Origin: Microtetraspora malaysiensis
GTDB taxonomy: Bacteria; Actinomycetota; Actinomycetes; Streptosporangiales; Streptosporangiaceae
Direction: 5' to 3'
Assembly (NCBI RefSeq): GCF_001528665.1
Contig: NZ_BBYJ01000018.1
Coordinates: forward strand, 124,001-188,000
DNA: 64,000 nt
In this document: positions 1-64,000 of the stretch, piece after piece
Numbering within the stretch: position 1 is the stretch's first letter
Layout of the letters: each line of letters begins with the position of its first letter
Notes under the pieces: model-generated
What the model was told of the DNA's origin: nothing
The model's input: only the letters and a program-made list of their open reading frames with translations
Database searches by the model: none
Position numbers and translations under genes: made by a program

Positions 1-1591
1 TGTCACCGGACGCGGTCCACGCCTTGTTGAGGTAGCACACGAGGCGGGACAGGTCGAGGACGTTCGTGTAGAGGCCCGCGGCGGCCGACTCCGGATAGCG
101 GTTCCGCTTGCCGGAGATCACCGCGCCGGTGGTGGTGTGCCCCGACGCGAGCTCGAACGTCGGAGCCAGCGCGTACGAGCTGGTCTTCATGCCGAGCGGC
201 GCGAGCACCTCCTTGTCCATGTACTGGGCCAGCGACAGGCCGGTCTGCTGCTCCACCATCCGCTGCAGCAGCACGAACCCCGCGCCGGAGTAGTGGTACT
301 CCGCGCCCGGGTCGGTGGTGAGCTCGATCTTCGGTGAGTTGCCCTCGCCGTTCATGACCTGGAGCAGCGACGGCACGGTCGCGTTCGGCCCGTAGCCCGC
401 GAAGCCGCCACCCGCGGCGGCGTTGAAGCCGGAGCAGACGTCCGCGGGAGAGGTGGAGCCGCGCCCGATGACACCGGCCCGGTGGGTCAGCATGAGGTCG
501 ATCGTGGGCACCGCGTCGGGCGACACGCAGGAGCGGCTGGGCAGGGTCCAGCCGAGGAAGGGGCGGATGTCGCTGCTCAGCGGCTTCTTGAGCGTCTGCA
601 TGAGGCGCAGTACACCGACCGACGCGACGGCCTTGCTGATGGAGGCGGCCTGGAAGCCGGTCTCCGGGTGCGCGGCGGCTCCGCTGCCCGCCTCCAGCCA
701 GCCGTAGCCGGTGGACCAGGTGATGCGGTTGCCGGTCACCACCGCGATCGCCACGCCCGGCGTCTTCCAGTAGCCCATCCGCTGCCAGATGCCCCCGCTT
801 CCCACCGAGTCCTCGACCTGGCGCACCCGGTCGGCGGGCAGGGCCGGAACCTTGCCGCGTGAGCACAGCGACCAGCCGCCGGTCGGCGAGAAGGTGACAT
901 TGTGCAGCTGCCAGCCGCCCGCGGAGAGCTTGCCCATCTGCTGGTAGCACTCGTCGTCGACGCCGCGCGCGTGGAACTCGTCCTGCGCGACGACGGCCCA
1001 CCCGCCGCCACGGGGGAAGGCGACGTGGGTGACGCGGCGTCCGCCCTGCGTCAGGTTGCGCATCATCTGGTAGCACTCGTCGTCGATGCCCCGGACGTAG
1101 AAGCCGTCCGTGTCGACCACCGACCAGCGGTTGCCGCCCGCCGGGGGGAAGGCGACGTTGACGACCTGCTTGCCCGCGCCGTAGCAGGCGGTGATCCGCT
1201 GCTGGCACTCCGCGGGGATGCCGCGCGCGGACACCCCCTTGTCCGTGGTGATCACCCACCGGTCGCCGCCCTCGGGCGGGAAGGCCACGCAATGGATCTT
1301 CCGGCCGGCCTTGGTCAGCTTCCCGAGCTCGGCGTAACACGCGTCGGGGACGCCGCGCGCGAAGAAACGGCCGTCCTGGGTGACGATGACCCAGCCGTTG
1401 GACGGCGCGAACGCGAACGAGGTGATGCCATAGGGCGCCAGCTCACCCATCTTCGTGTGGGCCTCGTCCGGTACGCGACGGTTGAAGTAGGGGTAGCTCG
1501 CCGCCCACGCCGGCTGGCCGAACCCCACAGCGGCCAGACCGGCGCCGGCTCCGGTGGCGGCGGTCAGGCTGAGAAAACGTCTCCGGTCCAT
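1..1591 (-). CDS. Secreted serine hydrolase (beta-lactamase/PBP-like) with N-terminal repeat domain, partial
   Basis: The 3' end lies outside the window; about 530 codons are visible. The ATG at 1591 follows GGAGGAG. Residues 3-9 (RRRFLSL) and the alanine-rich stretch after them form a twin-arginine signal ending near PAWA. Residues ~34-265 hold about five copies of a ~48-residue unit with the pattern (R)G-(V/I)-P/D-x-(A/E)-C-Y...VAFPP.GG..WV. The C-terminal domain is beta-lactamase/D-alanyl-D-alanine carboxypeptidase-like: S317-I-S-K320 fits the SxxK nucleophile motif and a Y-S-G motif follows. The repeat-plus-hydrolase fusion suggests an exported enzyme held to a cell-wall or extracellular ligand by the repeats (inference). 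Substrate unknown. Confidence 0.88.
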   Translation of the reverse strand, partial: MDRRRFLSLTAATGAGAGLAAVGFGQPAWAASYPYFNRRVPDEAHTKMGELAPYGITSFAFAPSNGWVIVTQDGRFFARGVPDACYAELGKLTKAGRKIHCVAFPPEGGDRWVITTDKGVSARGIPAECQQRITACYGAGKQVVNVAFPPAGGNRWSVVDTDGFYVRGIDDECYQMMRNLTQGGRRVTHVAFPRGGGWAVVAQDEFHARGVDDECYQQMGKLSAGGWQLHNVTFSPTGGWSLCSRGKVPALPADRVRQVEDSVGSGGIWQRMGYWKTPGVAIAVVTGNRITWSTGYGWLEAGSGAAAHPETGFQAASISKAVASVGVLRLMQTLKKPLSSDIRPFLGWTLPSRSCVSPDAVPTIDLMLTHRAGVIGRGSTSPADVCSGFNAAAGGGFAGYGPNATVPSLLQVMNGEGNSPKIELTTDPGAEYHYSGAGFVLLQRMVEQQTGLSLAQYMDKEVLAPLGMKTSSYALAPTFELASGHTTTGAVISGKRNRYPESAAAGLYTNVLDLSRLVCYLNKAWTASGD

Positions 1592-1873
1592 ACGGGCACT
1601 CCTCCGGTCAGCACAGGACGGGTCCCGCGTACGGGACGCCGATGGTCAAGAAGGTCAAATCCTGGCAGACCGCCGAGTGATCCGCTTCGCTATCCCAGAA
1701 CGCCGGGGAGAACCTCCAGCTCAGCGCCGGATCGTGCTGCCCGGCCGGCGGTGCCGTGAGCCGACGCCGGCATTCCTGGATTTTCTTCGGCGCGGATGTA
1801 AAGGCTGACGATGTCGTTACGACTCTGCTGTGAGGCGCTCCCATCAGGGAGCGGCCGATGGCAAGGAGCTGAC

Positions 1874-2134
1874 ATGGGAACGTTGGAGAAGAAGACGGCA
1901 CTGGTGACCGGCGGGTCGCGGGGGATCGGGCGAGCGATCGTGGTGCGGCTGGCTCGTGAGGGCGCGGCAGTGATGTTCAGCTTCAACCGCGACCAGGCGG
2001 CGGCTGACGACGTGGTGGCTGAAGTGGCGGCCTTCGGCGGGCAGGCGATCGCGGTACGAGCGGCAGAAGTAGGGCGTGTCAGAAGTAGGGTCGGGCGCGC
2101 TCACGGGCCGATCGCCCCAGCGGTGAGCCGATAA
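1874..2134 (+). pseudogene. Truncated short-chain dehydrogenase/reductase (N-terminal remnant)
   Basis: The ATG at 1874 follows an AAGGAGCTGAC ribosome site. The first ~62 residues are a clean SDR Rossmann start, including TGGSRGIGRA (NAD(P)-binding TGxxxGIG) and the following RLAREGAAV strand-helix. Homology stops near position 2070, the catalytic YxxxK half is absent, and the frame ends at 2134 in unrelated sequence. An 11-bp direct repeat (CAGAAGTAGGG) lies at about 2062-2090, exactly where similarity ends, which suggests a deletion or recombination endpoint. Non-functional as an oxidoreductase. Confidence 0.7.
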
Positions 2135-2258
2135 TGTCGGGCCCTGCCCGTACCGTTGACCGCAGCGGGAGGCCCGGCCTTCCCGTCCTCGGACAAGGAC
2201 GAGATGTGTTCCGCACCCAAACGATCAATCAACCATCTCCACGAATCGAGGCAAGATC

Positions 2259-3044
2259 TTGAGCACAGTCACCTCGCAGGATGGCACGGTCATCGACTAT
2301 GACCTCTACGGTGACGGGCCTGCCATCATCTTCATCGGCGGGGCAACGCAGCACCGAGCCATCGACGAGAACACCGGGCAGGTCGCGCAGCGGCTCGCGG
2401 CCGAGGGCTTCACGGCGATCGACTACGACCGGCGTGGACGCGGACAATCCGGCGACACCGCACCGTGGGCACTGGAGCGAGAGGTGGAGGACCTCGCTTC
2501 GCTGATCAAGGCAGCGGGAGGGGCCGCGACCCTCTACAGCAGTTCGTCAGGAGCGACCGTGGCTCTGGCAGCCGCAGAGGCCGGCATCGGTGTCACCGCG
2601 CTGGCGCTCTATGAGCCACCCCTGTTCGCCGGTGTCGACCATGCCGAGCACCTGGCCACGCTGCGCTCCTTGTTGGCCGCCGGCAAGAACGACGAAGCGA
2701 TGCGCTACAACCTGAAGGCGGTGATCGGGATGCCGTCCGATGCCGTCGACGGCGTGGCTCACGCACCCGGATGGGCCGAATTGGTGGCAGTCGCCCCAAC
2801 GCTCGTCTACGACCTCGCGGCCGTCCACGAGATCAACATCGATCCCGACTGGGCCGGCCGTTGGTCCTCGATCACCGTGCCGACGATCGTGTACTCGGGA
2901 GACCAGACCTTCCCCGGCATGCCCGAGGCCGCCGACGCGGTAGCGGCAGCCCTTCCCAACGCGACCCGTCGCACCCTGCCCGGCCAGGGCCACGGGCCCA
3001 CGCCCGATGCCATAGTGCCGGTGCTCCTGGAGTTCCTCCGCTAA
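2259..3044 (+). CDS. Alpha/beta hydrolase
   Basis: A 261-residue alpha/beta-hydrolase-fold protein starting at TTG 2259 after a GAGG motif. Residues ~20-30 (PAIIFIGGATQH) take the place of the usual HGG/HGxP oxyanion region. The nucleophile elbow is the serine-rich SSSSGA near residue 97. GDQTF supplies the acid and GQGHGPTP the catalytic histidine near the C terminus. No signal peptide is visible, so it is probably cytosolic. It stands alone and is closed by a strong hairpin at 3072-3113. The substrate cannot be read from sequence. Confidence 0.85.
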   Translation: MSTVTSQDGTVIDYDLYGDGPAIIFIGGATQHRAIDENTGQVAQRLAAEGFTAIDYDRRGRGQSGDTAPWALEREVEDLASLIKAAGGAATLYSSSSGATVALAAAEAGIGVTALALYEPPLFAGVDHAEHLATLRSLLAAGKNDEAMRYNLKAVIGMPSDAVDGVAHAPGWAELVAVAPTLVYDLAAVHEINIDPDWAGRWSSITVPTIVYSGDQTFPGMPEAADAVAAALPNATRRTLPGQGHGPTPDAIVPVLLEFLR

Positions 3045-3071
3045 TGGGCCGACTGCCCTGGTGACCCGCCG

Positions 3072-3113
3072 AGCGGGGTCTTCAGGAAGCCGTCGTTTCT
3101 TGAAGATCCCGCT
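3072..3113 (+). terminator. Rho-independent terminator
   Basis: AGCGGG-G-TCTTCA-G-GAA (3072-3088) pairs with the 3097-3113 segment as a continuous 17-bp stem including two G-U pairs, with an 8-nt loop. A short T run follows. It lies 28 bp after the stop of the upstream hydrolase. Confidence 0.85.
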
Positions 3114-3331
3114 TTCGCCCCTCTCCGGCGCAGGAGCACAAGCGCAGCCGCCGCGTTGCGAAACCGCCGGGTCTGGTTCGATGGGGTCAGCCGCTTCACG
3201 ATCTTCCGGCACCTGGGCAAGGAGGATCCCATGATTGGTGTGGGAGGCTGGGCGCGTGACGGGGCCCGGCCTGATATCTCATGGCGGGTCACCGCGTGGA
3301 CACCGCGTGGGGTACGGGGGAAGCGGGGCGT

Positions 3332-4219
3332 GTGGAGCTTCGGGACATTGAGATCTTCCTGACTCTGGCCGAGGAGCTGCACTTCGGCCGGGCCGCGGAG
3401 CGACTGCACGTCTCCGCGGCGCGGGTCAGTCAGGCGATCAAGAAGCAGGAGCGCGCCATCGGTGCGGAGCTGTTCGCCCGGGACAGCCGCAATGTGCGGC
3501 TGACGCCGCTGGGCGAGCAGCTGCGGGACGATCTGCGGGTGCTGCATCAGGGGCTGGCGCAGACTCTGGAGCGGGCCCGGCTGGCCGCCCGGGGCAAGGC
3601 GGGCACGCTCAGGGTGAGCCTGTTCCCCCTCAACATCCAGGAGTTGCGCCGGTACTTCGAGACCTTCCGGACCCGGCACCCGCAGTGGGAGCTGCGGGTG
3701 CGGATGTCGACCTACGCCGATCCGTTCGGCCAACTGCGCAACGGGGACGCCGACATCCTGGTCACCTGGCCCCTCGTCGATGAACCGGACCTGACCGTGG
3801 GGCCCACGCTCTTCGCCGAGCCGAGGGTGCTGGCCGTCGGGAAGGAGCATCCGCTCACGCGGCGGTCCTCGGTCACCCTGGAGGAGATGAGCGACTTTCA
3901 GCATGTGAACGTCGCGCCCGCGCCCGACGACTGGTTCGACCATTACGTCCCGCAGCACACGCCCCGAGGCCGGGTCATCGCCCGGGGCGCGAGCGTGAAC
4001 AACGTCGAGGACACGTTCACGCTGGTGGGCATGGGGGAGGAGGTCGTGCTCTTCCCGGTGCATGTGGCCCGCTACTACCCTCGCCCGGACATCGCCTACC
4101 TGCCGGTCAAAGGGCTGGAGGCGCTGGCCTACTCGCTGGTATGGCGGACCGAGTCGGAGAACGACATGATCCGTGCCTTCGCCCGCGTGGTGCGCGACCT
4201 GGGACCCCTGCCCGACTGA
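3332..4219 (+). CDS. LysR-family transcriptional regulator
   Basis: The N-terminal winged helix-turn-helix (LxxAEELHFGRAAERLHVS followed by RVSQAIKKQE) is typical of LysR proteins. The rest is a periplasmic-binding-like effector domain. GTG 3332 gives the canonical start (V-E-L-R-D-I-E); an in-frame ATG at 3281 would add 17 residues not typical of the family. The ligand is unknown. LysR regulators often act on adjacent genes, here the VOC protein and hydrolase downstream, but no site was identified. Confidence 0.9.
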   Translation: MELRDIEIFLTLAEELHFGRAAERLHVSAARVSQAIKKQERAIGAELFARDSRNVRLTPLGEQLRDDLRVLHQGLAQTLERARLAARGKAGTLRVSLFPLNIQELRRYFETFRTRHPQWELRVRMSTYADPFGQLRNGDADILVTWPLVDEPDLTVGPTLFAEPRVLAVGKEHPLTRRSSVTLEEMSDFQHVNVAPAPDDWFDHYVPQHTPRGRVIARGASVNNVEDTFTLVGMGEEVVLFPVHVARYYPRPDIAYLPVKGLEALAYSLVWRTESENDMIRAFARVVRDLGPLPD

Positions 4220-4361
4220 GCGTGCGTTCCGCCGCCATGTGTGCGGGCGGAGATCGTCAACTCTGGGGTTAACGACCGTTGCGACAGCCGTCGTTGTTCC
4301 CCGTGTCGCCGCGCCCGAAGCTTGAGCCATCCCAATGATCGAGCAGGAGGCGGGCCATGCG

Positions 4362-4742
4362 ATGAACGTTGTGTCCTCCGCGGTGTCCCTGACAGTCACC
4401 GACCCGGTGGCCTCCAGCCACTTCTTCACCACCCACCTGGGATTCCGCGAGGTCCTGGTTCACGAGGACTTCGTGGAGCTCAGCCGTGACGACGCGGCCG
4501 TCGACCTCGTCCTGGTGCGGCGTGACCTCGAACGGTGCGGAGCCGGCCCAGGGCCGGTCGACGTGATCGTGTCGTTCGAGGTCGTTGGTGTCGCGGCCGA
4601 GTACGAGCGGCTGCGGAACGAGGAAGCCGGCCTGGCTGTGACCGTGCGGCGGGAGCCGTGGGGCGAGCTGGTGGTGCGGCTGGTCGACCCCAACGGGGTG
4701 GTCGTCCAGCTCACCGAATGGGTGCCTCCGGCAGGAATCTGA
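4362..4742 (+). CDS. VOC (glyoxalase/bleomycin-resistance) superfamily protein
   Basis: A 126-residue protein with the paired beta-alpha-beta-beta-beta modules of the VOC fold. The first strand is VSLTVTDPVASSHFFTTHLGF, the second half ends in VRLVDPNGVVVQLTEW, with the metal-ligand-type Glu near the end. ATG 4362 follows an AGGAGG motif. Family members include glyoxalases, dioxygenases and antibiotic-binding proteins; nothing here decides between them. It lies downstream of the LysR gene and upstream of a hydrolase on the same strand. Confidence 0.82.
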   Translation: MNVVSSAVSLTVTDPVASSHFFTTHLGFREVLVHEDFVELSRDDAAVDLVLVRRDLERCGAGPGPVDVIVSFEVVGVAAEYERLRNEEAGLAVTVRREPWGELVVRLVDPNGVVVQLTEWVPPAGI

Positions 4743-4760
4743 CTCGTCCTGACCATCTAC

Positions 4761-4811
4761 GCCACCACCGCCCAGGGCGCCACCACCGCCCAGGGCGCCA
4801 TCACCGCCCGC
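4761..4811 (+). repeat. Short 18-bp tandem repeat
   Basis: GCCACCACCGCCCAGGGC occurs twice exactly (4761-4778 and 4779-4796), followed by a third, degenerate copy to 4811. It lies between the VOC gene stop and the next hydrolase start. Confidence 0.85.
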
Positions 4812-4889
4812 AGCCTCTCGGCTGCTCCTGTGGGCGGCTTCCGGAACCCCTTCCGTTCCATCCCTTCGACCTCTCGAGAGAGGCAAAGC

Positions 4890-5711
4890 ATGTCCATGGC
4901 CCAGCCTGTTTGGACCGGCATGGTGTCGGTCGACGACACCGCCCTGGCTCTGACCGACACCGGCGGCCCCGGCATCCCGGTGGTCTACCTGAACGGCTCC
5001 TACGCGGACCAGAAGCCTTGGCGGCCCGTCATCGCCGACCTCGGCGACGGCTTCCGCCACATCACCTACGACGAGCGCGCCCGCGGCAAGTCCAGGACTT
5101 CGGCGGACTGCTCCTTCGAGGCCTGCATCCGCGACGTCGACGCCGTCCTCGGCGCGCGGGGCGTACAGCGGCCGATCCTGGTCGGCTGGTCCTACGGCGC
5201 CATGGTCGCGATGCACTGGGCCGCACGCCACCCCGACCGCGTCGCCGGCGTGGTGTCTGCGGACGGCGCCTATCCGAACCAGTTGCTCGACAAGGTGTCC
5301 CCGGAGGAGATCCGCAAGCTGTTCCGCCGGCTGAGCCTGCTCTTTCCGGTCGCCCGCCGTCTCGGCCTGGCCGCCCGGATGAGCGCGATGCAGCACGCCG
5401 ACATCAACCTCGAGCTCATCGAACTGTGCGAGCCCGACAACCTCGAGCCGGTCCTTGACCAGGTAACGGTGCCGGTTCGGTATGTGATGGCAACCGGCGG
5501 CAACTTGGGCGGCGATGCGAAGACGATGGAGGGGATGCGCGCCAACCTCGCCCCGGTCCTCGCCCGCAACCCGAACTTCAAGGTCACTGAGAAGGTCGCG
5601 AGCAACCACTCCAAGATCCTCAAAAGGGACTACCACGCGGTCGCGGAAGCCGTCCGCGACGTCGCGGCCGCCAGCGAACTCGAGGTCACCCGCGACCTCA
5701 AGGCCGTCTGA
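4890..5711 (+). CDS. Alpha/beta hydrolase
   Basis: A 273-residue alpha/beta hydrolase; ATG 4890 follows GAGAGG, and an upstream in-frame GTG (4830) would run into the tandem repeat region. The N-terminal core contains VVYLNGSYAD, a YDERARGKS loop typical of the fold, and the nucleophile elbow GWSYGA with the catalytic serine in GxSxG. A late SNHS may give the catalytic histidine. No signal peptide. Substrate unknown; same direction as the VOC gene. Confidence 0.85.
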   Translation: MSMAQPVWTGMVSVDDTALALTDTGGPGIPVVYLNGSYADQKPWRPVIADLGDGFRHITYDERARGKSRTSADCSFEACIRDVDAVLGARGVQRPILVGWSYGAMVAMHWAARHPDRVAGVVSADGAYPNQLLDKVSPEEIRKLFRRLSLLFPVARRLGLAARMSAMQHADINLELIELCEPDNLEPVLDQVTVPVRYVMATGGNLGGDAKTMEGMRANLAPVLARNPNFKVTEKVASNHSKILKRDYHAVAEAVRDVAAASELEVTRDLKAV

Positions 5712-6035
5712 CCCGAATCCGCAGGTAGTGGGCGAGGGCGGTAGCCGGCACCGACCCGACCATCACCTGGCAGCTCCTCTCTTCAATGGCCAGGCGAATC
5801 TGGATCGGGTCGTGTGCGGCACGTGCTGAGCGCGGCGGGGCTGGGCGCACCGCGCCGACGGTCAGCTGTGATGGGGTGCCTGGTGCGCCGGGTGTCGTAC
5901 GTGCCGTTTGTTCGCCATATCGCGATTGCGACACCGGGCGGATCCGCCCGCGCGTTGGCGAACTGTCGCCGGACCTGACAAGGGGCCACGCCTGGCTGCG
6001 GTGCGATCGAACGCGGTCTGCGCCGGGCGACCGTC
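5712..6035. other. Intergenic region between convergent genes
   Basis: Three hundred and twenty-four bases between the convergent hydrolase and MFS genes. I see no gene with a plausible start and family match and no convincing terminator; GGCACGT and ACGTGCC occur about 80 bp apart as a loose inverted repeat. Confidence 0.5.
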
Positions 6036-7526
6036 TCATGGGCGGTCGCTACGCGCCCGGCCGGTGGGCAGCAGGTAGACCAGCAGTGTCGCCACGATCG
6101 CGGTGATGAGGGTGAAGATCGAGGACATCGCCAACGCGTGCGCGGCAGCCCCGGCCTTGCCCTCTGTGGCGGGACGGAAGGAACCGAAGAACACGAGTCC
6201 GATGATCGCGACGCCGAGCGCGCCGCCGACCTGCTGGGCGGTGGAGAGCACCCCGGAGGCGATGCCGGCGTCGTCCGGGTCGATTCGGCTCAGGACCGTG
6301 TTGAGCGACGGCGTGATGAGCAGGCCGCCGCCGACGCTCTGCAGCATGAGCGTCGGGATGATCAGGCCGGGTGTCAGCTGGAGCCCTGACGTCAGGACGA
6401 TCACGGTCGACGCGAATCCGGCGGCGAGCACGATCGCCCCGATCTCCAGCACGCGGCGGCCGTACTTCGGCACCAGCCTGCTCGCGATCATGCTGAAGAC
6501 GAAGAACGTCAGTGCCGCGGGGGTGTACACCAGGCCGGCCCCGAGCGCCGACATGTCCAACCCGTCTTGCAACGCGATGGACAGGACGAGGTAGTACGAG
6601 GTGAGGACGGCGTAGATGGCGAGGACGAGGACGATCCCGACGGAGAACGACCGCGTCGCGAAATGGGAGAGCCGCACCAGGGGGTCGCCGCCGCGGTCGC
6701 CGACCCAGCGCTCGACATGGGCGAAAACGGCGAATGTCGCGACGCTCGCGGCCAGGCCGGCCCATGTCCACCATGGCCAGCCGGCCTCGTGACCCTGGAT
6801 GAGCGGGAAGACGAGCAGGAACAACGCGACGGTGAGAACCGCGACTCCCGGCAGGTCGATGCCGCGTGCGCGGGTCGCCCGTGACTCGGGGACATACCGC
6901 ATCGCCAGCAGGACCGCGGCGAGCCCGATCGGGATGTTGATCCAGAACACCGGCCGCCAGCCGGAGCCGAAGAGGTCGGCGCCGATCAGCAGGCCGCCGA
7001 TGAGCTGACCGCCGCTGGTGGCCAGTCCGATCACCATGCCGAGGACGCCGAAGGCGCGGTGGCGGTCCTTCCCGGGGACCAGCAACGTGATGACGGCGAA
7101 GACCTGCGGGACCATCAGCGCGGCGCCCAGACCCTGCGCGAGCCGTGCCGCGATCAGGGTGATCGCCGTACCGGACAGAGCGCAGGCGGCCGACGACAGC
7201 GTGAAGAGCGCCATTCCCAGCGTGAAGATCCGTTTGCGTCCGTACAGGTCGCCGAGGCGGCCTCCGGTGATGAGGAACACCGCATAGATGAGCTGGTAGC
7301 CCGCCATGATCCACTGCAGTTGGCCGCTGGATGCGCCGAGGTCGGCTTTGATGGCCGGCTCGGCGACGACGACGATGAACGAGTCCAGAATCGCCATGAA
7401 CGTGCCGACCATCACGATGGCCACGGCACGCCACGGCGTGGGGGACGACGTCGGCTGAGCGGCCCCTCGCGCTTGGCGGTCGGGGTGGTTTCGCCGCGCT
7501 CGGAGGGATTCGTCGATGTCGGTCAC
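6036..7526 (-). CDS. MFS drug:H+ antiporter, DHA2 (EmrB/QacA) type
   Basis: About 496 residues with 14 predicted membrane helices, as expected for the DHA2 branch. Family signatures include FMAILDSFIVVVAEPAI in helix 1 and GRLGDLYGRKRIF (motif A) between helices 2 and 3. GTG 7526 follows GGGAG. It would export small hydrophobic compounds or antibiotics using the proton gradient. Next upstream on the same strand is the SGNH hydrolase; the regulator may be the TetR gene at 8364 (inference). Confidence 0.93.
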   Translation of the reverse strand: MTDIDESLRARRNHPDRQARGAAQPTSSPTPWRAVAIVMVGTFMAILDSFIVVVAEPAIKADLGASSGQLQWIMAGYQLIYAVFLITGGRLGDLYGRKRIFTLGMALFTLSSAACALSGTAITLIAARLAQGLGAALMVPQVFAVITLLVPGKDRHRAFGVLGMVIGLATSGGQLIGGLLIGADLFGSGWRPVFWINIPIGLAAVLLAMRYVPESRATRARGIDLPGVAVLTVALFLLVFPLIQGHEAGWPWWTWAGLAASVATFAVFAHVERWVGDRGGDPLVRLSHFATRSFSVGIVLVLAIYAVLTSYYLVLSIALQDGLDMSALGAGLVYTPAALTFFVFSMIASRLVPKYGRRVLEIGAIVLAAGFASTVIVLTSGLQLTPGLIIPTLMLQSVGGGLLITPSLNTVLSRIDPDDAGIASGVLSTAQQVGGALGVAIIGLVFFGSFRPATEGKAGAAAHALAMSSIFTLITAIVATLLVYLLPTGRARSDRP

Positions 7527-7609
7527 GCGGATGTCTCCCTGTTCCGTTCGCCTGTTCTGTTCGCCGCCGGGCACCGGGTGACGCGGCGGCGGTCTCAGGC
7601 CTTTCTCTG

Positions 7610-8296
7610 TCACTCAGGCGCTCGGTCGCTCGTCACGGGATGCGCGCGGAGCACGTCCACGAGTCCCTTGACCAGCTCGGACGCCATCACGGCCTGACCT
7701 GAGGTCGCGAAGTGGACGCGGTCCGCGCTCAACAGGTTCGGCCGGGAATTGACCGGGTGGCTCCACATGTCGACGAGCACGGCGGCGTGGGTGGCCGCCA
7801 GTTCGCGGGTGATGTCGTTGAGCGCGCGCACCCGGTCGTGCCAGTCCGGGAACCCCGGCACGACGAAGGCCGAGCCGAGGGTGAACGTCGTCAGCTGGGC
7901 GCCGGTCTCCGCGGCACGCTCGAATATCCGCCGCAGATTCCGCCCGATCTCGGCGAGGTCGGGATCCGGCCGCCAGATGTCGTTCGCGCCGCACGAGATG
8001 TGGATGAGGTCGGGGCCGAATTCGAGGACCGGGCCCACCTGGTTCGCCAACGTCTTGGTGGTGGTCGCTCCGATCTTCGCGGCGTTCAGGTAGGCCAGGT
8101 CGGGACGTACCCGGCGAAGGATGCCGGCCAGCCGGTCGGGCCAGCCCAGGTTCGCGTAGCCGGGGCTCGGGTCCCCGGTGCCGGCCGCGAGGCTGTCGCC
8201 CATCGACGCGAACCGTCGCCAGGGCGCGTCGGTCAGCAGCCGCGTGGCGCTCGCCGCTGACAGGCAGAAGGGGTCGGACTCCTCTGTGGGATACAT
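7610..8296 (-). CDS. SGNH/GDSL-family hydrolase
   Basis: A 228-residue protein with the SGNH blocks in order: FASMGDSLAAG (block I, nucleophile Ser), GAT near the second block, SCGANDIW (block III, Asn) and SADRVHF (block V, Asp and His). No signal peptide with the ATG at 8296, so probably a cytosolic esterase or lipase. It is transcribed away from the TetR gene at 8364, with a palindromic site between, so it is a likely target of that repressor, perhaps together with the MFS gene downstream. Confidence 0.88.
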   Translation of the reverse strand: MYPTEESDPFCLSAASATRLLTDAPWRRFASMGDSLAAGTGDPSPGYANLGWPDRLAGILRRVRPDLAYLNAAKIGATTTKTLANQVGPVLEFGPDLIHISCGANDIWRPDPDLAEIGRNLRRIFERAAETGAQLTTFTLGSAFVVPGFPDWHDRVRALNDITRELAATHAAVLVDMWSHPVNSRPNLLSADRVHFATSGQAVMASELVKGLVDVLRAHPVTSDRAPE

Positions 8297-8312
8297 GGTC
8301 ACGAAGAAAACA

Positions 8313-8326
8313 TACGGTCGGTCGTA
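8313..8326. promoter_or_regulatory. Probable TetR operator between divergent genes
   Basis: TACGGTCGGTCGTA is an imperfect palindrome (TACG-NN-CG-NN-CGTA) midway between the divergent SGNH hydrolase and TetR starts, the usual place for a TetR autoregulatory operator. Confidence 0.55.
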
Positions 8327-8363
8327 CGTATTGTGCAACGCGGGCTGTGGAAGGATGGAGTCG

Positions 8364-9026
8364 ATGAACGAGCCGGCGCAGCGATCAGGGGCAGACGCGG
8401 ACACCCGCTCCCATGGGGTAGGCGCGGCGGTGTCCGACCAACGCCTCCTCCGCGGCGCGCGGGCCAGGCGGACGATCACCCGTCATGCCGTCGACGTGGC
8501 CTCGCTGGAAGGGCTCAGCGGCCTCAGCTTCGGCCGGCTGGCCGCCGACCTCGGGCTCAGCAAGAGTGGCATTCAGACGTTGTTCGCGACCAAGGAGAAC
8601 CTGCAGGTCGCCGCGGTCGAGGCCGCGCGTGAGGCGTTCACCGACGCGGTCGTCCGCCCGGCGGAGGCCGCGTCCCGCGGCGTCGCCCGGTTGCGGGCGC
8701 TGATCGAACGATGGACCGCCTACGCCGAGACGCCGCTGTTCCCGGGCGGCTGCTTCTGGGCGGCGAACTTCGCGGACTTCGACAGCAGGCCGGGGCAGGT
8801 CCATGACGCGCTCTTCCGGCACCAGCGAGACTGGCGCGGCCTCATCGCCGGCGAACTGCGATACGCGGCCGACGCGGGCGAGATCGCCGACCTGGACGCC
8901 GACCTCGCCGCCTTCCAGATCGACGCGGTGCTCTGCGCCGCCAACACCGCCTTACGGCTCGGCGACAAGGACGCCGGGGACAAGGTCGGTCACGTGGTCG
9001 ACGGCTTCCTCGCGCCTCCCCGGTGA
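8364..9026 (+). CDS. TetR-family transcriptional regulator
   Basis: A 220-residue repressor-type protein. The N-terminal helix-turn-helix covers LSFGRLAADLGLSKSGIQ and TLFATKENLQ, the TetR recognition region. The C-terminal helical domain contains PLFPGGCFWAA, common in a TetR subgroup near efflux and hydrolase genes. ATG 8364 is preferred because GGAAGG ends 9 bp upstream; the nearer ATG at 8355 overlaps that site. Divergent from the SGNH hydrolase and MFS genes. Confidence 0.9.
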   Translation: MNEPAQRSGADADTRSHGVGAAVSDQRLLRGARARRTITRHAVDVASLEGLSGLSFGRLAADLGLSKSGIQTLFATKENLQVAAVEAAREAFTDAVVRPAEAASRGVARLRALIERWTAYAETPLFPGGCFWAANFADFDSRPGQVHDALFRHQRDWRGLIAGELRYAADAGEIADLDADLAAFQIDAVLCAANTALRLGDKDAGDKVGHVVDGFLAPPR

Positions 9027-9027
9027 T

Positions 9028-9047
9028 CCGATCCCGTCGGGGATCGG
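9028..9047 (+). terminator. Short hairpin terminator
   Basis: CCGATCCC pairs with GGGATCGG (8 bp, loop GTCG), starting 2 bp after the TetR stop codon. No T run follows. Confidence 0.6.
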
Positions 9048-9310
9048 CGGCACGAGGGTGCCGAATATCCATGCCTGCGGGGCGGCGGCGGGAGTCTCGG
9101 GTGCGCGCGTGATGCTGCGGTCCGCCCGGTGACGCGCCGTCCTTGTTCTCGTCGGGCTGTTCTCGCCGGGTGTCGGCTCAAGGTCGGAACCAGTGATCCG
9201 CGCGGCACGTTCTCCGGCCCGATCGCGCACCCGCGGGGGGTTGCGGGCGCCTGAGGTGCGCTGCCGCTCCGCGTCGAGTCGGCTGCGGGCCGGGACGTGT
9301 TCCAAAGACG

Positions 9311-9357
9311 CCGCATGCGGCGGCCGTACCGACTGATCGGACGGCCGCCGCATGCGG
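9311..9357 (-). terminator. Long perfect hairpin downstream of the CDR-repeat gene
   Basis: A 17-bp perfect stem (9311-9327 with 9341-9357) is extended by a CCGA/TCGG inner stem with a 4-nt loop. It begins 8 bp past the stop of the minus-strand gene and is followed on that strand by a short TTT. It probably terminates transcription from both sides. Confidence 0.75.
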
Positions 9358-9365
9358 TGCGAGGG

Positions 9366-10271
9366 TCAGGGGGCGAGGGCGACACCGGCGTTCGTCCCGA
9401 GACCCAGTCCAAGACCGGCGCTGACATGCGCCCTGATAAGTGCCCAGAGGTTGGCGTTGACGTCCGTCGTGGCCGCGACCGTGGGGTTTCCAACAAGGAG
9501 AGGTACGGACACCCAGGCGCTGTTCATGTTCGCATCGAGAGGAGCGCCGACGAGAAGCCCCGAGTTCGTCCCGATGGAAAGCCAGGCGATGCCGAGCCCG
9601 CACGCGCAGCTCGCGCCGACGTTCGTGGTGACCATTTCGGTGGTGACGGTCTCTGTGGTGACGGTCTCTGTAGCGTCCCTGTCGGTGGTGTCCCTGTCGC
9701 ACCTATCGGTGTCGTACCTGTCGCCTCGATCGCACCTGCCGCTGTCGCATCGATCGCACCGATCACAACGATCGCATCTGTCGCGCCGATCGCATCTGTC
9801 ACAGCGATCGCATCTGTCACACCGATCGCACCGATCGCAGGGGACCGGCGAGGGTTGGGGCACCGGTGTCGTCACTGTCGGCGTGGGCGTGGGCGTGGGC
9901 GTGGGCATGGGCTTTGGCGGCACGAGGGGCGGCGGGGGCAGCACCGGCGGAGTCGGCTCCGTACGGACCCGCGGCCTGTGCGGCGTCACGATGATGTTCC
10001 GCACGTTCTGGTGCTGCTTCTGGCGCTGGTGCTGGCGCTCTCGCTGGTGCTGGCGGTTCCGGTTCCGGTTGTGGTTCCGGTTGTGGTTCCTGTTCCTGCC
10101 GGTGCCGCCGGAAGGACCGGTGGAGCCATGATGGTGGCCGGTGACCACGGGGACGGGGATGGGGACACCGTCCGCGAACGCGGGCGTGACCACACCACCC
10201 GCGGCCACGGCACCCCCGATCGCCACAGTGCTGATCATGAGTACTCTGGCCAGCTTGCTGGACTTGAGCAA
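9366..10271 (-). CDS. Secreted low-complexity protein with Cys-Asp-Arg tandem array
   Basis: A 301-residue protein I cannot assign to a family. TTG 10271 lies 7 bp after AAGGAG. Order: signal peptide (KSSKLARV, hydrophobic core, cleavage near PAFA-DG); a His/Asn/Arg/Gln-rich stretch (NRNHNRNHNRN, QHQR repeats); a Pro-Thr linker (PTPTPTPTPT); nine or more C-D-R triplets with decaying copies; two TETVTT units; and a Gly/Ala/Asn/Leu-rich C-terminal domain with NVGASCACG. The regular cysteines suggest metal binding or disulfide cross-linking outside the cell (inference). Its upstream region is AT-richer than its neighbours. It could also be a matrix or adhesion protein. Confidence 0.72.
   Translation of the reverse strand: MLKSSKLARVLMISTVAIGGAVAAGGVVTPAFADGVPIPVPVVTGHHHGSTGPSGGTGRNRNHNRNHNRNRNRQHQRERQHQRQKQHQNVRNIIVTPHRPRVRTEPTPPVLPPPPLVPPKPMPTPTPTPTPTVTTPVPQPSPVPCDRCDRCDRCDRCDRCDRRDRCDRCDRCDRCDSGRCDRGDRYDTDRCDRDTTDRDATETVTTETVTTEMVTTNVGASCACGLGIAWLSIGTNSGLLVGAPLDANMNSAWVSVPLLVGNPTVAATTDVNANLWALIRAHVSAGLGLGLGTNAGVALAP
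9630..9840 (-). repeat. Intragenic 9-bp tandem repeat encoding C-D-R and TETVTT units
   Basis: Unit TGCGATCGG or close variants (TGTGACAGA, TGCGATCGC) is repeated in frame on the minus strand across about 9700-9840. It then grades into ACAGAGACCGTCACC units near 9630-9680. Synonymous variation between copies indicates selection on the protein, not only slippage. Confidence 0.8.
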
Positions 10272-11154
10272 CTTGGTTCTCCTTGGAAAGGTCTCGTGTC
10301 CCGGCGTAATAATCCTCGAATCGGTCGATGGTGGAAAATACTCAACCTTGATAACCGCTCGAGATTTTATCCGAACGCCGCTTGGCCTCTCCATTTCAGT
10401 GGTAATCGAAACGGAGATCGGCAGATCTTGCCGATTTTATTTTCATTTGTTGGTGGACGTGAGTTGCTTCGCGGGCCGGTTCCTCCGAATTTCGTCGATA
10501 GGTCGAAATATCACTCCTATCGCTCTTATTTCAGACCGCGTCGTACGCCGCCGTGGCAGGCTGTCGTCCATGCTGTGACGTGAGCGGGCCGACGTGAGGG
10601 AGAAGCGGCCGTCGCTCTGGCCCTTCGGCTCGAAGGGCTGTCCCGAAGCCTCTGGCCTGCGCGTGTTCCGGTATCGGGTGGTGCGTGGCCTCGGGTCTGG
10701 CCGATGAGGCGAATGAAGATCCCATCGGGGTCCGGTGTGACGGCGGCGGGGGCGGACTTCCCGCGCTTCGGGGCGCTCCCGCGCCCTCATTGGCACCGCG
10801 TCAACGTCCGTGATGATTACCCCTTAATAAGGATATTTGTCGGGGCGTAATGGTGGAATCGCTCCGTGGGAGCTGTGAAAACGGTCCGGCTCATCTGAGG
10901 GTGAGGTTGCGAGCATTCCGCATATATTTCGCGGACGATGGCGTGCGGCAGCTTCCGGCCGAGTTTGGCCGCCGGTTACGTCCATGAGCCGTGCCCATCC
11001 TGATGACCGTGGGCGCCGCTCTGCCACCTGCGCCGACACGGGGCGTGCGTCAGCGGTCATCGTCCTCGACCGAATGTGCGCCTCTCGTTTGGCCGCGCTC
11101 GCCGTATGCTGTACGGTACGGCGTACGGCGTGCGGAAGAGGAAGGGGTCTGGGC
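10272..11154. other. Long intergenic region
   Basis: The first ~280 bases are the AT-richer upstream region of the CDR-repeat gene, probably with its promoter. Between about 10640 and 10740 the minus strand can be read as PDPDGIFIRLIGQTRG, which resembles the end of a VOC-fold protein. It has no start and is quickly closed by stops, so it is at most a remnant. Nothing else recognisable. Confidence 0.5.
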
Positions 11155-11580
11155 TTGTACGAGCCGAGCAATGAGGAACTGAAGAGTGTCGAAGACTGGT
11201 TCGGCCAGTACGACGCGCTGGCCGAACAGGGGGAGGTCGAGAAGCTGGCCGATCTGGCGGTCTTCCCGATGAACCTGGCCACCGACGTGCCGGGCGCCTT
11301 CGCGGCGGTCCAGCAGTGGACGCGTGAGGAGTACATCGAGGCGATGAAGGAGGCCATGGGCGGGGGCACGGCGGGCCTCGGCTTGGAGTCCACGAGGACG
11401 CCGCACTTCATCAGCCAGAACCTCGTGCTCGTGGAGACCACGGCGACGATGACGATCGAGGGCCGGCGGGAAAGCATGCGCTACGCCGACCTGCTGGTGC
11501 GCACCGAGGACGGATGGGCATTCCAGACGATGGTGCAAGGAGGATGGGGACACGGCTGGGTGCCGGCGAAACGCGGCTGA
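11155..11580 (+). CDS. NTF2/SnoaL-like small protein
   Basis: A 141-residue protein starting at TTG 11155 after AAGGGG; longer in-frame starts add only low-complexity sequence. An N-terminal helix (VEDWFGQYDALAEQGEVEKLADL) followed by several strands ending in YADLLVRTEDGWAFQTMVQGG matches the cone-shaped NTF2/SnoaL fold, used by isomerases, cyclases and ligand-binding proteins. No catalytic set is evident. It is monocistronic. Confidence 0.7.
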   Translation: MYEPSNEELKSVEDWFGQYDALAEQGEVEKLADLAVFPMNLATDVPGAFAAVQQWTREEYIEAMKEAMGGGTAGLGLESTRTPHFISQNLVLVETTATMTIEGRRESMRYADLLVRTEDGWAFQTMVQGGWGHGWVPAKRG

Positions 11581-11798
11581 TCCGGTACGGGAGTCCGCGG
11601 CAGCCGGCCGAATCGGGTAAGTCGGTCGGCCACGACGGTGACGTCGTGTCGAGGGGGTCTTGCCGTAGCAGGTCAGCACGTTGCCGGAGGCCAGGGTCGT
11701 CGATCCGGCTGGCAGCGCGAGCGGGCAGTCAGGTCGTGTGTCGCTCCAGGAAGAGCGGGTGACGCCCAGGCGAGGCGGCCGGCCGGATCGTCGCCGGG

Positions 11799-12329
11799 TC
11801 AGGTTTCTGGGACGGTGACAGTGATCAGAGCTGGACAACCTCGACGCAGGCCGAGCAATCCGGCGCGTAGCCGCTCCGTGCGGGCCGGGCCGAGGAGGCG
11901 TTCTGCCTCCTCGAGGTAGGCCCAGCGATGCTCGACGATGTCGGGATCGTGGGTGGTGAGCCGGGCCGTGGTCGAATCCACGATGCCGATGTGGAAGAGC
12001 ATGATCTGGGTCGGGTGGTCCCAGCCCGGGCTCGGGTGCTCGAAGGAGATCGCGATCAGCGGTCCGACGGAGAGGTCCAGGCCGGTCTCCTCACGCAATT
12101 CACGGCCCGCCGCATCCGGGGGAATCTCGTGGGCGTCGACCTGGCCGCCGGGGAGCTGCCACGTGCGGCTTCGCCCGGGGCGGACGAGCAGGATCCGCCC
12201 ATGCTGGTCCTGGACCAGCGCATTGGCGCCCACATGCCAGCGGGGCAAGCTGTGCTGCCACTCGTCGGCGTCCAATTGCGGCTTCCGCGAGTGAGCGCGG
12301 GTGGTGCTCGCTTCGGTCGTCGCCCGCAC
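11799..12329 (-). CDS. NUDIX hydrolase
   Basis: A 176-residue NUDIX-fold protein. The Nudix box begins GGQVDAHEIPPDAAGRELRE and continues ETGL, matching G-x5-E-x7-R-E-U-x-E-E-x-G-U, which binds Mg2+ and the diphosphate. It would hydrolyse a nucleoside diphosphate linked to another moiety. WQLPGG precedes the box as usual. Specificity (8-oxo-dGTP, ADP-ribose or other) cannot be decided. It is separated from the epimerase upstream on the same strand by about 110 bp. Confidence 0.9.
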   Translation of the reverse strand: MRATTEASTTRAHSRKPQLDADEWQHSLPRWHVGANALVQDQHGRILLVRPGRSRTWQLPGGQVDAHEIPPDAAGRELREETGLDLSVGPLIAISFEHPSPGWDHPTQIMLFHIGIVDSTTARLTTHDPDIVEHRWAYLEEAERLLGPARTERLRAGLLGLRRGCPALITVTVPET

Positions 12330-12438
12330 TGGGTTCGGACCCGCGATGGCCCTTCATCCGGCCCGCGAGGTGGTCACCGCGCAATCGCGAGGGGTCAGGT
12401 GAACTCGGCGGGCCGCCGAAGGGACCTCTGCCGGCCGG

Positions 12439-13389
12439 TTACGGGGTGGGGTTGGCGCGGTACCAGTCGAGGGTGGCGGCGATGGCGTCGGTGTGCGGTG
12501 TCGCGGCGAACGGGCCGAACGTGGTGGTGAACTTCGAGGTGTCGCTCACGAACGGCCGGTCGCGCTGGTACCACGTCTCGCCGAGGGCGCGGACGGTCGG
12601 GTTGAACAGGCCGATCAGGCGTTGCATCGGCCGTCCGAGCGCCGCAGTCTTGCCGGGCCGGCCAAGCTCGGCGAGCACCAGGTCGAGGAACTCCCTGCCC
12701 GTCACGGCCGGCGCCGTCGGCAGGTGCCAGGCCTGGCCGTCCGCCCGCGCGTCGCCGCCGAGCGTCACGAGGCCCTTGGCGATGTCGGGCAGGTAGCTGA
12801 GTGTGTGGGGCTGGTCGAGTGGCCCCACCCAGCGGGCGGTCTTCCGGCCGAGCGCCGCGCCGAACACCGTCGCGCCGACGATGGTGTTGACGCCGCCGGG
12901 GCCGTAGTAGTCGGAGGCTCTGCCGAGGGCGACGCGCAGCTCGCCGGAGCGGTTGGCGGCCAGCAGTGCCTCGGCCATCTCGGCGCGTACCCGCCCCTTG
13001 GGGTTGCGGGCGGCGTAGGGCAGGTCCTCGGTCAGGGGCCCGTCGATGGGGCCGTACATGTACAGGTTGTCGGCGAAGACCAGCTTGGCGCCGGCGGCGG
13101 CCGCGCCCTGGCGCACCGCGTCGGTCATGTGGGGGAACTCCTCCACCCATCGGTCGTACGCAGGGGCGGCGCAGTGGTAGACGACCTCGGCCCCGGCGCA
13201 GGCGGCCGTGGCGCCCTCGACGGTGGTGATGTCGCCCCGATGGACCTCGACACCGGGCGGCGCCGGCCTCCGGCCGCTGCGGTTGACCGCGCGGACCCGG
13301 TGCCCCCGGGAGGCGAGCTCGCGAACCACGGAGCCGCCGATGGCCCCTCCGGCACCGAGGACAACATGCAGATCGGATTCAGCGGGCAC
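12439..13389 (-). CDS. NAD(P)-dependent epimerase/dehydratase family protein
   Basis: A 316-residue extended-SDR protein. The N-terminal Rossmann motif GAGGAIGGSVVREL (GxxGxxG) binds NAD(P). DNLYMYGP is the active-site Tyr region, although the YxxxK Lys is not in the standard place. It acts on nucleotide sugars or other carbonyl substrates. It is divergent from a TetR gene, with a palindromic operator between the two starts, so it is very probably the repressor's target. Confidence 0.88.
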   Translation of the reverse strand: MPAESDLHVVLGAGGAIGGSVVRELASRGHRVRAVNRSGRRPAPPGVEVHRGDITTVEGATAACAGAEVVYHCAAPAYDRWVEEFPHMTDAVRQGAAAAGAKLVFADNLYMYGPIDGPLTEDLPYAARNPKGRVRAEMAEALLAANRSGELRVALGRASDYYGPGGVNTIVGATVFGAALGRKTARWVGPLDQPHTLSYLPDIAKGLVTLGGDARADGQAWHLPTAPAVTGREFLDLVLAELGRPGKTAALGRPMQRLIGLFNPTVRALGETWYQRDRPFVSDTSKFTTTFGPFAATPHTDAIAATLDWYRANPTP

Positions 13390-13415
13390 GGTGGCCTCCC
13401 GTTCGTGAATTTGAA

Positions 13416-13437
13416 AACACTGTTATGAAACAGCGTT
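13416..13437. promoter_or_regulatory. TetR operator (near-perfect palindrome)
   Basis: AACACTGTT (13416-13424) and AACAGCGTT (13429-13437) form an inverted repeat with one mismatch and a 4-nt spacer, between the divergent epimerase and TetR genes. Its position rules out the longer TetR start at 13425. Confidence 0.72.
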
Positions 13438-13454
13438 ACGGTACGATTGTCAAC

Positions 13455-14066
13455 ATGGCCCGCCCACGTACCCGCGACTACGACGAGCTACGCCGAGACC
13501 TCCTGGACGCCGCCGGACGGCTACTCGCCCAGGAGGGCCCGCAGGCGCTGAGCACCAGACGTCTGGCCCAGGAGGTCGGCACCTCCACCACGGCCGTCTA
13601 CAACCTCTTCGGCGACAAGGCCGGCCTGCTGCGCGCGATGTTCCTCGAAGGGTTCGCCCGGCTTGCCGACGCGTTCGCCGCGGTGCCGACCGACGGCGAC
13701 CCGGAGGCCGACCTGATGGCCCTCGGGCAGGCCTACCGGGCCGCCGCCCTGGCCAACCCGCACCTGTACGAGCTGATGTTCGGCCGCCCCATCGCCGACT
13801 TCCGGCCGGACGAAGCGGCCCTGGCCCAGATCCAGGGCACGTTCGACACGTTGATCCGCGCGGTCGCGCGATGCATCGACTCGGGCCGGTTCGCCCCGGC
13901 CGACCCCCACGACGTCGCCGCGCACCTCAACGCCCTGGCGCACGGCCTGGCCAGCCTCGAACTTCTCGGCTCCCTCGGCCCCCGCCCCCAGGCCGACCGC
14001 CACTGGCGCATCTCCCTGGAGGCGGCTTTCCGCGGCCACCATGCCACGATGCCGGGGTCGCCGTAG
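13455..14066 (+). CDS. TetR-family transcriptional regulator
   Basis: A 203-residue protein. The N-terminal HTH covers STRRLAQEVGTSTTAVYNLFGDK, with the recognition helix in TTAVYNLF. The C-terminal domain is the WHG-type ligand domain (NPHLYELMFGRPI). ATG 13455 (M-A-R-P-R-T-R) is chosen because the upstream in-frame ATG at 13425 lies inside the operator. It is expected to repress itself and the epimerase. Confidence 0.92.
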   Translation: MARPRTRDYDELRRDLLDAAGRLLAQEGPQALSTRRLAQEVGTSTTAVYNLFGDKAGLLRAMFLEGFARLADAFAAVPTDGDPEADLMALGQAYRAAALANPHLYELMFGRPIADFRPDEAALAQIQGTFDTLIRAVARCIDSGRFAPADPHDVAAHLNALAHGLASLELLGSLGPRPQADRHWRISLEAAFRGHHATMPGSP

Positions 14067-14166
14067 CCGCGACGTGCCACAGTTGGTGTCGCTGTTTCTG
14101 CCGCGTTCTCGCCGTGATGGTTCGGCAGTTGGTTGATGGACTGGTGGGCGATATGAAAGTCGTTGC

Positions 14167-14385
14167 GTGCTAGTCGCCGGACTCCTCGCCCTGGCCGAGC
14201 AGTCCGCACGCCTCGTCAAGCGCTTCCCGGGGCTGGTGCGGCTGGATGTCGCGCAGCAGGCCGACGCCGCCGTCGCACTGGACGACCTGGACGTCTTCAT
14301 GACCTGGGCACGCCAGGCCACCTCGATCCGGCCGGTCGTCGTCCCGGCGCAGCGCCGCGCCCCGCGCAAGACCGTGACCACGTGA
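14167..14385 (+). CDS. Small hypothetical protein
   Basis: A 72-residue frame from GTG 14167 whose stop (TGA 14383-14385) overlaps the start of the next gene, as in coupled genes. No convincing Shine-Dalgarno is visible, so it could be the surviving end of a longer gene. The protein is Ala/Leu/Arg-rich with a helical look and no recognised domain. Confidence 0.4.
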   Translation: MLVAGLLALAEQSARLVKRFPGLVRLDVAQQADAAVALDDLDVFMTWARQATSIRPVVVPAQRRAPRKTVTT

Positions 14386-15365
14386 TGGGTGAGATGACGG
14401 GCGGCGTGACGGACGATGACCCGCCTGAGCGGGCAATTGACGATGGCGAGGATGCCCTGCGCGCGGACATCGCCCAGTTCGCCACCATGGAGCGCAAAGG
14501 CCCGTGGCTGATGGCTTATCTGGTCGCCAAACGGGTCGAGCCCGGCGAGGGCGATGGCGTCCGGCTCGAACATCAGTCCAGGTGTTTCGACCGAAACACC
14601 TTCCAGCGCGTCAGTGCCCGGGAGTTCGCCCGCCTGGCCGGCACCAGCGCCAAGCGGGTCATGGCCCTCTGGCAGGCATGGAACCGGCTGGCCGCCGAAG
14701 GCGTCGTTCCCCACGCCATGGCACTGCAGCCGGGCGCGAATGTCGAACTTCCCGATGCCAAGCAATATCCGTTCTATGGCGAGAACAGCTATTACCGCAG
14801 TTTGGATGGCCGGCATATCTCGCCTGAGCGGCGTGAGGCGATCGAGCGGGAGGCGGCCACGTCCGGCACTCGCCCGTCGGCCATCACCTACGTCATCGGC
14901 CACCCGAAGGCGGTCAAGACCGCCCTGCTGGCCGACGAGGCAACCCGGGCGGCGGCGCGGGAAGCGCTGGAAGAGTTCGACGCCCGCCAGGCCGCCGCTG
15001 ACACGGCCGACCGCGCCGCGGCCGCCGACGTCACCATCCATCGGCAATGCGAATTCGATGACGCCCAGCGCCGTGAGCGGGAGGCGCTGGCCGCTCAAGC
15101 CCGCACGGCCCGGGATGGAACCGAGGCCGACGCGTTCATGGACGTCTTCAACGCCATGGCCGAGATCCGCATGGCCGCCTCACGGGCGCTGGCGCGGCTG
15201 CACAAGCAGCAGATCCGGTTCACCGCCGACCGCGCCGAGGCCATCGCCGAGCTCTGCGACGGCGCCGAGGCGACCATCGCCGCCGTCCGGGACCTGGCCA
15301 CCGGCTCCGCGCTGGACGATGCGGCGCTGGCGGCGTTCCTGGACGAGAACGGCGGGCTGCTGTGA
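14385..15365 (+). CDS. Mobile-element-type DNA-binding protein (hypothetical)
   Basis: A 326-residue protein not matched to a named family. Residues ~80-110 (VSAREFARLAGTSAKRVMAL) look like a helix-turn-helix. The C-terminal half is highly helical and charged, with EALEEFDARQAA, RREREALAAQAR and related stretches suggesting a coiled coil. ATG 14385 overlaps the previous stop (TGATG), and its own stop overlaps the GTG of the next frame by 4 bp, so three frames form one transcription unit. Such gene strings occur in actinobacterial integrative elements; no integrase is seen here. Confidence 0.68.
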   Translation: MGEMTGGVTDDDPPERAIDDGEDALRADIAQFATMERKGPWLMAYLVAKRVEPGEGDGVRLEHQSRCFDRNTFQRVSAREFARLAGTSAKRVMALWQAWNRLAAEGVVPHAMALQPGANVELPDAKQYPFYGENSYYRSLDGRHISPERREAIEREAATSGTRPSAITYVIGHPKAVKTALLADEATRAAAREALEEFDARQAAADTADRAAAADVTIHRQCEFDDAQRREREALAAQARTARDGTEADAFMDVFNAMAEIRMAASRALARLHKQQIRFTADRAEAIAELCDGAEATIAAVRDLATGSALDDAALAAFLDENGGLL

Positions 15366-15949
15366 GCGGCCGGCAGACATCCCGGACCCCACGGCGCGAC
15401 GCGATGGGCTTCACACAGGCCGAGAAGGACGTCGCGGACGTGATGATCTGGCTGCGCTGCAACCACGGGCGCTAGATCAGCTACGCCGACATCGCCGCCG
15501 GCGTCAAGCTTCCGAACGGTCACCGGCTGCGGCGGGCCGTCCGCGTCGTCCGCATGATCGCGGCCAACCGGGGCGACCGCCTGGAAAGGTTCCAGCCATC
15601 GGCCGCCCCCGCCCGGCGCGACGCTGACCGGAGCCGGGTCTGGACCACCCGCTACATGCGCTCCGGGCACGGCGACGAGTTCAGCGCCCGCGACGCCATG
15701 TCGGCCGCACGAGCGGCGATGACGTCGGTCAAGGACATGCACCGCGCCACCACCTTCGAGGCCGCCAACCCCCACTCCATCGCCCGCAAGGAGTTCGCCA
15801 CCATGGCCCAGGCCGCCGACGAGTGCATCACCAAGGTCGCCGGCATCGAGGTGGTCGGCCCGCAGACGGTCCGACGGGAGAACACCAGCCTGCTCACCCA
15901 GATGATCGCCGACCTCGAAGCCCGCCTCACCGAGCTGGCAACAGGCTGA
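15362..15949 (+). pseudogene. Winged-helix-like hypothetical gene interrupted by in-frame TAG
   Basis: Read from GTG 15362 (4-bp overlap with the preceding stop), the frame stays open to 15949 except for one amber codon at 15473-15475 (codon 38). Both sides read as one protein: ...AEKDVADVMIWLRCNHGR, stop, ISYADIAAGVKLPNGHRLRR.... CAG to TAG is a single change, so a nonsense mutation is the simplest explanation; the intact downstream reading shows it is recent. The ISYADIAAGV...RRAVRVVR segment resembles an HTH. Translation could restart at ATG 15554. Confidence 0.66.
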
Positions 15950-16089
15950 CCAGGACCGTCATCGCGTTAAGACAACCGTCCCCGGACACGCCGCACCCCA
16001 ACGACCGGCCAAGGAGCCCTGCGATCCTTGCGGATCTCGAAGTCCATCGCATCCCCTGAACTGGGGTGTTGCAACGAACCCTAGAACCC

Positions 16090-16112
16090 AAGGAGCGTCT
16101 GGCGGGGTCCTT
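16090..16112 (+). terminator. Weak hairpin with T run
   Basis: AAGGA (16090-16094) pairs with TCCTT (16108-16112) and is followed by TT, between the convergent pseudogene and anti-sigma gene. The stem is short. Confidence 0.35.
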
Positions 16113-16176
16113 TTGTGCAGTTCTGCCTGACCGAGATAAGGCCGACTGCGCGCCCAAGCGCTCCAGGCGCCCGAGA

Positions 16177-17094
16177 TCAGTTCAGGCTGGTGAGATCGTA
16201 CGCGACGTCGGCCACTCTGATCGCGCGAACCTGGGGGTCGTCAATCAGGGCGCGGAGGTCGCTGACGCGGGCGGTCTGGGTGATGTAGGCGTACGCCATG
16301 CCGTCAGCGGCCGACTTACGCAGCAGCTTCAGACCTAGTCCGAATTTATCCAGGTTGGCCGCGTCATGGTCGCGCAGGTCTCCGACCCAGCGCCGAAACC
16401 CGGCCAGCCCGTTCCGGGGCAACTCGCCGGGGGCGAGCTCCCCGGTGGCCAGGCGCCAGCTAATCGGGGTCCCGCCGATCCGCCCGTCGTAGATCGCCGT
16501 CTCCGGGAGGACGGCTGCGTGCCGCTCAACGAATGCCGAAAACTCACTTTCCCCCAACGGCTTGGCGAAATCGACCACCGCCAGGGCGGACATCGATTCG
16601 GGCAGTCGATCTAGGATCCTCTTGGTGTCCGCCTTGCTCGGCGGGGCATCCGTGCCGACCGAATCGAGCGCCGTGAACAGGGGTGTCTCCTTGATGAAAC
16701 CCGGAGGCGGCCATTCGACCCGCCCGAACTGGTTTTGACTGACGGTGAAGACGGCGCCGCCGGAGAAGTAGTTCGAGGCGTCACCTCCGGCCCGGAGCGG
16801 GGCGAGCCGCACGGTGAAGGAGAGCGAGAACGCGGTGGTGTCGCAACATATCCCGCCGGAGATGTAGTAGCCGGGGTTGGCGACCCGAAGGGCCGTGTCG
16901 ATCACGTCCACCATGCGGTCCTCCCGGTCGCCGCGCCGCTGGATCCACTGGGCTCCCAGATCGAGCAGCAGCACGCCGACGAGCAATATCACGGTGGCGG
17001 TCACGGCCGTGCGCAGCACACCCCGCCATACGGCCCATTTTGTCCTGCCGGGATCGAAGTCCGGGATCGGCGGGATGTCTTCCTGTGTGGTCAT
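16177..17094 (-). CDS. Membrane anti-sigma factor-like protein
   Basis: A 305-residue protein with one membrane helix (residues ~28-50, TAVTATVILLVGVLLLDLG) after a short cytoplasmic tail, then a large extracytoplasmic domain. The layout resembles the sigma-factor-regulator (Sigma_reg) proteins that sit with ECF sigma genes. ATG 17094 follows GGAGGACACCG and overlaps the stop of the sigma gene (ATGA), indicating translational coupling. It probably holds the sigma factor at the membrane (inference). No zinc-type HxxxCxxC motif is seen. Confidence 0.78.
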   Translation of the reverse strand: MTTQEDIPPIPDFDPGRTKWAVWRGVLRTAVTATVILLVGVLLLDLGAQWIQRRGDREDRMVDVIDTALRVANPGYYISGGICCDTTAFSLSFTVRLAPLRAGGDASNYFSGGAVFTVSQNQFGRVEWPPPGFIKETPLFTALDSVGTDAPPSKADTKRILDRLPESMSALAVVDFAKPLGESEFSAFVERHAAVLPETAIYDGRIGGTPISWRLATGELAPGELPRNGLAGFRRWVGDLRDHDAANLDKFGLGLKLLRKSAADGMAYAYITQTARVSDLRALIDDPQVRAIRVADVAYDLTSLN

Positions 17095-17513
17095 CGGTGT
17101 CCTCCATAGCATTCGGCGAAGGCTGCGCGGGCGCGCCACAGAGCGGTTTTGATCGACGAGACGGAGCGACCGGTCATCGCGGCCACCTCCGCCAGGGAGA
17201 ACCCGTCGAAGTAGACGAGCGTGAGCAACTGTCGCTGCCGCTCCGGCATGCGGTCCAGCACGTCGCGGACCGCGATGGCGTCCGAGGTGAGCTCGGGAAC
17301 GCCCAGAGCGTCAGGAGAGGGCAGCGGGAGGGAGATCCGGCTGCGCCGTACATGGTCGAGGAGGACGTTGCGGGCGATGGCGAGCAGCCACGCGGCCGGG
17401 GAATTGCCGCGCCAGCCGAGCATCGCGCGGGTGGCCTTGACAAACGTCTCCTGAGCAAGATCTTCGGCGAGATGCGGGTCACGGGTCTGGCGCATGAGAT
17501 ATCCGCAGACCAA
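17091..17513 (-). CDS. ECF RNA polymerase sigma factor with damaged 5' end
   Basis: Region 2 (DPHLAEDLAQETFVKAT) and region 4 (RQRQLLTLVYFDGFSLAEVA then GRSVSSIKTALWRAR) are clear. TTG 17513 is the only available start, but it would cut off the first helix of region 2. Without any start, the same frame reads on upstream as FAEDAIGSRIEQFYREHWPL to about 17570, up to a stop at 17592-17594. A GTG at 17587 in the neighbouring frame would join this frame if one C were added in the run ACACCCCGTT. So the gene is probably frameshifted near its start. Anti-sigma partner downstream. Confidence 0.68.
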   Translation of the reverse strand: MVCGYLMRQTRDPHLAEDLAQETFVKATRAMLGWRGNSPAAWLLAIARNVLLDHVRRSRISLPLPSPDALGVPELTSDAIAVRDVLDRMPERQRQLLTLVYFDGFSLAEVAAMTGRSVSSIKTALWRARAAFAECYGGHR

Positions 17514-17777
17514 GGGCCAGTGCTCCCGATAGAACTGCTCGATGCGGCTGCCGATGGCGTCCTCCGCGAACGGGGTGTTGTTGTCACACCACTACAGACG
17601 CAACCATCCGCCCGATGGTCACATCCGAATTCGTACGCCGGCACCGGCCGGCTGTCTTCAAGATCCACCCATGGTCGGCATTATCCGTATCTCGCCAGTG
17701 CAGTGCTGGATCCGATTCACGCGGCTGATGGACCTCTCGACGGTCCACTCGCCAGCAACCGCAGCAACCTACTTGCC

Positions 17778-18057
17778 TTACGTGCCTGACAGGCCTTCAA
17801 CCGGCTGACCAGCAGCTTCGCTTGACAACCCTAGATAACGATGGACGCCGGCGTCCCTCCACTGCCGGAAGCGGTTGTGGACGGTCGGCCAGGCGCCGAA
17901 CTCCCTCGGCATCTCCCGCCACTGCGCGCCCGTCTTGAACTGCCAGATCACGCCCTCGAACTGCTGTCGCAGCCGCTCGGGGTACGGGCCGAGCCCGCCG
18001 ATTGGCAGGTACGGCTCGATGAACTCCCACTCTTCGTCTGTTAACTGGACTCGCGTT
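17778..18057 (-). pseudogene. IS5-type transposase N-terminal remnant
   Basis: The minus strand reads VQLTDEEWEFIEPYLPIGG, then RLRQQFEGVIWQFKTGAQWR, then FGAWPTVHNRFRQWRDAGV, the conserved N-terminal (DUF4096-type) domain of IS5-group transposases. The usual start is GTA rather than GTG, and after residue ~75 the sequence loses similarity and stops at 17778. The DDE catalytic domain is absent. Confidence 0.8.
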
Positions 18058-18334
18058 ACACAAGACGACCTATCGGATCAGGCCTCGCCATCCGGGCGAA
18101 GCCCGCAGATTGATCACAATCCGATACGCGCGCTAGGACGCCTTTCGGAAGAGGGCAAGGTCCACCGTTATTGCCCGGAGCCCCCTACTTCCTTCACGAA
18201 GCCAGCGAAATGCCCGCAGTCCTCGCGGTGTCCGTGGCGAGGGCCGCCCTACCTGGGACAAGCAGGGGAGTCCGACAGGCCATCCATCAGGCCGAGCATG
18301 GCCAGGGCCAGGTCTCGGACCAAAGACGTCTTCT

Positions 18335-18901
18335 TCAGGGATGTCCGGGGGAGGGAGTCTCCGGTGGAGACGACGCTGTACGCCCTACGGCTGGCGCCGC
18401 CTTGTGAAGTACGTGGCGCACTGTCGCTTCCAGCGAGCTGTCCTCGCCGATGATCGTCTCGCAGCCGTCCGGAAGCAGGTCCCGCTCCTGATACCACCGT
18501 CGCATCTCTTCGGGGGTGAACTCCCGCCGCTGAGGGCGGGTGGCATGTCGGCGTACGGTCTCCGGCCACGACACGTCCAGGTAGAAGAAGGCGTTCGTTC
18601 CCGCATGATCGTGGCTCAGCGCGTGAAGCATCGGCCCGTACCGGCTGGCGGTAAGGATCCCCTCGAGAAGGACGTGGTACCCATGATCGAGGGCGTAGCG
18701 GACGATGGTGTCGATGAGGCCGATATTCACCCCGCCTGGAACGTCCCGCTCCCGCAGCAGCTCTCGCCGCACTGTGTCTTGGCCGACCAACGCCAGGCCG
18801 CGCCCACAAGCTTGCCGTACGGCCCGCGCCACGCTTGTCTTTCCGGCGCCCGAGTTGCCCCGAAGAACGATTAAGCAGGTCTGAGCCGAGCCAGTACGCA
18901 C
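18335..18901 (-). CDS. P-loop kinase-like protein
   Basis: A 188-residue AAA/zeta-toxin/gluconate-kinase-like P-loop protein. GNSGAGKTS near residues 15-23 is the Walker A motif; a central region VLLEGILTASRYGPML and a base-rich lid segment (ETVRRHATRPQRREF) follow. GTG 18901 is preceded by GGGAGG. It would phosphorylate a small molecule or nucleotide sugar; no specificity residue can be assigned. No antitoxin gene is adjacent, so the zeta-toxin reading is not supported by context. Confidence 0.82.
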   Translation of the reverse strand: MRTGSAQTCLIVLRGNSGAGKTSVARAVRQACGRGLALVGQDTVRRELLRERDVPGGVNIGLIDTIVRYALDHGYHVLLEGILTASRYGPMLHALSHDHAGTNAFFYLDVSWPETVRRHATRPQRREFTPEEMRRWYQERDLLPDGCETIIGEDSSLEATVRHVLHKAAPAVGRTASSPPETPSPGHP

Positions 18902-19087
18902 TTCATATCCTCCCGACCGATTGTGCCTCGCAAATCCCTGTCTGACAGAGGCGTCCGTCAGACGACGGGGGGCCGCCCGGCCATCGTCAGGCGGACGCCG
19001 GCCGCCCACCCCTGTCGGACAACCATGGGGCGAAGGAACGGCAGGAGGGTCCTGCGGCCTTGAACACGTGCACGCGAGGTTCGGTCA

Positions 19088-20497
19088 TCACGCACTGCCC
19101 TCCTGGACGGAAGCACGATCTTGCTGGAGGAGCCACAGGTCGCGGAAGAGCCCGGGGTGGGACGTCAGTTCGCCGAATGTGCCTTCGGCGGTCACGCGCC
19201 CGCTTTCCATGACGACGATCCGGTCGGCGACGATCGTGTTGGCGAGGTTGTGCGTGACCAGCACGATCGCGCGGTCCCGCGCGAGCTGCCGCAACCCGGA
19301 GAAGATCCGGTGTTCGGCTCGGGCGTCCAGGTCGGAGGTGGGCTCGTCCATCACGAGCAGGCCGGCGTTGCGGTGGATCGCCCGGGCACCGGCGATGCGC
19401 TGCCACTGTCCCGAGGAGAGGGCCTGGCCGCCCCACCATTCACGCGCCAGCAGCGTGTCCAGGCCGCTGCGCAGGACGCTGATCACCGTGTCGGCCCCGC
19501 TGGCGGCGGCCGCCCGCCGTACGGCGTCGTCCACCTCGGGCTGGGGCTGGCCGAGGTGGATGTTCTCGCGGGCGGTCATCGGCCAGCGGGCGAACTCCTG
19601 TGGCACGACCGCGCACCGCTTCCACAGGGCGTGCGGGTCCAGGTCGCGAGTGCTGACGCCGTCCCAGGCGACCACGCCGGAGGTCGGCAGGTTGAGCCCG
19701 GACAGCAGCTTCATCAGCGTCGTCTTGCCCGAGCCGTTCTCGCCCACCACGGCGACGATCTCTCCCCGCCGGACCTCGAAGTCCACCTCGCGCAGGGTGT
19801 CGTGATCGGCCTCCGGATAGCGGTAGGTGACGCGGTGGAGGGCGACGTGTTGAGGACGTCCCGGCACGATGTTCCCCCGGTCCAGGCGTTGCCCGGCCGC
19901 CTCCCGGATGAAGGACTCCCAGTCGTCCATGTACCGGCCGGTGCGCATGAGATCGGCTCCATAACCGACGATGCCGTACAGGCCACGGGAGGCCGAGCGC
20001 AGGGTGAAGACGAGAGTGCCGGCGGCAGCGGCGCTGATATGTCCGATGCCGAGCAGCAGCATCACACCGGCCCACATCAGCGCCGAGGCGAGGCCGCTGA
20101 CGGCGGCCCCCATCAGGTTGATCCTCGCGCGCTGCCAGGCGGCCTGGTCATTGGTACGGTCCACTCGCACGCCGCTGGCCCGGTATTTCTCCAGCAGGTA
20201 GGGGGCCAGGGTGTCGGTGCGGATCTGGTCGGCCTGGTCCTTGTGGGTCAGGTGCCAGCGCAGCATGTTCAGCATGCGGCGGTCGTGGAATGTTCTCACC
20301 GTCGCCAGGTAGGTGATCCTTTCGCCCGCGATGGACGCCACGGCCTGGGGCACCGCGGTCAGTGCGAGCAACGGCAGCAGGATCGGAGCCAGCGCGGCGA
20401 TGACCACGGCCGCGGCGATCAAAGTGGCCGCCGAGGAGACCAGGTTCTGCGACTGGCCGATCATGTCCCGGCTGACCTCGACTCCCCGGTCGGCCAT
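19088..20497 (-). CDS. ABC exporter (TMD-NBD half-transporter), 5'-truncated
   Basis: A 469-residue frame. The NBD is complete: Walker A GENGSGKTT, Q-loop in VVPQEFAR, signature LSSGQWQR, Walker B LLVMDEPTSDLD and H-loop VTHN. The TMD part lacks the first ~130 residues of a normal ~600-residue exporter. In-frame sequence upstream of ATG 20497 still reads as exporter (GRHPFAYDHPGFNDRYDM) up to about 20545, then is lost next to the divergent response regulator. Likely the stub of a broken gene, though the NBD remains intact. Confidence 0.72.
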   Translation of the reverse strand: MADRGVEVSRDMIGQSQNLVSSAATLIAAAVVIAALAPILLPLLALTAVPQAVASIAGERITYLATVRTFHDRRMLNMLRWHLTHKDQADQIRTDTLAPYLLEKYRASGVRVDRTNDQAAWQRARINLMGAAVSGLASALMWAGVMLLLGIGHISAAAAGTLVFTLRSASRGLYGIVGYGADLMRTGRYMDDWESFIREAAGQRLDRGNIVPGRPQHVALHRVTYRYPEADHDTLREVDFEVRRGEIVAVVGENGSGKTTLMKLLSGLNLPTSGVVAWDGVSTRDLDPHALWKRCAVVPQEFARWPMTARENIHLGQPQPEVDDAVRRAAAASGADTVISVLRSGLDTLLAREWWGGQALSSGQWQRIAGARAIHRNAGLLVMDEPTSDLDARAEHRIFSGLRQLARDRAIVLVTHNLANTIVADRIVVMESGRVTAEGTFGELTSHPGLFRDLWLLQQDRASVQEGSA

Positions 20498-20656
20498 GTC
20501 GTAGCGGTCGTTGAAGCCGGGGTGGTCGTAGGCGAACGGGTGCCTCCCTGTCCTCGCGGATCGCCGGCGGCGACGAGGGCCCCGTCCCGGCCGTACCGCA
20601 CGGCTCCGATATCGGGATCATTGGGGCGGACATCTGCGTAGCGGAGGGGGGCGGAC

Positions 20657-21265
20657 GTGATCAACGTGTTGCTGGCCGAGGACATGCATCTCATCAGGGG
20701 GGCGTTGGCCGCGCTGATCGAGTTGGAGGACGACATGCGGGTCGTCGGCGAGGTGGCCACAGGGGAGGAGGCGGTCGCGCGGGGGGTCGAGTTGCGTCCC
20801 GAGGTCGTGGTGCTGGACATCCAGATGCCGGGGCGGCTGGACGGCATCGCGGCGGCGGAGGAGTTTCGGGCGCGGGCGCCGGAGTGCGCGCTCCTCATGC
20901 TGACCTCGGCGGGGAGGACCGAGACGCTTCGCAGGGCGCTCGCGGCCGGGGCGCGTGGCTTCATGGTGAAGGACGCGCCGCCCGCCCGGCTGGCCGAGGC
21001 GATCCGGCGGGTCGCCGCGGGCGAGTCCGTCATCGATCCGAGCCTGGCCGCGGCGGCCATCACCGAGCGGCCGAACCCGCTGACCCCGCGCGAGGCCGCG
21101 GTCCTGCGCCGGGCGGGGGAAGGCGCCGACCTGGCCGAGATCGCGGCCGGCCTGTTCCTGAGCAAGGGGACGGTGCGGAACTACCTCGGCGCGATCGTCA
21201 CGAAGCTAGACGCGCGCAATCGGCTCGACGCTGTCCGCATCGCCGCCGAGAACGGCTGGATATAG
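20657..21265 (+). CDS. NarL/LuxR-type response regulator
   Basis: A 202-residue protein with an N-terminal receiver (acidic pair E8-D9, phospho-acceptor D54 in VVLDIQMPG, K in FMVKDA) and a C-terminal LuxR HTH (LTPREAAVLRRAGEG, then GLFLSKGTVRNYL). The partner kinase is the convergent gene whose 3' end overlaps this one by 60 bp. Divergent from the truncated ABC exporter gene, which such systems often control. Confidence 0.93.
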   Translation: MINVLLAEDMHLIRGALAALIELEDDMRVVGEVATGEEAVARGVELRPEVVVLDIQMPGRLDGIAAAEEFRARAPECALLMLTSAGRTETLRRALAAGARGFMVKDAPPARLAEAIRRVAAGESVIDPSLAAAAITERPNPLTPREAAVLRRAGEGADLAEIAAGLFLSKGTVRNYLGAIVTKLDARNRLDAVRIAAENGWI

Positions 21266-22894
21266 GACGGTCAGCCGGTACTCGCCGCCGTCGCTCTCTG
21301 TGGTCAGGGTGCCGCCCGCGGCGGCGACCCGTGCGGTGAGATTGGCCGTTCCGCTGCCGGTTCCCCGGGCGGCACGGGCGCCGTCGTTGACGACCCGCAG
21401 TCCGGTCGGGGTGATGTCGATGAGGCAGTACGCGGCGTCACTGTGCCGCAGCACGTTGGTGACGGCCTCGCGCAGGACGATCGCGAGCAGCGTGTCGTCC
21501 CGCCCCGACTCCCGGCGTACGGTGACCTCGACGCCCGCCGCCTCAAGGACAGCGCGGGCCGAGTCCAGCTCGGCGGCCAGCGACAGCCGAGGGTCGGGCT
21601 CGGCCGGGATGGCGCGCAGCGCGGCCAGGGATCGGCGGGCGATCGCGGCGATCTCCGCGAGCTGTTCTCCGGAGCCCTCCGGCCCCAACCGTCCGGCCAG
21701 CTCGGCCTTGACCGTGATGGCGGAGAGCCCGTAGCCGAGGAGGTCGTGGACGTCGCGGGAGATGCGCCTGCGCTCGTCGGCCGCGGCGAGCGCCGCCAGC
21801 GCGCGCTGCGCCTCCTTCGCCTCGAAGACCAGCGCGGTCTGCGTGGACAGCCCGTAGAGCATGGCCGCGATGGCGACGGCGTTGAACGTCCAGTACAGGT
21901 TCTCGGCGGGGGAGTAGCCGCGGAGGGCGAGTACGGCCGACAGCGACGCGACGACCACTCCGGCCAGCGGCCACCAGGCCCGCCCGAAGATCAGGAACCC
22001 GGCCGCGGCGAACCCGGCGAGCTGCGGATAGGCCTGCCCCGGATACAGCAGCGTGACGGCGGTGAGCAGGACCAGCGCGGCGGCCGTCCAGGCGGCGTGC
22101 CGTGGTCGCGCGCCGGGCGGACGCGGCAGCGCGTGGTGCAGCTGCAACCCGAGGATCCCCGCGGCCAGCAGCGAGGGCGCGGGACGCCCTTGAAGGTAGA
22201 TCAGCGAGGTCGCGAGGTACCCTGCGTGCACCGCGACCAGGATCGGCAGCGCCAGCCGGGGGGTGAGATCCGGCTCGGGCGCGGGCTCGCCCGTCGCGCT
22301 CGGGACGGCACGCGCCCGCGCGGCCGCCGACCGGGAGACCTCGGCGATCCGCGCCGCGTCACCGCGCCCGGCGAGAGCGATGATCGTGGACAGGATCGTT
22401 CCGAGGGCGGCCTCCAGCTCGCGTGCGGCCCGTGACCGCTCGGCGGAGACCGCACTCGCGGCGAACGGTGCGCGTGCGGCGTGGACGGCGGCGCGCGTGT
22501 CGCCGAGCCGGGTCACCCCGAACAGGACGAGCCCCTGGCACGCGGCGTTGAGCACCGCGAGCGCGATCCCGAACGGCGTCGCGGGCGCGAGAAGGGCCGC
22601 CGCGGCGACCACCGCCCCGAACAGGCACCAGCGGGCCGCCCCGCGCAGGACGAGCAGCGCCGACGCCGCGACCATGCCCGCCGCGGCCGGCCCCGCCCAC
22701 GGCAGGAGCAGGGTCTGGGCCGCCAACGGCCAGCGGCTGCGCCACGGAGTCAGGCAGTACACCAATTGGAGTGCGAGAACGAGGGCGAACGGCGGGCTCG
22801 GCACCGGATGGAGCGGATCCACCGCGACGCCCAGGAGAACCACCAGAACGATCAGCACGTCACGCACCATATGTCGTGATCGTGCATTCTCCAT
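21206..22894 (-). CDS. DesK/NarX-type sensor histidine kinase with duplicated core
   Basis: A 562-residue protein. ERRRISRDVHDLLG (His383) is a HisKA_3 dimerisation/phosphoacceptor motif, and the C-terminal HATPase domain has REAVTNVLRHSDA (N box) and GTGSGTANL. Unusually, an earlier segment at residues 152-200 (ERSRAARELEAALG) aligns with the HisKA_3 block and has Glu161 in place of His. Each block follows its own set of membrane helices, so the protein looks like two tandem sensor halves, the first without kinase activity. ATG 22894 is chosen; 22870 is possible. Confidence 0.88.
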   Translation of the reverse strand: MENARSRHMVRDVLIVLVVLLGVAVDPLHPVPSPPFALVLALQLVYCLTPWRSRWPLAAQTLLLPWAGPAAAGMVAASALLVLRGAARWCLFGAVVAAAALLAPATPFGIALAVLNAACQGLVLFGVTRLGDTRAAVHAARAPFAASAVSAERSRAARELEAALGTILSTIIALAGRGDAARIAEVSRSAAARARAVPSATGEPAPEPDLTPRLALPILVAVHAGYLATSLIYLQGRPAPSLLAAGILGLQLHHALPRPPGARPRHAAWTAAALVLLTAVTLLYPGQAYPQLAGFAAAGFLIFGRAWWPLAGVVVASLSAVLALRGYSPAENLYWTFNAVAIAAMLYGLSTQTALVFEAKEAQRALAALAAADERRRISRDVHDLLGYGLSAITVKAELAGRLGPEGSGEQLAEIAAIARRSLAALRAIPAEPDPRLSLAAELDSARAVLEAAGVEVTVRRESGRDDTLLAIVLREAVTNVLRHSDAAYCLIDITPTGLRVVNDGARAARGTGSGTANLTARVAAAGGTLTTESDGGEYRLTVLYPAVLGGDADSVEPIARV

Positions 22895-22952
22895 GCCGGC
22901 CCATGTGTCAGACACTGTCGAGGTGCGAGGCCCGCGCCGCACACTGACGGCC

Positions 22953-24791
22953 ATGAAGAAAGCGATCATCGCGGCCCTCGCCGTCCTCGCCCTCCACACC
23001 GCCCCCGCTCACGCCGATGACCTCGGCACGGCGATCGACCGGGCCGTCCCCGCCGTCCTCGCCGAAGACAAGATCCCGGGCGCGGCCGTCGTCGTCGTGG
23101 AGAACGGGAAGACGGTGTTCAGCAAGGGCTACGGGCTGGCGGACGTGGGATCGGGCCGGCCGGTCGACACCGCCACGCCGTTCCTCACCGGCTCGCTGGC
23201 CAAGGTGTTCACCGCCGAGGCCGTCCTGCGCCTGGTCGGGGAGGGCAGGCTCGACCTGCGCGCCGACGTGAACCGCTACCTGACGGCGTTCAAGATCGAC
23301 GACACCTATCCGGGCCGTCCGGTGACCTTGGAGCACATGCTCACCTACACAGCGGGCTTCGACGACGACATCGTCGGCCTCGCCCGTGAGGATCCGGCGA
23401 CGCTGCCCTCACTCGCCGAGAGCCTCAAGGCTCGCCAGCCGCGCCGGGTCCGGCCACCGGGCACCCTGATCGCCTACGACAACTACGCCCTCGCCCTCGC
23501 GGGCCACCTCGTCGAGGTGGCGTCAGGCGAACCGTACGCGCAGTACGTCGCCGAGCACGTCTTCGCCGCACACGGCATGACCGGCTCGACCGCCGCCCTC
23601 CCGCACCCCGCCGCGATCGGGGCACGGCTCGCCCGCGGCTACCGCCCGGACGGCGACGGCTACGCCGAGCAGAAGGGCCAGTACAGCCCCTGGACGCCCT
23701 CCGGCACCGGCCCCGCCGTCACCCCCGCCGACATGGCCCGGTACATGATCGACCAGCTCAAGGGCGATCCCCTTGCCCGGCAGATGCGGGCACGGCACTT
23801 CACCGCTGACCGGCGCATGCCCGGCATGGGCTACACGCTGGAGGAACGACCGCGCAACGGCCGCCGGATCCTCTACAAGGACGGCGACGTCCCCGGCTAT
23901 CACAACGCCATGGCCCTCATGCCGGACCAGAGGTTCGGCGTCTATGTCGTCTTCAACGGCGACGGCACATCCGGCGCCGCCGCCTGGGACGCGCAGAAGC
24001 TCCTCACCCAGATCATCGACCGGCGCTTCCCCGCGCCCGCCGCCTCCGCGCCCACCCCGCTCACCGCGGATGTCTCCCGGTACGCCGGCTCCTACCGGTC
24101 CGCCCGTACCAGCCGCAGCAGCCTGATGAAGGCCTCGACCCTGTTCGTCGTCCCGACCGTCACGGCCAACCCCGACGGCACCCTCACCACCACCGGCCTC
24201 TCCCCGGATCCCGGCCGATGGACCCAGCACTGGATCCAGATCGCCTCCGGCGTCTTCCGGGAACGCGACGGCCAGGCCCGCATCTCCTTCCCCGGCGACG
24301 GCACCCTCGTCTCCTCCGCTCTCCCCTCGGAGGTCTACGAGGAAGTCCCCTGGTACGACGCCCCCACCCTGAACCTGCCGCTCTTCGTGACCGGCGCCCT
24401 CGCTCTGCTCCTCGCCACCCTCGGCCTGCCGCTGGCCGCCGCCGTCCGCCGTGTCCGCAAGGTCCGCCCACCGCTCCCGGCCCGCCTCGCCGCCCTCGCC
24501 GCTTGGATCAGCGCCGCCCTGGCCACCGTCTTCCTCGCCGGGTTCGCCCTCCTCATGGCCGACCCCAACGTCCTCATGGCGGCCCTGCCGCTGAACTCCC
24601 CACGCCTCGCCGCGCTCCCCGTCCTGGCCACCCTCGCCCTGGCCTTCGCCGTTCCCATGGTCCCGGCCACCGTCGTCGCCTGGCGCGCCCGCTGGTGGAG
24701 CCTGCCCTCCCAGATCGCGTACACCTTGCTCGCCCTGGCGGCGGTCGCCTATTTCGCGGTCGCCCTCGGTTACCACCTGCTGCTCTTCTGA
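22953..24791 (+). CDS. Membrane-anchored serine hydrolase (beta-lactamase/PBP4-like)
   Basis: A 612-residue protein. Signal peptide MKKAIIAALAVLALHTAPAHA; serine hydrolase domain with the SxxK motif SLAK (TGSLAKVFTAEAV) and the YxN motif (AYDNYAL). The C-terminal ~150 residues contain about four hydrophobic segments, which should anchor the enzyme in the membrane. The catalytic domain therefore faces outside, where it would act on peptidoglycan peptides or other esters/amides. It is divergent from the sensor kinase and 87 bp upstream of the selenoprotein candidate. Its specific substrate is unknown. Confidence 0.88.
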   Translation: MKKAIIAALAVLALHTAPAHADDLGTAIDRAVPAVLAEDKIPGAAVVVVENGKTVFSKGYGLADVGSGRPVDTATPFLTGSLAKVFTAEAVLRLVGEGRLDLRADVNRYLTAFKIDDTYPGRPVTLEHMLTYTAGFDDDIVGLAREDPATLPSLAESLKARQPRRVRPPGTLIAYDNYALALAGHLVEVASGEPYAQYVAEHVFAAHGMTGSTAALPHPAAIGARLARGYRPDGDGYAEQKGQYSPWTPSGTGPAVTPADMARYMIDQLKGDPLARQMRARHFTADRRMPGMGYTLEERPRNGRRILYKDGDVPGYHNAMALMPDQRFGVYVVFNGDGTSGAAAWDAQKLLTQIIDRRFPAPAASAPTPLTADVSRYAGSYRSARTSRSSLMKASTLFVVPTVTANPDGTLTTTGLSPDPGRWTQHWIQIASGVFRERDGQARISFPGDGTLVSSALPSEVYEEVPWYDAPTLNLPLFVTGALALLLATLGLPLAAAVRRVRKVRPPLPARLAALAAWISAALATVFLAGFALLMADPNVLMAALPLNSPRLAALPVLATLALAFAVPMVPATVVAWRARWWSLPSQIAYTLLALAAVAYFAVALGYHLLLF

Positions 24792-24878
24792 GCCGTCACC
24801 GGGCAGCTCCGGTGATCAAGGCCCCGGCCGTCATCCGCAGCCCCGTTTCCCGCGGGCTGTCGGGGGCACGCAGACGAT

Positions 24879-26270
24879 GTGGAAACGGGGGAACCTCCTG
24901 GCGGCGCGTGCGAGGTCGACCTCGCGCACCGGATCCTGGCCCATATACCCATCGGGCGAGGGCCGGAGGCGGTCGTGGTCGACGCGGCCGCGCGGCGCGC
25001 CTTCGTCGCCTGTTCCCGCAGCAACGCCGTGGTGGCGGTGGACCTCGACCGGCGCCGGACGGAATGGCGGTCCCCGGTCGGCCGGGAACCGATCCCCGTC
25101 GTCCTCGACCTGCCGGCCCGGCGGCTGTTCACCGCCGACGCCCGCTCGGACACGGTCACCGTCGTGGACGCGGACAGCGGGACCCGCCTCGGTCAGGTAC
25201 CCGTCGGCGCTTATCCGGCAGGGCTCGGCCACCATCCCGGGCTGCGCCGGGTCTTCAGCGGAGACACCGCCGCCGGCACCGTCACCGCGCTCGACGCCGA
25301 TCACGCACGAGTGATCGGGACCGTTCCCGCGGAACTCGGCGCCGGCAGCATCGCGGTGGACACCAGCCGCGACCGGGCGTACTGCGCCAACTTCATGTCC
25401 GCCTCGGTCACCGTCTTCGACGCGGCGACGCTCCGGCCGTTGGGCCGGATCGCGGTGCCCGAGGGGCCGTGCAAGGTCGTCGTCGACCCGGTCTCCGACC
25501 GGCTGTACGTGGCCGGATCGCTGCACGGCACGATCACCCGGATCTGCCTGCGGACCGGCGCGAACCTGGGCGAACTGGTGGTCGAGCGGGCCCCGGTCGG
25601 GATGTGCGTGTCACCGGACGGCCGATGGCTGTACGTCTGCAATCGAGGGGCCGGCACCGTCAGCGTGCTCGACACGCTTCGCGGGAAGGAATCACATCGC
25701 ATCGCCGTGGGCGACGGGCCCGGGGACTGCGCGCTGGACCCGGTTACGGGCCGGCTGCTGGTGTCCAACGCCGGCAGCGGCACGCTGACCATCGTGGACC
25801 GGCCGTGGCTGCCCGGGCCGCCGGCGCGCGCCCTCCATCCGGTGGTCGGCCACCCGTTGCCCGAGTTCGCGCTCCCGGACCTGCGGACCGGGCGGATCCG
25901 CACCACGCGGGAGTGGGCGGAGAAGAAGTACGTCATCAACTTCTTCGCCAGCTGGTGAGGCCCCTGCAACGCGGAGGCGCCGGTCCTTGAGGAACTGCGC
26001 CGCCGTACAGCCCGGTCGGGGCTGGACGTCATCATGATCAATGTATGGGAGAGCGTGGACGCCGCCACCGAAGCGCGCCACTTCGCCGATGTCTGGGGCC
26101 TTGACGGCACCGTGCTCCTCGACGAGACCGGTGAATATGCGGCACGACTCGGAATCCATGGAGTGCCCACCAACGTGTTCGTCGACGCGAACGGGGTTGT
26201 GCGCACAGTGGGCGCGACGAGGCCGGACGAGCTGAACGCGGCGGTCGAGGCTCTCCTGCGGCAGTCATGA
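24879..26270 (+). CDS. YVTN beta-propeller/TlpA-like thioredoxin fusion, candidate selenoprotein (in-frame UGA = Sec360)
   Basis: Reading through TGA 25956-25958 gives 463 residues. Residues ~15-325 are YVTN-type propeller blades (VDAAARRAFVACSRSNAVVA-like strands repeating about every 42 residues). Residues ~330-463 are a TlpA/AhpC-TSA-like thioredoxin domain: KKYVINFFASW, UGA, GPCNAEAPVL, later the cis-Pro loop GVPTNVFVD (Pro430). The UGA falls exactly on the first Cys of WCGPC and the resolving Cys363 is kept. The frame after it is open for 103 codons with conserved family sequence. GTG 24879 is the only start in the open frame; no signal peptide. Alternative: a single-base nonsense mutation of a Cys codon. 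Confidence 0.85.
25972..26005 (+). promoter_or_regulatory. Candidate bacterial SECIS hairpin
   Basis: Starting 14 bases after the UGA: CGG-A-GGCGC pairs with GCGCC-G-CCG across an A/G mismatch, and above a small internal loop GUCC pairs with GGAAC (one bulged A), closed by the loop UUGA at 25987-25990. The loop lies about 29 bases after UGA, within the range seen for bacterial SECIS. The loop lacks the usual early G, so the identification is tentative. A second possible stem, 25960-25967 with 25971-25978, sits directly after the UGA. Confidence 0.45.
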
Positions 26271-26276
26271 TCAGCG

Positions 26277-26294
26277 GCCGGGTGCGCGCCCGGC
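26277..26294 (+). terminator. Short hairpin after the selenoprotein candidate
   Basis: GCCGGG pairs with CCCGGC across a 6-nt loop, 7 bp after the final stop codon. No T run. Confidence 0.35.
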
Positions 26295-26450
26295 GCCACT
26301 GGCGGCCAACGGGGTGATCCTGCCGCGCGTGACATACGTACGTACGCGGTGTCGCGACCGCCGACGTCTCGGAAGAGCACACCCGTTGAGTCGCACGAAT
26401 GATCGCGGGGCCGATTGCCGGAAGGCGAGATCGCCGGGGGTGCTCAGGGG

Positions 26451-27632
26451 TCACCAGGTGACGGGCAGGGCGGTCAGGCCGCCGGCCAGCACGTTCCTAT
26501 TGAACGTCAGCTCGTCCACCGCGCACCCGAGTTTGAGCGTGGGAAAGCGGGCGGCGAGCTGGGCGAAGACCGTCTGCAGCTCGATGCGGGCCAAAGGGGC
26601 GCCGACGCAGTAGCGGGCGCCATGGCCGAAGGTCAGGTGCGGCACGGCCGGGCGGACGAGGTCGAAGCGGTCGGGGTCGGCGAAGACGGCCCGGTCGTGG
26701 TTGGCGGCGCCGGTGTCCAGCAGCACCAGATCGCCGGCCCGGATGTGGACTCCGGCGATTTCCAGGTCGGTGCGGGCGTAGCGGGGGATGCCACCGCCGC
26801 CCAGACGGGGTGCGCGCAGGATCTCCTCCACCGCCGCGTCGATCCGCGACGGGTCGTCCACCAGGGTCTGCCACTGGCCGGGAGTGGCCAGCAGCCACAG
26901 CGTGCCCATGCCGATCGCGGTGACCGTGGTCTCGTGCCCGGCGAACAGCAGGAACATGCCCATCGCGGCGGCCTCGTCGTCACTGACCCCGTCAGTGGCG
27001 GCCAGCCGGGAGATCACATCCGCGTCCGGGTCCCCTTCGGCCCGTTTGCGCGCCACCAGCCGCTGCCCGTAGCCGAACAGCTCGGCCAGCCCCTGCTCGG
27101 AGCGTGCCCGATCGGTGGTGTCCGCGGCGGCCTGCGTCCATCGCCGGAACTGGCCGCGGTCGGCGAACGGCACCCCGAGCAGCTCGCAGATGACGGCGAT
27201 CGGCAGCGGCAGCGCCAGCGCGGCGTGCAGGTCGGCGGGCGACCCGGCGGCATCCAGGTCGTCCAGCAGGCTCGCGGTCAGTGTCTCGACGCGGCCGCGT
27301 AGCGCGCGCATCCGCTTGGGCGAGAAGTGCGGCTGCAGCAGCGAGCGCACCCTGTGGTGGTCGGCCCGCTCGGTGTCGAAGTCGCCCAGCGGGCCGCCGA
27401 ACATCGCCGACTCCCCGGTACGCGAGGCGCGCTCGGGCTCGCGGTGGGCCCGGCCGAGACGGTCGTCATCCAGTAACTGGCGCACCTCCTCATAGCCGGT
27501 CACCAGCCACGCCGGGTGGCCGACCGCGGTACGGATCGCGTGGATGGGGCCGCTGGCCTGCAGCTCGCGCAGCAGCGGCGCGGGCCGCATGGGATGGGGC
27601 TGTTCGAACGGTAGCTGGACGGGGGCGGACAT
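26451..27632 (-). CDS. Cytochrome P450
   Basis: A 393-residue soluble bacterial P450. The heme loop FGHGARYCVGAPLAR (Cys342 ligand), the I-helix AGHETT (oxygen activation) and the ExxR helix (EEILR) are present. ATG 27632 follows GGAGGAGCC. It needs external ferredoxin and reductase, not found here. It is divergent from a TetR gene with operator-like repeats between, so it is likely induced by the repressor's ligand, possibly its own substrate (inference). Confidence 0.95.
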   Translation of the reverse strand: MSAPVQLPFEQPHPMRPAPLLRELQASGPIHAIRTAVGHPAWLVTGYEEVRQLLDDDRLGRAHREPERASRTGESAMFGGPLGDFDTERADHHRVRSLLQPHFSPKRMRALRGRVETLTASLLDDLDAAGSPADLHAALALPLPIAVICELLGVPFADRGQFRRWTQAAADTTDRARSEQGLAELFGYGQRLVARKRAEGDPDADVISRLAATDGVSDDEAAAMGMFLLFAGHETTVTAIGMGTLWLLATPGQWQTLVDDPSRIDAAVEEILRAPRLGGGGIPRYARTDLEIAGVHIRAGDLVLLDTGAANHDRAVFADPDRFDLVRPAVPHLTFGHGARYCVGAPLARIELQTVFAQLAARFPTLKLGCAVDELTFNRNVLAGGLTALPVTW

Positions 27633-27650
27633 GGCTCCTCCATGAGGTAG

Positions 27651-27696
27651 ACGCTCATTTGTATACTCTGACGTCTAAAACGCTATATGTATACTC
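27651..27696. promoter_or_regulatory. Direct-repeat operator between P450 and TetR
   Basis: Two copies of ACGCT-N4/5-GTATACTC, at 27651-27668 and 27680-27696, each contain the palindrome GTATAC. They lie between the divergent starts, in an AT-richer stretch that probably holds both promoters. Confidence 0.6.
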
Positions 27697-27719
27697 CTGC
27701 TTCTACAAGCGGAGGTGGG

Positions 27720-28337
27720 ATGGACAACCCGGAAGAAGGCGTCGATAGGGCCGTGGCGGCCCAGCCGGTGCGGCGGCTGCGTCGCGCCGAACGGCGCGAG
27801 CAGATCCTGGACGCCGCCACCCGCGCCTTCGCCCGCTCCGGCTACACCGCCACCGGCCTCGACGACATCGCCGCCGAGGCTGAACTCACCCGGGCGATGC
27901 TGTACCGGCACTTCGACTCCAAGGCCGACCTGTATCGGGCCGTACTCGACCGCGCCTGCACTCGCCTGGCCGAGGCTGTCGGCACCGACGACTTCGACGG
28001 CGACGCCATCCCCGCCCTGCTACGCGCCGCCGCGGTCGACCCCGACGGCTTCAGGCTGCTGTTCCGCTACGCCGTCCGTGAGCCCGACTTCCGCGACATG
28101 ATCGACTCCATCACCGCCGCCTCCCACGAGGTCGCCCGCCGCACCCTCTCCCGCCGCATTCCGGAGGGTCCATGGCTGGACTGGGCCGCCAACCTGCTCC
28201 CCACCTTCACCCTGGAAGCCGTCATCGCGTGGCTTGACGCCGGCCGGCCCGATCCCGATCAGGCCGCTGAGCGGATCAGCCAGGCCGTGCACGGGGTCAT
28301 GGCCGCAGCTCATCCCGCCCGCCAAAAGGAACTTTGA
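27720..28337 (+). CDS. TetR-family transcriptional regulator
   Basis: A 205-residue protein; ATG 27720 directly follows GGAGGTGGG. The HTH covers ATGLDDIAAEAELTRAMLYRHFDSK, and the C-terminal helical ligand domain has no clear family label. Divergent from the P450 and flanked by its probable operator, it is the likely P450 repressor. Confidence 0.9.
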   Translation: MDNPEEGVDRAVAAQPVRRLRRAERREQILDAATRAFARSGYTATGLDDIAAEAELTRAMLYRHFDSKADLYRAVLDRACTRLAEAVGTDDFDGDAIPALLRAAAVDPDGFRLLFRYAVREPDFRDMIDSITAASHEVARRTLSRRIPEGPWLDWAANLLPTFTLEAVIAWLDAGRPDPDQAAERISQAVHGVMAAAHPARQKEL

Positions 28338-28349
28338 CGGTCTGTTCCG

Positions 28350-29027
28350 TTGGTCGCGCTTCATGACGGGCCGCTGGCCGGAGATGGCGTCGTGGTGCGA
28401 CTTGTCGGCGGGCACCGCCTACGCCTACAGCGTGCCGCCCTTCGCGCGGTGGACATCGGCGAGTCCTCCACGGTGTGGATGCTGTTCCTGTACGGAGCCG
28501 GCGCCGTGCTCGGCAACCTCGCCGCCGGGTACGCCACGCTCCTGAACCAGGTCCGAGGATGGTCGTTGGCCGCGCCATGCCCCCATGGGGATGCCGTGCT
28601 GAGTGAGGCGCTGGCCGCGGGCGCCGACTGGGTGCGCCGGCCCACCTTGGAGAAGTCGCTCATGCGGCCGGCCCCTCCTGTTTTCGGCACGGGGGACGGG
28701 AATCTGGCGAACTACCTTTGGGATGGCAGCGATCTTCGCCTGGTGGACTTCGAATACTCCGGTCGAAGCGATCGCGCCTTTGAACTGGCGGAGGTAGTCG
28801 AGCACATCTCCGTACGTGCCAGTCGTTCAGGCATGACACGCGTGTTGGAGCGTTTCGAGCTGAGCGCCGCCGAGCTGCGCAGATTCAGAGAGTGCCGCCG
28901 ACTTCTGGCCCTCTACTGGCTATTGAGGATTCCGGCCCACAGCCAGAGGCGACCGGGTGATCGAACGGACATTCTGGCCGAACAGGCGACGTGGGTGCTG
29001 ACCCTGTTGTCGGGACCACACCGGTAG
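28350..29027 (+). pseudogene. Chimeric remnant: MFS fragment joined to aminoglycoside-type phosphotransferase C-terminus
   Basis: The open frame is a composite. DIGESSTVWMLFLYGAGAVL (residues ~36-55) is an MFS transporter helix; its preceding part (GTAYAYSVPPFA) is in the next frame, so a frameshift occurred near 28445. From about 28540 the frame becomes an APH-like C-terminal half: GDGNLANYLWDGSDLRLVDF carries the catalytic-loop Asn and metal-binding Asp, but the N-lobe is missing. Neither part can be functional as seen. Confidence 0.62.
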
Positions 29028-29142
29028 CGCACGCGAGGGAAGACGATCCTGGCTTGCGGCGAAGGGTGAGTGATCGTGTCCATCACCCGGAAGGCAGGCT
29101 TATGTCGGAGCTGAAAACTTGATCATCGGCGCGTGCGAACAG

Positions 29143-29280
29143 GTGACCGACGCCGAACTCGTCGCCCGGTACCGGCGGAACCCTGATTTGTTCACCGACG
29201 TGCACGACCGCTACTACCGCGACGTCTACCTGTACGTGGCCGGCCGGCTGGACACACAGATCGCCGAGGACATCACGGCC
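29143..29280 (+). pseudogene. ECF sigma factor N-terminal fragment
   Basis: From GTG 29143 the frame reads VTDAELVARYRRNPDLFTDV then HDRYYRDVYLYVAGRL and AEDITA, the start of region 2 of an ECF sigma factor similar to the intact one at 57295-57834. At about 29280 the sequence switches to a different gene and frame (subtilase), and regions 3-4 are absent. Confidence 0.68.
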
Positions 29281-30946
29281 CCCGGTCAGCCTCGACCTCG
29301 CCAGTGAGGGCGACGTGCTGAAGCTCTCCACCCAGCGGATCGAGGTGCCCGCCGGAGGACAGGCGTCGGTCACGCTCACCATCGACGCGAACGGCAAGGC
29401 CCCCGGCGACTATGTCGGGACGATCACCGCCACCTCGGGCGATACCGTGATCCGCACCCTGGCGGGCGCGTACGTCGAGCCCGAGTCCTACAACGCCACC
29501 ATCACCGTCATCGGCAAGCAGGGCGAACCGGTCGACCCTAGGAGCGCTGAGATCTATGACGCGACGACCGGGGCCATCGTCGAGCCGGCGTTCAAGGACG
29601 GTGTGGCCACCGTACGGCTCGCCAAGGGCGACTGGAACCTCTCCACCCACATCGTGGAGAGGAGCGGCGTCACCGTCGCCGACTCCCCGCTGCGGGTCGA
29701 TGACAGCGACCTTCACCTGACAGTGGACGCCCGCCAGGGCAAGGCGGCCATGACCACACTCGACGATCCGAGTGCCGAACTTCCGAATTGGTTCGAGTTC
29801 GGGCTGGCCCACGGCGCATGGAACTCATTCGGGTTGTGGGGCGGTGTGGACATCACCAACAGGTTCTTCGTCATTCCCGTTCGGCAGCCAGGTCTGACCT
29901 ACACCTTGAGAACCCTGTGGCTGAGCAAGGACGTGTCTCCCAGCCCCTACGTCTACGATCTCGTTGACCGTCGCACCGGCGGTTTTCCTGACGACCCCAC
30001 CTACAACGCCAGGCAGCAGGATCTGGCGAAGGTCTCCACGACCTACCGGGCCTCGGGAGTGGCGGCCACGGGGACGCCGCTGGCCGCACTGCATATCCCG
30101 GGCGCGTCCTTGATGTCACTGGTCGGCGACATCCCCCTGCCCGGCACGCTCATCCAGTACCGGACCCCCGGAGTGACCTACGAAAGCGGTCTTCAGGTCG
30201 GTACCTCCATGACCTTCGACGGCGGCACGCTCATGAAGCGCGGACAGACCAGCGAAGTCTGGAACGCCGCGGTCACCGGCCCGTCGTTCCTGCTGCCGGG
30301 CGGCAGCCGTACCGGTGACACGCTGACCTTCTCCGCGTTTGGGCTGTTCGCCGACGCGGGCGCGGGCAGAACGGGCTCGGACGCCGCCGCCACCGGCACC
30401 GCCACCCTCGCCAAAGACGGGAAGGTGCTGGCTACCGCGGACATCGCCAACTGTGAGGTCGACCAGACGGAAGAGTGCGAGTTCCACGCCGATCTTCCCG
30501 CCGGGTCCGGCGCCTACACGCTGACCGCGTCGATGCGCAGGCAGGTGCCGTACTCGACGCTCTCCACCGGTGTGGAGTCCGTATGGAAGTTCCGGTCCGC
30601 GACCACGGCGAAGGAGCAGCCGCTGCCGCTGACGGCGGTCCGTTACAGCCCCGCCGGCCTGGATGAGTCGAATCGCGCCAAGCCGGGCAGCACGACGCGC
30701 CTTCCTCTGTGGATCGAGCGCAACCCCGGCTCCGCCGAGGCGGAGGCGACGTCGGTCCGGCTGGAGATGTCCGTCGACGACGGGGCGAACTGGCGCCGTA
30801 TCGCGGTCGTTCCCACTGCTTCGGGATGGACGGCCATGGTGCCGAACCCGCGTACGGCCGGATTCGTCTCCCTCCGCGCGGTGGTGACCGACACGTCGGG
30901 CACCGGCCTGACCCAGACGATCACTCGCGCCTACGCCGTCGGCTGA
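29280..30946 (+). pseudogene. C-terminal fragment of a secreted subtilase-type protein
   Basis: The frame is open from the sigma junction to 30946 and could be translated from GTG 29315 (543 residues). It contains the fibronectin-like and carbohydrate-style C-terminal modules that follow the catalytic domain in the subtilase at 32333-36322: VEVPAGGQASVTLTI-like strand, GEPVDPRSAEIYD versus GKPLNPSTQYVIDVDG, and final domains ending DDGANWRRIAVVP versus DDGATWQPVEVKR. No S8 catalytic Asp, His or Ser is present. A homologous but shorter paralogue or the tail of a deleted protease; secretion signal absent. Confidence 0.66.
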
Positions 30947-30958
30947 CCGACGACCGCG

Positions 30959-31210
30959 TCACGCTTCCCCGGGCCCGGCCTCCTGCCGGCCGGGCCCGGC
31001 TGGAAGTGACTGATCCGGGCGAGGAGCCGCCGGTTCTTCTGCGACAACTCTCACTGCCCGGCAAAGACGTTCGTTGAGCGGATCCCTCATCTGACCAAGC
31101 AGCGTCGGCGGGCTTCGGCGAGGGTGGCCGGCGGCGACACCCGTGACTGGGCGTGTGTTGACCAGGTCCAGGGCAAGGGGTTCCCCGGCCAGGGGGCCTG
31201 GCTCGTTCAT
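30959..31210 (-). pseudogene. Possible ABATE/CGNR-type protein N-terminal remnant
   Basis: ATG 31210 begins MNEPGPLAGEPLALDLVNTR, the start expected for stress-induced ABATE-domain (CGNR zinc finger) regulators. Only this short beginning is recognisable; the following ~60 residues do not align, the CGNR zinc finger is missing, and the frame runs through the terminator. It faces away from the hydrolase at 31295, with a palindrome between. Confidence 0.4.
30969..30999 (+). terminator. GC-rich hairpin terminator
   Basis: CCGGGCCCGGCC pairs perfectly with GGCCGGGCCCGG (12 bp) across a 7-nt loop, 22 bp after the subtilase-fragment stop. No T run. Confidence 0.65.
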
Positions 31211-31236
31211 GTCCTAATGCTACATCGTCGTGTTGA

Positions 31237-31268
31237 CGCGTTAGATTATTGATCGCTATAACTAACGC
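31237..31268. promoter_or_regulatory. Inverted repeat in front of the epoxide-hydrolase-like gene
   Basis: GCGTTAG (31237-31243) and CTAACGC (31262-31268) are a perfect 7-bp inverted repeat with an 18-nt AT-rich spacer, shortly before the start at 31295. It is a likely repressor site in the promoter; its regulator may be the lost remnant gene beside it (inference). Confidence 0.5.
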
Positions 31269-31294
31269 ATCACCTCCGATGAAAGGCATTAGAA

Positions 31295-32176
31295 GTGACG
31301 TTCTCCTTGGTCGCCCGCACCACCCACCGCCACCTCGACGTCGATGGCGTCCGCGTCTTCTACCGCGAGTCGCTGCCCGAGCGGTCCGACGCGCCGGTCC
31401 TGCTGCTCCTGCACGGCTTCCCGTCGGCCTCGCACCAGTTCCGCCGCCTCATCGACGTGCTGGGCACCCGCTACCGGCTGATCGCGCCCGACTACCCCGG
31501 ATTCGGGCACACCGAGGCCCCGGCCGACTTCAGCTACTCCTTCGACCGGCTCGCCGACACCACCGAGGGCTTCGTCCGGAAGCTCGGCCTGACCCGCTTC
31601 GTGATGTACGTCTTCGACTTCGGCGCGCCCATCGGGTTCCGGCTCGCCGAGCGGCACCCCGAATGGATCGCGGGCCTGGTCGTGCAGAACGGCAACCTCT
31701 ACGAGGAGGGCTTGTCCGCCGGAGCCCGCGACTTCATCGCGCTGCGCCCCGACCAGCCCGGTGCCGAGGACACCATCCGCGACCTGCTCACCCTGCCCGG
31801 CACGCGCGGCCAGTACGAGACCGGCGTCGCGGACCCCGAACTCCTCGCCCCCGAGGGCTGGACCCTCGACCAGCACTTCCTCGACCTGCCCGGCCGCAAG
31901 GAGGCCCAGGTCGCGCTCGCCTTCGACTACCACTCCAACGTCGAGCGGTACGGCACCTGGCAGGAGTGGCTGCGCACGCACACCCCGCCCACCCTCATCA
32001 CCTGGGGCGCGAACGACCCGTTCTTCCCCGAGCCCGGCGCACACGCCTACCTGCGCGACCTGGCCGACGCCGAACTCCACGTCCTCGACACCGGCCACTT
32101 CGCCCTTGAGGACCACCTGCCGGGGATCGCCCCGCTCATCGCCGACTTCCTGGACCGAGTGTGGGCCCGGCGGTGA
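31295..32176 (+). CDS. Alpha/beta hydrolase, epoxide hydrolase/haloalkane dehalogenase-like
   Basis: A 293-residue protein. HGFPSASHQFR carries the oxyanion HGxP motif, and VFDFGAPIGFRLA places an Asp at the nucleophile elbow, as in epoxide hydrolases and dehalogenases rather than esterases. DTGHFALEDH holds the catalytic His; NDPFFP the acid. GTG 31295 fits the family start. Probably cytosolic. It ends at a shared hairpin with the convergent subtilase gene. Confidence 0.88.
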   Translation: MTFSLVARTTHRHLDVDGVRVFYRESLPERSDAPVLLLLHGFPSASHQFRRLIDVLGTRYRLIAPDYPGFGHTEAPADFSYSFDRLADTTEGFVRKLGLTRFVMYVFDFGAPIGFRLAERHPEWIAGLVVQNGNLYEEGLSAGARDFIALRPDQPGAEDTIRDLLTLPGTRGQYETGVADPELLAPEGWTLDQHFLDLPGRKEAQVALAFDYHSNVERYGTWQEWLRTHTPPTLITWGANDPFFPEPGAHAYLRDLADAELHVLDTGHFALEDHLPGIAPLIADFLDRVWARR

Positions 32177-32235
32177 GGCGTCCCGCTGTCGGGCTTCGCC
32201 GGCAACTCCGCCGCGCTGACCGCGCGATCACTCTT

Positions 32236-32271
32236 CCCCAGGCTCGGCTTCCTTCCGGGCCGGGCCTGGGG
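32236..32271. terminator. Bidirectional hairpin between convergent genes
   Basis: CCCCAGGCTCGGC (32236-32248) pairs with GCCGGGCCTGGGG (32259-32271), 13 bp with one G-U. CTTCCC and similar flank it. It lies between the hydrolase stop (32176) and the subtilase stop (32333). Confidence 0.75.
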
Positions 32272-32332
32272 AACGGTGCTCAGGCACCAGGACCCGGGGC
32301 GGCGGATGGCCGCCGCCCCGGGTCCGGCCCCG

Positions 32333-35300
32333 TCAGCGCAGGCCGAAGGCGCGCGTCACGGTGTGCTTGAGCCGGTTGCCCGCCTCGTCCCACGCCTCGA
32401 CCTTCAGGCCGACCGCTCCCTTGGTGTCGGCGAGCTTCGGGTACTTCGCGGAGGCCCGGTAGGTGCCGTCGTTCTGCCGCTTCACCTCGACCGGCTGCCA
32501 GGTGGCGCCGTCGTCGGTGCTCGCCCACAGCTTGATCCCGGCGATCTTCGGCATCGCGCCCCCCGACGGGGAGCGGTACGGCTCGACGGTGAAGTGGTGG
32601 GTCCTGCCGGCCGGAACGGTGTTGTCCATCCCCAGATCACGGCCGAGGTCGTAGCCGACGAACACGGCCTGCGTCGGCCCGCACTCCTTGGCCCAGCCCT
32701 GGACGATCTGGCTGACGCAGATGAGCCCAGGCTGCGGCGTGCCCTTGACGGGCCGGGAGGCGAAGGTCCACTCGGCCTCTTCCCCGTCCTTCTTCGCGGT
32801 GAGCCGGTAGGTGCCGGCCCCCTCGGGGATGGTGAAGGCGGGCGCGTTCTTCAGCGCCGGGTTGAGCGGAGCCCGCGGGAGTTCCACGTCGTCCCGGTAG
32901 AACTTCACCTCGTAGGCCGGGTTGAGCAGGCCCGGGCTCCAGAACCGGTCGCTGAAGTCCCTGTCCTCCAGCACCCCGCTCGTGACGCCGATCTCGGCCC
33001 ACAGCACGTCGCCCTCCACGCAGATGGCGCAGCGCAGGGTGGTGCCCTGCCGCGTTCCCGGCGCCGCCTTCGGGTCGGGGATCGACAGCGCCTTCGCCGG
33101 CGCCGACGCGGCGCCGAGCGTGCTGGGCGTGGCGAACCACTGCTGACCGGTGCGCCCGGGACGGTCGAACGCCTCGACCCGGTACCGGGTCCCGTACGTG
33201 GTGGCCTCGTCGAGGCCACGCGCGGTCATGCCGTGCAGGTGCGTGACCTCCGGATCGAGCGGGCCGACCCACTCCGACCGGCTGAGGGGCCCGGTGAAGG
33301 CGGTCGCGCCCCGATCGGACACCACCGTCGCCGTCACGAACAGGTCGTCCTGCTTCCAGATGTAGCGGAAGTCCTCGAAGGAGGCCGGTTGGGAGGAGTG
33401 CACGTCCAGGTCCACCTGGGCCAGGTCCCGCGCGCCGAGTTCGTACCGCATCGAGGCGGGGACCCTGCCCTCCACGTACGGCTTGAGCACGTAGGTGTAA
33501 GGAGTCTCAGGAGTCCCGGTCACCTTGACGGTGACCGGCCCGGAGGCGAGGCGTCCGCGCAGGTCCGTGCCCTCCTTGTTGGACAGTGAGATGTTGCCGA
33601 TGCCCACAGGCTTGGGGTCGCCGGTGAACGGCTCCTGGGTGATGTGCAGCGGGATCGTGCAGTTCGTGCCCTTCCCGGGGAAGGCGGCGATGCCGGCGGC
33701 GCCGGCGTCCCTGATCGGGCCGACCAGCTCGACCGGCAGGCCGCAGAGCGGACCGAACACGCCGTCGTTGAGGCCGGTCTCCAGCAGTGCCAGCTTGCCG
33801 CGCAGGTCGAGCCCGGCGAGGTCCTCGGGCCCGCCCTGGCCGACGTCGACGACCTGCAGGTCGCGCGTTCCGGTGAACGGCACGAAGCCGGGGTGGTAGT
33901 CCTGCTGGCCGAAGCGCTCGTGCTGCGGCGTGGCCGGGTGCAGCGTGACCGGCTTGCGCCCGGTCACACGCATGGCCACCTCGGCCTGCCCCAGCGTCCA
34001 CGCGGTCGCGAACCTGAACGCCCCCTTGGTGACCTTCTCGGTCGGCAGGACCCACATCTTGTCCCACGGCTCGGCGGGCACGGACCCCGCCCAGGTCTCG
34101 CCGCCGGCGACGGTCCGCTGGAAGAAGCCGTACGGGGTGTTGTTCAGCGGCTCGGCGGGCTTGGGGGTGCCGAAGCTCACCTGCGAGGCTTTCCTGACGT
34201 CGAGCGTGATCTCCGTGTCGCCCGTGATGGCGACCTGCGGGTTCATCAGCCAGGCGGTGTTGTTCCGGTCGTCGCCGTCGGCCCAGGAGGCGAGCTGGGT
34301 CACGCTCACGGTCCCCTCGGGGACGCGGACGGCGACGGTGCCCTCGCCCACGAGCGCCTGGTCGGTGAGGAGGCCCAGGTCCCCGTCCACGTCGATGACG
34401 TACTGGGTGCTCGGGTTGAGCGGCTTGCCGTCCCTGCCGATCGTGTGCACGGTCAGCGTGTGCTTCGGGGCCTCGCGTACGGCGCCGACGGGCGTGGTCA
34501 CCCGCACGTCGCCGGCCTGCGCGACGACCGACCCGGTGTAGCGGCCGAACTCCAGGTCGGCGGGGTCCAGCGTGACGGTGGTCGTGGCCGTGCCGGACGC
34601 GGGGACGGTCAGCGAGGACTCGGTCGTCAGCGAGCCCTCGATCGCCGGCCCGCGCACGTCGCGCAGCGCGCCGGTCAGCGTGAGCGTGACCGGCTCCGAG
34701 CCCAGGTTGACGTAGCTGATCTTCCGTTCGAGCTTCGCGCCCGGGTCGCTCACCGAGGCGAAGTCGGCGGCCGAGGTGGTGGCGAAGACCGTCTGCCGGT
34801 GCGCGCGGACCAGGTCGACCCGGCCGGCGCCCTGCTCGTACGCGGCGAACCCGTCGTCCTTGGCCGTCGACATCAGCGCCGTCTTGATCAGCGGCCCCTT
34901 CCAGTCGGGGTGCTGCTGGGCCATGATCGCCGCTGCTCCGGCCACGTGCGGGGTGGCCATCGAGGTGCCGTTCGCCCTGGTGTAGTACTCGTCGACCGGG
35001 GTGCCCATCGAGGTGCCGGCCGCGCGGCCGGCCGCGATGCCGACGCCGGGGGCGGCGATGTCGGGCTTCAGCGCCATGTCGCCGAAGCGCGGGCCCTGAC
35101 TGGAGAAGTCGGCCAGCTTGTCGCCCTTGTCGACGGCGGCCACGGTGAGGGCCGCGTCGGCCGTACCGGGGGAGCCGATCGATCCGACCCTGCCGTCGTT
35201 GCCGGCGGCGATCACGAACAGCGCGCCCGTCGCGGCGCTCAGCTCGTTGACGGCCTGGCTGGTCGGGTCGGTGCCGTCGGTGACGTCGCCGCCGAGGCTC

Positions 35301-36322
35301 ATGCTGATCACCTTGGCGCCGGCGGCGGTCGCCCACTCCATGCCCTCGACGACCCAGGACTCCAGGCCGCTGCCGCCGTTGCTGAGCACCTTGCCGATCA
35401 GGAGGTCCGCGCCGGGCGCGACGCCCTTGTTCTTCCCTCCTGACGCGGCCCCGCTGCCCGCGATCGTGGTGGCCACGTGGGTGCCGTGTCCGCCGAGGTC
35501 CTGTACGGCCTCGCCGGGCACGAACGATCGGGAGTCGGCGACCTTCCCCTTCAGGTCGGGGTGTCCGGCGTCGACACCGGTGTCCAGCACCGCGACCTTG
35601 ACCCCGGAACCGTCGTGGCCGCCCGCCCAGGCCTCCGGCGCGCCGATCATCGGGACGCTCTCCGCGAGGTCCACCTTGATCTTGCCGTCGAGCCAGATCT
35701 TGGCGATCCCGCCGCTGAGCTTGGCCGCGCCGGGGGCGAAGGAGCCGCGTACGGCCTGCCAGAACGTGCCGGACTCACCCTTGGTCACCTCGACCGACGC
35801 CCCGTGGATGCTCTCCAGGGTGTGAGTGGGCGCGCCGGCCGGTAGGGCGTCGGCCGAGCTCTTGAGCGTGGCCGCCGGGGGCGTGCCCTGGTACTGCACG
35901 ATGACCGGAACCTGCGCGGTCGCGTCGTCGGTGTAGCCGTTCTCGGCCAGGTACTTCACGTTGAACAGCCGGCGGTCGAGCTTGCCCGCGTCGATGGCCG
36001 GCATCGCGTCGCTCGGCAGGACGTAGACGCCGTCGGGCCCGCTCAGCGTGGCGAGCGTGGGCAGGCCGCCGTCCGGCCGGGGGACCGGTTCGGTGTCGAC
36101 GGCGTACCTGCCGCCGCCGGTGTCGGTGAGTCTGACCTTGTCTCCGGTGATCAAGGTGATGGCGTGGGCACCGGCCCCCAAGCCGGACAGCGAGACGGAC
36201 GGCGGGGCGGACGGGGGAGCGGTGGCGGCCGGTTCCGGCTCGGCCTGGGCGGCCGATGGGGGAAGTGCCGCGAGCAGCGCGAACACGGTCGCGGCGGCGC
36301 ACAGCGAGTTCTTCATGGACAC
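32333..36322 (-). CDS. Secreted multidomain subtilisin-like serine protease (S8)
   Basis: A 1329-residue protein. Signal peptide (KNSLCAAATVFALLAALPPSAAQA) followed by a ~200-residue prodomain. The S8 triad is D247 (VAVLDTGVD), H279 (GGHGTHVA) and S454 (NGTSMATPHVAG); N375 in AAGND is the oxyanion residue. A PA-type insert (VGQGGPEDLAGLDLRGKLAL) and beta-sandwich C-terminal modules follow. GTG 36322 is taken as start; ATG 36316 is equally possible. It would degrade extracellular protein or process exported peptides. A 39-codon acidic ORF lies immediately upstream on the same strand. Confidence 0.94.
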   Translation of the reverse strand: MSMKNSLCAAATVFALLAALPPSAAQAEPEPAATAPPSAPPSVSLSGLGAGAHAITLITGDKVRLTDTGGGRYAVDTEPVPRPDGGLPTLATLSGPDGVYVLPSDAMPAIDAGKLDRRLFNVKYLAENGYTDDATAQVPVIVQYQGTPPAATLKSSADALPAGAPTHTLESIHGASVEVTKGESGTFWQAVRGSFAPGAAKLSGGIAKIWLDGKIKVDLAESVPMIGAPEAWAGGHDGSGVKVAVLDTGVDAGHPDLKGKVADSRSFVPGEAVQDLGGHGTHVATTIAGSGAASGGKNKGVAPGADLLIGKVLSNGGSGLESWVVEGMEWATAAGAKVISMSLGGDVTDGTDPTSQAVNELSAATGALFVIAAGNDGRVGSIGSPGTADAALTVAAVDKGDKLADFSSQGPRFGDMALKPDIAAPGVGIAAGRAAGTSMGTPVDEYYTRANGTSMATPHVAGAAAIMAQQHPDWKGPLIKTALMSTAKDDGFAAYEQGAGRVDLVRAHRQTVFATTSAADFASVSDPGAKLERKISYVNLGSEPVTLTLTGALRDVRGPAIEGSLTTESSLTVPASGTATTTVTLDPADLEFGRYTGSVVAQAGDVRVTTPVGAVREAPKHTLTVHTIGRDGKPLNPSTQYVIDVDGDLGLLTDQALVGEGTVAVRVPEGTVSVTQLASWADGDDRNNTAWLMNPQVAITGDTEITLDVRKASQVSFGTPKPAEPLNNTPYGFFQRTVAGGETWAGSVPAEPWDKMWVLPTEKVTKGAFRFATAWTLGQAEVAMRVTGRKPVTLHPATPQHERFGQQDYHPGFVPFTGTRDLQVVDVGQGGPEDLAGLDLRGKLALLETGLNDGVFGPLCGLPVELVGPIRDAGAAGIAAFPGKGTNCTIPLHITQEPFTGDPKPVGIGNISLSNKEGTDLRGRLASGPVTVKVTGTPETPYTYVLKPYVEGRVPASMRYELGARDLAQVDLDVHSSQPASFEDFRYIWKQDDLFVTATVVSDRGATAFTGPLSRSEWVGPLDPEVTHLHGMTARGLDEATTYGTRYRVEAFDRPGRTGQQWFATPSTLGAASAPAKALSIPDPKAAPGTRQGTTLRCAICVEGDVLWAEIGVTSGVLEDRDFSDRFWSPGLLNPAYEVKFYRDDVELPRAPLNPALKNAPAFTIPEGAGTYRLTAKKDGEEAEWTFASRPVKGTPQPGLICVSQIVQGWAKECGPTQAVFVGYDLGRDLGMDNTVPAGRTHHFTVEPYRSPSGGAMPKIAGIKLWASTDDGATWQPVEVKRQNDGTYRASAKYPKLADTKGAVGLKVEAWDEAGNRLKHTVTRAFGLR

Positions 36323-36353
36323 AGGGGGACTGCCTTTCCGCGGGGGGTGACGC

Positions 36354-36473
36354 TCATACCGGCTCGAAGCCGTCAGGAGGCGCGGGTTCGGACTCCGCGT
36401 CCGGCGCGGGTTCCGACTCCGCGTCCGGCTCGGCTTCGGACTCTGGTTCGGGGGTGGGGTATGGCTCGGACAT
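36354..36473 (-). CDS. Acidic repeat micro-ORF upstream of the subtilase
   Basis: A 39-residue frame (ATG 36473, stop 36354-36356) reading MSEPYPTPEPESEAEPDAES then EPAPDAESEPAPPDGFEPV. Two copies of EPAPDAES-type units come from a 24-bp imperfect DNA repeat. The stop lies 31 bp before the subtilase start. No convincing ribosome-binding site is visible, so translation is uncertain. It could be a leader, a small acidic partner, or chance. No function is assigned. Confidence 0.35.
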   Translation of the reverse strand: MSEPYPTPEPESEAEPDAESEPAPDAESEPAPPDGFEPV

Positions 36474-36538
36474 GGGGCAAGCGTGGCCGCTGCCGGGTGG
36501 GTGGAGTTATGGGGAACCCCTGGGGAAAACTCCCCAAT

Positions 36539-39421
36539 TCACCGGTAGAAGAGGGCCAGCTCCGTGCGCGACCGGGCTCCGACCTTGCGCATGGCGGCGC
36601 TGAGATGCTTGTCCACCGTCTTCGGTGACAGGAACATCTCCTTGGCGATCTCCTGGTTGGTCAGCCCCGTGGCGGCCAGCCGGGCGACCTGCTCCTGCCG
36701 CGAGGACAACGCCGAACCCCGCCCTTCGCGCGGCTGGGTGAGCTGCGGGAGGCGCACCCCCCACGTCCGGCCGAGGAGGCTGGCCCGGTCGAGATCCCAC
36801 CGGGCGCCGAGTTCCGCGTACGCGGCGGTCGCCGCCCGCAGGATCGGTCCGCCGGCCGGGTCCCCGGCGCTGAGCAGGCAGGCCGCCGCCTGCTCGTCCG
36901 CCTGCGCGGCGTCGTAGGCCGCGGGGAGCGCGCGGAAACCCTCCGCGGCGGCGGAGAGCGACCGGGCGGCCTCGGCCCACCGCCGGTCCGCCGCCCGCAG
37001 CAGTCCGCGGGCCTGCCCCAGCGCGGGAGCGGCCAGCGGCGCGTCCAGCCCGCGCAGACGCCCGTCATAGCGGTCCACCAGCGCGGCGGCGTCATTCGCG
37101 CGCCCGGCCGCGAGCAACGCCTCCACGAGCGCCGGTACCGCGCGCACGCCCGCCGGCCACATCTCCTTGTCCTCCCACACGCGTACCGCGGCGGCCGTCT
37201 CCGTGATCGCCGCGTCGTGCTCGCCGCGGGCGGTGGCCAGCCGGAGCAGCATCGAGACGGGCAGGGGCAGCAGGTCGAAGTCGCCGAACACGAACGCCCG
37301 CCCGATGACGTCGCGCAGGGCGTCCAGTGCGAGATCAAGGCGTCCCGGGGCGGGCGCCAGGCACGCCGTCACCATGTCCACTTGGACGCTCTCGTGTGGA
37401 GGGGCGTCGCCCTGCCTGCGCAGAGCGTCCACCATCGGGCGGAGCCTGCCCCACGAGCCGCAGCAGTAGTCGACGATGGCCAGCCTCGACCTGGTCCGTT
37501 GCTCGCTGACGCCCTGCAGGTCGGGGTCGATGGTGTCCAGCGCCGTCTCCAGCAGGTTGCGGGCGAGGTCGTGGTGACCGGCGTAGCAGGCGTCCTCGGC
37601 GATGGAGCGGTACGCGTTGGCCTCCTGGTAGTCGCGTGCGCGGCCGTGCGTCTCCGCGCGGACCTGTTCGGTGAGTCCGACCCAGCGCGTGTCGCCCATC
37701 AGGGCGAACACCATCGCCAACTTGCTCAGGATCAGCAGCCGCATGGTGCGGTTCTCGATGGAGGGCAGGAGGCCGAGCGCCTGGTTGAGCCGGTCGCGCT
37801 CCACCTCGGGCGGGACGTCCGGCACGATCGGCAGTCCCAGCAGAACCAGCGCCCACGCGGCCAGGTCGGGACGGTCGCCCAGGTCCTCGATGGCCGCGGC
37901 CAGCACGCTGTTCCTTTGAGCGGAATCTTCCCGGCTCACCTCGGCGTGCATGCCCGACAGGAAACGCAGCTCGCCGCGGAGCGTGGTCGGCAGCTCGTGG
38001 CGGAGCGCCTCGGTGATCAGCTCGCGCACCTGCGGGAAAGGCAGCACCTGCAGGGCCGCCCAGCCCAGGCGCGCGGTGAGCCGCGCCCGCCGTACCGGAT
38101 CCAGCTCCGCGTTGCGCAGCAGGTCTTCGAGCAGCCGGGTGGCCTCGGCCTCGTCGCCGAGGGCGTCCGCCTGCTCGGCCGCCCTGGCGGCCGCGTCCGC
38201 CCACTCGGGCATCCTGCCCGCCTGCCGCAGGTGGTGCGCCATCTGTCCGAGCGGCACCTGCCGAAGTCCCCGTACGGCCTCCGCCGCGGCCGCGTGCATC
38301 ACCCGCCTGCGCCCCACCGGGATCGCCTCGTAGACGGCCTGCGCCGCCAGTACGTGCCGGAACCCTACCGTCCCTTCCTGCTCGGCCAGCAGCCCGGAGT
38401 CGAGCGCGCCGTCCATCGCCTCGGGCCCGGGCCGGCCGGCCGCGTGCGCCAGCACTGAGACGGGTACCGCGAGCTGGAGCACTGCGGCGGTCTCCACCAC
38501 GGCCCGTGCCTCGGCGGGCAGCCGGGACACCCGTTCCTGCACTGAGGCGCGCACACCCACGGGCACGTCCAGTGCGTCGAGGGCGCGGCGGGCCCAGCCG
38601 CCCTCCCATTTGATGAGCGCGCCGCGGGTGCGCAGCAGCGCGAGCAGTTCCTGTACGGCCAGCGGCAGCCCCGAGGCTCGCGCGCGCAGATGCTCCGCGA
38701 ACTCCTCCGTCACCTCGTTCACACCCAGGATCGCCGCGGCGAGCACGCGGGTCTGCGCCGTGTCGAGCGGAGCGAGCGCCAGGTGCTCGTGCGTGACCGA
38801 GTCGGGCGGGCGCGCCGTCAGCGCGCGGACGGGGGCGGCCGCCTCGTCGCCCCGGTAGGTCAGCACCACTGAGAGTCCCCGCTGCGGGGTTCCCATCAGG
38901 TAGCCCAGGAACTCCACGGTCTGCTCGTCCGCCCAGTGCAGGTCCTCCACCACCAGGACGGCGGGGCAGAGCGCGGCCAGGACCTCGACCAGGCCGCGGA
39001 ACAGCCGGTGCCGGTCGGCGGCCCGGTTCTCCAGCGGCGGCGGCGGTTGCGGGAGCACCGCTTCGAGTTCGGGCAGGAGTCCGCGCAGCGCTCCCGCCAC
39101 CGGCGAGAGGGCGGCGCCGGTCAGGTCGGCGGCGCGGCCGCGCATCGCCTCCACGATCGGGCCCAGCGGGAACGGTTCCCTGATCCGGCCGCAGCCGCCG
39201 CTGAGGAGGCGGCGATCGGCCAGCTCGGGCCGGGTGGCCAGCTCGGCCAGCAGTCGTGACTTGCCGATGCCCGCCTCGCCCTCGACGACGGACACCGAAG
39301 GGGCCGCGGTCACCGCGGCGACGAGCCTCTCCAGCTCTCGATCCCGGCCGACCAGGAGGGGCGACACCGTCCTGCCGAGAGCCTCGGGTTCGTTCACCGG
39401 CACCAGCCGCGCATCTCTCAC
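36539..39421 (-). CDS. LAL-type (large ATP-binding LuxR) transcriptional regulator
   Basis: A 960-residue protein. N-terminal AAA-type ATPase: VGRDRELERL, Walker A GEAGIGKS (residues 48-55), Walker B-like VLVVEDLHWAD. A long helical TPR-like region follows. The C terminus is a LuxR HTH (LTNQEIAKEMFLSPKTVDKHL). Such regulators activate transcription in response to small molecules. GTG 39421 is the assumed start; GTG 39397 is an alternative. Downstream on the same strand are the acidic ORF and subtilase, so it may control them (inference). Confidence 0.93.
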   Translation of the reverse strand: MRDARLVPVNEPEALGRTVSPLLVGRDRELERLVAAVTAAPSVSVVEGEAGIGKSRLLAELATRPELADRRLLSGGCGRIREPFPLGPIVEAMRGRAADLTGAALSPVAGALRGLLPELEAVLPQPPPPLENRAADRHRLFRGLVEVLAALCPAVLVVEDLHWADEQTVEFLGYLMGTPQRGLSVVLTYRGDEAAAPVRALTARPPDSVTHEHLALAPLDTAQTRVLAAAILGVNEVTEEFAEHLRARASGLPLAVQELLALLRTRGALIKWEGGWARRALDALDVPVGVRASVQERVSRLPAEARAVVETAAVLQLAVPVSVLAHAAGRPGPEAMDGALDSGLLAEQEGTVGFRHVLAAQAVYEAIPVGRRRVMHAAAAEAVRGLRQVPLGQMAHHLRQAGRMPEWADAAARAAEQADALGDEAEATRLLEDLLRNAELDPVRRARLTARLGWAALQVLPFPQVRELITEALRHELPTTLRGELRFLSGMHAEVSREDSAQRNSVLAAAIEDLGDRPDLAAWALVLLGLPIVPDVPPEVERDRLNQALGLLPSIENRTMRLLILSKLAMVFALMGDTRWVGLTEQVRAETHGRARDYQEANAYRSIAEDACYAGHHDLARNLLETALDTIDPDLQGVSEQRTRSRLAIVDYCCGSWGRLRPMVDALRRQGDAPPHESVQVDMVTACLAPAPGRLDLALDALRDVIGRAFVFGDFDLLPLPVSMLLRLATARGEHDAAITETAAAVRVWEDKEMWPAGVRAVPALVEALLAAGRANDAAALVDRYDGRLRGLDAPLAAPALGQARGLLRAADRRWAEAARSLSAAAEGFRALPAAYDAAQADEQAAACLLSAGDPAGGPILRAATAAYAELGARWDLDRASLLGRTWGVRLPQLTQPREGRGSALSSRQEQVARLAATGLTNQEIAKEMFLSPKTVDKHLSAAMRKVGARSRTELALFYR

Positions 39422-39546
39422 CGTGCCCTGATCGTCATGCAGGCCATGTGATCATGCCATTCAACCCCAAAGGATGATAAAAGTCACGGGCGTTGCACGG
39501 CTGGTCCGCGGGCCGGGAAGCTCGTGGCCGGCGTCAGTCCGGCTGC

Positions 39547-40407
39547 CTACGCCGTCGAGCCTGCGTAGTGGTCGGCGATCTCGTCGCTGGTGGTCAGCCA
39601 CACGCCGGGGTGCCCGGCGATGTATTCCAGCGCCTGGTCGAGATACTTGGCGCGGAAGGCCTGGCCGATCACGAACGGGTGCAGTGCCAAAGCCATGACC
39701 CGCCCACTTGCGGCCGAGTCCGCGTAGAGCTGGTCGAACTGGTCCTTCACCAGCTGCAGGAAGTCAGGCCCCGTCATGCCGTGCGTCGTGAACAGGCCGA
39801 GGTCGTTGAGCTCCACCGAGTACGGCACGCTCAGCATCCCGGGTACGTTCAGCCGGAACGGCTGGTCGTCGCTGGTCCAGTCGAGCACGTAACTCAGGCC
39901 GAGCTCGGCGAGCAGGGCCGGGGTCCGGAAGGTCTCGTTGAGTGCCGGGCCCATCCAGCCGCGCGGCCGGCGGCCGGTCGCCTTCTCGATCGTGGCGACG
40001 ATCGCGGCCAGCTCGGCGCGCTCCTCGTCCTCGGACATGCCGGCCGGCAGGACGGAGTTGGTCCGGCCGTGGGCCAGCCACGCCCAGTCGCGCGCCTTGC
40101 CGGCCTCGATGATCTGCGGATAGTGGTCGCAGACGGACGAGTTGAGCAGCACGCTGGCCCGGATGCCGTGGCGGTCCAGGCTCTCCATCACCCGCCAGAA
40201 CCCCACTCGGGCGCCGTAGTCTCGCCAGCCGTGGTTCAGCGGGTCGGGCACCAGGGTCGCGGTGGCCTCGTTCAGGCTCGTCGACGGCCGGCCGAGCAGG
40301 AAATGCTCGACGTTCAGTCCGACGTAGAAGGCCACCCTGGCGTCGCCGGGCCAGCGGATGGGCTTCCGGTCGATGATCGGGTCGAAGTCGTAGAGCTCGT
40401 TTTCCAT
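39547..40407 (-). CDS. Polysaccharide deacetylase-like (PuuE/allantoinase-type) protein
   Basis: A 286-residue NodB-fold protein. RVAFYVGLNVEHFLLGRP resembles PuuE-type sequences; conserved blocks GWRDYGARVGFWRVMESLD, HGRTNS and GWMGPALNETFRTPALLAEL follow. ATG 40407 follows AAAGAGGAGAAAGCA. PuuE-group members are cytosolic enzymes acting on cyclic amides or ureides rather than polysaccharide; substrate here is unknown. No signal peptide. Divergent from a TetR gene and two palindromes lie between them. Confidence 0.85.
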   Translation of the reverse strand: MENELYDFDPIIDRKPIRWPGDARVAFYVGLNVEHFLLGRPSTSLNEATATLVPDPLNHGWRDYGARVGFWRVMESLDRHGIRASVLLNSSVCDHYPQIIEAGKARDWAWLAHGRTNSVLPAGMSEDEERAELAAIVATIEKATGRRPRGWMGPALNETFRTPALLAELGLSYVLDWTSDDQPFRLNVPGMLSVPYSVELNDLGLFTTHGMTGPDFLQLVKDQFDQLYADSAASGRVMALALHPFVIGQAFRAKYLDQALEYIAGHPGVWLTTSDEIADHYAGSTA

Positions 40408-40460
40408 TGCTTTCTCCTCTTTCAGACCGCGTCCGCGGTGATGCGGACGAGCACTTTTAC

Positions 40461-40482
40461 GGACACGACACGGATCGTGTCC
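40461..40482. promoter_or_regulatory. Operator palindrome 1 (deacetylase side)
   Basis: GGACACGA (40461-40468) and TCGTGTCC (40475-40482) form a perfect inverted repeat with a 6-nt spacer, about 50 bp before the deacetylase start. Confidence 0.62.
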
Positions 40483-40518
40483 CCAAGACAATGCATGAAG
40501 ATCACCTTGACTGTCAAT

Positions 40519-40532
40519 ACGACACGTGTCGT
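40519..40532. promoter_or_regulatory. Operator palindrome 2 (TetR side)
   Basis: ACGACACGTGTCGT is a perfect 14-bp palindrome 19 bp before the TetR start. It shares the GACAC/GTGTC core with the site at 40461-40482, so one repressor may bind both. Confidence 0.66.
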
Positions 40533-40550
40533 TTCCTGTAGGATGCCCTC

Positions 40551-41168
40551 ATGGCCAAAACACCGAACGCGGCGCGCCGCAGCGAAAGCAGCCGTCAAGC
40601 GATCTTCGCTGCGGCCGCTGAGCTCTGCGCGGAGCGGGGGTATGGGCGCCTCACCATCGAGGCCATCGCCTCTCGCGCAGGCGTGAGTAAGAAGACCATC
40701 TACCGCTGGTGGCCTTCCAAGGGCGCGGTCATCCTGGAACTGATCGACGAAGCCGCGACCGCTGACGCCCACCATCCCGACACCGGCGACCTCGCCACCG
40801 ATCTGCGCACTCAACTGACCGCGGTCATCGGCATGCTCACACCACCGCATACCTCGGTCTTCGCCGGGGTGATCGCCGAGGCGCAGCACGATCCGGCCCT
40901 CGCCCGTGACCTGCGCGAGCGGCTGATCGAGCCGCGCATCGCCCAGTTCAAGGACCGCATGCGCCGAGCGCAGCAGCAGGGGCAGCTAAGCCCGGACGCC
41001 GACCTCGATGTGGCACTGGACCTGCTGTACGGTCCCCTTTACCACCGGCTCGCCTTCCACCTCGGCATGCCCGACCCCGCCTACCTCGACACCCTCATCG
41101 CGCATGCCCTGCACGCCCTCACCCCGCCGGCGGCGCCCGACCCGGGATCCCCTCCAGGCGAGCGGTGA
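40551..41168 (+). CDS. TetR-family transcriptional regulator
   Basis: A 205-residue protein. HTH in LTIEAIASRAGVSKKTIYRW and WPSK; the C-terminal domain (TetR_C_11/33-type) includes FAGVIAEAQHDPALARDLRERL. ATG 40551 has no strong Shine-Dalgarno, possibly leaderless or weakly expressed. It probably represses itself and the divergent deacetylase through the two palindromes. Confidence 0.92.
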   Translation: MAKTPNAARRSESSRQAIFAAAAELCAERGYGRLTIEAIASRAGVSKKTIYRWWPSKGAVILELIDEAATADAHHPDTGDLATDLRTQLTAVIGMLTPPHTSVFAGVIAEAQHDPALARDLRERLIEPRIAQFKDRMRRAQQQGQLSPDADLDVALDLLYGPLYHRLAFHLGMPDPAYLDTLIAHALHALTPPAAPDPGSPPGER

Positions 41169-41253
41169 GCCTGCCGCCCCGACGTCAGATCCGATCGCGC
41201 AGGGCCGCTACCGAGTGAGGCCGGCGCGCGGTGCCGCCGACCGGCTGGTCGCT

Positions 41254-41802
41254 CTAGGAGCGTTGAGTGGGTCTGCCGCCGAAGCGCCAGGGATGGACCT
41301 CCGTACGGCCGGCGCCGCCGGCCGGCAGCAGCATGGCGGCGGCTTCGCGATCCGGCGCCTCGACCAGGGCCGCCCGGCCGAGCCGCGCCTCGCCGTCGAG
41401 GGCGAGCAACTCGCCGTACACGATCATGTGCTTCGACGTGACCGGCGCGGGGACGGACTCGTCCATGCCGATCACCAGGAACCGGCCGTAGCCCTCGACA
41501 GCCTCGGTGAAGTCCCACATGGTGCGGCCCAGGACGTTATGGAAGCGGCACAGCAGTACGGACCCGAAGACGCCGGCCCGGTAGTACGGCTCTTCGTAGG
41601 CGAACGCGCGGGCGGCTTCCGCGTCCGGAAGGTCGACGATGTGCAGGCTGCCCGTCGACTCGGCCGCGTCGCCGGTCAGCGTGGGGCCGCGGGCGACCAG
41701 TCGCTTCGCGTACCCATCCATGAAGGACCAGTGGTCTTCGCTCAGGCGCACCTTGAGACCGAAGGCGCCAGGGCGGTCGCGGCCGTAGACGAAATACTCC
41801 AC
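41254..41802 (-). CDS. YciI-like (YCII-related) protein
   Basis: A 182-residue protein. The first ~95 residues are a YciI ferredoxin-like domain (MEYFVYGRDRPGAF, then LSEDHWSFMDGYAKRLVARG, then ESTGSLHIVDLPDAEAARAF and YRAGVFGSV). The remainder is a second similar but poorly recognised module. YciI proteins are small oxidoreductase- or hydrolase-like enzymes of uncertain function, and the conserved His-Asp pair (HWSFMD) is kept. No operon link is evident. Confidence 0.82.
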   Translation of the reverse strand: MEYFVYGRDRPGAFGLKVRLSEDHWSFMDGYAKRLVARGPTLTGDAAESTGSLHIVDLPDAEAARAFAYEEPYYRAGVFGSVLLCRFHNVLGRTMWDFTEAVEGYGRFLVIGMDESVPAPVTSKHMIVYGELLALDGEARLGRAALVEAPDREAAAMLLPAGGAGRTEVHPWRFGGRPTQRS

Positions 41803-41848
41803 GACCGTTCAGCCTAGATCATCGCGCGTCACCGCCACCCCGCCTGCG

Positions 41849-43072
41849 TCAGTGCACGTGGGCGCGGGGGATGTCCTGGGAGCTGAGGAGCCGCTGAAGG
41901 CGCTCCAGGCCCGTCTGCAGGCTCTGGTCGTCCAGGGCGTAGGAGAGGCGGAGGCAGCCGGGGGCGCCGAAGGCTTCGCCCGGGAGGAGGGCCACGGAGG
42001 CCTCGTCCAGGATGAATGTCGCCAGCTCGGCGGTGGTGGTGAAGGAGTGGCCGAGGATTGACCGGGTGAGCAGGCGCTTGACCGAGGGGAAGCAGTAGAA
42101 GGCCCCGGTGGGGGTGGGGCAGTCGACTCCGCGTATCCCCTGGAGCACATCGACCATGAGCCGGCGGCGGCGATCATAGGCGGCCAGAACGTCGTCGAAA
42201 CCCGGGCGGCCCGCGCGCAGGGCCGCGATAGCGGCGACCTGGGCGACGTTGGCGACATTGGATGACATATGCGATTGCAGGTTGATGGCCGCCTTGACCG
42301 CCGCGGTGGGACCGTACAGCCAGCCGACCCGCCAGCCCGTCATGGCGTACGTCTTCGACACGCCGCCGATGACGATGCACCGATCCTCGATGTCCGGAGC
42401 GGCTACCGGCATGGATTGGGCTGTCGCGCCGTCGTACACGAGGTGCTGGTAGATCTCATCGCTGATCACCCAGATTCCCCGCTGCGCCGCCCAGTTTCCG
42501 ATGGCCCGGGTCTCCTCGGGTGTGTAAACGGTTCCCGTCGGGTTGGCGGGGGAGCCGAAGAACAGCACCTTGGTTCGCGGAGTGACGTGCGCCTCAAGGA
42601 GTTCGGGCGTGACCTTGAAATCCTGGTCGGCGTCGCTGTGCACGGGGACCGGGGTCGCGCCGGCGAGGCGTACGGCCTCCGGATAGGTGGTCCAATAGGG
42701 CGCCGGAATGAGTGCCTCGTCGCCGGGATTCAGCAGGACCATGCAGGCGAGATACACGGCCTGCTTCGCTCCGTTGGTGACCAGCACGTCCGTGTCATTG
42801 ATGGCGAGGCCCGTATCCGCCAGGACGGTCTGGGCGATTGAATGGCGCAACTCCGCCAGCCCGGCCGCCGACGTGTATCGATGATTGACGGGATCCGGGC
42901 ACGCCCGCTGGGCGGCCTCGACGATGTAATCCGGGGTGGGGAAATCCGGCTCACCCGCGCCGAAACTCACGATGCGGTTTCCGGCCGCGCGCAGCTCGGC
43001 CGCCCGGGACGAAACCGCCATGGTCGCCGATCCGGCGATCGCGCTCGCTCTGTCACTCAATCCGATAGACAT
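41849..43072 (-). CDS. Class I/II PLP-dependent aminotransferase (aspartate aminotransferase-like)
   Basis: A 407-residue type I fold aminotransferase. The PLP lysine is K240 in GGVSKTYAMTGWRVGW; the SPANPTG block and DEIYQHLVYDG (PLP-binding Asp) are present. ATG 43072 follows GAGGAGAACC. It would move an amino group between an amino acid and a 2-oxoacid. It follows the HisC-like gene on the same strand by 10 bp, in an operon with the GntR gene. Confidence 0.93.
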   Translation of the reverse strand: MSIGLSDRASAIAGSATMAVSSRAAELRAAGNRIVSFGAGEPDFPTPDYIVEAAQRACPDPVNHRYTSAAGLAELRHSIAQTVLADTGLAINDTDVLVTNGAKQAVYLACMVLLNPGDEALIPAPYWTTYPEAVRLAGATPVPVHSDADQDFKVTPELLEAHVTPRTKVLFFGSPANPTGTVYTPEETRAIGNWAAQRGIWVISDEIYQHLVYDGATAQSMPVAAPDIEDRCIVIGGVSKTYAMTGWRVGWLYGPTAAVKAAINLQSHMSSNVANVAQVAAIAALRAGRPGFDDVLAAYDRRRRLMVDVLQGIRGVDCPTPTGAFYCFPSVKRLLTRSILGHSFTTTAELATFILDEASVALLPGEAFGAPGCLRLSYALDDQSLQTGLERLQRLLSSQDIPRAHVH

Positions 43073-43082
43073 GGTTCTCCTC

Positions 43083-44159
43083 TTACTTCGACGGAAATTC
43101 GGCCAGGGTCTTGAGGAAGATGTCGTTCTCATCGGGATGCCCGACGCTCACGCGCAACCATCCGGCCGGGCCCACGTCGCGTACCAGCACGCCTTGCCGG
43201 GCCAGCCACGCCGCCACCGCGGAAGAATCGGCGCCGGTGTCGAAGAGCAGGAAGTTCGCGTCGCTCGGCGCGACCGCGTGGCCGGCGCCGACCAGAGCGG
43301 CGCGCATTCTCTGGCGCTCGGAGAGAACGCTCGGGATATGCGCGAGCAGTTCATCGGCCTGTTCGAGGGCGGCGAGCGCGACCGCCGCCGTCAACGTCGA
43401 CAGATGGTACGGCAGGGCGACGATACGCAAAGGCGCCAGCACGTCGGATGAGGCGAGCAGGAACCCGACGCGTATCCCCGCGAAACCGAACGCCTTCGAC
43501 ATGGTCCGGGAGATCACCAGCCGTGGGTGTTCGGAGAGGAGCCCTGCCTGGCTGCCGATGGCGGAGAACTCGACGTATGCCTCGTCAAGCACCACCAGCC
43601 CCGGCGCGGTCCGCAGGACGACGTCCAGCGTCGCCCGATCCAGAGGCGTCCCCGTCGGATTGTTGGGCGCGCAGAGGAAGACGATGTCAGGCCGGTGCCG
43701 TTCGACCGCGGTGGCCGCCGCCTCACGGGTCAGGCCGAAATCCGGTCCGCGGTCGGCTGATATCCAGCGAGTTCCGGTTATCGTCGCGATTTGCTCGTGC
43801 ATCGAATATGTGGGCCCGAATCCAAGGGCCGTGCGGCCGGGCCCGCCGTACGCCAGGAGCAGGTGCAACAGTACCTCGTTGGAGCCGTTTCCCGGCCACA
43901 CCATCTCGGCTCGCACGCCATTTCCGGTATACCGCGCCAATGCGGCTCGCAGCGTGCCGAGGTCGGTGTCCGGATAACGGTTCGCGGTCGCCAGCGCCAG
44001 GGAGGCCGCCGAACGCAACACCTCAAGGTGACGTCCTTCGGGAGGACGTGGACTCTCATTGTTGTTCAGCAGCGCGACCGGGTCGACCGGCGAGGAAAAC
44101 GGCCGGGTGTTGTACGGGCGGACCGTACGCAGGTCGTCCCGGACAGGTAGGGCGGGCAT
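43083..44159 (-). CDS. HisC-like PLP aminotransferase
   Basis: A 358-residue fold-type I aminotransferase of the histidinol-phosphate aminotransferase group: LNNNESP near the N terminus, WPGNGSNEVL, APNNPTGTPLD, LDEAYVEF and the PLP lysine K222 in SRTMSKAFGFAGIRVG. It starts (ATG 44159) directly after the GntR stop and precedes another aminotransferase, so it is more likely a catabolic member of the family than the histidine-biosynthesis enzyme. No his genes are nearby. Confidence 0.92.
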   Translation of the reverse strand: MPALPVRDDLRTVRPYNTRPFSSPVDPVALLNNNESPRPPEGRHLEVLRSAASLALATANRYPDTDLGTLRAALARYTGNGVRAEMVWPGNGSNEVLLHLLLAYGGPGRTALGFGPTYSMHEQIATITGTRWISADRGPDFGLTREAAATAVERHRPDIVFLCAPNNPTGTPLDRATLDVVLRTAPGLVVLDEAYVEFSAIGSQAGLLSEHPRLVISRTMSKAFGFAGIRVGFLLASSDVLAPLRIVALPYHLSTLTAAVALAALEQADELLAHIPSVLSERQRMRAALVGAGHAVAPSDANFLLFDTGADSSAVAAWLARQGVLVRDVGPAGWLRVSVGHPDENDIFLKTLAEFPSK

Positions 44160-44819
44160 TCAATCTCCGCTTGTGTCTTGTGATCCGGTGATGCGCGCGA
44201 CAAGGCGCTGCATGGACGTTTTCCAGTTGCTTTCCAGCTCGCGGGTCGCCGTCGCCAGATCCTGCTCTTGAAGGGCCGCGGCGATACGCTTGTGCTGTTC
44301 GATGGACTCACGAACAATCTGCGGGTCGCCAAGATAGGCATGCTCATATCGATGGACGATGCGTTTGGTGTCGCCAATCATTTCAAGAAGCCGGCTGTTC
44401 GGGCAGGCCGCCAGCAGGCCCGCATGCCACTCGTCGTCGGCGCGCTGCACCTCGCGGACGTCTTCGGCTGCCGCCATGTTCTCCGCGACCTCGATGAGCT
44501 GCGGCGCACGCCGGGCGAGTTCCGCGGGATCGGAAAGCGTGATCGCGAGCACTTCGAGCTGGGCGATGATCGGGTAGGTCTCGCGGACCTCCTGCTCGCT
44601 CAGGGGAGAGACCCAATACCCCCGGTTCGGGCGGGCGTCGAGAATGCCTTCCTGGGCCAGGCTCGCCAGCGCCTCACGCAGCGGCGTCCGGCTGACGCCG
44701 ATCTCTGCCGCGAGGTGCACCTCGTTGATGCGGGTGCCCACTGGGTATTTGCCTCGGAGAAGGCGGTCAAGGACCTCGTCCCTGACTTGCTCGCGCAAAA
44801 GTCTGCGATCGACCGCCAT
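44160..44819 (-). CDS. GntR-family (FadR-type) transcriptional regulator
   Basis: A 219-residue protein. The N-terminal winged HTH (GTRINEVHLAAEIGVSRTPL then REALASLAQEGIL) is typical GntR, and the C-terminal all-helical FCD domain binds a carboxylate-like effector and often a metal. It starts an operon with two aminotransferases and is divergent from the ammonia-lyase-like gene. The nearby CTG-N4-CAG elements are its probable operators. Confidence 0.93.
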   Translation of the reverse strand: MAVDRRLLREQVRDEVLDRLLRGKYPVGTRINEVHLAAEIGVSRTPLREALASLAQEGILDARPNRGYWVSPLSEQEVRETYPIIAQLEVLAITLSDPAELARRAPQLIEVAENMAAAEDVREVQRADDEWHAGLLAACPNSRLLEMIGDTKRIVHRYEHAYLGDPQIVRESIEQHKRIAAALQEQDLATATRELESNWKTSMQRLVARITGSQDTSGD

Positions 44820-44874
44820 TGTTCCGCCTCCGGCAAAAGCTACTGATGATGTCAGATTCAGAGCATACTACATA

Positions 44875-44884
44875 CTGAACTCAG
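44875..44884. promoter_or_regulatory. CTG-N4-CAG site 1 (probable GntR operator)
   Basis: CTGAACTCAG in the divergent promoter region between the GntR operon and the ammonia-lyase-like gene, directly after CATA. It matches two further sites (46231-46240 and 51797-51806). Confidence 0.5.
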
Positions 44885-44938
44885 AGTGCAGAAGCGCTAG
44901 GCTGGCGGCCCCATCCCCACACCTCTGGAGGTCGCGCC

Positions 44939-46099
44939 ATGCCTGGCTGCGCCATCATCCAGTCACTGAGAACCGCTTACCCGAACGCGTTCAGTGATGA
45001 CCCATGTGACGCGCCACGACGATTCCACCGATCGATGCCGGGTTACGCCCGCACCCCTCTCGTCGAATCGCCTGAACTGGCGCGTCGGACGGGAACGGGG
45101 CGAGTCCTCGTCAAGAACGAGCAGTACCGCCTGGGGTTGCCGTCGTTCAAGATCCTCGGCTCTTCCTGGGGGATCCACCGTACGCTGTGCGAACGTCTGG
45201 GCCTCGACCCGGCGATCTCGTTCGAGGAACTGCGTCACGCCGTCGGGCCGCTACGCGACCATGTGCTGACCTGCGCCACCGATGGGAACCACGGAAGGGC
45301 CGTGGCGCACATGGCCAGTCTCCTCGATATGCGCGCCCGCATCTACGTGCCGAACGAGGTGTCGATGGCGCGGTCGGCGGCGATCGAGGGCGAGGGGGCG
45401 CAGGTCGTCCGGGTGTACGCGAGCTATGACGACGCGGTGCGCTACGTGGCCGTTCAGGCCGAACGCGACCCTCACGCCATCCTGGTGTCCGACACGGCCT
45501 GGCCCGGGTACGAGACGGTGCCGCGACGCGTGATCGACGGCTATTCGACGATCTTTCATGAGGTCGACGAACAGCTGGCCGAGATGGGTCTCGACCCCAT
45601 GGACACCCCGGACTTGGTGATCGTCCCTGCGGGTGTGGGCGCCTTCGCCGCCGCCGTCGGCCTCCACTTCGGCTCCCGTGCGGCGACGCGCATCGCGACC
45701 GTCGAACCCGACGCCGCCGACTGCGTACATCGCTCGCTCGCCGCCGGCGTCCGTACGACCGTCCCAGGGCCGCATCGCTCGATCATGGCCGGTCTGAATT
45801 GCGGCGAAACGAGCGTGGTGGCCTGGCCGATCCTGCGCGGCACGGTGGACGCGGCCATCACTGTCGACGACCACGGAGTGCGAGAGGCCATGAGGGTCTT
45901 CGCCGGTTGTGGGATCGAGTCGGGGGAGAGCGGCGCGGCCTCGCTCGCGGGTGCGCTGCTCGTCTCCGCCGACCGCGAGTTCCGTGAGGGGCTCGGGCTG
46001 ACGCAGGACAGCACGATCCTTCTCCTGAACACGGAAGGTGCGAGCGACCCTGCGAGCTATCGCAGCATCGTGGGAGATCTGAGCGCGGCCAACGGCTGA
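44939..46099 (+). CDS. dpaL: Diaminopropionate ammonia-lyase-like PLP enzyme
   Basis: A 386-residue fold-type II PLP protein. The PLP lysine is K71 in LPSFKILGSSWG, followed by TDGNHGRAVA (phosphate-side Asn-His-Gly) and a C-terminal LLLNTEGASDP. This is the diaminopropionate ammonia-lyase pattern (2,3-diaminopropionate to pyruvate plus two ammonia). Related threonine/serine dehydratases are possible. It is divergent from the GntR operon. ATG 44939 is followed by a second in-frame ATG at 45035; the first is preferred. Confidence 0.84.
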   Translation: MPGCAIIQSLRTAYPNAFSDDPCDAPRRFHRSMPGYARTPLVESPELARRTGTGRVLVKNEQYRLGLPSFKILGSSWGIHRTLCERLGLDPAISFEELRHAVGPLRDHVLTCATDGNHGRAVAHMASLLDMRARIYVPNEVSMARSAAIEGEGAQVVRVYASYDDAVRYVAVQAERDPHAILVSDTAWPGYETVPRRVIDGYSTIFHEVDEQLAEMGLDPMDTPDLVIVPAGVGAFAAAVGLHFGSRAATRIATVEPDAADCVHRSLAAGVRTTVPGPHRSIMAGLNCGETSVVAWPILRGTVDAAITVDDHGVREAMRVFAGCGIESGESGAASLAGALLVSADREFREGLGLTQDSTILLLNTEGASDPASYRSIVGDLSAANG

Positions 46100-46129
46100 C
46101 GCCTCCACAACCGGAGATCACGCATCGGG

Positions 46130-46153
46130 TCGGGCCGTATCGGTCCGGCCCGA
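46130..46153 (+). terminator. Hairpin after the ammonia-lyase-like gene
   Basis: TCGGGCCG pairs with CGGCCCGA (8 bp, 8-nt loop) 31 bp after the stop. Confidence 0.55.
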
Positions 46154-46202
46154 ACGTGTTCCCCGGCCGGACTTTTTAGTTCAGTTCTGAGTATTCGTCT
46201 CC

Positions 46203-46240
46203 TTGACACCTCTTGCACCACCTCTGCATTCTGTGTTCAG
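46203..46240 (+). promoter_or_regulatory. Promoter of the ABC importer operon with CTG-N4-CAG site 2
   Basis: TTGACA (46203-46208) is a -35 consensus; about 18 bp later CATTCT (46227-46232) is a plausible -10. CTGTGTTCAG (46231-46240) overlaps it, so a bound regulator would block RNA polymerase. Confidence 0.58.
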
Positions 46241-46334
46241 CACGCAGTTGGAAGCGCGTGGGGGAACTGCCTCGGCTGCCTGCGTCACACGACTGCCGGA
46301 TGTCCGGCGTCATTGACGATTCACAAAAGGTGGG

Positions 46335-47924
46335 ATGACTGTGTTCCTACAGATCAGAGGCATGGTGGCCATCGGCTTAACGTCCGTCCTGCTGGCTTCG
46401 GTCGCGTCATGCGGCGGCTCCGAAGCCGGCAAGAAGACGGGAGCGTTCTCTGCCGCGATCCTCGAACCGTCCTCGCTCATGCCGGCCAACTACTCCGAGG
46501 TCTACGGAGCGCAGGTGGTGTCCGCGCTCTTCACTCCGCTGGTGACGTTCGACATCAAGACCAACGAGACCCGTCTGGAGGTCGCCGAGAGCGTCGAGAG
46601 CACCGACAACAAGGTGTGGAAGGTCAGGCTCAAACCCGGCTGGACGTTCCACAACGGCGAACCCGTTACCTCGCGGTCGTTCGTGGACGCGTGGAATTTC
46701 GCCGCGAACAAGAAGTCCGCCCAGCTGAACGCGTACGTCTTCGGGGACATCAAGGGCTATCGCGAGGTCGCCTCCGGAGCCGAGGAGACGATGTCCGGCC
46801 TGCGCGTCGTCGACGACCTCAACTTCGAGATCACGCTGGTGCGACCCTGGTCGCAGTTCAGGCAACTGCTGGGATATCCCGCGTTCTCGCCGCTCCCCTC
46901 CGTGGCGTACAAGGACCCGAAGGCCTTCGAACAGCGGCCGATCGGGAACGGCCCGTTCGTCATGGAGGGCGCCTGGCAGCACGACCAGCAGATCACGCTG
47001 CGCCGTAACGACTCCTACGCCGGCACGAAGGCCAAGGCGGGCGAAGTCCAGTTCAAGATCTATCAGAGCTTCGACACCGCCTACAACGATCTGCTCGCCA
47101 ACAATCTCGACGTCCTGCCCGCCATCCCGACCGCGAGGAGCACCGAGGCCAAGAGCCTGCTGGGGGACCGGTTCGGGGAGTCGCCGAGTGGGCGCATGGA
47201 GTACCTCGGGTTCCCCGTGAACGGCGAGAAGTTCACGTCGCCCGGCGTACGCAGGGCCATCTCGATGGCGATCGACCGGGACGCGATCACCAAGGCGATC
47301 TTCAAGGGCACGCGCACACCGGCGACCGGTTTCGTGCCGCCCGTGGTCCCGGGTGCGGCGGCGGACGCGTGTGGAGCCTTGTGCGTTCACGACGCCGCCG
47401 CGGCCAAGGCGGCCTTCGACGCGGCGGGGGGCATCCCCGGCGGCGGTTTCACCATCGGCTACAACAGCGACGCCCCGGAGAACAAGGAATGGGTCGAGGC
47501 TGCCGCGCGGCAGATCTCGAAGGACCTCGGTGTGAACGTCGAGACGAAGGCCTATCCCAAGCTCGCGGTGCTGCTGGGAGATCTGAGCAGCGGGAAGGTC
47601 GACACCGCCTTCCGTACCGCGTGGACCTTCTACTTCCCCAGCCCCGAGAACTACCTCAAGCCGTTGTTCACTCAGGACGCCGGGGAGAACTTCTCCCGAT
47701 ACCGCAACGACAAGTTCGAGGCGCTGCTGCGTGACGGCGCGGCGGCCAAGGACACGGAGGCCGCCGACGCGAAATACGCGGAGGCGGAGCGGGTGCTCCT
47801 CGACGACATGCCGTACGTGCCGCTCTGGTACCAGGGCGTCATGGTGGGGCACTCCAAGCGGGTCAGCGACGTGAGCGTGGATTCCTTCCGCAGACTGCGG
47901 ATCGAATCCGTGGTCGTGAAATAG
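46335..47924 (+). CDS. Oligopeptide-type ABC transporter substrate-binding lipoprotein
   Basis: A 529-residue extracellular solute-binding protein (family 5, DppA/OppA type). Signal and lipobox LASVASCGG with the lipid-modified Cys; the family block LEVAESVESTDNKVWKVRLK and FHNGEPVTSRSFVDAWNF follow. ATG 46335 follows AAAGGTGGG. It binds a peptide or peptide-like nutrient. First gene of a five-gene importer operon. Confidence 0.92.
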   Translation: MTVFLQIRGMVAIGLTSVLLASVASCGGSEAGKKTGAFSAAILEPSSLMPANYSEVYGAQVVSALFTPLVTFDIKTNETRLEVAESVESTDNKVWKVRLKPGWTFHNGEPVTSRSFVDAWNFAANKKSAQLNAYVFGDIKGYREVASGAEETMSGLRVVDDLNFEITLVRPWSQFRQLLGYPAFSPLPSVAYKDPKAFEQRPIGNGPFVMEGAWQHDQQITLRRNDSYAGTKAKAGEVQFKIYQSFDTAYNDLLANNLDVLPAIPTARSTEAKSLLGDRFGESPSGRMEYLGFPVNGEKFTSPGVRRAISMAIDRDAITKAIFKGTRTPATGFVPPVVPGAAADACGALCVHDAAAAKAAFDAAGGIPGGGFTIGYNSDAPENKEWVEAAARQISKDLGVNVETKAYPKLAVLLGDLSSGKVDTAFRTAWTFYFPSPENYLKPLFTQDAGENFSRYRNDKFEALLRDGAAAKDTEAADAKYAEAERVLLDDMPYVPLWYQGVMVGHSKRVSDVSVDSFRRLRIESVVVK

Positions 47925-47942
47925 CCGGCGGAGGACGCACCA

Positions 47943-48866
47943 GTGTCCCGATACATCATGAGCCGAGTCCTGCAGGCGGTGCTGGTCCTCGTCGGCGCGA
48001 CTTTCGTCATCTTCGTCATCACCTTCGCCCTGCCCGGAGACCCGGTGCAGGCCCTGGCCGGTGAGCGAGCCGCCGATCCGGCGTTCGCGGAGGCGATCCG
48101 GGCTCGTTACCACCTCGACGAGCCGCTCCTGCAGCAGTACGTCCGCTTCCTGGCCGGGGCCCTCCATGGCGATCTGGGGCAGACCTACAGCGGCCAGGAC
48201 GTGGCCCAGATGCTCGGTGAACGGATCTGGGTCAGTGCCCAGCTCGCGGCGTTCGCCCTGGCGTTCCAGATCGTCATCGGTGTCGGCGCCGGAGTCCTCT
48301 CCGCGCTGCGCCGCAACGGCGTCGCCGACACCGGGGTCCGGATCTTCACCCTCGCGGGGCTCTCGATCCCGTTCTTCGTGACCGCGTTCGTACTCCAGCT
48401 CGTGGTCGGCGTGAAGTTCGGCTGGCTCCCGGTAGCCGGAACCGAGGACGGTTTTCTCAGCTACATCATGCCCGGGTTCGTGCTGGGGTCGTTGTCGACG
48501 GCCTACGTGGCCCGGCTCACCCGTGGCCAGCTCGCCGAGTCGCTTCGCGAGGACTACGTCCGGATGGCCACAGCCAAGGGCCTGACTCGAGTCCGAGTCG
48601 TGGCGCACCACGCGTTGCGCAACAGCCTGATCCCCGTCGTCACGTTCCTCGGCCTCGAAGTGGGCGCGCTGCTCAGCGGCGCCGTCATCACCGAGAGCAT
48701 CTTCAACATCCCCGGCATGGGCCAAGCCATGGCGCGAGCCGTCTACCTGGGAGAACGCACGACGGTGGTGGGCGTGGTCACCGTCTTCGTGTTCGTTTAC
48801 GTTGTCGCGAACCTGCTCGTCGACCTGCTGTACGCCGTACTCGACCCGAGGATCCGCTATGCCTGA
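47943..48866 (+). CDS. ABC transporter permease (DppB-type)
   Basis: A 307-residue inner-membrane subunit. Membrane helices and the EAA-type loop (MATAKGLTRVRVVAHHALRN) fit DppB/OppB. GTG 47943 starts 18 bp after the SBP stop; ALPGDPVQALAG is the usual first-loop signature. Confidence 0.92.
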   Translation: MSRYIMSRVLQAVLVLVGATFVIFVITFALPGDPVQALAGERAADPAFAEAIRARYHLDEPLLQQYVRFLAGALHGDLGQTYSGQDVAQMLGERIWVSAQLAAFALAFQIVIGVGAGVLSALRRNGVADTGVRIFTLAGLSIPFFVTAFVLQLVVGVKFGWLPVAGTEDGFLSYIMPGFVLGSLSTAYVARLTRGQLAESLREDYVRMATAKGLTRVRVVAHHALRNSLIPVVTFLGLEVGALLSGAVITESIFNIPGMGQAMARAVYLGERTTVVGVVTVFVFVYVVANLLVDLLYAVLDPRIRYA

Positions 48867-49770
48867 ACTCGCTTCGGCCGCCGGAGTCGTGGAGCGGCGG
48901 GGGGCGCCGCAGAGGAAGCGGCGCGGTCATTGGCAGGCGGTCCGGCGAAGGCTCTCCCGCAGCCCGCTCTTCTATCTCTCCGCCGCCCTGCTTGTGGTGA
49001 TGGTGGGCATGGCCGCCGCTCCGTCCCTGTTCGCGATGGCCGATCCGTACGACTGCGACCTCGGGCGGACACTGGCCGACGCCGGCGCCGGCCAGTGGTT
49101 CGGAAGGGATCTCCAAGGCTGCGACGTGTTCTCGCGCAGCGTGTACGGCGCTCGCGCGAGTCTCGGCATCGGCATCGCCGTCTCCCTGCTGACCGGGCTG
49201 CTCGGCGGGGTCGTCGGCGCGGCCGCCGGCTATTTCGGCGGTTGGGTCGACGCGGTCCTGTCCAGGATCACCGAGATCTTCCTGGCCATTCCGCTGCTGC
49301 TGGGGGCGAGCGTCCTGCTGACGCTGTTCGGCACGTCGGGCAGCGGCACGTGGACGGTGATCATCGCTCTGTCGGTCCACGGCTGGCCGCAGGTCGCCCG
49401 CATCACCCGGTCGTCGGTCATGGAGGCGAAACAGCAGGACTACATGCTGGCCGCGGCCGCCGTCGGGTGTTCGCGGCTGAGGGCCCTCGTCCGCCATGTC
49501 GTGCCGAACAGTCTCGGCCCCTGGCTGGTGGTCGTGACGACGAACCTCGGCGTGTTCATCACCTATGAGTCGATCATCTCGATGCTGGGGATCGGCCTGC
49601 GCCCGCCGACGATCTCCTGGGGACAGATGATCCACGACGCTCAGGCGCGGTTCCTGGAGGCGCCATGGCCGCTTCTCGGCCCGGCTCTGTTCCTCAGCGT
49701 CACCGTCCTGGCCTTCATCCTGCTCGGCGACGTCGTCCGAGACGCCATCGACCCAAGGATCCACTCGTGA
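48859..49770 (+). CDS. ABC transporter permease (DppC-type)
   Basis: A 303-residue permease; ATG 48859 overlaps the DppB-type stop by 8 bp. Contains the OppC N-terminal helix (PLFYLSAALLVVMVGMAAA), the FGRDLQGCDVFSRSVYGAR motif of DppC/OppC and the EAA loop (LAAAAVGCSRLRALVRHVVPN). Confidence 0.92.
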   Translation: MPELASAAGVVERRGAPQRKRRGHWQAVRRRLSRSPLFYLSAALLVVMVGMAAAPSLFAMADPYDCDLGRTLADAGAGQWFGRDLQGCDVFSRSVYGARASLGIGIAVSLLTGLLGGVVGAAAGYFGGWVDAVLSRITEIFLAIPLLLGASVLLTLFGTSGSGTWTVIIALSVHGWPQVARITRSSVMEAKQQDYMLAAAAVGCSRLRALVRHVVPNSLGPWLVVVTTNLGVFITYESIISMLGIGLRPPTISWGQMIHDAQARFLEAPWPLLGPALFLSVTVLAFILLGDVVRDAIDPRIHS

Positions 49771-49796
49771 GCGACACGACGCGGAAGGGGAACACC

Positions 49797-50801
49797 ATGG
49801 CGACCGAACACCTGCTGGAAGTGCACGATCTGCAGGTCGAGTTCGGCGGCGAGGACGGCCCCGTGCCGGTGTTGCGCGGGGTGAGCTGGCATGTGGATCG
49901 CGGGGAGACGCTCGCGATCCTCGGAGAGTCCGGGTCGGGCAAGAGCATGACCGCTCAGGTGATCATGGGGATTCTGGAGGCCCCTCCGGCCAGGATCGGC
50001 GGCGGAAGCGTGCGCTGGAACGGCCGCGATCTGCTCGGCCTGCCGGAAGCCGCCAGGCGCGAGGTCCGAGGGCAGGGCATCGGCATGGTCTTTCAGGATT
50101 CGCTGTCCGCCTTGAACCCCGTCCTGCGCGTCGGGCCACAGATCGGCGAGACCCTGCGGACCCGCCTCGGCCTCTCCCGTGGAGAGGCTCGTGACCGCAC
50201 GGTCGAACTGATGCGGCAGGTACGGATCCCGGACGCCGAACAGCGCTACCGCCAGTACCCGCACCAATTCTCCGGCGGTATGCGGCAGCGCGCCGTGATC
50301 GCCATGGCGCTCGCGTTGTCGCCGGACGTGCTGATCGCCGACGAGCCGACGACCGCTCTGGACGCCACCGTCCAGGTGCAGATACTCCGGCTGCTCCAGA
50401 CTCTCCAGGGAGAGTCCGGCATGGGGCTGGTCCTGATCACCCACGACTTCGGCGCGGCCGCGTCGATCGCCGACCGGGTGGCCGTGATGTACGCCGGCCG
50501 CGTGGTGGAGACCGGCATGGTCCGCGATATCTTCCGCCGCCCCGCCCACCCGTATACGAAGGCGCTGCTCGACGCGGTTCCCCGCGCGGATCGCCGGGCC
50601 GGACAGCTCGCCGCCCTGCCCGGGCAGCCGCCGGTGCTCGGCAAGGAGACCAGCGGCTGCCCGTTCCGGTTCCGATGCCCACTCGCCGAAACCGTGTGCG
50701 AGGAGCGGGAGCCGGTGCTCAGTGAACACGCGCAGGGCCGCTGGAGCGCCTGCCACCTGGGAAAGGACGTGATCGCCGGTGTGCTCACCGCCCATTCTTG
50801 A
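49797..50801 (+). CDS. ABC transporter ATP-binding protein (DppD-type)
   Basis: A 334-residue ATPase: Walker A GESGSGKS, signature FSGGMRQR, Walker B LIADEPTTALD, H-loop ITHDFG, and the OppD/DppD C-terminal Cys-rich motif (CPFRFRCPLAETVCEE), which binds an iron-sulfur cluster in some members. ATG 49797 follows GGAAGGGG; GTG 49767, overlapping the previous stop, is also possible. Confidence 0.93.
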   Translation: MATEHLLEVHDLQVEFGGEDGPVPVLRGVSWHVDRGETLAILGESGSGKSMTAQVIMGILEAPPARIGGGSVRWNGRDLLGLPEAARREVRGQGIGMVFQDSLSALNPVLRVGPQIGETLRTRLGLSRGEARDRTVELMRQVRIPDAEQRYRQYPHQFSGGMRQRAVIAMALALSPDVLIADEPTTALDATVQVQILRLLQTLQGESGMGLVLITHDFGAAASIADRVAVMYAGRVVETGMVRDIFRRPAHPYTKALLDAVPRADRRAGQLAALPGQPPVLGKETSGCPFRFRCPLAETVCEEREPVLSEHAQGRWSACHLGKDVIAGVLTAHS

Positions 50802-51783
50802 GGTCACCGACGTCACCCGGCACTACGCGTCCGGACGGCGGTGGCCGTTAGGCTCCGCGTCGCGGGTACACGCCGTGGACAAGGTGTCCTTCACCTTGGG
50901 GGAGCGGGAGACGCTCGGCCTCGTCGGTGAGTCCGGCTGCGGGAAGTCCACGCTCGGCCGGATGCTCGTCGCCCTCGACCGGCCCACGTCGGGGACGATC
51001 CGGTACCGGGGTGAGGACATTCACCGACTCAGCCGCGCCGGGCTGAAAGCCCTGCGGCGCAAGATCCAGATCGTGCTGCAGGACCCGTACACCAGCCTCG
51101 ATCCGCGGATGACGGTCGGGGACATCGTCGCCGAGCCGCTGGCCGTACACGGCGAGGGAACGCCCGCCGAAAGGCGGAACCGTACCCGGGAGCTATTCGA
51201 ACTGATCGGCCTCAACCCCGATCATGTGAACCGCTACCCGCACGAGTTCTCCGGTGGGCAACGCCAGCGCATCGGCATCGCCCGCGCGCTCGCCCTGGGG
51301 CCCGAGATCGTCGTCTGCGACGAACCCGTCTCGGCGCTGGACGTCTCCGTCCAGGCGCAGGTTCTCAACCTTCTGGCCGATCTGCAGGAACAGCTGAACC
51401 TTTCGTACGTGTTCATCGCGCACGATCTCACCGTCGTCCGCCAGATCAGCCACCGGGTCGCCGTGATGTACCTGGGGAAGGTCATCGAGGTCGGCCCTGA
51501 GGGGGTGGTCTACGGACAACCGCGGCACCCGTACACGCAGGCGCTGCTGTCGTCCGCACCGCCCACGGACCCCGACATGGCCCGCGAGCAGGAAGTGATC
51601 ATGCTCAACGGCGATCCGCCCAGTCCCGCCGAGCCTCCCAGCGGGTGCCGATTCCGCACCCGCTGCTGGAAGGCGGAGGAGGTGTGCGCCGTACATGAGC
51701 CCGCGCTCGTGGAGGGTGCGGCCTCCGGCCATCTGACCGCCTGCCATTTCGCCCCCGCTGCCTCTGTCCAAGTGGACGGCTAG
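50779..51783 (+). CDS. ABC transporter ATP-binding protein (DppF-type)
   Basis: A 334-residue ATPase: Walker A GESGCGKS, signature FSGGQRQR, Walker B VVCDEPVSALD, H-loop IAHDLT, and the C-terminal GCRFRTRCWKAEEVC cysteine cluster. It overlaps the DppD-type gene by 23 bp. The pair powers the importer. Confidence 0.93.
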   Translation: MCSPPILEVTDVTRHYASGRRWPLGSASRVHAVDKVSFTLGERETLGLVGESGCGKSTLGRMLVALDRPTSGTIRYRGEDIHRLSRAGLKALRRKIQIVLQDPYTSLDPRMTVGDIVAEPLAVHGEGTPAERRNRTRELFELIGLNPDHVNRYPHEFSGGQRQRIGIARALALGPEIVVCDEPVSALDVSVQAQVLNLLADLQEQLNLSYVFIAHDLTVVRQISHRVAVMYLGKVIEVGPEGVVYGQPRHPYTQALLSSAPPTDPDMAREQEVIMLNGDPPSPAEPPSGCRFRTRCWKAEEVCAVHEPALVEGAASGHLTACHFAPAASVQVDG

Positions 51784-51796
51784 GCACTACTGTATT

Positions 51797-51806
51797 CTGT
51801 ACACAG
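51797..51806. promoter_or_regulatory. CTG-N4-CAG site 3 (in a 16-bp palindrome)
   Basis: CTGTACACAG lies inside the inverted repeat ATTCTGT-AC-ACAGAAT (51794-51809), 13 bp before the amidohydrolase start and just after the ABC operon. Its -10-like TATTCT overlaps it. Confidence 0.6.
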
Positions 51807-51822
51807 AATTTTGGAGGAAGCT

Positions 51823-53082
51823 ATGACTCAGCCCACGAACGACCGCCAGCTCGCCGTACGTGCCTCTCGTGTTCTGGACCCCGCGACCGGCGAGTACTAC
51901 GAGGACGCGAGCGTTGTCATCGCCGACGGCCGGATCGTGTCGGTCGTCGACACCCCGCCCGCTGAAGCCGATCTCATCGACGTGGGCCGGCTGACCCTGA
52001 TGCCCGGGCTCGTCGACTGCCACACGCACATGCTGCTGCGCCCCGAGGACCAGGTGTGGCCGCCGGCGATCTTGTTCAAGACGCAGGTCTACCGGGTGAT
52101 CGAGGGTGTCGCGGCGTGTGACCGCGCGCTGCAGATCGGCTTCACCAGCGCCCGGGACACCGACAACGAGCAGGTATGGCACGGCGACACCGCGCTCCGG
52201 GACGCGATCGAGGCCGGCATCATCCCCGGCCCGCGGATGGCCGTGGCGTCCGACGGCATCTCCATCACCGGCGGTGACATGCGCATCGACGACAAGGTGA
52301 ACCCGGAACTCAACCTCCCCGACGTCGCCGGGATGGTGGACACCCGCGATGAGCTGATCAAGGAAGTCCGCCGTCAGATCAAGATCGGCGCGGACTGGGT
52401 CAAGATCTACGCGACCAGCACCCGCAAGGATGTCGAGCCGGAGGAGCTGGAGCCGCTGCACCAGTTCACGGAGGAGGACATCGCCGCCGTCGTCGCCGAG
52501 GCCAAGCGGTACCGGCGCGATGTCGCGGCGCACGCCTACGGCAAGGACGGCGCGCAGGCCGCGATCCGCGGCGGCGTCCGCACGCTTGAGCACGGCCCGC
52601 TGCTCACCGAGGAGGACCTGCAGGCCATGCTCGAGTTCGGCACCTTCTGGGTGCCGACGATGGGCACGTACTACAAGCGCCAGCACACCGAGTTCGACCG
52701 CCGCTTCGTCAAGCGGCACGAGGGCGCCTTCAAGCGCGGGCTCGAACTCGGTGTCAAGATCGCGTTCGGCACCGACGTCGGCTCCTTCCCGCACGGCGAG
52801 CAGATGGACGAGTTCAGCCTGATGGTGCAGTACGGCATGAAGCCGCTGGACGCGATCAGGTCGGCCACCGTGGTGGCGGCCGAGGTGCTGCGCAAGGAGG
52901 GGCAGATCGGAACCCTCGCCGCCGGCGCCCACGCCGACCTCATCGCCGTCGACGGCGACCCCCTCCAGGACATCGAGGCACTCAAGCGGGTCGGATTCGT
53001 GATGAAGGGCGGCCTGGTCCACCGGGACGACGTCGCCGCGACCGCGAAGACGCCCGAGGTGCTGTGGAAGCCGGCGCGCTGA
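51823..53082 (+). CDS. Amidohydrolase (imidazolonepropionase/Xaa-Pro dipeptidase-like)
   Basis: A 419-residue metal-dependent hydrolase. PGLVDCHTHML gives the HxH metal site; VKIYATSTRK supplies the bridging lysine; AHAYGKDGAQAAIRGG and EHGPLL the next His residues; GTDVG the catalytic Asp. This order matches the amidohydrolase group that cleaves N-acyl or Xaa-Pro/Arg dipeptides. ATG 51823 follows GGAGGAAGC. Preceded by CTG-N4-CAG site 3. No signal peptide, so it acts on imported substrate. Confidence 0.9.
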   Translation: MTQPTNDRQLAVRASRVLDPATGEYYEDASVVIADGRIVSVVDTPPAEADLIDVGRLTLMPGLVDCHTHMLLRPEDQVWPPAILFKTQVYRVIEGVAACDRALQIGFTSARDTDNEQVWHGDTALRDAIEAGIIPGPRMAVASDGISITGGDMRIDDKVNPELNLPDVAGMVDTRDELIKEVRRQIKIGADWVKIYATSTRKDVEPEELEPLHQFTEEDIAAVVAEAKRYRRDVAAHAYGKDGAQAAIRGGVRTLEHGPLLTEEDLQAMLEFGTFWVPTMGTYYKRQHTEFDRRFVKRHEGAFKRGLELGVKIAFGTDVGSFPHGEQMDEFSLMVQYGMKPLDAIRSATVVAAEVLRKEGQIGTLAAGAHADLIAVDGDPLQDIEALKRVGFVMKGGLVHRDDVAATAKTPEVLWKPAR

Positions 53083-53117
53083 ACCCCTGGTGACGGCGGC
53101 AAGCGAGGTGGAGGGCC

Positions 53118-54338
53118 ATGAACCGGCTGCGAAACGAACTGGTGGTGTACGCGGGTCGGCTGCGGGTGGATCCGTGGGCGCGTGACCTCGGTCCCGCGTG
53201 GCTGCTCATCCGGGACGGCCGCTTCGCGGAGATCGCACCCGGCCGGACCCGGCCGGGGGAGTGGCCCGACACCTGCGCCGGCCTGGATCTGAGCCGGGCG
53301 GTGGTGCTCCCGGGGCTGGTGGACTCCCACGTCCACCTGACCGAGTCCGGCGACGGGGCAGGCGAGGACGTCTCCGCGGCACGCACTGTCTCGGAGCGCG
53401 TGGAACTGGGCGTCAGGAACGCCCGGACCGCGTTGCGCGCGGGCATCACCACCGTCGCGGATTGTGGCGGCCCGCCGGGGGCCGTGTTCGAGGTGCGTGC
53501 CCGGGCCGCCGCCCTTCCGGACTGCGCTCGGATCCTCGTCGCGGCGGCGCCGATCACCACGGTGCGCGGCCACTCCTGGCGCTGGGGCGGTGAGGCGCCC
53601 GACGCGGCGTCCGTACGAGAGCTGGTCACGCGGTTCGCCCTCGCCGGGGCCGACTTCATCAAGGTCATGGCCTCCGGCGGGGGCACGCCCGGGGCGCCCC
53701 CATGGGAGCCGAGCTTTCCCGAGGAGTCGCTCCGCGCGGCCGTCGAGACGGCCGCGTCACTCGGCCGCCCCCTGAAGGTCCACTGCCTGTCCGCCGGTTC
53801 GATGCGGACCGCGGTCGCGGCGGGCGTCACGCTCATCGAGCACGGGAAGTTCCGTACCGCCGCCGAAGACGGAGGCGGCTTCGACGCCGCCGTCGCCTAC
53901 CTGCTCGCGAAGACCGGCACTGTCATCTGCCCGACCCTGTCCGTGGGCCACCACGTCCTCGCCGCACCACCCGAGGCCTCCGGGGACGCCGCCGCGCTGT
54001 GGCGACGGCGCCACCCGTACGACCTCGAGGACTTCCGGCATCTGGTCGAAAGCGGTGTACGCATGGTGAGCGGCACGGACGCGGGCTGGCGGTTCACGCC
54101 GTTCGACGCGCTGCCCGGCGAGCTGCGGATGATGGCGGGCGCCGGGATGGCGAACCGGGAGGCCCTGGCCGCGGCGACCACCGACGCGGCCGCCGCACTC
54201 GGGATGGGAGACCGGATCGGCCGGATCGCGCCTGGCTACCAGGCGGATTTCATCGCGGCCGACGCCGATCCCGTGGACGACCTCACCGCGCTGGACCGGC
54301 TGCACGCGGTGGCGCGTGACGGGCAGGTCATCCGATGA
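53118..54338 (+). CDS. Amidohydrolase, second copy
   Basis: A 406-residue amidohydrolase, similar in order to its upstream neighbour: PGLVDSHVHL (HxH), FIKVMASGGGTPG (bridging Lys), KVHCLSAGSMRTAV, EHGKF and SGTDAGWR (Asp). ATG 53118 follows GAGGTGGAGGGCC. The two enzymes differ enough to have distinct substrates. It is 35 bp after the first, so in one operon. Confidence 0.9.
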   Translation: MNRLRNELVVYAGRLRVDPWARDLGPAWLLIRDGRFAEIAPGRTRPGEWPDTCAGLDLSRAVVLPGLVDSHVHLTESGDGAGEDVSAARTVSERVELGVRNARTALRAGITTVADCGGPPGAVFEVRARAAALPDCARILVAAAPITTVRGHSWRWGGEAPDAASVRELVTRFALAGADFIKVMASGGGTPGAPPWEPSFPEESLRAAVETAASLGRPLKVHCLSAGSMRTAVAAGVTLIEHGKFRTAAEDGGGFDAAVAYLLAKTGTVICPTLSVGHHVLAAPPEASGDAAALWRRRHPYDLEDFRHLVESGVRMVSGTDAGWRFTPFDALPGELRMMAGAGMANREALAAATTDAAAALGMGDRIGRIAPGYQADFIAADADPVDDLTALDRLHAVARDGQVIR

Positions 54339-54922
54339 CGCGCTCCGACCCGATGGCCGTCCTGCTCGAATGGCAGGCGGCCGCGCAGGAAGCCGGTGAC
54401 CCGCAGGCGGGGCTGATGGCGTTGAGCACCGTGAGCCCGGCCGGTGAGCCCAGCGTGCGCACCGTCTCGGTGAAACTGCTGGAGAGCCGCCGCATCGGCT
54501 TCGTCACCGACAGCCGATCGCCGAAAGCGCGCGACATCGCCGCCTGCCCTCGGGTGGCGATGATGTTCACCTGGCTGTCGCTGCGCCGCCAGGTCACGGT
54601 GCGCGGTGACGCGGCACCCATGAGCACGGCGGAGGCCGAACGGGAGTTCCGCCGCCGTTCCCGGCCGGCCCAGCTCGGGGCCTGGGCGAGCCACCAGTCC
54701 TCGCCGATCCCGGATCGGGGCGTACTGGACTCGGCCCTGGCCGCGGCGGCCCGCCGCTGGCCCGAGGGCGAAGCCGTTCCGGTACCTCCGTACTGGGCCG
54801 GGTACGTGATCACGCCGACGGAGATCGAGTTCCTGCAGGCGGGCCGCCCCGACCGTCTGCATGACCGCCGCCGGCATCGCCTGATCGGGGATGCGTGGGT
54901 GGGGCAGGCGCTCGGTTCCTGA
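54335..54922 (+). CDS. pdxH: Pyridoxamine 5'-phosphate oxidase-like flavoprotein
   Basis: A 195-residue PNPOx-fold protein; ATGA overlap with the previous stop. The N-terminal part AGLMALSTVSPAGEPSVRTV and SVKLLES is the FMN-binding start, and WASHQSSPIPDRGVLDSALA and the C-terminal RPDRLHDRRRHR match PdxH-type substrate and flavin binding. It could supply PLP for the three PLP enzymes of the cluster, or be a related oxidase. Last gene of the operon. Confidence 0.86.
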   Translation: MTRSDPMAVLLEWQAAAQEAGDPQAGLMALSTVSPAGEPSVRTVSVKLLESRRIGFVTDSRSPKARDIAACPRVAMMFTWLSLRRQVTVRGDAAPMSTAEAEREFRRRSRPAQLGAWASHQSSPIPDRGVLDSALAAAARRWPEGEAVPVPPYWAGYVITPTEIEFLQAGRPDRLHDRRRHRLIGDAWVGQALGS

Positions 54923-54960
54923 CCTCATCGGCCTTCGGCTCGTCAGATTGGACGGCAAAA

Positions 54961-56007
54961 GTGAAGCGTCGCGAATTGCTGGCAGGTTCTGTGCCCGGTG
55001 TGGTCGCTGTCGCCGCCGGCGGCTGGGCGCTGCCGGACAACGATGGCATCCGTGTCCGCGAAGTGGGCAGCTATTACGTCGGTGGTAAATCGATCACTCT
55101 GGACGACGCGGAGTCTCGGGACGCGTTCGCCGCCCAGGGGCAGCCGCCGGTGCGGGTGAACCCCAACGGGGATTTCGAGACCGGCCAGGTATACGTCCAG
55201 TACGTACGCCTCGCGCGCCCCCGCGGTTCGCTGCCGGTGCTCATGTGGCACGGCGGCGGCCTGACCGGCGCCTCCTTCGAAACCACGCCGGACGGACGGC
55301 CGGGATGGCAGCAGCACTTCCTCGCCGGCGGCCATGACGTCTACGTGGCCGACGGGTTCGGCGGTGGCCGCGCCCCGTGGCAGCGCTATCCGGAGATCTC
55401 CCCGTCAGAACCGCTGTTCCGTACCAAGCAGGAGCTCTGGGAGCTGTTCCGCATCGGCCCTCCCGGCTCGTACGCCACCGACCCGGCCAAGCGCCGGCCG
55501 TACCCTGACACGCTGTTCCCCGTCGCCGCGTTCGACGAGTTCGTCAAGCAGGTGGTGCCGCGCTTCCGCACCTACGACCAGTCCACCCAGGCCGGGTACG
55601 ACGCGCTGGTCGCCAAGGTCGGGCCGAACGTGATCCTCACTCACAGCGCCGCCGGGCCGCTCGGCTTCGCCGCGACCATCGCCGCTCCCAGCCAGGTCCG
55701 CGCCCACGTCGCGATCGAGCCGTCAGGGGCTCCCGACCCCTCCACCGTGGACTTCAGCCGGCTTCGCCGGATCCCGCACCTTGTCATCTGGGGCGACCAC
55801 CTCGACGCCGACGGCTCCTGGGCCGAGCTGTACGCCTCCACCAGGCGCTTCCACGACGCTCTGCGCAAGGCCGGCGGACGATCAACCTGGATCGACCTAC
55901 CGGCCGAAGGCCATCGCGGCAGCTCCCACATGATCATGATGGACCGCAATTCCGACAAAGTGGCCGCCCTGATCAACTCCTGGCTGGAAGCGAACGTGAA
56001 AGGCTAG
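54961..56007 (+). CDS. Secreted esterase/alpha-beta hydrolase
   Basis: A 348-residue protein with a TAT-type start (VKRRELLAGSVPGVVAVAAG). GTG 54961 is preferred over GTG 54895, which adds a stretch without signal features. LMWHGGGLTG is the oxyanion HGGG motif, THSAAG the nucleophile elbow (HxSxxG variant) and EGHRGSSH the catalytic His region. Likely an esterase acting outside the membrane. It is separated from the catabolic operon by 38 bp but is probably independent. Confidence 0.84.
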   Translation: MKRRELLAGSVPGVVAVAAGGWALPDNDGIRVREVGSYYVGGKSITLDDAESRDAFAAQGQPPVRVNPNGDFETGQVYVQYVRLARPRGSLPVLMWHGGGLTGASFETTPDGRPGWQQHFLAGGHDVYVADGFGGGRAPWQRYPEISPSEPLFRTKQELWELFRIGPPGSYATDPAKRRPYPDTLFPVAAFDEFVKQVVPRFRTYDQSTQAGYDALVAKVGPNVILTHSAAGPLGFAATIAAPSQVRAHVAIEPSGAPDPSTVDFSRLRRIPHLVIWGDHLDADGSWAELYASTRRFHDALRKAGGRSTWIDLPAEGHRGSSHMIMMDRNSDKVAALINSWLEANVKG

Positions 56008-56063
56008 ACCGCCTCTCCACCGAGTCCAGGTAGGGGTGAGCCTGCCCCTCAAACAGCGCCGTG

Positions 56064-56108
56064 GAAAGCCGTACGGCCGGAGCCCCTGTGTCCCGCCGTA
56101 CGGCTTTC
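56064..56108. terminator. Bidirectional hairpin terminator
   Basis: GAAAGCCGTACGG pairs perfectly with CCGTACGGCTTTC (13 bp, 19-nt loop), giving T-rich tails in both directions, between convergent genes. Confidence 0.8.
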
Positions 56109-56119
56109 GGCTCGGAGTG

Positions 56120-57295
56120 TCAGGGGCGTTGGCCGAGTGAGTTCGTCCAGCCCATCTGCTGGTAGGCCACCGAAAGCTGAGGCTTGTCCCCGAGCCGCAT
56201 CACCTGGTAGGCGAGGATCCTGCCGGTGTCAGGAGCGACGATCAGGCGAAACTGAGAGACGCCCTCCACGTCGGAGGCGTACCGGCTTTCGCCTTTCAGG
56301 GCGACAGCGACCCCCTGGCGGCCGAGAGGATCGGTCACCTCCCCCACCATGGTGACCCCAGGCTGGTCGGCGAGTACCTGGTAGAGAGCCGCCCTGGTGC
56401 CTGGTGTGATCGGCCCTGAGAGCAGGTCATGTGCGGTGTCCCAGACGTACTGGTGGTAGCCGCCCTGAAGCGGATTCGCCGGATCGTCGGCGTCGGCCTG
56501 ATAGCCGCGCCGCAGATATTTGTCCAATGCGGCCGGCGTAGTGGGCAGTTTCGCGAGTTCGTCCATGCTCAGCCGCCGCGAACCGATCATGAACTGCAAC
56601 CGTATGTTGTAGTTGTTGACTTGGGGTTCGGCGGGACCGTGGCCGAGGCGCGGCGACCCCATCTTCTTCCACACCGCCTCGTCGTCCGGCGAATCGAAGA
56701 TGACCTGGTAATCGACGCCGGTTATCGTCCGAGTGCGGTCGCGTGCGTCACGCGCCAGCCAGGACTCCTGGGATGTGGCGACAGAGGCAGTGAATGGCAA
56801 CGGGTTTCTCTTCCCCGCCTGGACCTTCCTGGTATCGCCCCGCTCCATCGTGTTCTCCGACTGGTCGACCCGCGTGATGGTCCGTTCGAGCGTGTACCAG
56901 TAGCGGCCGGTCGTGGCCGGCTCGCGAGCCGCGCTTTCGGCCGCGGCCAGCAGGAACGAATGGGCGTCCACCGGGGTCGCCGCCGGGGGATGAGCCGCTG
57001 TGGAGGAGGGCCGGGCGGGCGGTGTGTCCGGGGAGAGCATCGCGGGAACGACGATCGCGGCGACGGCGAGGCCGGTGACGGCCGCACCGGCGATCAGCGG
57101 AAACGGGCGGTGCCGGAACACGGTTCCACGGCCGCGGCGGGAGACTCGTGGGGTTTCGAACGCGCGGGCCAGGTCGGCTGAGCGGCGGCGCTGATAGGCG
57201 TCCTCGGCGAGGTCATCCAGCCGCGTGGGCGTGAGCCGGGCCATCACGAGGTCGGCCATGTCGGGTCCCTCGTACGGTGCGTTGCGGGAATCCAT
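56120..57295 (-). CDS. CU044_5270-family membrane protein (sigma-factor partner)
   Basis: A 391-residue protein with one membrane segment (residues ~68-86, PLIAGAAVTGLAVAAIVVPAML) and a C-terminal extracytoplasmic domain (YWYTLERTITRVDQ..., SQFRLIVAPDTGRILAYQVM). This matches the actinobacterial CU044_5270 family, which accompanies ECF sigma genes. ATG 57295 overlaps the sigma gene stop (TGATG) with GGAGGAG upstream; GTG 57298 is equally possible. A membrane anti-sigma role is inferred. Confidence 0.86.
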   Translation of the reverse strand: MDSRNAPYEGPDMADLVMARLTPTRLDDLAEDAYQRRRSADLARAFETPRVSRRGRGTVFRHRPFPLIAGAAVTGLAVAAIVVPAMLSPDTPPARPSSTAAHPPAATPVDAHSFLLAAAESAAREPATTGRYWYTLERTITRVDQSENTMERGDTRKVQAGKRNPLPFTASVATSQESWLARDARDRTRTITGVDYQVIFDSPDDEAVWKKMGSPRLGHGPAEPQVNNYNIRLQFMIGSRRLSMDELAKLPTTPAALDKYLRRGYQADADDPANPLQGGYHQYVWDTAHDLLSGPITPGTRAALYQVLADQPGVTMVGEVTDPLGRQGVAVALKGESRYASDVEGVSQFRLIVAPDTGRILAYQVMRLGDKPQLSVAYQQMGWTNSLGQRP

Positions 57296-57834
57296 CACAT
57301 CTCCTCCAGAAGCTGATTCCTAGCGACGGTCCGGTCCGGCGACATGGTCCGCATCGCCTTGCTCAGGCGGGCGCGGGCACGATGAAGACGCACGTTGTAG
57401 GTGCGGGTCGAGCAACCCATGACGGCTGCCGCCTGGTCCGGAGTGAGGCCGTGCCAGGTCGTGAGCGCCAATGCCTCCAGGTCCTTCTCGCGCAGGGAGC
57501 GCAACGCGGTGAGTGCGGTTTCCCGGTCCAGGACACGCTCGGCGACATCGCGACCCGTCTGGTCGTCGGCGGTCATGAGGGCCGCGATCCGGTCGACCAA
57601 CGCGTGACGGCGGTGCTGTACGCCACGATGTTTGGCGAGCTTGTTGCGGGCGACGCCCAGTAGCCACGGAAGCGGTGGATCGGGGACGTCGTCCAGGCGT
57701 CGCCACGCGACCAGGAAGGTCTCGCTGGAGACGTCCTCCGCTGTCCCGGGTTCCGCGCGCAGCACGACGTATCCGAATACCGCCCGGTAGTGCCGGTCGT
57801 AGAGGTCCGTGAAGCGCTTGTAGGGATCGTTCAC
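57295..57834 (-). CDS. ECF RNA polymerase sigma factor
   Basis: A 179-residue ECF sigma: region 2 (YDRHYRAVFGYVVLRAEPGT then AEDVSSETFLVAWRRL) and region 4 (TALRSLREKDLEALALTTWH and MGCSTRTYNVRLHRARARL). GTG 57834 after GGGAGGG fits the family start; an upstream ATG at 57900 is possible. Overlaps its membrane partner, so the pair is translationally coupled. Confidence 0.92.
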   Translation of the reverse strand: MNDPYKRFTDLYDRHYRAVFGYVVLRAEPGTAEDVSSETFLVAWRRLDDVPDPPLPWLLGVARNKLAKHRGVQHRRHALVDRIAALMTADDQTGRDVAERVLDRETALTALRSLREKDLEALALTTWHGLTPDQAAAVMGCSTRTYNVRLHRARARLSKAMRTMSPDRTVARNQLLEEM

Positions 57835-58017
57835 ATGAGGAAGTCCCTCCCGGAGCCCTCCGATTACCGACCCCGCATCGGAAATTTCGGCACCGGCCAT
57901 GGCGCGGAGGGAGGCTGGGAGCGCGATGGCGATCCGGCAGCGGTCATCGGCCGACCGGGCTCGAATGCGCCATGCGCGCCATCCTGCCCGGCCGACCGGT
58001 GGAGAGTTCGGAGATGA

Positions 58018-58584
58018 CTACTTCGCGGTGAAGACGATCTCCACTCTCCGGTTCTTGGCGCGGTTCTCCTCGGAAGGCTTGCCGTCGACGAAGTTGGGCA
58101 GCTTGGGCCTGCTCTTGCCGAAGCCCCTGACCTGGAAGGTCACGCCGGACAACGTCCCCTGCAGAGCTTGCCGTACGGCCTGGGCCCGCTTGAGCGACAG
58201 CACCCTGTTGTAGGCGTCGCTGCCCTGGTCGTCGGTGTGTCCCTCGATCTTGACGACCCCGCCGGCGGACTCGGCCTGAATCCTCCCGGCGATCTGCCGC
58301 AGGCGCGCCTTCGCCTTGGCCGTCAGCACGGCCTTGTCGAGCGCGAACAGCACGTCGCTGGTGAGCGCCACGGTGACCTGCTCGCCCTGCTTCGACTCGC
58401 TCTCGGTGCCGTCGAGCGACTCCACCTCGGCGGTGATGTCCTCGACGGTCGCGACGACATCCTCCACCTCGGCCGTGACGTCCACCGGGTCCGCCCACGC
58501 GACGGCCGCGGGACCGGTCACGGGGCCGGCTGTCAGGGCGACCGCGACCGCCAGGACCGCGAGACGTTCAGGAAATCGGGACAT
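58018..58584 (-). CDS. OmpA-domain secreted protein
   Basis: A 188-residue protein. Signal peptide (ERLAVLAVAVALTAGPVTGP...AWA), then an acidic linker rich in Glu, then an OmpA/MotB-like peptidoglycan-binding domain (VLFALDKAVL, KIEGHTDDQGSDAYN, LSLKRAQAVR, ENRAKNRRVEIVF). OmpA domains bind peptidoglycan in Gram-negative envelopes; here a wall-associated role is likely. ATG 58584 is chosen; GTG 58596 is possible. It overlaps the upstream lipoprotein gene. Confidence 0.9.
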   Translation of the reverse strand: MSRFPERLAVLAVAVALTAGPVTGPAAVAWADPVDVTAEVEDVVATVEDITAEVESLDGTESESKQGEQVTVALTSDVLFALDKAVLTAKAKARLRQIAGRIQAESAGGVVKIEGHTDDQGSDAYNRVLSLKRAQAVRQALQGTLSGVTFQVRGFGKSRPKLPNFVDGKPSEENRAKNRRVEIVFTAK

Positions 58585-59215
58585 CGGTGAACACACCCAG
58601 CACCTTGAGGTCCACGTTGATCTTCGTGACGTCAGGCGGCGGGGCGGCGAACGTGGCGTGCAGCGGCAGTACCTCGCCGGGCTCGGTCCACACGTCGTAG
58701 TCCGAGCACAGGCACTTGGCCTTGGTGGGAGGGGTCCCGGTACGCGCGACGGTGTACCGCTTGCCGTTGACCGGATCGACCAGGCTGATCCCCGCCACGG
58801 TGAGGCCGAGACCGGCCGGGGTGTCGCCCATGTTGCTGGACATCTCCCAGCGCGTGTCCCCCTTGTTCGTGACCGTGAAGGTCAGCGTGGACAACCGGCC
58901 CTGCCGCTTGAGCCCGGTGATCTCCACGGTCAGGTCGGCGCCGCCGGCCTTGACCTCCCTGCCAGCGATCACTGTGCCCTGCTCGGCGGGTGCGCCCGCC
59001 TGCCCGCCGGTCTCGGAGTCACCGCCGTCGCCGGTGGAGGCGGGCTCGGCGGAGTCGGCGGAATTCGCAAGCTCGACGGCCTGCTTCTCTTTCGCGACGG
59101 GTTGCTTCTCGCCGCCGCCTTGCTGCGCGGTAAGCATCCCGCAGCCGGTCAGCAGGCCCGCCAGGACCGCCGTCACCACATATCCGGCCAGCGTCGGCGT
59201 GTTCGCTTTTTGCAC
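58568..59215 (-). CDS. Lipoprotein, DUF4352-like
   Basis: A 215-residue protein with signal and lipobox LAGLLTGCG (lipid-modified Cys), an acidic low-complexity linker (ANSADSAEPASTGDGGDSE) and a C-terminal immunoglobulin-like sandwich (TVEITGLKRQGRLSTLTFTV). It overlaps the OmpA-domain gene by about 17 bp, so the two are co-expressed and may form a membrane-to-wall unit (inference). Confidence 0.83.
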   Translation of the reverse strand: MQKANTPTLAGYVVTAVLAGLLTGCGMLTAQQGGGEKQPVAKEKQAVELANSADSAEPASTGDGGDSETGGQAGAPAEQGTVIAGREVKAGGADLTVEITGLKRQGRLSTLTFTVTNKGDTRWEMSSNMGDTPAGLGLTVAGISLVDPVNGKRYTVARTGTPPTKAKCLCSDYDVWTEPGEVLPLHATFAAPPPDVTKINVDLKVLGVFTDVPIS

Positions 59216-59513
59216 CCGTTTTTCACCTCAACATGTCATTAGGCGGGGCACCTTCGGGATCGGCATAGCGCGCCATATCACGGCCCCCGGTGCCATGACC
59301 GCATTTCTGGACTCTTCGGTCAGCAAGGCGATCACCGGGAGCAATTCGTCCCAGTAGCCTCAACTGCCTCATCCACCCCATTAGGGCCGATTATACAATC
59401 GTTCGCATTTTCGATACCGACAATTTGTGCACAACCGCCACGGCGGACGGGGAGAACGGCAGGTCAAGGCCCATATTCGGGAACTGGGCCGGGCGTGCGC
59501 GGGTCCGCTCGGG
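59216..59513. other. Upstream region of the lipoprotein gene
   Basis: About 300 bases holding an AT-richer stretch (around 59380-59430) that probably contains the promoter. No gene seen. Confidence 0.5.
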
Positions 59514-60134
59514 TCAGTGGGGCTTGCGGGCGTCGACGCGTTCGATCGCGCCCATGGTCAGGCGCTCGGTCTCCTCGATGACGACGCCGAGACCACGCAG
59601 GACGGTGACGGGGCGGCGGGTGTAGTGCTCGCCCTGCAGAGGGACGCTGACCAGATCGACGGCGTGCTGGAGCGCACGTAGTGGCCAGAAGGACGCCGCG
59701 ACGTGGTCGGCCAGCAGCAGGCGTCCCCCGGGCCGCAACACGCGGAGCGCCTCGACGAGAGTGGCGCGTTCGTCGGGGACGCAGCACAGGGCGAAGGTGC
59801 TGACGACGGTGTCGAACGTCGCCGCGGGGAAGGGCAGCGCGGTCGCGTCGGCTTGGTGGAGCCGGACGGCCCGGTGGATCAGGTCCGCCTGCCGGCGTGC
59901 GGCCTGGACCATGGCGGGGCTCCAGTCAATGCCGGTCAGGTCGACGTCGCCGGGGTAGTGCCGGAGGTTGGCGCCGGTGCCGATGGCGATCTCCAGAGTG
60001 GCGCCGCGGGCCCGGCCACAGACCCAGCGGCGGCTGTCCGCCAGGAACCGGCGTTCGACCCCGGCCAACCTTCTGTCGTAGGTGGCCGCCTGCCGGTCCC
60101 AGTAGCCGACGAGTTCTCTGGATGACCGGCTCAT
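59514..60134 (-). CDS. Class I SAM-dependent methyltransferase
   Basis: A 206-residue methyltransferase. Motif I LEIAIGTGANL binds SAM, and the following blocks TGIDWSPAMVQAARR, ADATALPFPAATFDTVVSTF, CCVPDERATLVEALRVLRPG are complete. ATG 60134 overlaps the MarR stop (ATGA). Substrate not assignable. Confidence 0.92.
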   Translation of the reverse strand: MSRSSRELVGYWDRQAATYDRRLAGVERRFLADSRRWVCGRARGATLEIAIGTGANLRHYPGDVDLTGIDWSPAMVQAARRQADLIHRAVRLHQADATALPFPAATFDTVVSTFALCCVPDERATLVEALRVLRPGGRLLLADHVAASFWPLRALQHAVDLVSVPLQGEHYTRRPVTVLRGLGVVIEETERLTMGAIERVDARKPH

Positions 60135-60610
60135 GGTGCCGAGACCTTCGGCGGTTGGGCGCCGTGAGCGGGGGAGGCGCCGAGGATCTGCGCGAGCGCG
60201 GACTTGACGTCCTGGAGGCGGTCGGGGCCGACGATGGCACCCCAGCGGGCCTCCATGTCGGCGAAGTAGGTGGCGCTGATCTCGGCGGCGCGTGTCCCAC
60301 GGTCGGCGTAGACGACAACACGGCCCCGGCCGTCGGTCGGGTCGGGGACGCGTCGCACGTAGTCGCGTTTTTCCAGGTAGCCCACGAGTTCGCTCATCGC
60401 CTGAGGGGTCATCCCGGCTCGGCGGGCCAGCGTGGTGGGCCGGGTGCCGTCGCAGTCCATGAACCGGAACACGTTCAGGCAATGGGTGGGGCGTAGATCC
60501 TCGTATCCGCTCTCGACAAGGCGGTGGTAGAGCTCGTCGAGGATCAGGTTGAACGCCTGACCGATGAGCTGCGGCAGGAACGGCACCGCACTTGTAGATC
60601 CTTCGGCCAC
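60131..60610 (-). CDS. MarR-family transcriptional regulator
   Basis: A 159-residue protein. The winged HTH reads TTLARRAGMTPQAMSELVGY followed by LEKRDYVRRVPDPTDGRGRVV, the MarR wing. GTG 60610 follows AAGGTGAGG. It is in one operon with the methyltransferase. AACCT-N9-AGGTT (60616-60634), directly upstream, may be its operator (weak). Confidence 0.92.
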   Translation of the reverse strand: MAEGSTSAVPFLPQLIGQAFNLILDELYHRLVESGYEDLRPTHCLNVFRFMDCDGTRPTTLARRAGMTPQAMSELVGYLEKRDYVRRVPDPTDGRGRVVVYADRGTRAAEISATYFADMEARWGAIVGPDRLQDVKSALAQILGASPAHGAQPPKVSAP

Positions 60611-60767
60611 CTTATAACCTCACCTTCTTAGGTTGCCTGACTATTTTACGACGTAACCGAAGGAGGCGCCATGCCCCAGCCCCGCCCTTGTCGCCGTTCC
60701 GAGGGCGACGCCCATCATGGGATGCCCTCGCCGACGTCCCGGCGTTCGCCGGGGAGGGGGAGTAGCC

Positions 60768-61004
60768 ATGACCTGGCGTAAGGCCGCGAGGATCGTCGGC
60801 GGTACGGTCCTGACCCTGCTTGGCCTGTTGTGGACTCTTCAGGGGGCCGACCTGGTACGGATTCGGCCCATCCTGTGCGTCGCCGAGTGCCGACCCGTCA
60901 CCGGTGGATCGCCCGTCTGGCTGGCCATCGGCGTGGTCGCCGTCGTTGTCGGGCTCTGGGTGCTGGGTGCGCCGCGGCGGCGACGCGTGAAGCCCAAACG
61001 GTGA
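60768..61004 (+). CDS. Small membrane protein
   Basis: A 78-residue protein with two hydrophobic helices (IVGGTVLTLLGLLWTLQGA and VWLAIGVVAVVVGLWVLGA) joined by a loop with two Cys (CVAEC). ATG 60768 follows GGGGGAG. C-terminal tail rich in Arg and Lys, so likely inside. No family recognised. Confidence 0.72.
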   Translation: MTWRKAARIVGGTVLTLLGLLWTLQGADLVRIRPILCVAECRPVTGGSPVWLAIGVVAVVVGLWVLGAPRRRRVKPKR

Positions 61005-61115
61005 TCGCCGCGCCCTTCGGGGCGTCGGTTCGCCTCGAGCGCACCGCGTGGCCGGGCACCGAAACGATCCGGACAGGCGCGGGTGGGGGCCGGGGTGCGG
61101 CACCGGCCGCCCCGA

Positions 61116-61754
61116 TCACTCGGGCCAGGCGGAGTTCTTGATGACCTCGACGAAGTCGATGTGCCGATATCCGGGGACGAAGTGTTCGAGCACGTCGGCG
61201 TTCACCGTGCCGAAGGTCGTGTCCGGGCGGTGTTCGAACCCCTCCTTGAACGCCTGAAGAATCTCCCGCTTGAAGTCGGGCCGCGGATGCGCGGCCGTCA
61301 CGGCGTCGAGTTCCTCCCGGCTCAGGTTGTCCAGGCGCATGCCGAGCACGTCGGTCTCCACACCCGCGGTGGTCGCGGCGATCTCCGGGGCCATCTTGTA
61401 CGGGACCTCGGGCGTGGTGTGGAGGGCGATCGCCGTCCACACGAGATCGGCGTCGGCTTCCGAGAAGCCGTGGGAGCGGAGGAACGCGCGCGCCTGGTCG
61501 GCCCCGTCAAGTTCGAAACGCTGATCGTCGCTCCGGCAGGGCGGTACGAGACCCGTGTCGTGGAAAAGGGCCGCGACGTAGAGGAGTTCCGGATCGGGGG
61601 CGATCCCGAGGGCGCGGGCTTGCAGGACGCCGAACAGGAACACCCGGCGCGAGTGGTGGAAGAGGAGCGGGGTCGTCGTCTCCCGGACGAGCGACGTCGC
61701 TTCGGCGGCGATCGGGCTGTCGGGGATGGCGACCCCGGCGATCATCTCGGACAC
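61116..61754 (-). CDS. HD-domain phosphohydrolase
   Basis: A 212-residue HD-fold protein. The metal motif spans HHSRRVFLFG, FHDTGLVPPC (central HD) and TAIALHTTPE; with the following Asp this fits the H...HD...D pattern. Members are phosphohydrolases or cyanamide hydratase-like enzymes. GTG 61754 follows GGGAG. Standalone gene. Confidence 0.85.
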   Translation of the reverse strand: MSEMIAGVAIPDSPIAAEATSLVRETTTPLLFHHSRRVFLFGVLQARALGIAPDPELLYVAALFHDTGLVPPCRSDDQRFELDGADQARAFLRSHGFSEADADLVWTAIALHTTPEVPYKMAPEIAATTAGVETDVLGMRLDNLSREELDAVTAAHPRPDFKREILQAFKEGFEHRPDTTFGTVNADVLEHFVPGYRHIDFVEVIKNSAWPE

Positions 61755-61842
61755 GGGCGGCTCCCATCGAGAACGGTCGTGACGCCCCAAGACCATGGAG
61801 CTGCCAGATAATCCGAGAGATGGATACCCTTCACACCGCCGG

Positions 61843-61980
61843 TTAGGGCCAACGATGCTTGATCATCGCCACCCATCCGATCGCGTCGGAGACCGGGCCG
61901 AGGTGGCGGGCGACCTGAGCCGGATGGGTGAGCTTTGGGTGGTGCCCCGCGCCGGCGGTCTCCCGGGAGCCCGATGGCGT
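61843..61980 (-). pseudogene. Possible alpha/beta-hydrolase C-terminal remnant
   Basis: The minus strand reads ETAGAGHHPKLTHPAQVARH then LGPVSDAIGWVAMIKHRWP and stops at 61843. GAGHHPKLTHPAQVA resembles the catalytic-His end of an alpha/beta hydrolase. No start or upstream domain is found, so this is tentative. Confidence 0.28.
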
Positions 61981-62005
61981 GTCTCGCGGTCGTCAGCGCA
62001 TCCCG

Positions 62006-63637
62006 CTAGTTCTTCCGCAGCCTCCGGTAATGGCGGATCAGGCGGTTGGTCGACGAGTCGTGGGCGAGTTCGGGCTCGGTATCGGCCGTCAGCTCGGGTG
62101 CGATCTGCCCCGCGAGTACTTTGCCGAGCTCGACGCCCCACTGGTCGAAGGAGTCGATCCCCCAGATCGTTCCCTGGGTGAACACGCTGTGCTCGTACAG
62201 CGCCACGAGAGTGCCGAGCCGGTGCGGGGTGAGCCGTTCGGCGAGCAGCACGTTGGTGGGATGGTTGCCCTGCATGACCCGATGCGGCACGACGTCCGGC
62301 GCGGTGCCCTCGGCCCGCACCTCCTCCTCGGTCCGGCCGAAGGCGAGTGCCTGTGCCTGCGCGAAGACGTTCGCCGACAACAGGTCATGGTGGTCGCGCA
62401 ACGGGTTGAGGCTCTTGGCGAAGCCGATCAGGTCGAGCGGGATCAGCCGCGTGCCCTGGTGGATCAGCTGGTAGAAGCTGTGCTGGCCGTTCGTGCCCGG
62501 CTCACCCCAGTAGACCGGGCCGGTGTCGTAGTCGACGACGCGGCCGTCACGGCTGACATGTTTGCCGTTCGACTCCATCGTCAGCTGCTGCAGATAAGCG
62601 GGGAACCGCGTCAGATACTGCTCGTACGGCATGACGCCGATGGTCTGGGCCCCGAAGAAGTTCACGTACCACACGGTGAGCAGCCCCAGCAGCACCGGCA
62701 GGTTCGCCTCGAGCGGGGCCGTGCGGAAGTGCTCGTCCATCTCATGGAAGCCCTCGAGCAGCTCACCGAAATGCTCGGGGCCGATCGCGATCATCGTCGA
62801 CAGTCCGACGGCGGAGTCCATCGAGTAACGGCCGCCGACCCAATCCCAGAAGCCGAACATGTTCGCGGGGTCGATGCCGAACTCCGCGACGCGCGCGGCG
62901 TTGGTCGAGACCGCGACGAAATGGTGGGAGACCGCGCTTTCGTCGCCCAGCTGGCCGATCACCCAGTCGCGCGCCGAACGGGCGTTGGTGAGGGTCTCCA
63001 GCGTGCCGAACGTCTTGGAACAGACGATGAACAGCGTCTCGTCGGCGAACAGGTCGTGGGTCGCCTCGGCGAAATCGGTGGGGTCGACGTTGGAGATGAA
63101 TCGGAACCCCAGATCACGCCGGCTGTAGTGGCGCAGTGCCTCGTAGGCCATGACCGGCCCGAGATCGGAGCCGCCGATGCCCACGTTGACGATGTTCTTG
63201 ATCGGCTTGCCGGTATATCCCTTCCACTGCCCGGACCGAACCTGCCGGGCGAAGGCCGTCATCCGGTTGAGGACGTCATGGACCTCCGCGACGACGTCGG
63301 CACCGTCGACGACGAGCGAGGCGCCTTCCGGCATCCGCAGCGCGACGTGGAGCACCGGCCGATGCTCGGAGGTGTTGATCGGTTCGCCGCGGAACATCAT
63401 GTCCCGGCGCTGCTCAAGCCCCGATTCCCGGGCGAGCTCGACCAGCAGGCGCATCGTCTCGTCGGTGACGCGGTTCTTCGAGTAGTCCAGGTACAGTCCG
63501 GTGGCCTCGGCGCACATGCGCTCGCCACGGTCGGGGTCCTTGGCGAACAGCTCACGCAGGTGCCGCCCGCCGATGTCGGTGTGGTGCTGCTCGAGCGCCT
63601 TCCACGAGGCTCGGTCACGGAGCGGGACGGTCGGCAT
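62006..63637 (-). CDS. pgi: Glucose-6-phosphate isomerase
   Basis: A 543-residue isomerase (glucose-6-phosphate to fructose-6-phosphate). The SIS-type core and family signatures are visible: [58 protein letters not shown] with the catalytic Lys, and the C-terminal [19 protein letters not shown] 63637 follows GGAGGAACCG. It lies downstream of zwf on the same strand, so both feed glycolysis/pentose phosphate flux. Confidence 0.97.
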
Positions 63638-63754
63638 CGGTTCCTCCGATGATCGGCGAGACGGAGATGGTCGCCTGCATACATTCCCCCTTTCGGCGGC
63701 CACGCGTTCGCGGGCGACCTCCGACACGCGTTCGGGGGCGAACCTGATTCACGG

Positions 63755-64000
63755 TCAGGCACGTACGTATGTGGGGATCCAGCGGCCGTCGCCGGTGAGG
63801 CGGTCGGCGCTGGACGGCCCCCACCCGCCGCGCTCGTACGGCTCTGGTGGCGTCTCGAAGCCGAGGATGGGATCGACGATGCGCCATTCCTCTTCCACGG
63901 TGTCCTGGCGGGCGAAGTGGCGGGGGTCGCCGGAGAGCGCGTCCGTGATGATTCGTTCGTAAGCGCTTTCCGGTTGCCCCTGCTGCGCCTCGAAGTCGAC
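63755..64000 (-). CDS. zwf: Glucose-6-phosphate 1-dehydrogenase, C-terminal part
   Basis: The last ~81 residues (5' end beyond the window): AYERIITDALSGDPRHFARQ then EEEWRIVDPILGFETPPEPY and GGWGPSSADRL, the G6PDH C terminus. Stop at 63755-63757, 117 bp upstream of pgi. The enzyme makes 6-phosphogluconolactone and NADPH (or F420H2 in relatives). Confidence 0.9.
   Translation of the reverse strand, partial: VDFEAQQGQPESAYERIITDALSGDPRHFARQDTVEEEWRIVDPILGFETPPEPYERGGWGPSSADRLTGDGRWIPTYVRA

Follow-up and report, generated by a model that had tools for sequence, protein, structure and literature searches.

A YVTN propeller joined to a selenocysteine-type thioredoxin domain: a probable selenoprotein family of apparently new architecture in Microtetraspora malaysiensis and other actinobacteria

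A gene of Microtetraspora malaysiensis that is ordinarily called as ending at a UGA codon probably encodes a selenoprotein, likely cytosolic, in which a YVTN-type propeller would serve for docking and a selenocysteine (Sec) thioredoxin domain would be re-reduced by a dithiol donor. The gene lies in the window, that is, the whole 64,000-nucleotide stretch analysed here (G000:C18:124001-188000), from a host genome of 8.8 Mb in 53 contigs. Its coding sequence (24879..26270, on the forward strand, as are all features given for this gene) comprises 463 residues with Sec at 360; the GTG at 24879 is the sole start candidate more than 335 codons ahead of the TGA in the window, and the terminal stop is a TGA at 26268-26270. 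The single internal TGA (25956..25958), presumably read as selenocysteine (Sec360), is codon 360 in the context FFASW-TGA-GPCNAE and occupies the first Cys position of the thioredoxin WCGPC motif, as an earlier note on this DNA had described. That note had also considered the partner residues intact, and both Cys363 (25965..25967), the resolving residue of the U-G-P-C motif going by thioredoxin chemistry, and Pro430 (26166..26168), presumably the residue of the thioredoxin cis-Pro loop (GVPTN), were invariant in all 26 full-length members of the family. A simple gene finder ended the window gene at the UGA, and an ordinary call of this kind splits the gene into a propeller of 359 residues and an orphaned remainder.

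The 26 distinct full-length members, namely the window protein and 25 relatives with 93% down to 45% identity to it, all had TGA in the identical alignment column. The closest named relative found was Microtetraspora fusca (Streptosporangiaceae), at 92% identity. Twelve relatives were initially fetched from the genome collection with six peptide patterns that leave out the UGA site, and 12/12 had TGA at the equivalent codon. A search of the class (394 genomes, threshold 1e-60) yielded one further full-length member, G086 (L042 and L067), and a search of the phylum (396 genomes, 1e-35) yielded G697, found twice (L078, L087) and counted once, together with a match in G169 to the propeller part only (query 14-299). 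The class to which G697 belongs (399 genomes, 1e-35) gave 13 matches, 12 of which, including G697 itself, were full length with one internal TGA. Left out of the 26 were the G169 match and G1039/L099, which is cut by a contig start (query 6-338) and ends before the TGA site. None of the searches of 394, 396, and 399 genomes returned a full-length Cys form at 1e-60, 1e-35, and 1e-35, respectively, thresholds at which more distant forms are possible. The plasmid collection gave no match at 1e-40 and, at 1e-6, 381 records, none of which covered 80% of the query, while phages gave no match at 1e-20. The earlier note had asked whether the UGA column aligns with Cys or Sec among homologues, and had named close relatives without UGA, together with a drifting downstream frame in this strain alone, as evidence against its proposal; the column held TGA throughout and Cys in none, and every member keeps the UGA. 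Chance is excluded because this column is shared by all 26 members, rather than by the length of the open frame, and since every complete relative found keeps the stop signal, the family has the appearance of genuine selenoproteins.

Judged by substitution patterns, the frame downstream of the TGA is under purifying selection. Between 102 and 132 codons were open after the TGA across the 26 members, with TGA always the sole internal stop, so that the proposal of a conserved frame running 103 codons past the TGA in the window gene is borne out by the alignment together with this selection. Ka/Ks over 11 pairs ranged from 0.08 to 0.42 after the TGA and from 0.07 to 0.39 before it, and from 0.08 to 0.46 after it when the first 17 codons were removed; one pair (L009/L014) was clearly higher after the TGA (0.42) than before (0.19). 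We also scored codon entropy at invariant residues with degenerate codons, using resampling that treats columns as exchangeable. Codons +1 to +17 had a mean entropy of 0.28 (10 columns) versus 0.83 (104 others) in 15 sequences, with 0 of 20,000 matched resamplings as low, and of 0.55 (7 columns) versus 0.90 (73 others) in 26 sequences, with 112 of 20,000 as low. Codons -15 to -1 were also low (0.45 in the 15 sequences and, less markedly, 0.72 in the 26), and reduced synonymous variation thus extends beyond the codons downstream of the TGA.

Pfam, NCBIfam, AlphaFold2, and Foldseek all bore out the combination of a YVTN propeller with a TlpA/ResA-like thioredoxin that the earlier note had proposed. 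The thioredoxin domain (residues 315-463; 25821..26267) was over the cut-offs of Pfam Redoxin and AhpC-TSA as well as Thioredoxin, and ResA (4nmu) was the best PDB sequence match of the C-terminal domain (E 2.9e-18). Modelled alone from 26 sequences with residue 360 as Cys, this domain reached a pLDDT of 91.6 and a Foldseek TM of 0.84 against ResA. It has the TlpA-like fold, the GVPxN loop, and a WCxxC-type motif whose first Cys is replaced by Sec. The ResA/TlpA/CcmG oxidoreductases (1st9, 4nmu) align over the full length of the C-terminal domain and share with the window protein a Glu three residues past the second redox residue. In contrast to them, the window protein has Sec in place of the first Cys, a propeller in front, and no recognisable export signal, and it scored 56.9 bits against a cut-off of 170 for the NCBIfam ResA family (NF002854).

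The N-terminal part is a seven-bladed YVTN/YncE-like propeller (residues 18-307; 24930..25799), identified by Pfam (YNCE and Lactonase over cut-off), by TIGR02276 repeats over cut-off, by an AlphaFold2 model, and by VIA-align. TIGR02276 was matched in 15/15 members scanned, and the model of the whole protein, made from 15 sequences, had a mean pLDDT of 91.2 and a pTM of 0.89. VIA-align gave Z scores of about 38 to YncE and to an archaeal S-layer YVTN domain, and the best 50 Foldseek and best 50 VIA-align matches of the whole protein were propellers, a result that does not exclude two-domain matches in the PDB. YncE/YVTN propellers (3vgz, 1l0q) and hydrazine synthase beta (5c2v) are likewise seven-bladed (Z 37-38), but their alignments span the propeller alone, and the window protein falls below the cut-off of the YncE equivalog (46.5 vs 400 bits). 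Propeller residues invariant in 26/26 include Arg47, Glu70, Arg256, and Cys198 (25470..25472), the last of which sits close to where the first strand of blade 5 begins (197-203 in the AlphaFold2 model), while Cys45, which closes strand 40-45, is retained in 25/26. We assume that the usual propeller topology would put Cys198 and Cys45 on the same face. The translations of the window protein and its relatives showed no hydrophobic stretch at the N terminus, which makes a cytosolic location likely.

Downstream of the TGA, a candidate SECIS hairpin (25971..26006; +16 to +51 from the U of the UGA) was predicted, with consensus folds forming a stem. In the named structure, 84.4% of cells were paired, compared to at most 54.7% when the partner was slid by 1-3 columns (26 sequences, 24 distinct). 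The numbers of paired cells and the covariation score were not above those of shuffles; three pairs changed on both sides, a number reached in 34/500 shuffles; and the stretch in the window folded no better than dinucleotide shuffles (z -0.39). The apical triplet of the window gene is GGU at +27..29, while the 12 members from G697's class have GTT (11) or GCC (1). The host's formate dehydrogenase gene (L040, TGA at 522) carries GGU at +22..24, nearer the UGA than in the window gene, and we take +22..24 to be the position of GGU in E. coli fdhF too. Rfam gave no match within 24000-27000. This hairpin would likely act as the SECIS; of the hairpin that the earlier note had invoked for decoding the UGA, the stem is present, but covariation is weak and the distance between the UGA and the apical part is greater than in the formate dehydrogenase gene.

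The host genome encodes the machinery for which the earlier note had advised a search, and whose absence it had seen as decisive against its reading. We found two selA genes, each directly followed by selB, one selD, and two genes for tRNA-Sec (anticodon TCA); of the two selB pieces, one exceeded the cut-off and the other narrowly missed it (238.2 vs 242.25 bits). A third Rfam match above the cut-off as tRNA-Sec was rejected, as ARAGORN makes it a tRNA-Ser. SelA was present in 12/13 other carrier genomes tested and tRNA-Sec in the same 12, and SelB was over the cut-off in G086 and G697; this tally leaves out 11 further members of G697's class, and SelD was scored in the window's own genome alone. 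The one exception was Streptomyces mexicanus (L004, G395), in whose genome no SelA, tRNA-Sec, or SelB over the cut-off was found. Its gene looks intact and retains the TGA. Relaxed selection for want of Sec genes was considered and rejected: at 194 columns that are otherwise invariant, L004 departs 3 times, the lowest count of 13 sequences (range 3-14). Given this lack of excess changes, S. mexicanus may have lost the machinery recently, or the available genome data may have a gap.

The Sec genes of the window's genome are arranged in two sets. One has selA-selB on C5 (L038) and formate dehydrogenase, selD, and tRNA-Sec on C29 (L040), with similar arrangements in M. fusca (L070, L071), and the other has selA-selB-tRNA-Sec on C13 (L039), adjoining a DDE transposase-like gene. 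In L038 (6090-7693), as in M. fusca, DsbA-like and DsbD-TM-like genes are located directly upstream of selA; the DsbA-like gene has a CPFC site and is related, with a score under the family cut-off, to the Rcas_1661 (seleno)lipoprotein family. Near the second set, a membrane-protein frame on the reverse strand (L039:3265-3993) contains an in-frame TGA (SGSV-U-SxNSA), and a relative from Nonomuraea gerenzanensis (L109, TGA at 6040) has TGA at the equivalent residue, near putative selB and selD genes. Both frames showed a hairpin after the TGA in single-sequence folds, run without a shuffle control, and this membrane protein, in a cluster with MauE, is possibly a further new selenoprotein.

These observations bear on three other ways of reading the gene. 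If the UGA were a real stop, the gene would encode a propeller protein trailed by a decaying thioredoxin tail, as in a pseudogene or split gene. The ordinary gene call does end there, and S. mexicanus has no detectable Sec machinery, but a single stop kept in 26/26 and always TGA, with a long open frame beyond it, Ka/Ks past the stop far under 1 for each of the 11 pairs, and invariant active-site residues on its far side leave this reading scarcely credible, and on the conservation together with the Ka/Ks values we reject a decaying tail behind a true stop. Insertion of Cys or Trp at the UGA, through a near-cognate tRNA or read-through, would accommodate a genome like that of S. mexicanus, which appears to be without Sec genes. 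We consider it very improbable nonetheless, as SelA and tRNA-Sec occur in 13/14 genomes tested, the window's own included, the tRNA-Sec there carries anticodon TCA, and the site is the catalytic position listed for Sec in other families in Table 1 of a review (PMC13188914). More room is left for a Sec protein of another function, a redoxin-type peroxidase or redox sensor with the propeller as a signalling scaffold, an idea in line with the Pfam Redoxin and AhpC-TSA matches above cut-offs. However, the W-U-G-P-C site and GVPxN loop are those of ResA/TlpA and not the PxxxTxxU given as the Sec peroxiredoxin motif in PMC13188914, and we regard this function as unlikely.

The genomic neighbourhoods, compared around the 26 loci with flanks of unequal length, provided a potential partner for the thioredoxin-like enzyme that we favour. 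A PDO-like gene was located beside the propeller-thioredoxin gene in 7/26 loci, all from one genus-level group (g332). In five of these loci (L080, L088, L092, L093, L101) it followed immediately downstream in the same orientation, with gaps of 4-6 bases where measured (L080, L093, L101), and in L094 and L102 it came after one opposite-strand gene (gaps 915 and 897). All six PDO genes with a readable site (L080, L088, L089/L101, L091/L102, L092, L094) had an in-frame TGA, VFVTPT-U-PHCPP; in L093 the contig ends ahead of the active site, and L101 has a second, partial PDO copy without the active site. The PDO matched TIGR02187 with an E of 8.8e-46, its 155.9 bits being below the cut-off of 185, and the TIGR02187 family is listed with Sec in the table of PMC13188914. 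A search at E 1e-5 detected no PDO in the genome of the window, the 12 related genomes (L003-L014), or G086. It was present in three of six other genomes searched from G697's class (G994, G1054, and G928, the genome of L093); in G994 and G1054 it was on a different contig from the propeller gene, with one TGA each. An adjacent PDO with its own in-frame TGA suggests a selenol redox relay between PDO and propeller-thioredoxin. Among other neighbours, an MFS transporter gene was in the flanks of 6/26 loci from two lineages (L003:7574-9067, L100:5060-6514, L007, L010, L096, L104; 47% identity between lineages in the one pair compared) and a DMT-family transporter gene in those of 7/26; neither was found in window positions 17000-34000. 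Among 13 loci, the beta-lactamase-family gene that precedes the window gene clustered only with that of M. fusca.

For the Sec thioredoxin with a docking propeller, the motif would make the selenol of Sec360 in the U-G-P-C site the attacking residue, and Cys363 would resolve the resulting selenenyl-sulfide bond. The conserved face of the propeller (Cys198, Arg47, Glu70, Arg256) most likely serves to dock a substrate or partner and would bring an oxidised group, such as a disulfide, to the selenol, after which a dithiol donor would re-reduce the enzyme; in the g332 lineage, the donor is probably the adjacent Sec-PDO (AhpF-N-like). We infer the insertion of Sec at the UGA and a disulfide-reducing direction, the latter because of the kinship to ResA/TlpA and the neighbouring PDO, and a docking surface from the conserved residues; the cytosolic location is likewise a deduction from the translations. 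In a bolder version, which we offer tentatively and hold to be doubtful, this Sec-only actinobacterial family would use the propeller to hold a specific disulfide or thiol substrate over the selenol, with Cys198 taking part in the relay, and in one lineage it would work with a Sec-PDO from the same operon, making a two-selenoprotein electron chain to one substrate.

We then considered the family against known ones. No fitting family was found in NCBIfam (June 2026), where all 20 matches of the window protein except the generic YVTN repeat were below cut-offs. NF041054 (WAxxUGC_long) likewise has Sec in a UxxC-type or nearby site, and the window protein scored 47.5 bits against its cut-off of 300. 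Thioredoxin and propeller presumably also share a chain in NHLRC2-type proteins, with an NHL propeller and the thioredoxin first, the reverse of the window protein. Literature searches, mostly without subscription papers and preprints, found no paper joining a selenoprotein with YVTN and none on a thioredoxin/beta-propeller YVTN fusion. No propeller is named among the 119 families and subfamilies in Table 1 of PMC13188914, so neither that table nor NCBIfam names a YVTN-propeller/Sec-thioredoxin, in agreement with the earlier note, which knew of none. Three entries there, 'Redoxin family protein' (UxxC), 'Thiol-disulfide isomerase-like' (UxxC), and 'UGC-containing TlpA', similarly place Sec in or near a UxxC-type site of a TlpA/redoxin fold, and are set apart by their table descriptions, which name no propeller, rather than by representative sequences. 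In principle, 'Redoxin family protein' could include the window protein, and we therefore limit our claim to a new architecture and not a new kind of enzyme: Sec thioredoxin-fold enzymes were already known, and the propeller architecture is apparently new and Sec-only.

The family thus adds a selenoprotein architecture, propeller plus Sec thioredoxin, to a phylum of antibiotic producers. Several of its carriers are named, cultured actinomycetes, which makes 75Se labelling and knockouts feasible, and the neighbouring Sec-PDO is a concrete candidate for an electron-transfer partner. With no Cys form among the 26 members, selenium chemistry could be required in this family and not optional.
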